Part shown: one piece after another, positions 1 through 30,619 of the stretch
Layout: the number at the start of each line of letters is the position of its first letter
Numbering within the stretch: position 1 is the stretch's first letter
DNA from: a virus
Length of the DNA: 30,619 nucleotides
IMG/VR virus record: IMGVR_UViG_3300034418_008209
Coordinates: 1 to 30,619 of that record
Direction: 5' to 3' (one strand)
Position numbers and translations under genes: made by a program
The notes under the pieces: generated by a model
What the model was told of the DNA's origin: nothing
The model's input: only the letters and a program-made list of their open reading frames with translations
Database searches by the model: none

Positions 1-1
1 T

Positions 2-1117
2 GTGGAGTCGGCAATCGGGATCCAGACCCTCGCACAGAACTCCGAGACTCAGCTCTCGGGGACGGCGGCACAGGTCGCAGGGGCCGTGGAGTGGGGCCTC
101 TCGCGTTCCCTGCGCCTTGTCGCCCAGCACTACGTCATGCCGCGGCTGGTTTCCTCCGCAGGTGTTGACGACACATCTGAACTGCGCGCGTTCGTCGGCT
201 CCCAGATCAAGGGCGCGGAGGACGTCAAGATCACCGCGTCGATCCTTCCCAAGAGCCGCGCGCTTCAGTTCCAGACCCTGATGCAGCTCGCCCCGCTGGT
301 CGGGCAGGACATCCGCCCCCATGTGGCCCGTTTCATGGAGGGCTCATACGACGAGTTCATCACCGCGGAAACGGCGCAGCGCAACCGGCAGAAGAGGGAG
401 AACTCAGCCCTCGCCGCGCTCGCGACCTACCCGCAGCGCGATCAGGTCTACAAGGACTTCATCCAGCTTCAGTCCAAGTACATGGAGGCGGTCCAGATCG
501 CGATCTCTCAGGGGCAGGATCCGATGCAGACGCTGATGGCGTCTGGGATCCAGCCACCGCAGGTTCTCAACATGCTGCGTGACGCCGGCGTCGCCATCCC
601 CACCGTGGAGGACTACGACGACCACGCGCAGCACATGAGAATGCTTGACGACTGGCGTCTCTCCGATGGATACGACGCTGTTCACCCGCTCGTCAAGCAG
701 GCTGCCCGCGAACATGCGGACCAGCACAAGAAGGCCCTCGCGCAGACGATGCTCTCCATCGGCGCACAGCAGCCGATGCCGCAGCCGGGCCAGCAGCAGG
801 GCTCGCAGCCCGCGCCGAAGGGCCAGCCGTCGCCGCCCAAGCAGCCCGGGCAGCCGGCGGGTCAGTCAACCGACATCGACGTCATCTCTGGCTTCGGGAA
901 CGGATTCTCCAAGGAAGTTGAGGCGATCCTCAACGTGGCCGACCGTGGCCTTCTCTACCCGCGCGAGATCCGAGAGAACCTGGCGAAGACCGGGATGATC
1001 ATCTACGAGGAGGTCGCCCTCCCCGATGTGGACCCACCGGCCCTGCCGGACGAGTCCCCGCACACCGTGAACCCCGAGGAGTTCGAGGACTTCTCTGACG
1101 ACGAGGAGATCGAGTGA
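2..1117 (+). CDS. Portal protein, C-terminal part (5' truncated by window)
   Basis: The open frame runs in from the left edge, so the GTG at its first codon is probably internal. The 371 visible residues are mostly helical, with a Pro/Gln-rich linker (about residues 255-290) and an acidic C-terminus ending in a run of Asp/Glu. Portal proteins form the dodecameric ring at the phage packaging vertex. The call rests on position just upstream of a scaffold-like gene and the major capsid gene, and on a resemblance to the helical C-terminal region of podovirus portals. It overlaps the next gene by four bases (GTGA), showing translational coupling. Because the defining N-terminal portal core is missing, another head protein is possible. 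Confidence 0.6.
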   Translation: MESAIGIQTLAQNSETQLSGTAAQVAGAVEWGLSRSLRLVAQHYVMPRLVSSAGVDDTSELRAFVGSQIKGAEDVKITASILPKSRALQFQTLMQLAPLVGQDIRPHVARFMEGSYDEFITAETAQRNRQKRENSALAALATYPQRDQVYKDFIQLQSKYMEAVQIAISQGQDPMQTLMASGIQPPQVLNMLRDAGVAIPTVEDYDDHAQHMRMLDDWRLSDGYDAVHPLVKQAAREHADQHKKALAQTMLSIGAQQPMPQPGQQQGSQPAPKGQPSPPKQPGQPAGQSTDIDVISGFGNGFSKEVEAILNVADRGLLYPREIRENLAKTGMIIYEEVALPDVDPPALPDESPHTVNPEEFEDFSDDEEIE

Positions 1118-1938
1118 GTACCGACTACCACCCAGGCTTTGAGGGTGGCGAGGAGGGGTCCGCTTCTCCTCAGCCGCCGCAGCCAGAGGCAGAGGCGCAG
1201 CCGCAGAACAACCCTTGGGAGCCCTGGCAGCAGGCTGGCTGGGAGCCTAACGAGGTCAACCCCTACGAGGTGCGTCAGGCATATGACGGCTGGCAGGCGC
1301 TCGGTAACCGCGACACGCGCGACTACATGCTCGAGCGCATGATGCAGGGGCATGAGCTTCCCGATGGCATGTCATGGCAGGACGCCAAGGAGGCGATCCA
1401 GCAGGCGTGGCAGATGCAGCAGGATCCGTTCATGCAGCAGGATCCGTTCGTGCAGCAGACTGACCCCTACTACGGCCAGCAGCAGATGGACCCCTACGGC
1501 CAGGAGCAGTACTCCGAACCAGTGAACCCGGCCGTCGATCCCTACGCGCTCAGGCAGGCGTGGCAGCACGATATGCGTGGCGAGCTTCAGCAGTTCCAGC
1601 AGCAGTTGCAGGAGGAGTACGAGGAGCGCGCCATGGCTGAGGACTTCAACCGGTCCATGCACTCCCTGAGGGATCAGCACAACCTGAGCGATTCAGATGT
1701 CGCTTTCATCGCTCCGCGCGTACAGGACTACATCCGTCCAGACGCTCCGATCTCGCAGGCGGTCGAGCAGGCGTACCGCGAATTCGATGAGTGGCGCCGG
1801 AACGCCATCGCGTCGATGGCGGGTCAGCAGCAGCAGGCCCCGCAGACGTTCTCCCCCGGCGGCATCGCCGCATCGCCGGACCAGCCGCCGCGCTCCATCG
1901 CGGAGGCCGCTCAGATGATGGAGAACCGCTTCGGCTAG
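1114..1938 (+). CDS. Putative capsid scaffolding protein
   Basis: A 274-residue, very Gln- and acid-rich, low-complexity protein that starts at a GTG overlapping the portal stop codon. The N-terminal half carries repeated QQDPF/QQxDPY-type segments (residues about 95-135). The C-terminal half (about 150-235) is predicted to be helical and coiled-coil-like, rich in Glu, Gln and Arg. Scaffolding proteins guide procapsid assembly, usually lie between portal and coat genes, and are typically acidic, helical and poorly conserved, which fits here. The gene is followed directly by a strong hairpin terminator. No sequence motif proves the role, so the call is by position and composition. Confidence 0.6.
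   Translation: MSTDYHPGFEGGEEGSASPQPPQPEAEAQPQNNPWEPWQQAGWEPNEVNPYEVRQAYDGWQALGNRDTRDYMLERMMQGHELPDGMSWQDAKEAIQQAWQMQQDPFMQQDPFVQQTDPYYGQQQMDPYGQEQYSEPVNPAVDPYALRQAWQHDMRGELQQFQQQLQEEYEERAMAEDFNRSMHSLRDQHNLSDSDVAFIAPRVQDYIRPDAPISQAVEQAYREFDEWRRNAIASMAGQQQQAPQTFSPGGIAASPDQPPRSIAEAAQMMENRFG
1414..1449 (+). repeat. Tandem 18-bp repeat in scaffold gene
   Basis: Two exact head-to-tail copies of an 18-bp unit (1414-1431 and 1432-1449) encode MQQDPF twice. A degenerate third copy (VQQTDPY) follows. This is in-frame expansion of a low-complexity linker. Confidence 0.85.
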
Positions 1939-1961
1939 GAGTTGCCCTTACGCAACCCCAT

Positions 1962-1991
1962 GAGGAGCCCCGCAAGGGGCTCCTCTCGTTT
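1962..1991 (+). terminator. Rho-independent-like terminator after scaffold gene
   Basis: A perfect 10-bp GC-rich stem (1962-1971 with 1976-1985) closes a GCAA tetraloop and is followed by a short T-containing tract (TCGTTT). It lies 23 bp after the scaffold stop. It would separate portal/scaffold transcription from the coat gene, or reduce read-through to set coat levels. The T-tract is weak, as is common in high-GC hosts. Confidence 0.7.
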
Positions 1992-2062
1992 CCCCCGCCG
2001 TAATTAGGTATAGTTAAAGCGCACGGCAGTCGGCTCCGGCGGGTGGGCAAAGTTCCCCGGGA

Positions 2063-2106
2063 GGACGGTGCGGAAAACACAGGGCTCACGCCCTGTTTCC
2101 CCGTCC
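2063..2106 (+). other. Structured 5' leader hairpin of the major capsid gene
   Basis: The sequence folds into one long hairpin: GGACGG (2063-2068) with CCGTCC (2101-2106), a left-side TGC bulge, GGAA (2072-2075) with TTCC (2097-2100), a left-side AAC bulge, then ACAGGGC (2079-2085) with GCCCTGT (2090-2096) around a TCAC tetraloop. That gives 17 base pairs ending just before the ribosome binding site AAGAGGAG (2113-2120). It has no T-tract, so it is more likely an mRNA stability, processing or translation element than a terminator. The role is inferred. Confidence 0.5.
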
Positions 2107-2129
2107 TTCCGTAAGAGGAGAACCACAAG

Positions 2130-3434
2130 ATGTCGCTTTATTCGGCATCCAGCGCGTTCGCCAAGGACACCTGGCTTCCGGGGCTCAACTACGAGCTTCT
2201 GAGCGAGCCCGGCACCCTGCTTGGGTGGCTCGGTTCGTACACGGACAGCCGCGTGACTGTGGATGTTGAGGGCCGGCGTTCCTACGTCAAGCTCCGCATC
2301 GGTGACTCGCTGGGTCAGGCCACCATCTCGCAGGGTGGCGACTACCCCAACCCGGGCGACCCGACCTACGACGAGGCGCAGCTCAACCTCGCTCACCTGT
2401 CGCACGCCCTCTCGTTCACCATGGAGGAGCTGGCGCTCCTTGAGTCGGCTGAGGCTGCTGCCGTGCCGATCATGGCTGAGAAGATGACTGCCGCCAAGGA
2501 GGCCATGTCCTCCGACATCGAGCGGCAGGCGTGGGGCGACGGCTCCGGCGTTCTCGCGAACGTCGCCTCGTCGTCCGGCGCGACCATCACCCTGGACGCC
2601 ACCACCTCGTCGCAGATCGACCGCGACCGCTACATCTGGGTTGATGACGCCAACCGCGCTCGCTACGACGTCGTGAATGGTTCGACCGGTGCCCAGCAGG
2701 TGACGGGCTTCACCGTGTCGGACATCAACGAGTCGACCAACGTCCTTACCTGCTCGGCCACGATGACCTCGGCCACCTCGGCCGGCGTCGTCGTCCGCTC
2801 CGGTACCTGGGCGTCTGGCGGTGCCTACTACTCGCTCGAGTTCCCGGGCGTGAAGGCGCTGGTTGACGACGGCAACACCTACCTCGGCATCGACCGCACC
2901 GCGTCGGGCAAGGGGTACTGGAAGGCCATCGTCAACGACAACTCGGGCACGCTCCGTCCGCTGACGGAGGAGCTGATCCACCAGACCATGAACAAGGTCG
3001 CGCGTCGCAGCGGCAGCCACCCGCAGGGTGACTACGCCGCGTTCGCTTCGCCGGGTTCGTGGACCGCGTACCACCAGATCATGACCCCCGGCCTGCGCTA
3101 CACGGTCGACGGGTCGGCGGACATCGGCTTCGGCCGTCCGCTGGAGATGCTGGGCGTGCCGCTCTACCGCGGCGTCCGTTGCCCGCGCAACTCGATCTAC
3201 CTGCTGAAGAAGTCGTCCCTCAAGTTCGTGCGCCCCAAGCACACGAAGCCGGGCGACCTCCTCAACTTCGTCAACATGGGCGGTTCGGAGTTCTTCCTCC
3301 AGAACGCGTCCAGCGGTCAGGGCCACGCGGCTGCCGTCGTGGCGTACCTCGACGGTTTCCTCGGCATGATGTCGACCAAGCCGCGCGACCACGCGCTGCT
3401 GGGTGACATCACCGAGGTCGCCAGCACCTACTAG
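2130..3434 (+). CDS. Major capsid (coat) protein, P22-like HK97 fold
   Basis: This 434-residue protein is the expected size for a coat protein and is preceded by a strong Shine-Dalgarno (AAGAGGAG, 9-nt spacing). The N-terminal third is rich in short helices. A Thr/Ser/Val-rich beta segment at about 150-230 looks like the inserted beta-domain of P22-type coat proteins. The C-terminal half (about 235-434) carries alternating strands and helices compatible with the HK97 A-domain. It assembles the icosahedral shell around the scaffold encoded upstream. Codon use is highly GC-biased, consistent with high expression. The gene sits alone behind a terminator and a structured leader, suggesting separate control of its expression. 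The fold assignment is from order, size and composition. Confidence 0.8.
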   Translation: MSLYSASSAFAKDTWLPGLNYELLSEPGTLLGWLGSYTDSRVTVDVEGRRSYVKLRIGDSLGQATISQGGDYPNPGDPTYDEAQLNLAHLSHALSFTMEELALLESAEAAAVPIMAEKMTAAKEAMSSDIERQAWGDGSGVLANVASSSGATITLDATTSSQIDRDRYIWVDDANRARYDVVNGSTGAQQVTGFTVSDINESTNVLTCSATMTSATSAGVVVRSGTWASGGAYYSLEFPGVKALVDDGNTYLGIDRTASGKGYWKAIVNDNSGTLRPLTEELIHQTMNKVARRSGSHPQGDYAAFASPGSWTAYHQIMTPGLRYTVDGSADIGFGRPLEMLGVPLYRGVRCPRNSIYLLKKSSLKFVRPKHTKPGDLLNFVNMGGSEFFLQNASSGQGHAAAVVAYLDGFLGMMSTKPRDHALLGDITEVASTY

Positions 3435-3442
3435 GTGATCTG

Positions 3443-3763
3443 ATGGCCGTCTCCGTCACTGTCAACCGCACCGACTCGGTCGGTCGTTACACGAAGTACG
3501 TCACGGGAACGATCACGTTCGACAGCTCCTACCCGACGGGTGGGGAGCCGCTGTCAAACAGCGACGTCCAGCTCTCGAGCAAGATCGACTTCCTCCAGGC
3601 GTCTTCGGTGGACGGCTACATCTTCGAGTACGACTACACCAACTCGAAGGTCGTGGCCTACCTGCCGAACTCCGACGCGACGGCCCCGTCTGTCGCCAAG
3701 GAGGTCGCGAACACGACGGACCTGTCGTCGGTGACCTGCAACTTCATCGCTTTCGGTTACTAG
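3443..3763 (+). CDS. Small beta-rich head protein, possible decoration protein
   Basis: A 106-residue protein starts 8 bp after the coat gene with an AGGTGAT ribosome binding site. Its sequence alternates short hydrophobic/Thr-Ser strands (VSVTVNRTD, YVTGTITFDS, GYIFEYDY, KVVAYLP, VTCNFIAFGY) and has almost no predicted helix, so it is probably an all-beta domain. Small beta proteins right after the coat gene are often capsid decoration or minor head proteins. The exact role is not shown by any motif. Confidence 0.65.
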   Translation: MAVSVTVNRTDSVGRYTKYVTGTITFDSSYPTGGEPLSNSDVQLSSKIDFLQASSVDGYIFEYDYTNSKVVAYLPNSDATAPSVAKEVANTTDLSSVTCNFIAFGY

Positions 3764-4240
3764 ATGAAGCTCGCCAGTTCTCCTGTCAACGATCTGCTGT
3801 ACCCCGACTGGAGGTTCGTGGAGGAGGATCTCCACAACGTCTCTGGTCGCGTGCAGGATTACGACGAGGAGGCCCGACTGGCCCGGGACAATGTCTCGGG
3901 CCAGTTGGGGCTGGCGAGGCGCATTTCCAACCCCGACCCGACCGGCTCCGGCTCGATCTGGGTCATCGCAAAGCGTCTCACCGATTCCGACGATGAGCCG
4001 CTTGCCGGCGAGCCCGATGCGCGCGTGCTGGAGCAGCAGCGGGCCTCGGATGCATTCCGCATCCAGAACGTCGACGCATGGCGTCGCACCCAGGAGAAGG
4101 TCTGGGAAGCGAATGAGCGTCGACGCATCCAGCGTGAGATCGAGAAGAACATGGCGAACGCAGAAGAGTTCGTCTGGACCGCGCGTCGCAAGGATCTCAA
4201 TCAGGCAGCGCCGGTCAGGGTGAGCAAGGACGTCGCCTGA
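3764..4240 (+). CDS. Virion-associated protein of unknown function
   Basis: A 158-residue hydrophilic protein starts directly after the preceding stop codon (TAGATG) and overlaps the next gene by one base (TGATG). It therefore depends on translational coupling. The middle and C-terminal part (about 85-150) is a long, charged, Arg/Glu-rich helix. There are no signal peptide, membrane segment or catalytic motifs. Its place between head proteins and the adaptor suggests a head-completion or scaffold-like role, but that is inference. Confidence 0.6.
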   Translation: MKLASSPVNDLLYPDWRFVEEDLHNVSGRVQDYDEEARLARDNVSGQLGLARRISNPDPTGSGSIWVIAKRLTDSDDEPLAGEPDARVLEQQRASDAFRIQNVDAWRRTQEKVWEANERRRIQREIEKNMANAEEFVWTARRKDLNQAAPVRVSKDVA

Positions 4241-4938
4241 TGGCGAGCGGCGACTTCGCTGACCTCTACACCAAGGCGATCTACGGATCGCGGCGCGATA
4301 CCTCTGACTCATTCGACGTTGCCCGCGCGAAGGACGCGATCAACGAGGCTTTGCAGGCTGTGTCGTTCACGGGCGACCCGTGGAGCTGGCTTGAGCGCGA
4401 AGGAGAGGTGACCCTCCAAGTCGGGGCCGACGTCTACTCCTACGCGACCCTTGGCACTGCGCTCGGGACGACCGTCAGCGAGATCATGTCCTTGGTCATG
4501 GACAACGAAGACGGTGGGTATCGGCTTGAGTCCATGTCATGGGACGCGCTTGAGAACGTGACCTACGGAACCCAGGACGACGAGCAGTCCGGTGAGCCGA
4601 TCTTCTGGGCTGACTGGGACTCAAAGATCAGGGTCTACCCCAAGCCCGACGAGGCTTATGTCTTGGGCGTCTTCTACCGCGCCTACCAGTCGGAGCTTTC
4701 AAGCGACTCAGACGTACCACTCATGCCGCTTGAGTGGCGCACGCGCCTTCTGGTCCCCTACGCCTGCTCGCGCCTCCTGCGGCAGGAGGGCGGATCTGAG
4801 GCGGCCTCAGAAGCCGACCGCTACATGGGCGAGTACCAGCGCGCCTTCCTTGAGTGCCGCAACGCCTGCGCGACCATCAGCTCTCCTGCCATGCGCCTCG
4901 CGACCCCCGCCTGGCGTGACCAGATGTGGATGGGCTGA
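4240..4938 (+). CDS. Head-tail adaptor (podovirus gp4/gp11-like)
   Basis: This 232-residue protein starts on a TGATG overlap. Helices at the N-terminus (residues 1-40, with ARAKDAINEALQ) are followed by a beta-rich middle (50-160, including IFWADWDSKIRVYPKPDEAYVLGVFYRAYQ split over two strands) and a helical C-terminus (170-232). This helix-beta-helix plan and the size match podovirus adaptor rings that bind the portal and carry the nozzle. Position immediately before a large nozzle-like gene supports this. No unique motif exists for the family, so some uncertainty remains. Confidence 0.6.
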   Translation: MASGDFADLYTKAIYGSRRDTSDSFDVARAKDAINEALQAVSFTGDPWSWLEREGEVTLQVGADVYSYATLGTALGTTVSEIMSLVMDNEDGGYRLESMSWDALENVTYGTQDDEQSGEPIFWADWDSKIRVYPKPDEAYVLGVFYRAYQSELSSDSDVPLMPLEWRTRLLVPYACSRLLRQEGGSEAASEADRYMGEYQRAFLECRNACATISSPAMRLATPAWRDQMWMG

Positions 4939-7130
4939 TGCGCGAGATCGTGATCGCGCGCCCGTTCGCCGGCGGATATCGCTCAGATGCTCCCGACTAC
5001 GCGCTCGAGGCGAATGAGTGTGCGTACTCGCAGGACGTCATCGCCCCATTTGGTATTGCACAGCAGAGGTGGGGGTGGAACTTCGACGGCACGACGACGG
5101 ACGCGGCGAAAAACCTTATTGGCGTGTCCAGATCGCGCTTCCCGATCACAGAGCGATCAGTAACGCTTACGACAACCGAAGACGGATACGTCTATATCCA
5201 TAACCCGGCGTCTTCTGGGACAGCTGTATGGGAGAACAACCCCCCATCCTATTCAGCATCGTGGATCCCCCGCTGCATGTATAACGGCGAAGTAATTCTT
5301 TGCGCCCAAGACGGTGTTACCCCGCTCCTCCGCTACGCCGGTTCGACCCTCGCCAACTCCGCAGGATGGCCGACAGGGGGGACCGGTCTATGGTCTATTG
5401 CGGACCAGTCATCGTCTCCAACTATTTCATTAACCACATGGCCGTCAGGCACCGAAAAGGGCGCCTTCTTCAGCGCCCTGTATACAAACGCAAGTAGCAA
5501 AGGGTTTTTCCCGCACATTTCGTCAAGGGTTCTTGCGAAGTCTTCGTCGACGGTCATCACCCTTGATGGAATACGCAACTCCTCGGGTTCCCCGACTCCA
5601 GCAACGGGCGCGACTGGGACGTATGTGATGCCGGTCGGTTTTGCCTGGCCGGGGGTGTCTGTGTGGGACACCGGCACATCAACCGGCAACTCCCCAACCC
5701 TGAGTCAGTTTTCGTTTTCCGGCGCCGATCTGGCGAGTGCTGGGCTGTTTGTGGACTATGTCCCGATGAATGACTGTCTCTTCATTCAGAACCCAACCTC
5801 GGGCTCCCCGCACATCATGGTGTCCGTAATTTCGTATACCGCTGGCCCGCCCGAGTTGCTGAATGTCCAGCCAGCCCCGCAATCGACGTTTGGCTCAACG
5901 CAGTACCGGATATCCCGTCGCCTCCCCTTCAAGGACGCTGCGGTTCACAACAATTCATTGTGGGGTTGCGGGGTTCGGCAGTACCCAAACCGGGTATACG
6001 TCGGTCCGCCGCTTTGGGACATCGGAAACCCGCCGGGGTCGATTCAACCTTTTGACCCAATTTCCGACAGCACATTTGCCGACGTTGATGAGTTCTTCTT
6101 AACGCCGGTTGACGTTCCCTCTCGCTACGACACTGACCCGGTCGTGTCTATCCTTGCAACGCCTGGCCCCCTGCTTGTGCTTAAGGGGGCGTCGGTATAC
6201 GGGATCTATGGCTCGTATCCCAGCTACGAGCAGTCGCTGATTGCCAATGGCTCTGGGTGCATCGACCTTCGCTCGGCAGTTTCTGTTGATGGCGTTGCGT
6301 ATTGGGCAGGCCGTGACGGCATCTTCATGTATTCGGGCGGTCAGATCGTCCCAATAACACGCGGCAGGATCGAGCGTGAGTGGCAGGCGCTCATGCGTGG
6401 GTACGTCGACGGCACCTCATGCGTCTCCACCGCTGTTGTCACGAATCATCTTGTCGTATCTGTTGCGTCACTTTCCACCTCCGCTACAGGCGAGGCTAAG
6501 GTCGGTCCCGATTCGTCCAACCCGTCTGAGCGCACATATATCTATGACCTCAAGGCGCAGGTGTGGACGTCGCGCATCAGCAACGCCAAGATGCGGAACA
6601 TGTCCTCGGTCCGCGTCCCGGGCGAGGTTAACTCGATCTTCGCAGTAAGCGACGATTACCAGGGCCGCGTAATCGACGTCACCCCAGCCGTGACTGGAAC
6701 GAAATGCACCGACCGCGCAGCTCAGACGCTCACTGACGCGGATCCGAACGACGCAGCCGGGGACGGACCCCGTATGCAGGCATGGACCGGCTCGTCACTG
6801 GCCGCGGCTAACGGTGTCGACGGCGAGGCGCGGTTTGCGGATCTCGCCGTGACCACGAACCTCGTTGACTCAGCCGGATCACCAACTGCCGCTATCGACG
6901 TCAGCACTTTCCATGGCGGTGGTCTTGACGATCAGGCCAGCACGGTCGTCGCCCAGGGCACGATTACCGGTGACTCCGTTGATCGTGTCGACCGCAAGAA
7001 GTTCCGGGTCAACCAGACAGGACGTCTGCATCAGGTTCGCATTGACATGGACGTCACTTCGGCCACAACGACGAAGACCCAGATTCCCGAAATCACGGCG
7101 ACCTTCCGCGATAGCCGGAGGATGACATGA
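4938..7130 (+). CDS. Tail nozzle / tail tubular protein B-like
   Basis: A protein of about 730 residues dominated by short beta strands with Gly, Ser, Thr and Pro-rich loops, as in beta-propeller nozzle proteins (P22 gp10, T7 gp12 types). I chose the ATG at 4938, which overlaps the previous stop (TGATG) and has GGA seven bases upstream. A GTG at 4926 is also in frame but has no ribosome binding site. Near the middle is a segment (about 400-480, GPLLVLKGASVYGIYG, followed by GVAYWAGRDGIFMYSGG) typical of repeated propeller blades. The first half is less GC-rich at third positions than its neighbours. Its likely role is extending the portal-adaptor channel and contacting fibres. Confidence 0.6.
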   Translation: MREIVIARPFAGGYRSDAPDYALEANECAYSQDVIAPFGIAQQRWGWNFDGTTTDAAKNLIGVSRSRFPITERSVTLTTTEDGYVYIHNPASSGTAVWENNPPSYSASWIPRCMYNGEVILCAQDGVTPLLRYAGSTLANSAGWPTGGTGLWSIADQSSSPTISLTTWPSGTEKGAFFSALYTNASSKGFFPHISSRVLAKSSSTVITLDGIRNSSGSPTPATGATGTYVMPVGFAWPGVSVWDTGTSTGNSPTLSQFSFSGADLASAGLFVDYVPMNDCLFIQNPTSGSPHIMVSVISYTAGPPELLNVQPAPQSTFGSTQYRISRRLPFKDAAVHNNSLWGCGVRQYPNRVYVGPPLWDIGNPPGSIQPFDPISDSTFADVDEFFLTPVDVPSRYDTDPVVSILATPGPLLVLKGASVYGIYGSYPSYEQSLIANGSGCIDLRSAVSVDGVAYWAGRDGIFMYSGGQIVPITRGRIEREWQALMRGYVDGTSCVSTAVVTNHLVVSVASLSTSATGEAKVGPDSSNPSERTYIYDLKAQVWTSRISNAKMRNMSSVRVPGEVNSIFAVSDDYQGRVIDVTPAVTGTKCTDRAAQTLTDADPNDAAGDGPRMQAWTGSSLAAANGVDGEARFADLAVTTNLVDSAGSPTAAIDVSTFHGGGLDDQASTVVAQGTITGDSVDRVDRKKFRVNQTGRLHQVRIDMDVTSATTTKTQIPEITATFRDSRRMT

Positions 7131-7690
7131 CGACGTCGAACTTCTGGGGTTTCCAAGAGAAGACCCCCGACAAGGAATTCTCCGCTCCTTACGACACCAG
7201 CACAGTTATCCGTGAGTCTCTCCGCGATGGGTCAACGACCTCCAACCTTCCCCGGCAGAACGCATCTCCGATAGCTCAGACATCCGGTGGCATTGGGATC
7301 CAGAACATCAAGCGCGCGTTTCTGAACGCTGTCCCGTCGCCGCTTGGTATTGATTTCCAGACGACCAGCACTTCCTACGTCCGTGCAGGATCTGAACTGT
7401 CTGGATCGGTTGAGACGTCGGGCCGCCCCCTGATGCTGCTTGTCCGTGGCAACGCTGGGATATCAAGCGGCTACGCGACCATCAGCGTCTTGCTCAATGG
7501 CGAAGAGGTGACGGGCGGCGACGGAATGTCTCGCGTCTACCCGTCAAACCAAGAGACGTTCTTCGGAATGTTTGTCGCTACGCCGCCTGCCGGCACGCAG
7601 AGCATCGCGATGGTCTGGAAGACAAGCACTGGTTCCAATGTCCTCATGCCGCGCTCTTGCCGGCCGTCCGTAACAGCGGTGGAGATATGA
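7127..7690 (+). CDS. Virion structural protein, unknown
   Basis: A 187-residue protein starts on an ATGA overlap with GGAGG five bases upstream. The first 65 residues are Ser/Thr/Asn-rich and probably extended. Residues 75-187 look all-beta (YVRAGSELSGSVETSG, PLMLLVRGNAG, YATISVLLNGEEV, SIAMVWKTS), like a jelly-roll domain found in tail-tip or fibre-associated proteins. Position right after the nozzle gene suggests a tail-tip or head-fibre protein. No catalytic residues are evident. Confidence 0.6.
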   Translation: MTTSNFWGFQEKTPDKEFSAPYDTSTVIRESLRDGSTTSNLPRQNASPIAQTSGGIGIQNIKRAFLNAVPSPLGIDFQTTSTSYVRAGSELSGSVETSGRPLMLLVRGNAGISSGYATISVLLNGEEVTGGDGMSRVYPSNQETFFGMFVATPPAGTQSIAMVWKTSTGSNVLMPRSCRPSVTAVEI

Positions 7691-8574
7691 GTACCAACTA
7701 CTTCCGTCCGACTACCTACATCACGCGCCCCTCGCGGCCGGCGCAGGTTCAGATGCCGGCTGCAACGACTGGCAGCGGTCTTCCCACGCGCGAGAACTTC
7801 CAGGTTCAGTTCAACGGCCAGAACGCGCCGAACCAGGGGCAGATCACCAACCTGTTCAACACCCTTTACGGCAAGGGGACGGCAGGGCAGGACGGCTACC
7901 TGCCGGGCATTAACGAGATTGCTGCTCGCCAGTACGGTACCCAGAAGACGAACGTCCAGAACGCGCTCCGTGGTTACGGAGGATTCTCCTTCCGCCAAGA
8001 CGACCCGAATACGAAGGACGTCGATGAGTCTCTGATGCTCGACTACACGCCCGACCGGCTCGGGCGCAACGAGCGTCAGGCTGTCCTTTCAGCGCGGGCC
8101 GCTGCCAACGCGCGAGGGATGCTCTCCTCGGGGTTCGCTGACAAGCAGATCGGTGCTGCGCTTCAGCAGGTGAGCGCGGATGTCGCGGCAATCGTTCGCC
8201 AGTACAGCACGAACATCAACGCCATTGCGACCAAGTATTTCGATCCCTTTACTGGGCTCCAGGCGCAGGCGATAGGCCAGATTAACTCCCTTTACGGGTC
8301 CGACTCCACCTGGCTGACAGACCGTCAGGCAGAAGCCGCAGCAGCAGTTGCAGCGACGCCTGCTCCGGCCCCTGCTCCGGCCCCTGCGCCTGCTCCTGCG
8401 CCGTCACCCCTGCCCGAAGCAGCGCGTCCTAGCGAGAGGACTGTCTGGAGGGGAGCAAACCGGCCGAACATGGCGACGCTCCGCAAGAGGCACCCCGGCA
8501 TGAATCTCCGGGTCGTGGTCGTCCGACCGCAGGGCGCGCCTCCCAAGTACGTCGTCTACGGAGTTCCGAGGTAG
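7687..8574 (+). CDS. Virion protein with Ala-Pro linker and C-terminal repeat module
   Basis: The 295-residue frame starts at the ATGA overlap at 7687 behind GGTGGAG. Residues 1-210 form a Gln/Ala-rich, largely helical region with KQIGAALQQVSADVAAIV-type amphipathic helix. Residues about 224-240 are an Ala-Pro repeat acting as a rigid linker. The last 45 residues (RTVWRG, RPNMATL, RH, then YVVYG) form a small module that recurs inside the next gene. This architecture suggests an internal virion or ejection protein with a detachable binding module. The function is unknown. Confidence 0.6.
   Translation: MSTNYFRPTTYITRPSRPAQVQMPAATTGSGLPTRENFQVQFNGQNAPNQGQITNLFNTLYGKGTAGQDGYLPGINEIAARQYGTQKTNVQNALRGYGGFSFRQDDPNTKDVDESLMLDYTPDRLGRNERQAVLSARAAANARGMLSSGFADKQIGAALQQVSADVAAIVRQYSTNINAIATKYFDPFTGLQAQAIGQINSLYGSDSTWLTDRQAEAAAAVAATPAPAPAPAPAPAPAPSPLPEAARPSERTVWRGANRPNMATLRKRHPGMNLRVVVVRPQGAPPKYVVYGVPR
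8358..8405 (+). repeat. Ala-Pro codon repeat
   Basis: A run of alternating GCN/CCN codons includes two near-identical 12-bp units (GCTCCGGCCCCT). It encodes an Ala-Pro linker between the helical body and the C-terminal module of the 295-residue virion protein. Confidence 0.8.
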
Positions 8575-8576
8575 CA

Positions 8577-10253
8577 ATGGCACGCCGTCCACAGCCCCGC
8601 ATCTTCAACCTTTCCCCGTATGCCGGCGCGCCGATGGTCGACCTCTCGTCTGGACGCGTGACGCGCAGGAGCGGGAAGAAGATCAAGCGCAATCCCCTCG
8701 CCGTCCCCGGCGAGTTCGCCCTTCCGCGCCGCGGCGGACTGAGGATCCTCCGTAACCGGAGGACGGACACGATGGGCGTCCGTGACCTCGTCGTTGACCA
8801 GAGCGGACGCGTCGTTGCAAACATTCGCCCCGGGTCCAGTCCGCAGTTGCGGATGGTCGGTCAGGGCGCGAACCGCCGCCTCGTCGTCGGGCGGTCGGCC
8901 GCCCCCGCCTCCGGTGCCGCTCCCACCGGGGGCGGTGCGGGCGCGCCGGTCCTCGCTGATGTCACAGACGACCCAACACTGTTCAAGAGCTCCAATGACC
9001 GCGTTCTTTGGACCGGTAGTGGCAGGCCGAACACCGCAACGCTCAACCAGCGCCACGGTGAGGGCAACTGGTACCTGGAGCAGGGCGAGGACGGCAAGTA
9101 CGTCGTCAAGGCGCGCGACAACTCGCCGTATGCCCAGTACAACGACTACCCATTCATTCGCAGGTACCTCGAGGGCCTGGACACTGGCTACAACCAGTTC
9201 AAGGGCTACATCGACAACACCCTGACCCCGAACCTGACTGCGGCGGCCGAGAAGCTGACCGGCATGGCTATCGCTGGCGGCAACGCCTACAACACCGCCA
9301 TCCAGAACTACGCCGGTTCGGCAGGCACCGCAGAGGCTGCGATCACCACGCCTCAGGTCGCCGGCATGACCGGCGGGACCGTGCAGGCGCCGAACCAGAA
9401 CGCCCTTGCCGCGCAGCAGGGGATCGCCGCAGCGGCCAACACCGCGCGCGGTATGGACGCCGCCTACCGGACGACCCTTGGCGCGACGGACGCGGCGGCC
9501 AAGAGTACGGACTTCCTCTCTCGCTACACCTCATACGCGGCTGGGCTCCTCAACCAGTACGGGCAGAAGCGCAACGAGGAGCGCCTCAAGCTTGATCAGT
9601 GGATCGAGGAGCAGAAGCAGGCGCAGCGCGACTACGATCTGAAGCTTGCCGACATGGAGTCGCGCACGATCAACGCCCTGATTATGAGCGGTGACCGTGC
9701 GGCGGCACGGGATGTCACGACGCGCGGTCAGGATCTTGTCGACGCCCGCGCGCAGGCAGACGACGCGCGGCAGGAGACAATTGATCAGGGACTTCGCCCC
9801 TCGGATCTGGTGAGCCAGTACCGCAAGATCCCGAAGGGCGCAGGCGCGAACTGGCGCAACAAGCCGGGCGTCGTGCAGGACATCAACGGCGACTGGTGGA
9901 TCCCGAAGCGCGGCGGCTCGGGCGGCGGTTCGGGAACCGGGCGCACCACGATGAAGGTTGTCAACAAGGCGCGTCTTGATGGAGTGTTCAGAAACGGCTT
10001 CCAGGGTAAGCCTGCCGAAACCTACCCTGGGACCACGGTGGAGAAGCCGGGCTCTGGTAAGCCAGCCGCATGGCGTGGCGACCGTGAAAGAAAGCGCAGG
10101 GCTGCCGCCCAATGGATCGTGAAGAACAAGGCGAACTTTGTCGGCCTTACGAAGGCTGACGCCACCGTGGTCAGAACGTGGCTGGCCGGCTTCGACTTCC
10201 TCACTTCAAAGGACGTCGACAGCATCATCAGTCAGGTAAAGCAGCAGCTCTAG
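8577..10253 (+). CDS. Large virion protein, probable internal/ejection protein
   Basis: A 558-residue protein starts 2 bp after the previous stop, with CGAGG upstream. The basic N-terminus (1-60) is followed by beta-like segments (60-105), a copy of the small module seen at the end of the previous gene (about 140-180: RVLWTGSGRPNTATL, then KYVVKARDN), an Ala/Gly/Thr-rich helical region (200-330) and a charged coiled-coil-like region (330-410) with many Gln, Asp and Arg. The C-terminus (460-558) is basic. Its position between tail and the giant internal protein suggests a DNA-ejection role, as for T7 gp15-type proteins. No enzyme motif was seen. Confidence 0.6.
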   Translation: MARRPQPRIFNLSPYAGAPMVDLSSGRVTRRSGKKIKRNPLAVPGEFALPRRGGLRILRNRRTDTMGVRDLVVDQSGRVVANIRPGSSPQLRMVGQGANRRLVVGRSAAPASGAAPTGGGAGAPVLADVTDDPTLFKSSNDRVLWTGSGRPNTATLNQRHGEGNWYLEQGEDGKYVVKARDNSPYAQYNDYPFIRRYLEGLDTGYNQFKGYIDNTLTPNLTAAAEKLTGMAIAGGNAYNTAIQNYAGSAGTAEAAITTPQVAGMTGGTVQAPNQNALAAQQGIAAAANTARGMDAAYRTTLGATDAAAKSTDFLSRYTSYAAGLLNQYGQKRNEERLKLDQWIEEQKQAQRDYDLKLADMESRTINALIMSGDRAAARDVTTRGQDLVDARAQADDARQETIDQGLRPSDLVSQYRKIPKGAGANWRNKPGVVQDINGDWWIPKRGGSGGGSGTGRTTMKVVNKARLDGVFRNGFQGKPAETYPGTTVEKPGSGKPAAWRGDRERKRRAAAQWIVKNKANFVGLTKADATVVRTWLAGFDFLTSKDVDSIISQVKQQL

Positions 10254-10254
10254 C

Positions 10255-13200
10255 ATGGCTCTGAACTACCTCTTCGACGCCTCGAAGAATGTCCGGCGTT
10301 CTGCCAAGAAAGTCGCCAGAGACACAGAGCGGTGGCGCCGTTCCAAGTCATATGTCGGCGTAAACAAGAAGCGCGTCTTTCCTCCGGCATTTGAGCTTGA
10401 GGAAGCCCTGCCCCGCGCGAAGGCGTCTGGCGCCAAGAGGAAGCAGACGAAGAAGCGCGTTTCACCTAAGCAGCAGCGCGCTGGCCTTGATGTATCCCAG
10501 TTGCTGCGGGGTAGGCGCCCGATTGGCATCCAAGGAATAAGTAAGGACGCCTTCTCCGACCCCGGGATGTTCTCCAATGACCCTGCGGAGCGCGCTCTCG
10601 CCCTTCGCCGTATTCGTGTTCGGATAGAGCAGCAGGCGGGTCGTGACGAGGGCGGCGGCGGAGGTGGAATCGCAGGCTTCCTCGGTCGCACGCTTTTCAA
10701 CTTCGGACGGCAGGGGTACGAAGCAGCGGTCGGGCTTCCTGGCGCAATCGCGGAGGGTGCTGGCCTTGCTGCGGATGCGGCAATCGTTGCCGCTCCGTCG
10801 CGCAATGTCCCCTCGTCTGTGCGGCAGCGTTCGTCTGAGCGTGTTACCGACTACATCGGCCAGACCGCGAAGTACTACCCGCGCCTTGCCCGCGATTTTC
10901 TCAAAGACCCAATCGGGACAATTGAGAATAGGCCGCTTGAGGTCGCGGCGGTCGGACCAGCCGTCTACAACGCCGTTGGCCGTGGGCTCGTCGCTACCGG
11001 ACGCGCAACTGGTTCTGCCGGGCGCCTTGGAGCCGATATTGTTGCCGCGCCAAGCGTTCGTGTCGGCGTCGCAAGGACGCGTGCGCGCAGCAGGGCTCAA
11101 CGAGATGCACAACGACGCACTGTCATGGGCGCGGACGGCACTCGTCTTTCGATGCAGCCCAACGTCTACGCCGCTCCGCGTCCTCGTTCGTTTGTCTTCG
11201 ACGGCCGTCAGTCTCAGGCGGCCCGCCAGAGGGCCGCGTCTGAAGTAACCGGCAACCGCGTGGGCGGTCGTGTCTTTGATGTGACCCAGCGGATAGACGA
11301 TTGGGTTAGCGACTCGTTTGTCCCGGGATCACGGCGCTACCGCGAGCCGGACAGGATCGCTCCTCCGGCAGAGATGGCAGACGCCGACGGTGTCGATCCG
11401 ATTGAGGTTTCCAGGCGCCCGCGGTCGTCCAACCCGATCTCCCGCGAGATCCAGTCCCTGACGGACCGCTTTGTCCGCGGCAGGTTGATCGGTGGCGTTG
11501 TCGATCCGGTCAGGTCCGCGCTTTCCCCACTTGGGGTCCGTTCGCGCTATGAGAGCGCGGTGCGCCGTGAATCTCGCAACGCGGCGTATGGAGTCCGTGA
11601 GGCGACCGACCGCGACGTAATGGCAATAGTCGGTCCGTTCGCAAGGATGGTCAGGGACTTGAAGGGGTCAGGCCGCAGCGGCGGGCTCCCCGAGTCCGAG
11701 GTGGCGCAGGGGTCTGCCGCAGCGGCGTTGCGCCTGATGGGCCTCAACGACCCGGGGTTCGGTAGTCGAACCGCTGGGCGCGACCTCCTGATCCAGCGGA
11801 TCGAGCGCCGGATTGACGAACTTGACAAGGACAAGCCGGCAGCCCGCAAGGTGAATGAGCGCCGCGATTGGGGTCGCGAGCGCAAGGGTCTTGAGGAGAA
11901 CCTCAAGACTCTCCGCTCGATCCCCGACGAGTGGCTTGACCCGGAGACTGCTCCTAAGAACATCAACGATCTTGTTGCTGAGGAGCAGAAGCTCTCACGC
12001 TTTGCATCGCAGGAGAAGGTTGCGATGGGGATGATCTCTCCGTCCGCTGCCGCGTGGAGCGATGTGCGCGCACAGGCTCAACTCCTTGGGGCGAAGCCTG
12101 CCGCCACCATCCGCGGAGAGCGTTCCGCAGGATTCCGCCGCGACCTCAAGGAGGCACGGGCGGTCCGCGAAGAACTTCGCCGGCGTACCAGTGAGCCTGA
12201 GGCCCGCAAGACCCCCGGCAACGAGGAACTTGACCGGTTCTCCGGCTACACGGATGACGCGCTCAAGATCATCGAGAAGGCCCGCACGCGTCGTGGCCGG
12301 ACAATCCGCCAGCGGGTCCAGCCAGGAATTCGGCGCGCCGAGGAGGACGCGCTCAGGCCATATGAGAACTACCAGGCTGCACAGTCCGAAGTTGCCCGAC
12401 TGTCATCTGAACTTCAGTCGCTCGTCCGGCGACGCGACGGGTCTTCCTTTGATGAGCCCCTTGAGGCGGCGATTGCTGAAGTCGAGCGCGGCGTGCGCGA
12501 GGCGGTGTTTGAGCGCGACCGCGCAGCTCAGAGAGTTCGCATGGCGCAGCAGGGCGCTCGGGCGATGCGTGCTTCTCAGCGACGGTCAGCGCAACGCCGG
12601 AGGGCGGCTGCGCTCCGCGACCAGCGCCGCGCTCGCGAGTCTGCTGAGTTTGAGGTTCGTCGTGCCGCAGATCGACTCCGTATGGCGCGCCAAGGGCGCG
12701 TGGCGCTTAGTCGCGCTGAGACTGCTCGCCTTCGCAGGATTGTTGCGGGAGCGCGGCGTGCTGTTCCGTCGGTCGCGGTCGAACTTGGCCGCGTGTTTCG
12801 TGCCGGCGAAAGGAAGGGTCGCGCGTCGACTCGCGCGAATGTCACGACGCAGTCCGGCCAGCGTGCCTACGGCACCATGCTGCGCTCCGACGCGAAGGTA
12901 TACGTTGCGCGGACTAGGCAGGATGCTGTCCGTGACACTCGGCGCGATGTAGAGCGCGCAAAGGAAACGCTCGGCGTCTCCCGTGGTTCTGCCAAGGTGA
13001 GGAGTCGTGCCGAAGAGCGCGCACTTCGTGAGCTTGAGCAGGCGCGGCGCCAGAGAGATGTCGTTCGCTCCCGCAGGATTCCCGCTGCGCCGCGTCCCGA
13101 CCGCAAGAGGACTCCCGCAGAAGAGCGCGCGCTGCGCCAGGCTGCGGAGGCCCGTGGCAACCTCCGCGGAGTACCGAGGCAGGCTGCTGCCGCCGAGAGG

Positions 13201-15318
13201 CGTCGCCAGAGGATCATCGGTAGGCAGGCCGTTGACCGCCAGCGTCCTGTTGGAACGCCACGGCAAATCCGGTCCAAGCAGACCGAACTCAACAATGCAC
13301 GCGCGCGCGCGAGGAACGAGCGTGCGCGCGCTCTTCGCACCGCGTACACGGGATACGACATGCCGGAGCGCGCCGGCATGCAGCCCGGCTCGTACTACCC
13401 GGCCCGCAGGAATCAGGTTGATCGCCCCGCGATGCGGGTTGCCGAGACTGGCGGCCCGGGCGCCATAAGCGGTGCGCGCCTTACCCCGCCGCAGGAGCAG
13501 TTCAACCGCGGCGTGAACTTCGAGCGTGGCGACATTGACTTCTCGCCACAGCAGATCGTCAATATGGTCCGTGACGCAGTAGACGCGCGGGAAAGGACTG
13601 CGGCAGCATCTGCTGTCGTCACCCGTTTCGCAATGCGCGACGGCAACGGCCGCCTGATCACCGGGGAGGCGGCGCGCGAACTTGCCAGCCGCAATCCCGG
13701 GTTTGTCGAAACGATCACGATGCGGCAGCTCGCCCGCATCTCGTCGCTGTCCGCGAACCGCGAAGCCGGTAAGCGCCTGATCCGCGATCTGGAAGAGGCG
13801 GTCTTCGACAACGCTGACTCTGTTGTTGCGATCCCGACTGCCGTAAGGCGGGGGTGGACCGACGCACTTGGCAAGGCAAACCCCGTCACCCGGAGCCTGG
13901 AGTACGTCAACTCGCTGTGGAAGGGCGGCGTTCTCGCCCTCAACCCCCGCTGGTACATGCAGAACTTCTTTGGCATGTGGGGACAGTTCCTCCTTGGCGC
14001 CGGCGCCGATCTCCAAGCCATATCGATGGCACGGAACTCCAAGTTCCTCGAGGTCATCCCGGGGAGGATCGCCGCGAACGGACTCGCCGCCGACCTTGGT
14101 GAGTACGCCGCAAGGATGCAGGGGCGCGGAGGTAATCCCGTGCAGCGGCTGATCCGGGGCGGCTTCAACCTCAACTCAATACTTGAGAGCGTGCCTCGCC
14201 GCGCGATGTTCTGGTCTGCGGCGAAGAGGAACCTCCAGCGCAACCAGTTCATGGAGCGCGGAGTGATGAACGAGGCGTACTTGGCACGCGCCTGGGCGGA
14301 TGTGGTCGAAGGCGTCAAGAGGGGCGACCGTGGCGCGGAGGCGATCCTTGACGAGACGATTCTCGTCACCGAACGCTTCATGGGTAACTACTCGAGATAC
14401 AACCCGTTCGAGAGAAACGTGCTGAGGGTCATCTTCCCGTTCTACGGGTGGATGCGGTCGATCCACCGCCTTGCCTTTGGACTTCCCCTCAAGCACCCGA
14501 AGCGTGCTGCGCTTCTGGTGATGGCGTCCCAGATGGCGTTCGAAGAGTCGGAACTCAACCGCAATCTCCTGACTGCCCCGCGCAGCGGCGTCTTTATCGG
14601 TAACCGGATGATCGGCACAAGCAGTTGGAACCCGGCGATGAGTATTGCCGACAGCCTTCGCCTGATATCCGAGGTAGGAGGGGTTATTGAGGGAACGAAA
14701 CTCACCAGTCCCACTTCTGTCGATGAAGCGGTTGCGGGCATTGCAACCGATATCTTCCGATCCGCCGTACAGCAGGCAGGGCCGCTGGTCGGGATTCCAT
14801 ATCGTGCGATCACGGGAGAAACTCCTGCCGGGATCCCCGACAGGTTCTCTCCTGGCGCAAGCGGAAGGTGGTCCCAGCCGACCGGTGGCTACGTCAGCGT
14901 TGAGGGGGCCACAGGGTCCGAGTCCAACGACCCGCCGCGCAAGGGCCTCTTGGCAACAACTGAGCAGGCGTTCCCGCTTGTCAACAATGCGCGCCGGGCG
15001 CTTGCGGGCGGGACGCCGACGGCGGACGCGACCCTCCTCTCGCTCGTCCCGTGGGCCATGGCGGGGCGTCCGGCAGAGGACGCCCCATACATGGTCGTGA
15101 ACGATCCGCGCACACCGCGCGTTGTTCAGACGGACGGACTGTCCGCTCTCAGCAACATCTTCTTGGGCGCTCCTGTCGACAGGGTCGACTGGAATGCCGC
15201 CGAGGCCCGCGAGGCCCAGGCGCTCGACAGGTTGCTGTCTGCGCTGAGTTCGACCGAGTCGCGCAAGCAGGAGGGCATCGCACAGCAAAAGGCAAAGAAG
15301 AAGAAGGCAAGGCGCTAG
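10255..15318 (+). CDS. Giant internal virion (ejection) protein
   Basis: The 1687-residue product is by far the largest in the window. The basic N-terminus (1-85) is followed by a Gly-rich, Ala-rich stretch (about 125-190) that could be membrane-active, and a long Arg/Glu/Ala-rich coiled-coil region (about 430-1040) with dense RR and RAR tracts. A more hydrophobic C-terminal domain (about 1205-1560) includes ALNPRWYMQNFFGMWGQFLL and VIFPFYGWMRSIHRLAFGLP. The last residues are a Lys/Arg tail. Large proteins with this layout sit at the end of podovirus virion operons and are ejected with DNA to form a trans-envelope conduit. No transglycosylase motif is obvious within it; the muralytic activity appears to be in the next gene. 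The start lacks a clear ribosome binding site and is close to the preceding stop, suggesting coupling. Confidence 0.65.
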   Translation: MALNYLFDASKNVRRSAKKVARDTERWRRSKSYVGVNKKRVFPPAFELEEALPRAKASGAKRKQTKKRVSPKQQRAGLDVSQLLRGRRPIGIQGISKDAFSDPGMFSNDPAERALALRRIRVRIEQQAGRDEGGGGGGIAGFLGRTLFNFGRQGYEAAVGLPGAIAEGAGLAADAAIVAAPSRNVPSSVRQRSSERVTDYIGQTAKYYPRLARDFLKDPIGTIENRPLEVAAVGPAVYNAVGRGLVATGRATGSAGRLGADIVAAPSVRVGVARTRARSRAQRDAQRRTVMGADGTRLSMQPNVYAAPRPRSFVFDGRQSQAARQRAASEVTGNRVGGRVFDVTQRIDDWVSDSFVPGSRRYREPDRIAPPAEMADADGVDPIEVSRRPRSSNPISREIQSLTDRFVRGRLIGGVVDPVRSALSPLGVRSRYESAVRRESRNAAYGVREATDRDVMAIVGPFARMVRDLKGSGRSGGLPESEVAQGSAAAALRLMGLNDPGFGSRTAGRDLLIQRIERRIDELDKDKPAARKVNERRDWGRERKGLEENLKTLRSIPDEWLDPETAPKNINDLVAEEQKLSRFASQEKVAMGMISPSAAAWSDVRAQAQLLGAKPAATIRGERSAGFRRDLKEARAVREELRRRTSEPEARKTPGNEELDRFSGYTDDALKIIEKARTRRGRTIRQRVQPGIRRAEEDALRPYENYQAAQSEVARLSSELQSLVRRRDGSSFDEPLEAAIAEVERGVREAVFERDRAAQRVRMAQQGARAMRASQRRSAQRRRAAALRDQRRARESAEFEVRRAADRLRMARQGRVALSRAETARLRRIVAGARRAVPSVAVELGRVFRAGERKGRASTRANVTTQSGQRAYGTMLRSDAKVYVARTRQDAVRDTRRDVERAKETLGVSRGSAKVRSRAEERALRELEQARRQRDVVRSRRIPAAPRPDRKRTPAEERALRQAAEARGNLRGVPRQAAAAERRRQRIIGRQAVDRQRPVGTPRQIRSKQTELNNARARARNERARALRTAYTGYDMPERAGMQPGSYYPARRNQVDRPAMRVAETGGPGAISGARLTPPQEQFNRGVNFERGDIDFSPQQIVNMVRDAVDARERTAAASAVVTRFAMRDGNGRLITGEAARELASRNPGFVETITMRQLARISSLSANREAGKRLIRDLEEAVFDNADSVVAIPTAVRRGWTDALGKANPVTRSLEYVNSLWKGGVLALNPRWYMQNFFGMWGQFLLGAGADLQAISMARNSKFLEVIPGRIAANGLAADLGEYAARMQGRGGNPVQRLIRGGFNLNSILESVPRRAMFWSAAKRNLQRNQFMERGVMNEAYLARAWADVVEGVKRGDRGAEAILDETILVTERFMGNYSRYNPFERNVLRVIFPFYGWMRSIHRLAFGLPLKHPKRAALLVMASQMAFEESELNRNLLTAPRSGVFIGNRMIGTSSWNPAMSIADSLRLISEVGGVIEGTKLTSPTSVDEAVAGIATDIFRSAVQQAGPLVGIPYRAITGETPAGIPDRFSPGASGRWSQPTGGYVSVEGATGSESNDPPRKGLLATTEQAFPLVNNARRALAGGTPTADATLLSLVPWAMAGRPAEDAPYMVVNDPRTPRVVQTDGLSALSNIFLGAPVDRVDWNAAEAREAQALDRLLSALSSTESRKQEGIAQQKAKKKKARR

Positions 15319-16437
15319 ATGGCAGTCCCATCCCGTCAGCAGTTCCGCCGTTCTCTTGGCAGAAGTCCGATGGCCCGCGAGGCAGACGGAATCTACGACG
15401 CAGCGATCCGCGGCGGCATCAACCCCGCCTTCGTCGCTGGCCTCGCCGCCGCTGAGTCAAGCTACGGCACCGCCGGTTACGCGCGCGGGACGTACAACCC
15501 GTTTGGTCTTGGCGTCCACCTCGGCTGGAAGTTCCGCAACTACTCCGAAGCGACATCCAAGCTCGCCAAGACGTTGAAGGGCAACGGCTACCCGGGCCTT
15601 TTCAAGCAGCGTGGTCTTGCCGGGATCATCTCGCGTTACACGCCGGCGAGCGACGGCAACAACGAGGGCCAGCACTTCCGCAACATCGTCTCCTACGGGG
15701 GCCGGACCGGGGGCGATGCGCGTCAGGTCTACACCACGGCTGGCGCGCAGCCCGCTTCGCCAAGCGTGCAGGGCGGGGCCAACGTGCGCGATATCGGCGC
15801 GGTAGGTGGAGGCATCGACACGACGCAGCTCCTCGGGCTTCTGCGCCGGCAGACTCAGAACCTGAGGTCCGGCCGAGGCTATGACCGCAACCTCGGGGCG
15901 CAGATGCGCCAGCTCGTAATCAGCGGTATCGGCCAGAGGAACATCGGCGGCGGCAACGTGCCTGGTGCTGCGACGACCGGAGGCACCCCGGGGGACACGG
16001 GCGACTTCAACGTGGATTCCCTTGGGATCGGCTACGGAGGCGTCGACTCGCGTCAGATCACCCGCGGCGGTGAGGGGGGCGATTGGGGCGGGTCGATGCC
16101 ACGGGCTCTCCAGTTCCTCGGATGGGCGAAGCAGTCCGGGTACCAGCCGAACACCTCAGGCAGGTGGCTGTCGCAGAAGCGTTCCCGGCAGCGCACGGCC
16201 TCGGGCGGCGTGTCTGACCACTGGTCCGGGTCGGGCATCTCCTATGCGCTTGACCTCGGAGTCCCGAACGTCGCAGAGGGCGACAAGCTCCTCGGCAACA
16301 TCATGCGCTACTTCGGGCAGCCGTCGTACAAGGGCGGTTCATGGCTGAACATCAATCGCGGCGGGTACCGGTACCAGATCGGATGGCGCACACCGGGCCA
16401 CTACGACCACATCCATGTAGGCGTGAAGAAGCTGTAG
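15319..16437 (+). CDS. Virion peptidoglycan hydrolase: glucosaminidase-like plus M15/LAS-like peptidase
   Basis: The 372-residue protein has two recognisable domains. Residues 20-130 resemble the FlgJ/LytF glucosaminidase-lysozyme fold: GGINPAFVAGLAAAESSYG with candidate catalytic Glu46, then TYNPFGLG. Residues 285-372 resemble zinc LAS/M15 peptidases: SDHW at 299-302 with His301, Asp312 in ALDLG, and the C-terminal HYDHIHVG with His364 and His366. The distance from His301 to Asp312 is longer than the usual H-x6-D. A Gly-rich linker joins the two. It would cut both glycan and peptide at the infection site. It follows the giant protein without a gap (TAGATG), so it probably belongs to the virion rather than the lysis cassette. 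Confidence 0.75.
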   Translation: MAVPSRQQFRRSLGRSPMAREADGIYDAAIRGGINPAFVAGLAAAESSYGTAGYARGTYNPFGLGVHLGWKFRNYSEATSKLAKTLKGNGYPGLFKQRGLAGIISRYTPASDGNNEGQHFRNIVSYGGRTGGDARQVYTTAGAQPASPSVQGGANVRDIGAVGGGIDTTQLLGLLRRQTQNLRSGRGYDRNLGAQMRQLVISGIGQRNIGGGNVPGAATTGGTPGDTGDFNVDSLGIGYGGVDSRQITRGGEGGDWGGSMPRALQFLGWAKQSGYQPNTSGRWLSQKRSRQRTASGGVSDHWSGSGISYALDLGVPNVAEGDKLLGNIMRYFGQPSYKGGSWLNINRGGYRYQIGWRTPGHYDHIHVGVKKL

Positions 16438-16481
16438 TTAGGGATGTGTAACGTCATGCCCAAGTGCAAAGATGGTGGCCT

Positions 16482-16754
16482 GTGAGTTCCACCCCACAGC
16501 CAGTAAGCGCCGGTCAGATCCAGTGGCGAGTTGACCAACTCGAGAACCGCCTGGACCGTCTGGAGCAGTCGGATGCGGCCCGCACCGAGATCCTCGCCCG
16601 GATGGACGAGCGCCAGACGTCGCTCGCTGAAGACGTCAAGTTGCTCGGCCGCGACATGGCTGGCATCAAGCGCTCCCTGTACACCCTCCTCTTCGCGCTT
16701 GCGCTGGCGGTCGTATCGACCGGCATCGACATCGCAGTAAGGCTCGCAACATGA
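16482..16754 (+). CDS. XhlA-like coiled-coil/TM lysis-associated protein
   Basis: A 90-residue protein with an N-terminal heptad coiled coil (about 13-60, RVDQLENRLDRLEQ) and one C-terminal transmembrane helix (about 67-84, LYTLLFALALAVVSTGIDIA). This plan matches the haemolysin XhlA family, which assists holin/endolysin lysis in Gram-positive phages. I chose the GTG at 16482 because GGTGG lies just upstream; an in-frame GTG at 16464 has no ribosome binding site. It overlaps the amidase start (ATGA). It could alternatively be the holin itself. Confidence 0.65.
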   Translation: MSSTPQPVSAGQIQWRVDQLENRLDRLEQSDAARTEILARMDERQTSLAEDVKLLGRDMAGIKRSLYTLLFALALAVVSTGIDIAVRLAT

Positions 16755-17587
16755 AGACGATCCTCGGTGCCAAGTGGATCCCGTCCGTGATCAAGCACCC
16801 CAAGCGTTCGCGGACGCTGGGCATCTGCATCCACAACACCTACGGGTCTAAGCAGGGTGACATCTACACCCTGACCAAGTCGGGCAAGGTCGACTGCCAC
16901 TTCTACATCTCGAAGGACGGCGCGCTCTACCAGTTCCTCCCCCTCTGGTCGACCTCATGGACGGCGATGACGACCGCCAACAGCGTGGCGTTCCACATCG
17001 AGCATGAGGGCAAGCGCGAAGAGCCGTGGACTCCGATGCAGGCCAATACGTCCGCGAAGCTCGTCGCGTGGCTGTGCAAGAACTACGGGATCCCGGTCCG
17101 CCATGTCGATCCCCCGAACGACTGGCGGGGCATCTTCGACCACCGCGACCTCATGCGTTTCGAGGGCAACGACCACGGCGACGGCGTTCCCCCGTCCTAC
17201 CCAGGCTGGGACAGGTACTTGCGGAAGATCCGCGCGGTGGACGCCAAGAAGATCACGATCCGCGAGCGGCTGGCGCGTGCGGGCTTCGGGAAGAAGTCCA
17301 TCGACGCCATCTTGGAGAAGAGGGCCAAGGCACCTCGCTCCTCGTACAGCCGCCTGATCAAGGCGGGCTTCGGGAAGAAGTCCGCCAGCCAGCTCACTGG
17401 TTACAACCAGGAACTGGAGGAGCGCCTCAGGCGCGCCGGCTTCGGTGAGAAGAGTGCCGAGGCGATCACAGAAGGGCGGGCAAAGGCCCCCCGTTCCTCC
17501 TTCGGGAGGCTCATCCGCGCCGGGTTCGGGCGTAACTCCGCAAAGAAGCTCACGGGGTACGACCCGGACAAGGCGCACGACAAGTAG
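16751..17587 (+). CDS. Endolysin: N-acetylmuramoyl-L-alanine amidase (Amidase_2) with C-terminal repeats
   Basis: This 278-residue protein hydrolyses the amide bond between MurNAc and L-Ala in peptidoglycan. The zinc amidase domain (about 10-155) shows GICIHNTYG (His28), CHFYISKDGALYQFLPL (49-65), AFHIEHEG (80-87) and FDHRDLM (His131), with Asp144 a plausible third zinc ligand. Residues 171-273 are two tandem units of about 52 residues, each with two AGFG motifs (at 177, 205, 229 and 257), probably forming the wall-binding domain. There is no signal peptide, so export depends on the adjacent holin. It lies between the XhlA-like and holin genes, the usual lysis cassette. Confidence 0.85.
   Translation: MKTILGAKWIPSVIKHPKRSRTLGICIHNTYGSKQGDIYTLTKSGKVDCHFYISKDGALYQFLPLWSTSWTAMTTANSVAFHIEHEGKREEPWTPMQANTSAKLVAWLCKNYGIPVRHVDPPNDWRGIFDHRDLMRFEGNDHGDGVPPSYPGWDRYLRKIRAVDAKKITIRERLARAGFGKKSIDAILEKRAKAPRSSYSRLIKAGFGKKSASQLTGYNQELEERLRRAGFGEKSAEAITEGRAKAPRSSFGRLIRAGFGRNSAKKLTGYDPDKAHDK
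17262..17571 (+). repeat. Tandem repeats in the endolysin C-terminus
   Basis: Two in-frame units of about 155 bp encode the pattern RLxRAGFGxKS, xxRAKAPRSS, RLIxAGFGxxS, xLTGY. Each unit itself contains two related AGFG half-repeats, so the domain appears built by two rounds of duplication. Confidence 0.8.
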
Positions 17588-17598
17588 GAGCGATCCAC

Positions 17599-17862
17599 AT
17601 GAAGGTTCCCGTTGGCATTTCGACGGTCATCGCCGTCGTCACGATCATCGCGGCAGCCGTCGGTGCTGTCATCAGCGGACTGGACGGTGCGGGCACCGCC
17701 GTGCCGCTGACCCTGTCCATCATCGCCGGAGTCCTCGCTGCGGTCCTGTCGGTCCTGCGCTCCTGGCAGGCCAACACCTTGGCGGTCTGGACCGACGGTG
17801 GCCCCGACAACGGCGTGAGCGCGACGAGTTTCGAGGAGTTCCGCGCCGGCCTTGACGACTAG
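17599..17862 (+). CDS. Holin, two transmembrane segments
   Basis: An 87-residue protein with two hydrophobic helices (about 6-26, ISTVIAVVTIIAAAVGAVIS, and 32-52, AVPLTLSIIAGVLAAVLSVL) joined by a short GLDGAGT turn, and a polar acidic C-terminus. This is a typical class II holin topology; it would permeabilise the membrane for the endolysin. The start has TAGGAG eight bases upstream and lies 11 bp after the amidase gene. Confidence 0.8.
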   Translation: MKVPVGISTVIAVVTIIAAAVGAVISGLDGAGTAVPLTLSIIAGVLAAVLSVLRSWQANTLAVWTDGGPDNGVSATSFEEFRAGLDD

Positions 17863-17864
17863 CC

Positions 17865-18761
17865 ATGCGCGTCGTCCACATCTCTGAGAAGTTCGCCACG
17901 GGGGATGCGTTCACGCTCATCCCCACGGGCGACTGGCACCTCGGCGCCGCTGACTGCGACGAGGCGCAGATCCGTTCGGACCTCAAGGAGCATGAGGACA
18001 ACCCGAACGCCCGACTGATCCTGATGGGAGACATCGGGGAGTTGATCGGGCCGGGAGATAAGCGGTGGCACCCGCAGGGGTACATGCCGCAGCGGTACGT
18101 CGACGCGATGCTGGACCCGGCCGGGGGAATCCCCACCGAGACGGTCAAGCACGCCGCAGAGATCCTCGAGCCGTGGGTAGGCCGCATCTGGGGCGTCGCA
18201 TCCGGCAACCATGAGATGACGATCTCCAAGCACTGCCAGCGTGACCTGATGACCGAACTTGCGAGCGAGTTGGGCGGCGGGATCTTCAACCGCCTGCTCG
18301 GGTACTCAGGGTTCATCCATGTGACATGGACGCACCGCGAGCAGAACAAGGGCGTGGGGTCGATGAAGATCCACGTTCACCACGGCTGGCAGACCGCCGG
18401 CCGCGCGGGCTCGGGGAACCTCATCAACGGGATGGAGCGCGAGCTTGGCTACACCGACGCGGATGTACTTCTGCGCGGCCATAGCCATGCGCCCCGCATC
18501 GCCCAGGTGATCCCGTCACTTCGGATCAATCGGACCGGGGTTGCCGAGTGGCCTCGGCTGGTTGCGTCGACCGGCACCTACAAGGTCGGTCACATCGAGC
18601 CCAAGGCCGGTGACCACGCCCCGACGACCTACGAGACGTTCAAGAACTACCGACACAAGATGCCCGGCGCGCACCTCGGCCCGCCTGTCATCACGATCAA
18701 GCCCCGCCGAGTGGGGCAGATGAAGGAGCGCAGTCCGTGGACGCTGGAAGTGACGCTGTAA
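17865..18761 (+). CDS. Calcineurin-like metallophosphoesterase
   Basis: The 298-residue protein carries all motifs of the two-metal phosphoesterase fold in order: GDWHLG (Asp23, His25), MGDIGE (Asp56), SGNHE (Asn115, His116), HVHHGW (His172/His173) and RGHSH (His206, His208). It should hydrolyse phosphomono- or diester bonds; the substrate is unknown. It starts 2 bp after the holin gene and overlaps the next gene by one base, so it is co-transcribed with the lysis genes. Phage-encoded members may act on nucleic acid ends, cyclic nucleotides or nucleotide signals, which cannot be decided here. Confidence 0.85.
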   Translation: MRVVHISEKFATGDAFTLIPTGDWHLGAADCDEAQIRSDLKEHEDNPNARLILMGDIGELIGPGDKRWHPQGYMPQRYVDAMLDPAGGIPTETVKHAAEILEPWVGRIWGVASGNHEMTISKHCQRDLMTELASELGGGIFNRLLGYSGFIHVTWTHREQNKGVGSMKIHVHHGWQTAGRAGSGNLINGMERELGYTDADVLLRGHSHAPRIAQVIPSLRINRTGVAEWPRLVASTGTYKVGHIEPKAGDHAPTTYETFKNYRHKMPGAHLGPPVITIKPRRVGQMKERSPWTLEVTL

Positions 18762-19036
18762 TGAGTGGGGCCGACCCGTGGCCGTTCATCCGTGAGGAGA
18801 TCCCGCGGGCATGGGTGGAGGTGAAGGCGGTGTTCATGGAGCCGCAGCCGGGTTTCATGGCGCTGGCCGAGGCGCGCTTCCGGCAAGGCGAGGCTGAGTA
18901 CAAGGGCACTTCCGGCGAGTGGCTGAGAAAGCCGCCGGAGTGGTTCGACACGGAGCGCTACCAAGAACTGGTCGACCTCGTCCTCTACACGGCCATGCGC
19001 CGGGTTCTACACCCCGACGAGGGGACGTTCCGGTAG
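18761..19036 (+). CDS. Small acidic protein, unknown
   Basis: A 91-residue protein starts on the last base of the metallophosphoesterase stop (TAATG). The middle (about 35-85) is helical and rich in Glu and Arg, with EARFRQGEAEY and a later RYQELVDLVLYTAM helix. The spacing of acidic residues faintly recalls MazG-like or dNTP pyrophosphohydrolase helices, but too few conserved positions are visible to claim that. It is the last gene of the late operon. Confidence 0.55.
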   Translation: MSGADPWPFIREEIPRAWVEVKAVFMEPQPGFMALAEARFRQGEAEYKGTSGEWLRKPPEWFDTERYQELVDLVLYTAMRRVLHPDEGTFR

Positions 19037-19045
19037 CGCAAACGG

Positions 19046-19074
19046 TTACGCATGCCGCTGCGTTCGTGTATAAA
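19046..19074 (+). promoter_or_regulatory. Possible sigma-70-type promoter facing the repressor gene
   Basis: TATAAA (19069-19074) is a good -10 element. TTACGC at 19046-19051, 17 bp upstream, is a poor -35. Transcription would start near 19081, just before the small gene at 19110, and continue antisense into the repressor gene. It is a prediction by consensus only. Confidence 0.35.
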
Positions 19075-19109
19075 AGATGCTCGGGTCCGCAAACCGACGA
19101 GGAAGACCG

Positions 19110-19307
19110 ATGACCCCATCCCCTGAAACACAGGCCGAAGAAGTCCGGCGCGTGATCACGGAGATGCGGCGAAGCGCCGCCAGGCTCGGCCCGTGCCCTA
19201 CTTCCGCTTGGCTGGACGCTGCGGCTGAGGCCGCTTCGCAGACGCTCTGTCGATGGGAGTCTCGAGAACTTTCTTCAGCGTCTTCGCTGAACGAGCCGCC
19301 GGCGTAG
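19110..19307 (+). CDS. Small protein convergent with the repressor gene
   Basis: A 65-residue frame has a good ribosome binding site (GAGGAAG, 4 bases before ATG) and a promoter-like TATAAA upstream. The first half is helical and charged (EEVRRVITEMRRSAARL), followed by an Ala-rich helix with a Trp. No family was recognised. Its last 110 bp overlap the 3' end of the reverse-strand repressor gene. That overlap is unusual, so either the 3' part or the whole gene should be treated with caution. Confidence 0.45.
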   Translation: MTPSPETQAEEVRRVITEMRRSAARLGPCPTSAWLDAAAEAASQTLCRWESRELSSASSLNEPPA

Positions 19308-19530
19308 GGTCATCTGTGAGCCCGACGAGGTAGTCGATGCTCACGCCCAGAACCATCGCCAAGCGCGACAGCGTCTCCACGCTGGGGAAGCTCTGGCCCT
19401 GCTGGATTCGGCACACGCTGGCAGAGGTCAGGTTCGCAATCTGCGCCAGAGCTTTCTGCTGCGTGGTTCCTGTCAGTTCGTAGAACCGCTCCAGGAACTT
19501 GACGCGGTCGACAATCGTCTCATCGCTCAA
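19198..19530 (-). CDS. XRE-family (Cro/CI-like) repressor
   Basis: The 110-residue protein has an HTH_3 domain at about residues 20-70: TTQQKALAQIANLTSASVCRIQQG, split as helix-turn-helix, followed by PSVETLSRLAMVLGVSIDYLVGL, the classic end of this fold. The tail (80-110) is basic and carries no S24 peptidase domain, so it should not be inactivated by RecA-stimulated self-cleavage. The only start available is TTG at 19530 with no clear ribosome binding site, implying low expression. It is the likely lysogeny repressor: it is the only leftward gene here, divergent from the early operon beginning at 19763. Confidence 0.75.
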   Translation of the reverse strand: MSDETIVDRVKFLERFYELTGTTQQKALAQIANLTSASVCRIQQGQSFPSVETLSRLAMVLGVSIDYLVGLTDDPTPAARSAKTLKKVLETPIDRASAKRPQPQRPAKRK

Positions 19531-19585
19531 GAGAGTCTTTCGTTTGGTTGCGGTTGAGACATTAGGTATGCGCTACCGCACGCAC

Positions 19586-19627
19586 AAGGCGCACGAAACG
19601 CAGCATCCCCAAAAAGGCGTGCGCCTT
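19586..19627. repeat. 10-bp inverted repeat in repressor leader region
   Basis: AAGGCGCACG (19586-19595) and CGTGCGCCTT (19618-19627) are perfect inverted copies with a 22-nt spacer. It lies in the untranslated leader if the repressor is transcribed from around 19630. It could be an operator pair or a hairpin in the leader RNA. Confidence 0.55.
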
Positions 19628-19635
19628 ACTAACCA

Positions 19636-19664
19636 AAAGTACAGGTTTACGCTCGTAGCGACAA
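19636..19664 (-). promoter_or_regulatory. Candidate repressor promoter
   Basis: Read on the minus strand, TTGTCG (19664-19659) and TACTTT (19641-19636) are separated by exactly 17 bp. This would give a leader of about 100 nt before the TTG start. A CGTAAAC motif (19651-19645 on the minus strand) lies between the two boxes, well placed for autoregulation. Confidence 0.35.
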
Positions 19665-19695
19665 TTTCTTTTTGTGCCGCTAGGAAGGGGAGGAG

Positions 19696-19728
19696 ATGAC
19701 GTCCGAGCCCGGTATTACGTTTCCGTAA
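19696..19728 (+). CDS. Ten-residue upstream reading frame (possible leader peptide)
   Basis: ATG at 19696 follows a very strong ribosome binding site (AAGGGGAGGAG) and encodes MTSEPGITFP before TAA at 19726. It lies 35 bp before the first early gene. Its stop codon is inside the inverted repeat at 19715-19734. It may be a leader peptide or a decayed gene start. Confidence 0.3.
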   Translation: MTSEPGITFP

Positions 19729-19737
19729 ACGTAAACG
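19715..19737. promoter_or_regulatory. Candidate operator: inverted repeat with tandem CGTAAAC
   Basis: An 8-bp perfect dyad, TTACGTTT (19715-19722) and AAACGTAA (19727-19734), has a CCGT spacer. CGTAAAC occurs twice in tandem (19724-19730 and 19730-19736) and once on the other strand at 19645-19651. The repeat spans the divergent region between the repressor and the early operon, where repressor operators are expected. Confidence 0.45.
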
Positions 19738-19762
19738 CACACCGAGGAACGGAAGACGACAG

Positions 19763-20002
19763 ATGGAGCAACTGGAGGTATCGGGCGAGGAGATGACCCA
19801 CCTCGTCGGAGCGATGGGCGACTTTGCCTACGGGATGCTCAAGACGTTCGTGAAGTTCCAAGACGACATGAGCGACGAGGCGCACGCCGCGTTTGACCGC
19901 CAGGTCAAGGTCTTCAACGCACGGGTCGGGGAGTTCTTCCCGCTCGAGGACGTCGTGGCCGACATCCTCGCCGCTCGCGAGGAGGAAGAGAATGAAGCGT
20001 AA
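19763..20002 (+). CDS. First early gene, small acidic helical protein
   Basis: A 79-residue protein has GGAAG seven bases upstream. It is acidic and almost wholly helical (HLVGAMGDFAYGMLKTFVKF, then AFDRQVKVFNARVGEFF), with a Glu-rich C-terminus. No HTH or known motif was seen. As the first rightward gene facing the repressor it could be an early regulator, but that is positional inference only. Confidence 0.6.
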   Translation: MEQLEVSGEEMTHLVGAMGDFAYGMLKTFVKFQDDMSDEAHAAFDRQVKVFNARVGEFFPLEDVVADILAAREEEENEA

Positions 20003-20108
20003 TCGCGTGGACGCCGCAGCCGCGGTGTTCTTCTCCGCGATGTTCGTGGCCGCGTGCGTCGTGGCCCTGTGGTTCCTGATCGACACGGCAGTCGGGGCGG
20101 TGGACTGA
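19992..20108 (+). CDS. Small single-pass membrane protein
   Basis: A 38-residue product starts inside the end of the previous gene behind GGAGGAAGAG. It has a basic N-terminus (MKRNR) and one hydrophobic helix (about 8-29, AAAVFFSAMFVAACVVALWF). It overlaps the next gene by one base (TGATG). Likely inner membrane; the role could be superinfection exclusion or early takeover, but there is no direct evidence. Confidence 0.55.
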   Translation: MKRNRVDAAAAVFFSAMFVAACVVALWFLIDTAVGAVD

Positions 20109-20977
20109 TGCCACCGCGCACCGCAGTAGCCAAGAGGGGTGGCAAGCGCCGCTACGTCCGCGAGGTCAATGGAGTACTGACCGAACACATCAACGTGACC
20201 GGGTCGACGCGGTACTGGAGCGTGTGGACATGGGCCATCCCCTACGGCGGCAAGAGCGTGGCGACCAAGTACATCACTGGTCAGGAGTCGGGAATCCTCC
20301 CGGCGCTGTACGAGGCCGACCCGCAGTCCGCGTTCGAGTGGTTGAAGAAGGCCCCCTACGAGGACCGCGACGCCGCCGGCGCAAAGGGCACCAAGGTTCA
20401 CAAGCTCTTCGAGGAGTGGCTTAAGGGCGACAAGGACGCTGAGTCCATCGTCGCTGATGTCACCGACGAGGGTATCGCTGACATGTACTGGGGGCTGCAC
20501 GAATTGTGCCGCCGGTACGAGATCGTCTGGGAGCGCAGCGAGCAGACGGTCTTCAACTCAGACGTCGGATACGCCGGGACCATGGACGGGATCGTCCTAA
20601 TCAAGTTCCCGGGCGAGGACGAGCCGCGCCGCTGCGTGGCCGACATCAAGACAAGCCGGTCGGTCAACAAGACCGAGTACCAGCTTCAGCTCGCCGCGCT
20701 TCGCCATGGCGATGTCATCTGCCATGACGACGGCTCCGAGGAGCCGATGCCGGAGACGGACGAGTTGGGCGTGATCCTCTGGGTCCGCCCCGATCAGGAG
20801 CCGCAGGTCATCCCCGTCGTGGCAGATGACCAGGCGTTCCAGCACTTCAAGGTCTGCGTGGCGATGGCATACGCAGAACAGGCGGCCGACGAGAGGGTGT
20901 CGTTCTACCCCCCGCTGGCCGACCCGAACGACGACACCAAGCTCCTGACGGAGCGGGAGGGAAGCACCAATGAGTGA
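20108..20977 (+). CDS. PD-(D/E)XK nuclease, RecB/Cas4-like
   Basis: The 289-residue protein shows the family motifs in order: GTKVHKLFEEW (His98), a Glu in WERSEQTV (143), AGTMDGI (Asp160), ADIKTS (Asp179, Lys181) and YQLQLAAL (191-198). The pattern is that of a RecB-type exonuclease domain acting on DNA ends. I chose ATG at 20108 (TGATG overlap) rather than the in-frame start at 20054. It is followed by an SSB gene, so the pair probably forms a phage recombination or DNA processing unit. The N-terminal 85 residues show no separate domain. Confidence 0.8.
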   Translation: MPPRTAVAKRGGKRRYVREVNGVLTEHINVTGSTRYWSVWTWAIPYGGKSVATKYITGQESGILPALYEADPQSAFEWLKKAPYEDRDAAGAKGTKVHKLFEEWLKGDKDAESIVADVTDEGIADMYWGLHELCRRYEIVWERSEQTVFNSDVGYAGTMDGIVLIKFPGEDEPRRCVADIKTSRSVNKTEYQLQLAALRHGDVICHDDGSEEPMPETDELGVILWVRPDQEPQVIPVVADDQAFQHFKVCVAMAYAEQAADERVSFYPPLADPNDDTKLLTEREGSTNE

Positions 20978-21467
20978 TCTGATCATTAGCGACGACATCC
21001 TCGCTGGCCTGCGCGCCGAGGCGAGCAGCAAGGGCGGCGGGGGTAACTGGGTCCGTCTGTCCGAGAAGGGTGAGTGGCTGTCCGGCCTAGTCATCGACCG
21101 CGGCGTGGAGGAGGCCCCGTTCGGAGAGGTGGAGACGCTGATCCTCAAGGGCGTCCGCACGCACGCAGAGGACTACGACCCCGACCGGGAGATCGAGTTC
21201 CGCCTGTCAGGAAAAATCCTTAGGGAGGAGCTGGGAGAGGGCGCTGACGACGGCGGGGCCAAGCCCGGCATCCTCGTCTTCGTGGAATGCAAGGGCGAGC
21301 GCGTGTCGAAGGCCGGCCGCGGGTATCTGGACTTCAACTGCGTAAAGATGGAGTCGAAGGCCGCCGACAAGAAGGGCAAGGAAGCGGCCAAGGCCACTCC
21401 GAAGCGCGACCCCAAGAAGGTGCTGGCCGACGAGTTCGGCGGCAAGGAGGAGGAGATCCCCTTCTAG
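20970..21467 (+). CDS. ssb: Single-stranded DNA-binding protein
   Basis: A 165-residue protein with a beta-rich N-terminal body (about 25-115: NWVRLSEKGEWLSGLVID, EIEFRLSGKI, GILVFVECKGERV) compatible with an OB fold, a Lys/Ala-rich flexible linker (about 120-150) and the terminal acidic tail EEEIPF. That tail closely mimics the DDDIPF tip by which bacterial SSB recruits repair and replication proteins. It starts behind GGGAGG and overlaps the nuclease gene by 8 bp. The body is not an obvious canonical SSB sequence, so it may be a distant phage SSB. Confidence 0.7.
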   Translation: MSDLIISDDILAGLRAEASSKGGGGNWVRLSEKGEWLSGLVIDRGVEEAPFGEVETLILKGVRTHAEDYDPDREIEFRLSGKILREELGEGADDGGAKPGILVFVECKGERVSKAGRGYLDFNCVKMESKAADKKGKEAAKATPKRDPKKVLADEFGGKEEEIPF

Positions 21468-21469
21468 CC

Positions 21470-21676
21470 ATGCCTGTCGCCGGGATCGGTTGGGACGAGA
21501 CACGCACTGCGACGGGCCAGAGGAAAGCCCGCCGCAGGCGTCGCGGACGCCCCGATCCCGGCGGCAGTTGCCGCTACTGCATGAACCAGCGGCGGGTTCT
21601 GGAGAGATGGGTTCTCGTAGATGGCGAGCGCGGCCCGTATGTCTGGGTCGTCTGCCGATGGTGTGACGAGGAGTGA
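21470..21676 (+). CDS. Small zinc-binding protein
   Basis: A 68-residue basic protein has two CxxC pairs (CRYC at 37-40 and CRWC at 62-65) separated by a short strand-rich segment, and an Arg-rich patch RKARRRRRGR before them. This is a small zinc ribbon likely to bind nucleic acid. It starts 3 bp after the SSB gene without a good ribosome binding site, suggesting coupling. Confidence 0.55.
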   Translation: MPVAGIGWDETRTATGQRKARRRRRGRPDPGGSCRYCMNQRRVLERWVLVDGERGPYVWVVCRWCDEE

Positions 21677-21680
21677 ACTG

Positions 21681-21932
21681 GTGGAGAAGATGGTTGGGGT
21701 GGCAGAAGCGGCTGAGGTACTCGGCATCCACCCGGCGACGGTGCAGCGGGCGATCAAGCGGGGAGAACTTCCTGCCACCCGCGTAGGCCGCAAGTGGCGC
21801 GTGAGGCTGTCTGACCTAGAGCCCAAGTCTCACGGCGCTGCGCCAGCCGCTACCCAGAAGACGAAGAAGGGCCGCTTTGCGCGGCTCGTTGACGAGATCG
21901 CTGGAACTGGTGCGCGTACACCTTCAAGGTGA
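21681..21932 (+). CDS. xis: Excisionase / MerR-like HTH recombination directionality factor
   Basis: An 83-residue protein carries an HTH_17 (excisionase-type) domain at residues 5-48: VGVAEAAEVLGIHPATVQRAI, then RGELPATRVGRKWRVRLSDLE. The GTG at 21681 is chosen because GAGGAG sits seven bases upstream. Such proteins bend attachment-site DNA and steer the integrase to excision. Position next to the integrase gene supports this. Its last 83 bp overlap the integrase 3' end in the opposite strand. Confidence 0.75.
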   Translation: MEKMVGVAEAAEVLGIHPATVQRAIKRGELPATRVGRKWRVRLSDLEPKSHGAAPAATQKTKKGRFARLVDEIAGTGARTPSR

Positions 21933-22908
21933 CGTCAGGCCCGTGGCCGGCCCATCCGCTGACCGTCATCAGGTCATGGCCCTGCCCGATCCATCGGGAG
22001 ATGGCCGTGTGCCTGAGGCTGTAGAAGGATGCGCCAGGAGCGCCCGCAGCCTCGCGCAGCGGACGCCACACGCGCCTGCTCCACATCGCGAAGTTGAGGT
22101 AACCGCCCCGGGCGCCCGGGGCGACAAGGTCGCTCGCGCTAGGTCTGGTCTTACCTCGCGCTTGAGCGAGGGCGTGGTTGAGCGCGGGTTCGGTATTGAG
22201 GCAAGTTCGGGGTTTCCCGTTCTTGACCGGCCCGCGCTCCCCGCCTTGAACCGACGAGTGAACATGGATAACCCCGTCTTGGATGTCGCCCCATTCAAGG
22301 GCAACGATCTCCGCGGGACGAAGTCCGGCCAGTCCGGCAAGGGCAACGATGGCGGCGTCGCGCGGAGTCGGTGCGGAATCGATGAGCCGGAAGAGGACGT
22401 CCTCGGGCAGCGCGTCCCTCGCCGGCCGATCCTGCCGAACCTGCCCCAAGCGGCGGCATGGGTTGACCGGGATCAGGCCCTCGTCCTCGGCGCGCCCGAG
22501 GGCGGCGGACAGGACACGCATCACGTTGTTGGTGTTGGTCGGCGGGCTCCCCGCGCGGATGATCTCCGCGCGGTACTCCCTAACGCGGGTGCGGCCCAGC
22601 TCGCGAAGCGGGACATGGCCGATGTATGGGTCGACCCACTTGTCAAGCAGGTGGACCCGCGTCCTCAGCGTGGTCTTGGCCCACTCAACACCGCTTGTGC
22701 GGATCCAATGCTCGATGAAGTCCGAGAGCAGCATCCGCGAAGGCTCGCTGGGGGCGAAGGCTCCCAGTTCATGGCGGCGGCGCATCGCCGCCTGGTGGGC
22801 GAGCGCATCGTCTTCCGAACGGAATGTTCGGGAGCGGTTGCGGTCGCCCTCACGCCACCTGACTTCCCATCTGGGGCCGCGCGCCCCGTCGTGACGATGG
22901 ATGGACAT
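21850..22908 (-). CDS. int: Tyrosine-family phage integrase
   Basis: The 352-residue protein has an N-terminal arm-binding-like part (1-55), a SAM-like core-binding domain (60-155) and a catalytic domain. Visible catalytic positions are Arg197 (GLRPAEIVALEW), a Lys near 229-232, Arg299 in FYSLRHTA, His322 in GWAGHG and the nucleophile Tyr331 (KVYAH). The usual first His of HxxR is Tyr296, a substitution found in other actinobacterial integrases. It would integrate the phage at the tRNA-Gly-derived attP located 115 bp upstream. No ribosome binding site precedes the ATG; a -10-like TACCGT sits exactly seven bases before it, suggesting a leaderless transcript. Confidence 0.92.
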   Translation of the reverse strand: MSIHRHDGARGPRWEVRWREGDRNRSRTFRSEDDALAHQAAMRRRHELGAFAPSEPSRMLLSDFIEHWIRTSGVEWAKTTLRTRVHLLDKWVDPYIGHVPLRELGRTRVREYRAEIIRAGSPPTNTNNVMRVLSAALGRAEDEGLIPVNPCRRLGQVRQDRPARDALPEDVLFRLIDSAPTPRDAAIVALAGLAGLRPAEIVALEWGDIQDGVIHVHSSVQGGERGPVKNGKPRTCLNTEPALNHALAQARGKTRPSASDLVAPGARGGYLNFAMWSRRVWRPLREAAGAPGASFYSLRHTAISRWIGQGHDLMTVSGWAGHGPDVTLKVYAHQFQRSRQRAAQSGPSSSSG

Positions 22909-22924
22909 GGAGGCAACGGTACTC

Positions 22925-22958
22925 GTCCGAACGTAGATGCGTTCGTTTCTGTTCGGAC
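22925..22958. repeat. Inverted repeats between integrase and attP
   Basis: GTCCGAAC (22925-22932) and GTTCGGAC (22951-22958) form a perfect 8-bp dyad. A second dyad, CGAACG (22928-22933) and CGTTCG (22940-22945), is nested inside. Such clusters near attP are candidates for integrase arm sites, excisionase sites or an int operator. Confidence 0.55.
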
Positions 22959-22994
22959 CTGTGTTTCTGTCACCGCATGAGGAGGGAGACGAAT

Positions 22995-23636
22995 ATGCGT
23001 ATTAGCAGGTTCTTTACGTCAAGCGGGCGACCGGGCTCGAACCGGCGACCCTCAGCTTGGGAAGGTGCGCCGAAGAAGCGCGCACCAGTGTCCTCGGGTC
23101 GGATGCTTGTTGCTGCGAGCAGGGATTCTCGCCGCCGACCGCAGCACACCCTGTTCCGCCTGTTCCGCTCTGTCGGTGTAGCGACGTTCGGAGTTTGTTC
23201 GGCGTTCGCCCTCCTTGGCTCAGGGTCATACGCTTACGCAGCCCCATGCGGTAAGCACACCGCAAGCACCAAGGTCACCAAGAAGGAGTGCCTCAAGGCA
23301 TACAAGGCGCAGCGCAAGCGCAACGCTGTTCGCTGGCCTAAGTACCCGGTGACCACGCGCGACCTCCGCGCCCGGGATGTAGCCATCCAGAGGTGGGTGA
23401 GGCTTGGGCGATGCGAGGCCGGACCCGGTTCGGGGTACGGCGGGGTGCGCTGGAACACCCCAAGTTCATTCCGCTGGCAGGGCGGCCTCGGTATGTACGA
23501 CCGCAGCCACGCATCGACCGGCCACCCCTACGGCTACGACGCCGGTCGGTGGAACTGGCAGACGCAGGTGTTGGTCGGGCACCGCTTGATGGAGAAGTAC
23601 GGGATCCGTGCCTGGTCCGCGTGGAGGTGCTGGTGA
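22995..23636 (+). CDS. Secreted Rpf-like transglycosylase
   Basis: The 213-residue frame starts behind AGGAGGGAG, a very strong ribosome binding site. Residues 45-83 form a signal peptide: RRR-containing n-region, hydrophobic SVGVATFGVCSAFALLG and a SYAYAA cleavage site. The mature part ends in an Rpf-type domain (134-213): WVRLGRCEAGPG with candidate catalytic Glu141, FRWQGGLGMYDR, and a final Trp-Cys-Trp, so that Cys140 and Cys212 could form the family disulfide. Such enzymes cut peptidoglycan glycan strands and can resuscitate dormant actinobacteria. Codons 10-23 are the antisense of a tRNA-Gly (attP). The alternative start at 23103 gives 177 residues with a normal signal peptide but no clear ribosome binding site. 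It overlaps the methyltransferase gene by four bases. Confidence 0.75.
   Translation: MRISRFFTSSGRPGSNRRPSAWEGAPKKRAPVSSGRMLVAASRDSRRRPQHTLFRLFRSVGVATFGVCSAFALLGSGSYAYAAPCGKHTASTKVTKKECLKAYKAQRKRNAVRWPKYPVTTRDLRARDVAIQRWVRLGRCEAGPGSGYGGVRWNTPSSFRWQGGLGMYDRSHASTGHPYGYDAGRWNWQTQVLVGHRLMEKYGIRAWSAWRCW
23022..23063 (-). other. attP core: 3' half of a tRNA-Gly(CCC)
   Basis: Read on the minus strand, this reproduces a tRNA from anticodon loop to discriminator base: loop TTCCCAA (23063-23057, anticodon CCC), 3' anticodon strand GCTGA, a 5-nt variable region, a T-arm with GCCGG/CCGGT stem and TTCGAGC loop (23046-23030), acceptor strand CGCCCGC (23029-23023) and T. Past the anticodon loop the complementary 5' strand is not conserved, so this is not a whole tRNA gene. 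It lies 115 bp upstream of int in the same orientation, as expected for an attP that rebuilds the host tRNA on integration. Confidence 0.85.
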
Positions 23637-24913
23637 ATGCCTCCGCACCCCTCGCAGCCGGATCTCTTTTCTCAGGAGTCGGTGGCATGGACATCGGACT
23701 CCAGTGGGCCGGTTTCCGGCATCAGTTCTTCGCTGAGATCGATCCCTACTGCCGAGCAGTCCTTGAGGCCCGCTTCCCCGGTGTCCCCGTCTACGAAGAC
23801 GTCAAGCTCGTTGACGAAGGCGCAGGGTACGTCGACCTCCTCTGCGGAGGCTTCCCCTGCCAAGACCTCAGCGTCGCCGGCAAGCGCGCCGGACTCGCAG
23901 GCGAGCGCAGCGGACTCTTCTTCGAGTTCATGCGAATCGTTGACGCTCTTCGCCCCCGAGCCGTCCTCATTGAGAACGTCCAAGGGCTCTACAGCTCTGG
24001 AAGCACTAAAGGCGCAGACTTCGGGGTCGTCCTCGACACGCTGGCCGAACTCGGGTATCTGGCGACATGGCGAACTCTTGACGCGCAGCACTTCGGGTTG
24101 CCACAGCGAAGGTGCCGCGTGTTCGTGTGCGCCATCGCTGACGGAGATCCTGGAGCCGAACGCATCGGAGAAGTACTCGCTGTCGCAGAAGGCAGCGGCG
24201 GGGATTCTCCGACGAGCGACCCGTCGTGGCCGCTCGCTTCCGCCGCAGCTGGACGAGGCGCTGCGGGCGGTGGCGGGCGAATCGTGGGATCCCTCTCCGC
24301 CGCCGCCTACGTCAAGTACACCGACCAGGAGTTCGTCCGACAGGGGCAACTTGTGACCGGGCACGACATTCCGGTCGGCGTCAACCCGTCGAACACAGAC
24401 ATCGCAGGCACCCTGCCGAGCAACCAGCAGGGCGGTCAGCGGACGACCGACATCGCGGGTGCCTACGTCTACCGCAAGTCCCGCCGCGCCAAGAGCGCCG
24501 ACGACTTCGAGACATGGGCCACTGACGGCGTGGCGAACACGCTGAACCAGTTCGACGCAAGCTCCACGCGGACGACGCATGTCGTGACTGCGTACAACGT
24601 CCGCCCCGAATACGGAAACGGCGCGGACCTTCGCGTCGACGAGGCGGACGTCCACCCGACGCTGGCGCAGCAGACGCACCTCCCGGGCTATGACCGTGGG
24701 ATCCGTGTGCAGGAGCAGGCGACAGTGCGGCGCCTTACGCCCATGGAGTGCGAGCGACTCATGGGTTGGCCCGATGGCTGGACCGACATCCCGTGGAACA
24801 AGAAGGATCACGCCCCCGACTCCCGGCGCTACGCGGCATGTGGCAACGGGGTCGTGGCGCCGGTCGCCTACTGGATTGCCTCCAGGTTTAGGGAGGTTCT
24901 CCGTGACTCGTGA
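23633..24913 (+). CDS. DNA (cytosine-5) methyltransferase
   Basis: A 426-residue protein starts at GTG (GTGA overlap) with GGAGG five bases upstream. Motifs appear in order: I (SLFSGVGGMDIGL, 11-23), IV with the catalytic Cys76 (GGFPCQDLSVAGKR), VI (IENV, Glu114), VIII (PQRRCRVF, 157-164), IX (RRLTPMECERLMGWPDGW) and X (ACGNGVVAPVAYWI). It transfers a methyl group from SAM to cytosine C5. The segment between VIII and IX (about 165-365) is the target recognition region. No restriction endonuclease gene is adjacent, so it is probably an orphan enzyme protecting phage DNA or changing host gene expression. Confidence 0.93.
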   Translation: MNASAPLAAGSLFSGVGGMDIGLQWAGFRHQFFAEIDPYCRAVLEARFPGVPVYEDVKLVDEGAGYVDLLCGGFPCQDLSVAGKRAGLAGERSGLFFEFMRIVDALRPRAVLIENVQGLYSSGSTKGADFGVVLDTLAELGYLATWRTLDAQHFGLPQRRCRVFVCAIADGDPGAERIGEVLAVAEGSGGDSPTSDPSWPLASAAAGRGAAGGGGRIVGSLSAAAYVKYTDQEFVRQGQLVTGHDIPVGVNPSNTDIAGTLPSNQQGGQRTTDIAGAYVYRKSRRAKSADDFETWATDGVANTLNQFDASSTRTTHVVTAYNVRPEYGNGADLRVDEADVHPTLAQQTHLPGYDRGIRVQEQATVRRLTPMECERLMGWPDGWTDIPWNKKDHAPDSRRYAACGNGVVAPVAYWIASRFREVLRDS

Positions 24914-25277
24914 ACGGCCAGAGGAGCGCGAGTGCCCCATCTGCGGCACTCGCTTCCGCCCACCGCGTCCCAACTACATGACATGCGGCTCACCGCGCTG
25001 TCAGCGCATGTACCGCGCGCAGCGCGAGAGCGAGCGCAAGAAGGGGCAGTTGGAACGTGCCAAGCAGCGCAAGGCAGCAAGCGCCAACGAGATCAGGGCC
25101 ATCGCCAAGATGCTGGAGATGCCCGTCGCTGACGAGGCCGCGCAGCGGAGGATCGTCCAAGAGATCCATGCCGAGGTCGCGATGGGACGTCCCGAGACGG
25201 ATGCGATCACTTCTGTGGCGATCCGTCTGCGCGAGACGCCGGCGTCGGTGATCTCTGTCTGGAGGGCGCGCAAATGA
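24903..25277 (+). CDS. Zinc-finger DNA-binding-like protein
   Basis: A 124-residue protein starts at GTG with GGGAGG six bases upstream and overlaps the methyltransferase gene. CPIC (10-13) and a later MTCGSPRCQ form a four-Cys zinc site near the N-terminus. A Lys/Arg/Gln-rich helix follows, and the C-terminus (about 95-122, DAITSVAIRLRETPASVISVW) resembles a helix-turn-helix. It probably binds DNA or RNA; the process is unknown. Confidence 0.6.
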   Translation: MTRERPEERECPICGTRFRPPRPNYMTCGSPRCQRMYRAQRESERKKGQLERAKQRKAASANEIRAIAKMLEMPVADEAAQRRIVQEIHAEVAMGRPETDAITSVAIRLRETPASVISVWRARK

Positions 25278-25480
25278 GCGACCTCAGCAAGGACGTCGCG
25301 CTGTGCTTGGCACCGGTCCAGGCGCTCGCGAACCGTCTGTCGGCGGCAGAGAAGTTCGCCATCGACAAGGCGTGCGAAGACGTCGTCCGCATCTGCGATG
25401 AGCACGACGCCGAGGGCGAAGCCCTCTGCGAGATCATCCGCGAACTGGAGGAGAAGCTCGAAGGGGGCGACTATGAGTAG
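25274..25480 (+). CDS. Small acidic helical protein, unknown
   Basis: A 68-residue protein starts on an ATGA overlap and overlaps the next gene by 8 bp. It is helical and acidic with four Cys residues (11, 34, 41, 52) not in a CxxC pattern. No family was recognised. It is co-translated with replication and recombination genes. Confidence 0.6.
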   Translation: MSDLSKDVALCLAPVQALANRLSAAEKFAIDKACEDVVRICDEHDAEGEALCEIIRELEEKLEGGDYE

Positions 25481-25934
25481 CCCCGTCGTTGGCATCGACA
25501 TCTCCGGTACCCGCATCGCGTGGGCGGTCTTCGACTACGAGGACGAGATCGCCCGCTGCGAGATGACGCGCATCTCGGCTGGCCGCCAGGCGGAGCAGAT
25601 CCGCGAGGCCCTGCGCGACGCAAAGCGCGTGGCGAAGGAGCCAGCGTGGGTCGGGATCGAGCAGCCGCACTTCGGCTTCCCCCGTGCTGCGTACATGCAC
25701 GGGATGGCCGTCGCCAGATGCGAAGACGCGTGCCGCTCGCTGTGGAGGGACGCGCCCATCAGGTTCTTCCAGCCGACCGAGTGGCGGAAGGTCGCTGGCG
25801 TCGGCGGGCGGGCCAGCAAGGAGCGCGTGAAGGAGTTCGTGAGTGATGAGTTCGGGTTCGTGCCCGGCTCGCAAGACGAGGCAGACGCCGCATGCATCGC
25901 GATTGCGATGTGGATCGAAGCATTCGGGGAGTGA
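25473..25934 (+). CDS. RuvC-like Holliday junction resolvase
   Basis: The 153-residue protein has the RuvC/RNase H fold pattern: GIDISGTRIAWAVF (Asp9 on the first strand), WVGIEQPHF (Glu63) and QDEADAACIAIAMW (Asp135, Glu136, Asp138). It should cleave four-way or branched DNA before packaging. I chose ATG at 25473 behind AGGGGG. The length fits the family (about 150-170). It could act on replication intermediates together with the primase/helicase genes downstream. Confidence 0.85.
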   Translation: MSSPVVGIDISGTRIAWAVFDYEDEIARCEMTRISAGRQAEQIREALRDAKRVAKEPAWVGIEQPHFGFPRAAYMHGMAVARCEDACRSLWRDAPIRFFQPTEWRKVAGVGGRASKERVKEFVSDEFGFVPGSQDEADAACIAIAMWIEAFGE

Positions 25935-25937
25935 CAG

Positions 25938-26129
25938 ATGGACATCAACAAAGAGATGAACCGCACGCTGGAGTTGAAGGAGAAGTGCCGGAGGGAGCAG
26001 AGTCGCGCGGCCCGGTGGAAGATCGCAGCTCATGTGCAGAGGATCCGCCGCAAGCACGCGGAGGGCAGGATCCGCGAACTGGAGACTGAGGTCGCCTACT
26101 GGCGCAGCCGGTGGGAGAACGCCGCATGA
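25938..26129 (+). CDS. Small basic coiled-coil protein
   Basis: A 63-residue protein rich in Arg, Lys and Glu is predicted to be a single long helix/coiled coil. It has GGGGAG upstream and overlaps the next gene by four bases. No family was recognised; it may bind nucleic acid or another replication protein. Confidence 0.55.
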   Translation: MDINKEMNRTLELKEKCRREQSRAARWKIAAHVQRIRRKHAEGRIRELETEVAYWRSRWENAA

Positions 26130-26599
26130 ATGACATCGGTGATTCGGCGGTCCGATACGCGCGGCACGGTTGGTACGTCATTCCGCTGCACGGGGTAAAC
26201 GATGACGGAACCTGCACCTGCTGGGCCGGGATGGAGTGCGACTCGGCAGGCAAGCACCCGCTGTGGCGCGACTGGCCCGAGAGGGCAAGCAACGATCCCG
26301 AGATCGTGGCGGCATGGTGGAGCGAATTCCAGCAGCCACGGAACGTCGGGATCGTCTGCGGGCGCAGCAACTTGGTGGTCATCGACATCGATGACGAGCA
26401 GGGCGCCGACTGGCTGAACGGTCTGAACGGCACCGTGCCCGGCTGCCCGCAGGTGCGGACCCGGCGTGGCATCCACCTCTACCTCGAGGGCCAGGTGCAG
26501 GCGGCGAAGCTCGCCGGGCTGGATGTGAAGGCAGGCAACGGGTTCGTCGTGGCGCCGCCGTCGCTGCGCGCAGACGGGGGGAGGTACGAATGGGTGTAA
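26126..26599 (+). CDS. Primase-polymerase (prim-pol) N-terminal domain
   Basis: This 157-residue protein is a stand-alone archaeo-eukaryotic-type prim-pol domain: YARHGWYVIPLHG (11-23), a Cys-rich insert with CTC and MEC (30-38), GKHPLWRDW (42-50), NVGIVCGRSNLVVIDIDD (catalytic Asp87 and Asp89), RRGIHLYL (His117) and NGFVVAPPS (138-146). It makes RNA or DNA primers for phage replication. In many phages this domain is fused to the primase-C-terminal domain and helicase that here are in the next gene. It starts on an ATGA overlap. The stop falls just after GGRYEWV, where fused homologues continue. Confidence 0.85.
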   Translation: MNDIGDSAVRYARHGWYVIPLHGVNDDGTCTCWAGMECDSAGKHPLWRDWPERASNDPEIVAAWWSEFQQPRNVGIVCGRSNLVVIDIDDEQGADWLNGLNGTVPGCPQVRTRRGIHLYLEGQVQAAKLAGLDVKAGNGFVVAPPSLRADGGRYEWV

Positions 26600-28008
26600 C
26601 CGTCAACGTCCCGGCCACCCCGTGGCAGGAGGGCGCACCCCGCATCCCCGAGGAACTCGCCCGTGCGATCTGGAACGCCGCCGGCCAGCGCCGCGTGGCC
26701 GACCGGCGCGATGCGGGCTCCCCCATCCCCGAGGGCCAGCGGGACAACGCCCTCGCCTCGCTCGCCGGGAGCATGCGGCGGCGTGGCATGGGCTTCGCCG
26801 CCATCTCGGCGGCCCTGCATCAGGTGAACGAGGAGCAGTGCATCCCGCCGCTGGATGACGGCGACGTTCGGCGCATCGCGCAGAGCGTCTGCCGATATGA
26901 GGCTGATGACCCGGTGGTCAAGCAGTTCGAGAAGGGCGAGCGCGATCCGGTGTACGACGAGGAGGGGCACCTCGAGCATCGCCTCCAGGTCGCCACCCTC
27001 AAGGAGCTATACGCAACCGAACACCCGGGGTACGAGTCCCTGCTCGGCCCCTACATCATCCGCGGGCTTCGCACCCTGATCGGGGCGGGGACCGGCGAGG
27101 GGAAGTCAACCCTCACCATGTGGATGCTCCGCGCCGTGCTGCACGGCGAGGAGTTCCTGGACGAGGCGGGCATCGGGCCGGATGAGGAGGGGCGCCGGCC
27201 CAAGGTGCTGATCATCGATGCGGAGCAGTCGCTCCCCGATATCCAGCGGCTGGCTGAGGAGACTGGCCTCACCGATTCAGAGGACATCGTCTATTGCTCG
27301 GTGCCCGACGGGCTTGACCTGATGGAGGGGAGCCACGACGCCGCTGAGGTGGAGGAGATCATCGAGGAGATCCGCCCCGACATCGTGGTGGTTGACCCCC
27401 TGTACAAGGCTGCGCGGATCGACAGCAACGACGAGCGGCAGGCCGTGGATCTCATGCGCCTGTTCGACCGCTGGCGTGCGACCTACGGATTCGCATTCGT
27501 CATGCCCGTCCACACCAGGAAGGGGATGAAGACGCCGCAGGGCTCCGCGGGGTTCAGCATGGATGACATCTTCGGGTCGGGCGCCTTCAGCCGTGGTGCG
27601 GAGGTGATCCTTGGCCTGAGGCGCCCGGGTCCGGGCTACTCCCGGCTCCACATCTTCAAGCACCGGCCCGGGATGATCGACGCCGGCATCGTGATCGACA
27701 TGCGCTTCGACCGGCAGACCGGGTTCACGCGCATGGAGCGCGACGACGGGAAGTCGATGACCGAGATGGTGGTGTCGCTTCTGGCGCTCAACCCGCAGGG
27801 CATGACGCTGGATGAGATCGCGCAGAACATGGGGCGCACCAAGGACTCCATCCGCCACGCGCTGAGAGGCGCGGAGGATGGGCAGATCAAGAGCGACAAG
27901 ATCCCGGGGACGAGGGGCAAGCTCCTCTATAAGGCTGTGGTAACCGACGAGGGCGACCTCGCCAGGTGGGAGAAGATGCTCGCCATGGAGGAGGAGATCG
28001 ATGAGTAG
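26590..28008 (+). CDS. Primase C-terminal domain plus RepA-like AAA ATPase (helicase)
   Basis: A 472-residue protein starts with GGGGGGAGG five bases upstream and overlaps the prim-pol gene by 10 bp. Residues 49-103 match a primase C-terminal (PriCT-type) helical domain (GQRDNALASLAGSMRRRGMG). Residues 150-370 form an AAA_25/RepA-type ATPase: Walker A GAGTGEGKST (165-174), Walker B VLIIDAEQ (206-213), a second acidic strand IVVVDPLYKAA and VMPVHTRKG. The C-terminus (about 385-445) is a winged-helix-like domain (MTLDEIAQNMGRTKDSIRHAL). It probably unwinds or loads onto phage DNA with the primase upstream. Confidence 0.85.
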   Translation: MGVTVNVPATPWQEGAPRIPEELARAIWNAAGQRRVADRRDAGSPIPEGQRDNALASLAGSMRRRGMGFAAISAALHQVNEEQCIPPLDDGDVRRIAQSVCRYEADDPVVKQFEKGERDPVYDEEGHLEHRLQVATLKELYATEHPGYESLLGPYIIRGLRTLIGAGTGEGKSTLTMWMLRAVLHGEEFLDEAGIGPDEEGRRPKVLIIDAEQSLPDIQRLAEETGLTDSEDIVYCSVPDGLDLMEGSHDAAEVEEIIEEIRPDIVVVDPLYKAARIDSNDERQAVDLMRLFDRWRATYGFAFVMPVHTRKGMKTPQGSAGFSMDDIFGSGAFSRGAEVILGLRRPGPGYSRLHIFKHRPGMIDAGIVIDMRFDRQTGFTRMERDDGKSMTEMVVSLLALNPQGMTLDEIAQNMGRTKDSIRHALRGAEDGQIKSDKIPGTRGKLLYKAVVTDEGDLARWEKMLAMEEEIDE

Positions 28009-28372
28009 CAGCAATCTGGAAAGGGCGAGAAAGTACCGGCTTGAGGCAGAGATTCTTGAGAAGCGGGCGCAGATCATCGAGCTGGGCGAGGAAATCGCCG
28101 TTCTTGATATGCGGCTAAACGCCGCGGAACCCGGCGCAATGACACTCGCGGAAATGGTGAAGTCGGTTCTCCAAGTGACCAACCACGGAATGACTGCCGG
28201 CCAAATAGCCACGGCGATATGCCGAAGCGAGGTTGCCGTCCGCCATGCCCTGGGGAAGTGCGGGTCGGAGGTCACCAAGACAACGGTCCCCGGCTCGGGG
28301 GGGAGAAAGGTCTATTACCACTACGCCCCCGAAGCCTCCGGCCCTGCGGAGAATTGGAGGTCATTGGGATGA
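28001..28372 (+). CDS. Coiled-coil plus winged-helix protein
   Basis: The 123-residue protein starts on an 8-bp overlap with the ATPase gene behind GGAGGAGGAG. Residues 5-45 form a coiled coil and 47-115 resemble a winged helix (MTAGQIATAICRSEVAVRHALGKCGSEV), related in pattern to the C-terminal domain of the ATPase just before it. It may be a replication accessory or regulator. Third positions are somewhat more AT-rich than neighbours. Confidence 0.6.
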   Translation: MSSSNLERARKYRLEAEILEKRAQIIELGEEIAVLDMRLNAAEPGAMTLAEMVKSVLQVTNHGMTAGQIATAICRSEVAVRHALGKCGSEVTKTTVPGSGGRKVYYHYAPEASGPAENWRSLG

Positions 28373-28878
28373 CTGACGACCTCCCCGAGAAGTTCCACCC
28401 CCGCTCCCTCCCGCCGGATCTCCTGCGCGAGCAGGCGAAGAAAGACGAGGCGTATCGCCTGCGGATGGCAGGCAGCACCTACGGCGAGATCGCCACAGTC
28501 CTCAAGCTCGAGGGTGGGTGGAAGGCTGCCTACCGGATCGTGGCCGAGGAGTATGGGGAACTGGTCGCCAAATTGAAGGTGACCGACGTCCGCGTGCAGG
28601 AGGCCGGGCGACTGATGGAACTGAGAGCCGGGATAGAGGCGCTCGTCCGTCAGGGCGAGCAATGGGCCATCGACGCTGACCTCAAGATGACCAAGCAGAT
28701 ATCGGAACTGCTGGGCCTGCCGGCGGCGAGCGAGGCGGGCATGGGTGGCGGCGGTGGCGGGAGCGGGCCGAACGTGCAGATCAACATCGCGCCCCCGTGG
28801 GAGCGGGGTGGTGTCGACGTAAGCACGGACGGCCCCGCCCCCGATGTCATAGAGGGCGAGGCCGTCGAAGAGAACTGA
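28369..28878 (+). CDS. Putative terminase small subunit
   Basis: A 169-residue protein starts on an ATGA overlap behind TTGGAGG. An HTH at about 25-60 (AYRLRMAGSTYGEIATVLKL) is followed by a long helical oligomerisation region (65-115) ending in KQISELLGLPA, a layout seen in actinophage small terminases, and then a Gly-rich linker and acidic tail. Small terminases recognise packaging sites and regulate the large subunit. It is the last gene of the + operon and no large terminase follows in this window, which lowers confidence. A DNA-binding regulator is the alternative. Confidence 0.55.
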   Translation: MTDDLPEKFHPRSLPPDLLREQAKKDEAYRLRMAGSTYGEIATVLKLEGGWKAAYRIVAEEYGELVAKLKVTDVRVQEAGRLMELRAGIEALVRQGEQWAIDADLKMTKQISELLGLPAASEAGMGGGGGGSGPNVQINIAPPWERGGVDVSTDGPAPDVIEGEAVEEN

Positions 28879-28884
28879 TCGGGG

Positions 28885-29142
28885 CTACTTGCGCCGGCGC
28901 GAGATCATCTTCCTGATGGTGATGCCCCTGACCCCGACCGCCTCACCAAGCTCGTTGCTCGTCCATCCGTTGTCCATCGCTTCCTGGATGGCGGCGTTGC
29001 GCGTAACCAGCGCCGCCTCGTAACGCTGGCGCGCCTTCTCAGTCTCGCGCCATCTGCGGCGGTGGGCGGCGAGGGTGGCCGCATCACGGCGCGGGGTGGT
29101 GTCGTTGCTGGCGTGGTTGTCCATCGCGGGAACGGTACTCAT
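28885..29142 (-). CDS. Small HTH protein paired with serine recombinase
   Basis: An 85-residue basic protein starts on an ATGA overlap with the recombinase stop. The C-terminus (about 57-85) is a helix-turn-helix (NGWTSNELGEAVGVRGITIRKMI). The N-terminal half is a charged helix. It may be a regulator or directionality partner of the recombinase encoded just upstream. It ends 6 bp from the convergent + strand operon. Confidence 0.6.
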   Translation of the reverse strand: MSTVPAMDNHASNDTTPRRDAATLAAHRRRWRETEKARQRYEAALVTRNAAIQEAMDNGWTSNELGEAVGVRGITIRKMISRRRK

Positions 29143-29834
29143 GCGCGCTGCTCCTCCCTGATTGCCTTGGTGACCTGACCCCACGGCTCGCCGGTCACCA
29201 TGTGCGACACGGTCTTCCGGTGCCAGCGCGCGGCGCGGGGTGGCACGAATCCCTCGTCGTCCAGGCACGCGGCGATGTCGGCGTATGACAGGCCCTTGCC
29301 GCGCAACTCGCGCGCACGGGCCACGGCGGCGGGGTCAACCTGCGGCGGCATCCCGACGCGCTCGCCGCGCCGGATCTTGGCCCGCAGGGCGGCGCGCGTG
29401 CGGGCACGCGTCAACTCGCGCTCGTACTCGGACACGCTCGCCATCATCCCGTGGACGAGCTTCCCCTCCGGGGTGGCGGCGTCGATGCCGCCCATGTCAG
29501 GGGCCTCGATTCGCCAGCCCTCATCCGCCGCGGCGCGCAGGGTGGTGAGCCGATCGACCGCGTCGCGCCCGAGCCGGTCCATCTTGGCGACCAGGAGGAT
29601 GGCGCCAAGTGCCTTTGCCATCTCCACCGCCTGCGCCCCGGCGGGGCGGTCGCGGAGGGGCACGGAGCCGGACACTCCGGCGTCAGTGAAGACCGCCACG
29701 GGGTGCCAGCCCCGGGCGGCGGCGTGGCCGTCGCAGGCGTGGTACTGCGCCTCGAGCCCCAAGCCGCTCGCGGCCTGGTCGTCGGTACTCACGCGGCGGT
29801 AGATGACCGCCGGGGTGGTGTCGGTAGGGGTCAT
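29139..29834 (-). CDS. Small serine recombinase (resolvase/invertase family)
   Basis: The 231-residue protein has the catalytic N-terminal domain (10-140): YRRVSTDDQ with nucleophile Ser16, GLGLEAQ, and KMDRLGRD with Arg87 and Arg90. A long E-helix follows (MASVSEYERELTRARTRAAL), then a C-terminal DNA-binding HTH (about 165-220, GLSYADIAACLDDEGFVPP). This size matches resolvases and invertases rather than large serine integrases. The phage already has a tyrosine integrase, so this enzyme may invert DNA, resolve dimers or belong to a separate element. Confidence 0.9.
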   Translation of the reverse strand: MTPTDTTPAVIYRRVSTDDQAASGLGLEAQYHACDGHAAARGWHPVAVFTDAGVSGSVPLRDRPAGAQAVEMAKALGAILLVAKMDRLGRDAVDRLTTLRAAADEGWRIEAPDMGGIDAATPEGKLVHGMMASVSEYERELTRARTRAALRAKIRRGERVGMPPQVDPAAVARARELRGKGLSYADIAACLDDEGFVPPRAARWHRKTVSHMVTGEPWGQVTKAIREEQRA

Positions 29835-30115
29835 TCCATGTCCTCCGTCGTGATCTCGCCGGCGTCGTATGCCGCCTGCGCCGCCTCCGCACGCCGCACG
29901 GCCGTGCGGAGCGCCTTGGCGAGGTTGAGAGCGGTGTCGGGGAGCGCCCCCCCATATCCGGTGTTGTTGATTTCGATCTCGCGCGTCACGGGATCGAGGA
30001 ACCAGCGAACGGTCCCGGGGAAGTCTGGGTATGGGCCAGCGACCTCATACTCCACCTCACCCTTGATCACGCCGCCGATCCGGCTATATGTCCAATGCTT
30101 GCGCGCAAGCTTCAC
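29831..30115 (-). CDS. Unknown small protein in reverse operon
   Basis: A 94-residue protein starts at GTG behind AGGGAGG (seven-base spacing) and overlaps the recombinase gene by four bases. The N-terminal half looks beta-rich (TYSRIGGVIKGEVEYEVAG, TVRWFLDP, EIEINN); the C-terminal half is an Ala/Arg-rich helix with an acidic end. No family was recognised. Confidence 0.6.
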   Translation of the reverse strand: MKLARKHWTYSRIGGVIKGEVEYEVAGPYPDFPGTVRWFLDPVTREIEINNTGYGGALPDTALNLAKALRTAVRRAEAAQAAYDAGEITTEDME

Positions 30116-30119
30116 GGTG

Positions 30120-30320
30120 CTACCTCCCTCTCTTGACCCGCCGGGGCGGGGTGGTGTCGTCGTCGTAGGTGGGCGGCCACGGGCGAAGCTCGCCCAGTGG
30201 CACCCGCTTGATCGTGCTGCCCATCTTCACGCGGGCGTACTTGTGTCCGGTGGCGGCGAGGTGGCCGAATCTCCATCCGCCATCCCTCGCCCACCACCGG
30301 ACCGTGTCGCCGGGGTTCAC
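30120..30320 (-). CDS. Small basic SH3/KOW-like protein
   Basis: A 66-residue protein starts at GTG behind GGAGGGG. Its pattern (PGDTVRWW, WRFGHLAATGHKYARVKMGS, KRVPLGELRPW) looks like a small SH3-type barrel that may bind nucleic acid or protein. The tail is basic. Confidence 0.55.
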   Translation of the reverse strand: MNPGDTVRWWARDGGWRFGHLAATGHKYARVKMGSTIKRVPLGELRPWPPTYDDDTTPPRRVKRGR

Positions 30321-30523
30321 TTCCCCTCCCCCAGCGCCTTGGCGATCACCTGCGAAACGCCGCGGCAGAAACCCGAGTCCGAGTACAGGCGGTCGCTCAC
30401 CTCCTCGCTGTGACCGTCCTTGCGCGCCTGCTCATAGAGGTCATGCTCCAAGTAGTCGAGGTACCAGGAAAGCCGCTCCCAGTTCTCGCGCGGCATGGTG
30501 ATCGTGACGTAGTCGCGGCTCAT
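30317..30523 (-). CDS. Unknown small protein
   Basis: A 68-residue frame starts at the ATGA overlap at 30523 with GGTGGAG upstream. It reads TITMPRENWERLSWYLDYLEHD followed by a Ser/Asp-rich middle and a C-terminal helix. It is probably a small helical cytoplasmic phage protein; no function was recognised. Confidence 0.55.
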   Translation of the reverse strand: MSRDYVTITMPRENWERLSWYLDYLEHDLYEQARKDGHSEEVSDRLYSDSGFCRGVSQVIAKALGEGK

Positions 30524-30619
30524 CGCTCCACCCCCGACAACTCGAGGTTGGGGTGGATGGTGACCCGGTCGGCGCACATCATCGCGAGGGCGATGGCGCG
30601 GGCGAACGCGTCGCGCCCG
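30520..30619 (-). CDS. Partial gene at right edge
   Basis: An open reverse frame enters from the window edge and ends with TGA at 30520, overlapping the next start (ATGA). The 32 visible residues include AFARAIALAMMCADRV and end LELSGVER. The overlap style and codon bias match the neighbouring genes. No family can be named from this fragment. Confidence 0.5.
   Translation of the reverse strand, partial: GRDAFARAIALAMMCADRVTIHPNLELSGVER

Follow-up and report, generated by a model that had tools for sequence, protein, structure and literature searches.

A conserved RNA fold leading into the capsid gene of a clade of uncultured phages

What is the folded element that stands directly before the capsid gene of this phage, and what might it do? 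The window analyzed here is a whole virus record of 30,619 bases, in which a plus-strand gene at 2130–3434 encodes a 434-amino-acid major capsid protein. Its match to the PHROG major head proteins (phrog_14242, E 1.1e-28) bears out the coat-gene identity proposed by a sequence-only reading. That reading had also described a bulged hairpin just upstream, at 2063–2106, with stabilization of the message, RNase processing or binding of coat or scaffold protein offered as its functions. Direct reading of the plus strand recovers the hairpin as described, with 17 base pairs, two 3-nt bulges, both on the 5′ side, and a tetraloop. It comprises an outer helix (GGACGG, 2063–2068, with CCGTCC, 2101–2106), a first bulge (TGC, 2069–2071), a middle helix (GGAA, 2072–2075, with TTCC, 2097–2100), a second bulge (AAC, 2076–2078), an inner helix (ACAGGGC, 2079–2085, with GCCCTGT, 2090–2096) and the loop TCAC (UCAC in RNA, 2086–2089). 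The minimum-energy fold carries the outer helix out to 2058/2111, and the fold of 2040–2130 reaches −44 kcal/mol (z −3.79), with none of 200 dinucleotide shuffles as good. Seven nucleotides (2107–2113) separate the hairpin from AAGAGGAG, and no T-tract follows it, both as claimed; a terminator scan of 1900–2200 returns no intrinsic terminator (hairpin plus T-tract). Comparison with relatives reveals a larger conserved folded RNA before the coat gene, very probably a functional one, of which this hairpin makes up the second half. To judge from the alignments, a leader that would alternate between two folds is a better fit to the comparison than the functions first offered.

Relatives came from capsid-based searches of the viral contigs, which returned 11 and then 14 loci; one further true relative, L040, from a metagenome bin, was added by scanning genome contigs with a pattern. 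With the window included, the set holds 16 capsid loci in 15 records and reduces to 12 distinct leaders (the window, L002, L006, L007, L008, L009, L010, L011, L033, L035, L036 and L040), the rest being repeats over the ∼220 nt compared (L001 of the window; L003, L004 and L005 of L002). One 68,267-nt record, IMGVR_UViG_3300008107_000123, carries two different portal and capsid modules, L002 and L008, each with its own leader element; this record is probably a chimeric or joined assembly.

The conserved core is hairpin I (plus strand, 2021–2071), defined by alignment, pair counts, an independent consensus fold and a covariance model. Its helices are P1 (2021–2024/2068–2071, GCAC/GUGY), P2a (2029–2031/2064–2066, GUY/RRC), P2b (2034–2037/2060–2063, CUCY/GGAG) and P3 (2040–2043/2056–2059), the last of which takes several paired forms across the leaders. 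On its 5′ side the loops read GGC(N), KG and GG, of which GGC and GG never vary. The conserved element as a whole covers ∼52 nt, from GCACGGC to GGTGYRG (window 2021–2073), is present in all 12 leaders and overlaps the 5′ arm of the reported hairpin. Mean identity over 66 pairs is 81% in the core, as in the first 240 nt of the capsid gene, against 55% in the remaining leader and 58% in the 70 nt upstream; the core exceeds the capsid-gene start in 26 of the 66. Twenty-nine of 53 columns never change, and variation falls mostly in P3 and its loop.

Pairing within hairpin I is retained where sequence is not. Across the 12 rows, 96.6% of cells are paired (91.5 when shuffled), 13 cells are changed on both sides (3.6 shuffled), 5 pairs show such double change (2.3 shuffled; 9 of 500 shuffles reach 5) and the covariation score is 0.276 (0.175 shuffled), although these shuffles overstate significance because the rows are related. 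Further pair types are not in excess (11 versus 10.4 shuffled). When partners are slid by 1–3 columns only 40–58% of cells pair, every slid version falling below hairpin I, and RNAalifold given no structure predicts the same helices. The strongest evidence comes from P3, whose pairing is kept as CGGG/CCCG, CGAG(A)/(U)CUCG and CGAAGA/UCUUCG. P1 is nearly invariant, so covariation neither supports nor opposes it. A short leader reading frame beginning at the GUG of GGUGC was considered and rejected, as its product differs in length and sequence between leaders by eye.

Each of the 16 capsid loci yields a single strong match to the covariance model of hairpin I (E 4.6e-13 to 6.4e-10), and no other site in their records scores better than E 0.019; in the 7.4-Mb bin that holds L040, the model was scored on 150 of 12,020 first-look candidates. 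In viral contigs, two-part patterns match only this clade and L044; in genome contigs, they match L039, L040 and L041. L039, L041 and L044 were rejected as relatives, being unrelated sequence by translation with model E values of 0.0025–0.035. The 17-nt 3′ half alone occurs in 23 stretches of the viral collection, 13 of them new and none accompanied by the rest of the element by eye. A looser two-part pattern returned 97 stretches, 82 of them new; CACGG is missing from the 16 nt upstream of all 82, and the model reached at best E 0.029 on the 70 to which it was applied. A portal-based search found the known records, a record end (L074) and one distant locus (L076, 23%), with no model match at L074 or L076 in the DNA examined. 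The first 375 portal residues at L074 (IMGVR_UViG_3300034374_011196, 25,246 nt) are 100% identical to those of L001, and this record may derive from the same phage as the window.

The leader DNA matches none of 50,697 named phage records. Among named phages the capsid protein has one relative, in Cellulosimicrobium phage DS1 (25%), whose capsid gene is preceded by 14 nt and gives no model match. A capsid profile run over 89 genomes around the L040 bin matched the bin itself and one distant locus, the latter without a model match. Rfam gives no match at the gathering score over the whole window, and permissive scans of three leaders stay far from the gathering score. Within the searches made, the element is confined to the capsid gene of one clade of uncultured phages.

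The inner part of the reported hairpin (plus strand, 2072–2100), here called hairpin II, adjoins hairpin I without a gap, so that P1 is followed by GGA(N), a bulge and a stem. In the window it comprises GGAA/UUCC, the 3-nt bulge AAC, ACAGGGC/GCCCUGU and the loop UCAC. Its sequence is variable among leaders, and its two halves match within lineages: 5′ halves pair with their own 3′ halves at −24.2 kcal/mol and with swapped halves at −19.3 kcal/mol, a difference reached in none of 20,000 permutations of the 12 leaders and at p 0–0.0003 with one leader per lineage, whereas the reversed control gives p 0.22 and 0.03–0.40, respectively. The hairpin II region folds better than shuffles (p < 0.05) in 9 of 12 leaders, the others being L006, L008 and L011. 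Minimum-energy folds place exactly three unpaired nucleotides on the 5′ side in the window, L002, L033, L035, L036 and L040; in L033 these face five unpaired nucleotides opposite, and in L009 the bulge is 2 nt.

The reported hairpin corresponds to hairpin II extended by an outer helix, 2059–2068 with 2101–2110, the latter forming the 3′ arm of a long hairpin. Since the outer helix uses the strands that form the 3′ side of P1, of P2 and of the base of P3, the long hairpin excludes hairpin I; the first bulge of the reported hairpin, UGC, is the 3′ strand of the helix that closes hairpin I. Summed over the 12 leaders, the outer helix is matched by none of 1,000 shuffles. Singly it beats shuffles in 6 of 12, namely the window (p 0.006) and, at p < 0.05, L002, L008, L009, L010 and L011; L006, L007, L033, L035, L036 and L040 do not rise above theirs. 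In L008, the strand that matches the outer arm is part of that leader's own hairpin II. Conservation and covariation of the stem in relatives had been proposed as the check on the reported hairpin, and the outcome is divided: the halves do match within lineages, but the outer arm is significant in only half of the leaders, and the deepest conservation lies in hairpin I.

We compared the two states by equilibrium folding at each transcript length, which is not a kinetic simulation. In the window leader, hairpin I is dominant from 53 to 83 nt after the predicted start, except for a dip at 71 nt; P1 and P2 then drop to about zero between 83 and 89 nt, as the 2101–2107 arm is made, and P3 fades later. 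L002, L007, L008 and L011 resemble the window, with dips. Hairpin I is partial in L009, L010 and L040 and dominant at no length in L006, and in L033, L035 and L036 P2 and P3 form while P1 in the register given above stays at or below 0.04 at every length, a shifted register being preferred. In the complete leader the probability of P1 is about zero in 12 of 12, with P2 retaining 0.42 in L033. Forcing hairpin I costs 8–18 kcal/mol relative to the full ensemble, and taken by itself the hairpin has ordinary stability in 9 of 12 leaders (z −1.4 to 1.15). With shuffled tails its mean probability is 0.16 (0.02–0.42 in single leaders), against 0.014 with native tails, which lies below all 100 shuffled means. 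Hairpin I is already weak next to shuffled tails, so the competition is partly generic, and this, together with the ordinary stability of hairpin I, weakens the idea that the competition is tuned. The two predicted folds would exclude each other, with the pairs of hairpin I present in 12 of 12 leaders and the outer arm singly significant in 6; extension of hairpin II into a long hairpin that excludes hairpin I is supported in about half of the leaders.

Both folds lie close to the ribosome-binding region (plus strand, 2116–2129), which consists of the Shine-Dalgarno AGGAG and its spacer and is complementary to P3 in some relatives. P3, singled out after the folds had been inspected, pairs with its own Shine-Dalgarno region at −11.5 kcal/mol and with swapped regions at −9.0 kcal/mol (p 0.0003 over 12 leaders; p 0.0003–0.017 with one leader per lineage), and four swap controls that use the whole core or the capsid start are flat. 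With the spacer alone shuffled and the leaders summed, 0 of 1,000 shuffles are as good for P3, 5 of 1,000 for the whole core and 972 of 1,000 for reversed P3. Singly, the match is significant (p < 0.05) in L008, L011, L035 and L036, is near 0.1 in L007 and L033, and is not significant in 8 of 12 leaders, including the window (p 0.29), with L002, L009 and L010 showing nothing. A pairing of J1-P2a with the Shine-Dalgarno was rejected as a general rule (swap p 0.89; 991 of 1,000 shuffles), L010 alone giving p 0.035.

The Shine-Dalgarno itself is no more buried than its shuffled counterparts (16 of 100). The stretch from the Shine-Dalgarno to the start codon is more buried than its own (0 of 100), mainly owing to L007, L008, L010 and L011. 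When each state is forced in RNAs that retain 30 nt of the coding region, hairpin I leaves the Shine-Dalgarno less open than the long hairpin does in 7 of 12 leaders and more open in 1; the counts are 6 and 2 when 6 nt are retained. Between the Shine-Dalgarno and the start codon, the leaders do not shift in any one direction. In the window, 2104–2108 can pair with the Shine-Dalgarno when free, and for this reason the openness of the Shine-Dalgarno is 0.04 in the hairpin I state but 0.29 in that of the long hairpin. These forced-state folds contradict a refolding that hides the ribosome-binding site in every leader. As modeled, both states would touch the ribosome-binding region; the direction of any effect is unsettled, the long hairpin of the window being the more open state.

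The position of the element within a transcript is suggested by a −10-like hexamer, TATAGT (plus strand, 2009–2014). All 12 distinct leaders have the form TANNNT, its end lying 6–10 nt 5′ of the element, with a chance of ∼0.08 per leader for a pattern picked after the leaders had been inspected. TGn precedes it in 8 of 12, but not in the window, and no −35/−10 pair passes a promoter scan. From the hexamer, transcription is predicted to start at about 2021, the first base of P1, and its presence in every leader therefore implies that hairpin I should begin the transcript. The order of conserved hairpin I followed directly by hairpin II, just 3′ of a conserved −10-like hexamer, is well supported.

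Farther upstream, the sequence-only reading had placed a terminator, but the terminator scan picks none there (0 in 1900–2200). The structure concerned is a GC-rich hairpin, GAGGAGCCCC GCAA GGGGCTCCTC, on the plus strand at 1962–1985 (stem 1962–1971/1976–1985), with a good terminator-like stem but a poor T-tail, TCGTTTCC; comparable GC-rich hairpins occur in L002 and L040 by eye. In L006–L010, L033, L035 and L036, the 45 nt upstream instead hold a strong inverted repeat (z −4.5 to −7.8), which frames the −10-like site in or near its loop and ends in GCACGGC, its arms differing between lineages. In the window, L002, L011 and L040 the repeat does not reach significance. It was rejected as a general part of the element, being absent in 4 of 12 leaders and giving a swap p of 0.29 in windows that cut part of the arms. 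In read-through RNA the upstream repeat would tie up the 5′ strand of P1, which suggests that folding of the leader is reserved for transcripts begun at this promoter.

Considered together, these data lead us to put first, and only tentatively, a bistable cis-acting leader at the 5′ end of the capsid-operon transcript, the two folds of which would act on the ribosome-binding region. Hairpin I would fold first as the RNA leaves the polymerase and would be held through its invariant loops by a partner, which might be RNA polymerase, a phage or host protein, or a small molecule. A leader left unheld or released would refold into the long hairpin, the strand left for pairing with the Shine-Dalgarno would change, and capsid translation would change with it. 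In the window, the hairpin I state would free 2104–2108 to cover the Shine-Dalgarno and the long hairpin would take this strand up again; in other relatives, it would be the P3 strand, freed by refolding, that is complementary to the ribosome-binding region. Translational riboswitches and autoregulated leaders use exclusive helices with strands able to pair with the Shine-Dalgarno region. The present leader has like exclusive helices, but belongs to no Rfam family and shows no common computed direction. More broadly, and as a speculative possibility, it could represent a new family of phage regulatory RNA heading a structural operon, in which a nascent two-hairpin form captures RNA polymerase or another partner, in a put-like or riboswitch-like manner, and refolding ends the action, so timing late transcription or capsid translation. 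We found no such leader before a tailed-phage capsid gene among listings of the open-access literature. A leader that covaries and that our searches place only at the capsid genes of a single clade offers a compact and testable case of RNA-level control of capsid supply.

A possible but doubtful alternative is a put-like antiterminator, in which hairpins I and II would together bind the RNA polymerase that has transcribed them and let it run through pause sites and terminators across the long structural operon. The refolded hairpin would then be only the end state after release. The put and EAR elements are named as RNAs that bring about antitermination with no need of protein factors, although for EAR a host factor may take part (PMC11658703). 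HK022 putL is described as an element of ∼70 nt with two stem-loops carrying multiple indents and bulges, located just 3′ of an early promoter and acting on RNA polymerase (PMC9378689), and its anatomy is the closest we found. By analogy, the present leader is of similar length (∼80 nt), with two adjacent bulged hairpins joined without a gap at the predicted start and one copy per capsid module, hairpin I being present in 12 of 12 leaders and a folded hairpin II region in 9; its invariant loops suggest a binding partner. HK022 putL follows a phage promoter, whereas the leader follows a −10-like hexamer in 12 of 12 cases with no full promoter found by the scan; put precedes early genes, whereas the leader precedes the capsid gene; and unlike HK022 put, the leader has a second hairpin that can extend and exclude the first. 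The model of hairpin I only (R1), run with filters off on HK022 20000–40751, reaches at best E 1.2, and given no match in this searched half of the genome we do not class the leader as a put RNA. Terminator-like sites in 1–20000 of the window, on both strands, number 11 against 12.2 expected, and antitermination would not account for the complementarity of P3 to the ribosome-binding region that some relatives show. If the leader does act on RNA polymerase, it would add another case of RNA-only antitermination in phages.

We consider it unlikely that the leader serves as a 5′-end stabilizer of the capsid message, whose paired first bases would keep 5′-end-dependent nucleases away. In line with this explanation, the transcript is predicted to begin with P1, and strong folds follow. 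However, a stabilizer does not need invariant loop sequence, yet 29 of the 53 columns never change, and P1 falls to about zero in the full leader of all 12, the 5′ end of the window then being paired by other bases. The gene 10 leader of T7 is likewise structured and lies between a promoter and the ribosome-binding site of the major capsid gene. It is a short hairpin not known to have long invariant loops; the present leader is alike in position and differs in its invariant core and alternative folds.

An operator for coat or scaffold protein, one of the functions first offered, would have the bulged hairpins bound so that capsid synthesis is repressed or timed. We regard this as improbable. 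The element does lie directly before the capsid gene and nowhere else in the searches made, and the loops on one side of hairpin I are invariant. Against this, hairpin II, which stands next to the ribosome-binding site, varies in sequence, so that a coat or scaffold contact would have to be made in hairpin I. The MS2-type coat operator of RNA phages is a bulged hairpin with a tetraloop near the start codon, whereas this phage is a DNA phage by gene content and its hairpin has two 3-nt bulges and lies upstream of the ribosome-binding site. A DNA element, that is, an operator or activator site around the promoter with the RNA folds incidental, is very unlikely: the strong inverted repeat framing the −10-like site in 8 of 12 leaders would suit it, but the repeat is missing as a significant feature from the window and three relatives, its half-sites are 20–25 nt apart by eye, a spacing poorly tolerated by a protein dyad, and P3 covaries as a helix.

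Beyond the leader, no tRNA or tmRNA is present in the window. Six of the records have no DNA polymerase A family match (the control matched in 10 of 14) and no match to the phage RNA polymerase model PF00940, for which the control also failed to match. Among the structural genes of the window, a 1,687-amino-acid frame at 10255–15318 has no Pfam or PHROG match at E 0.001, and the sequence that follows it, 15319–16437, shows a weak glucosaminidase match below the Pfam cut-off. A 219-amino-acid frame at 28219–28875 weakly matches phrog_645, annotated as RNase E (E 1.1e-5).
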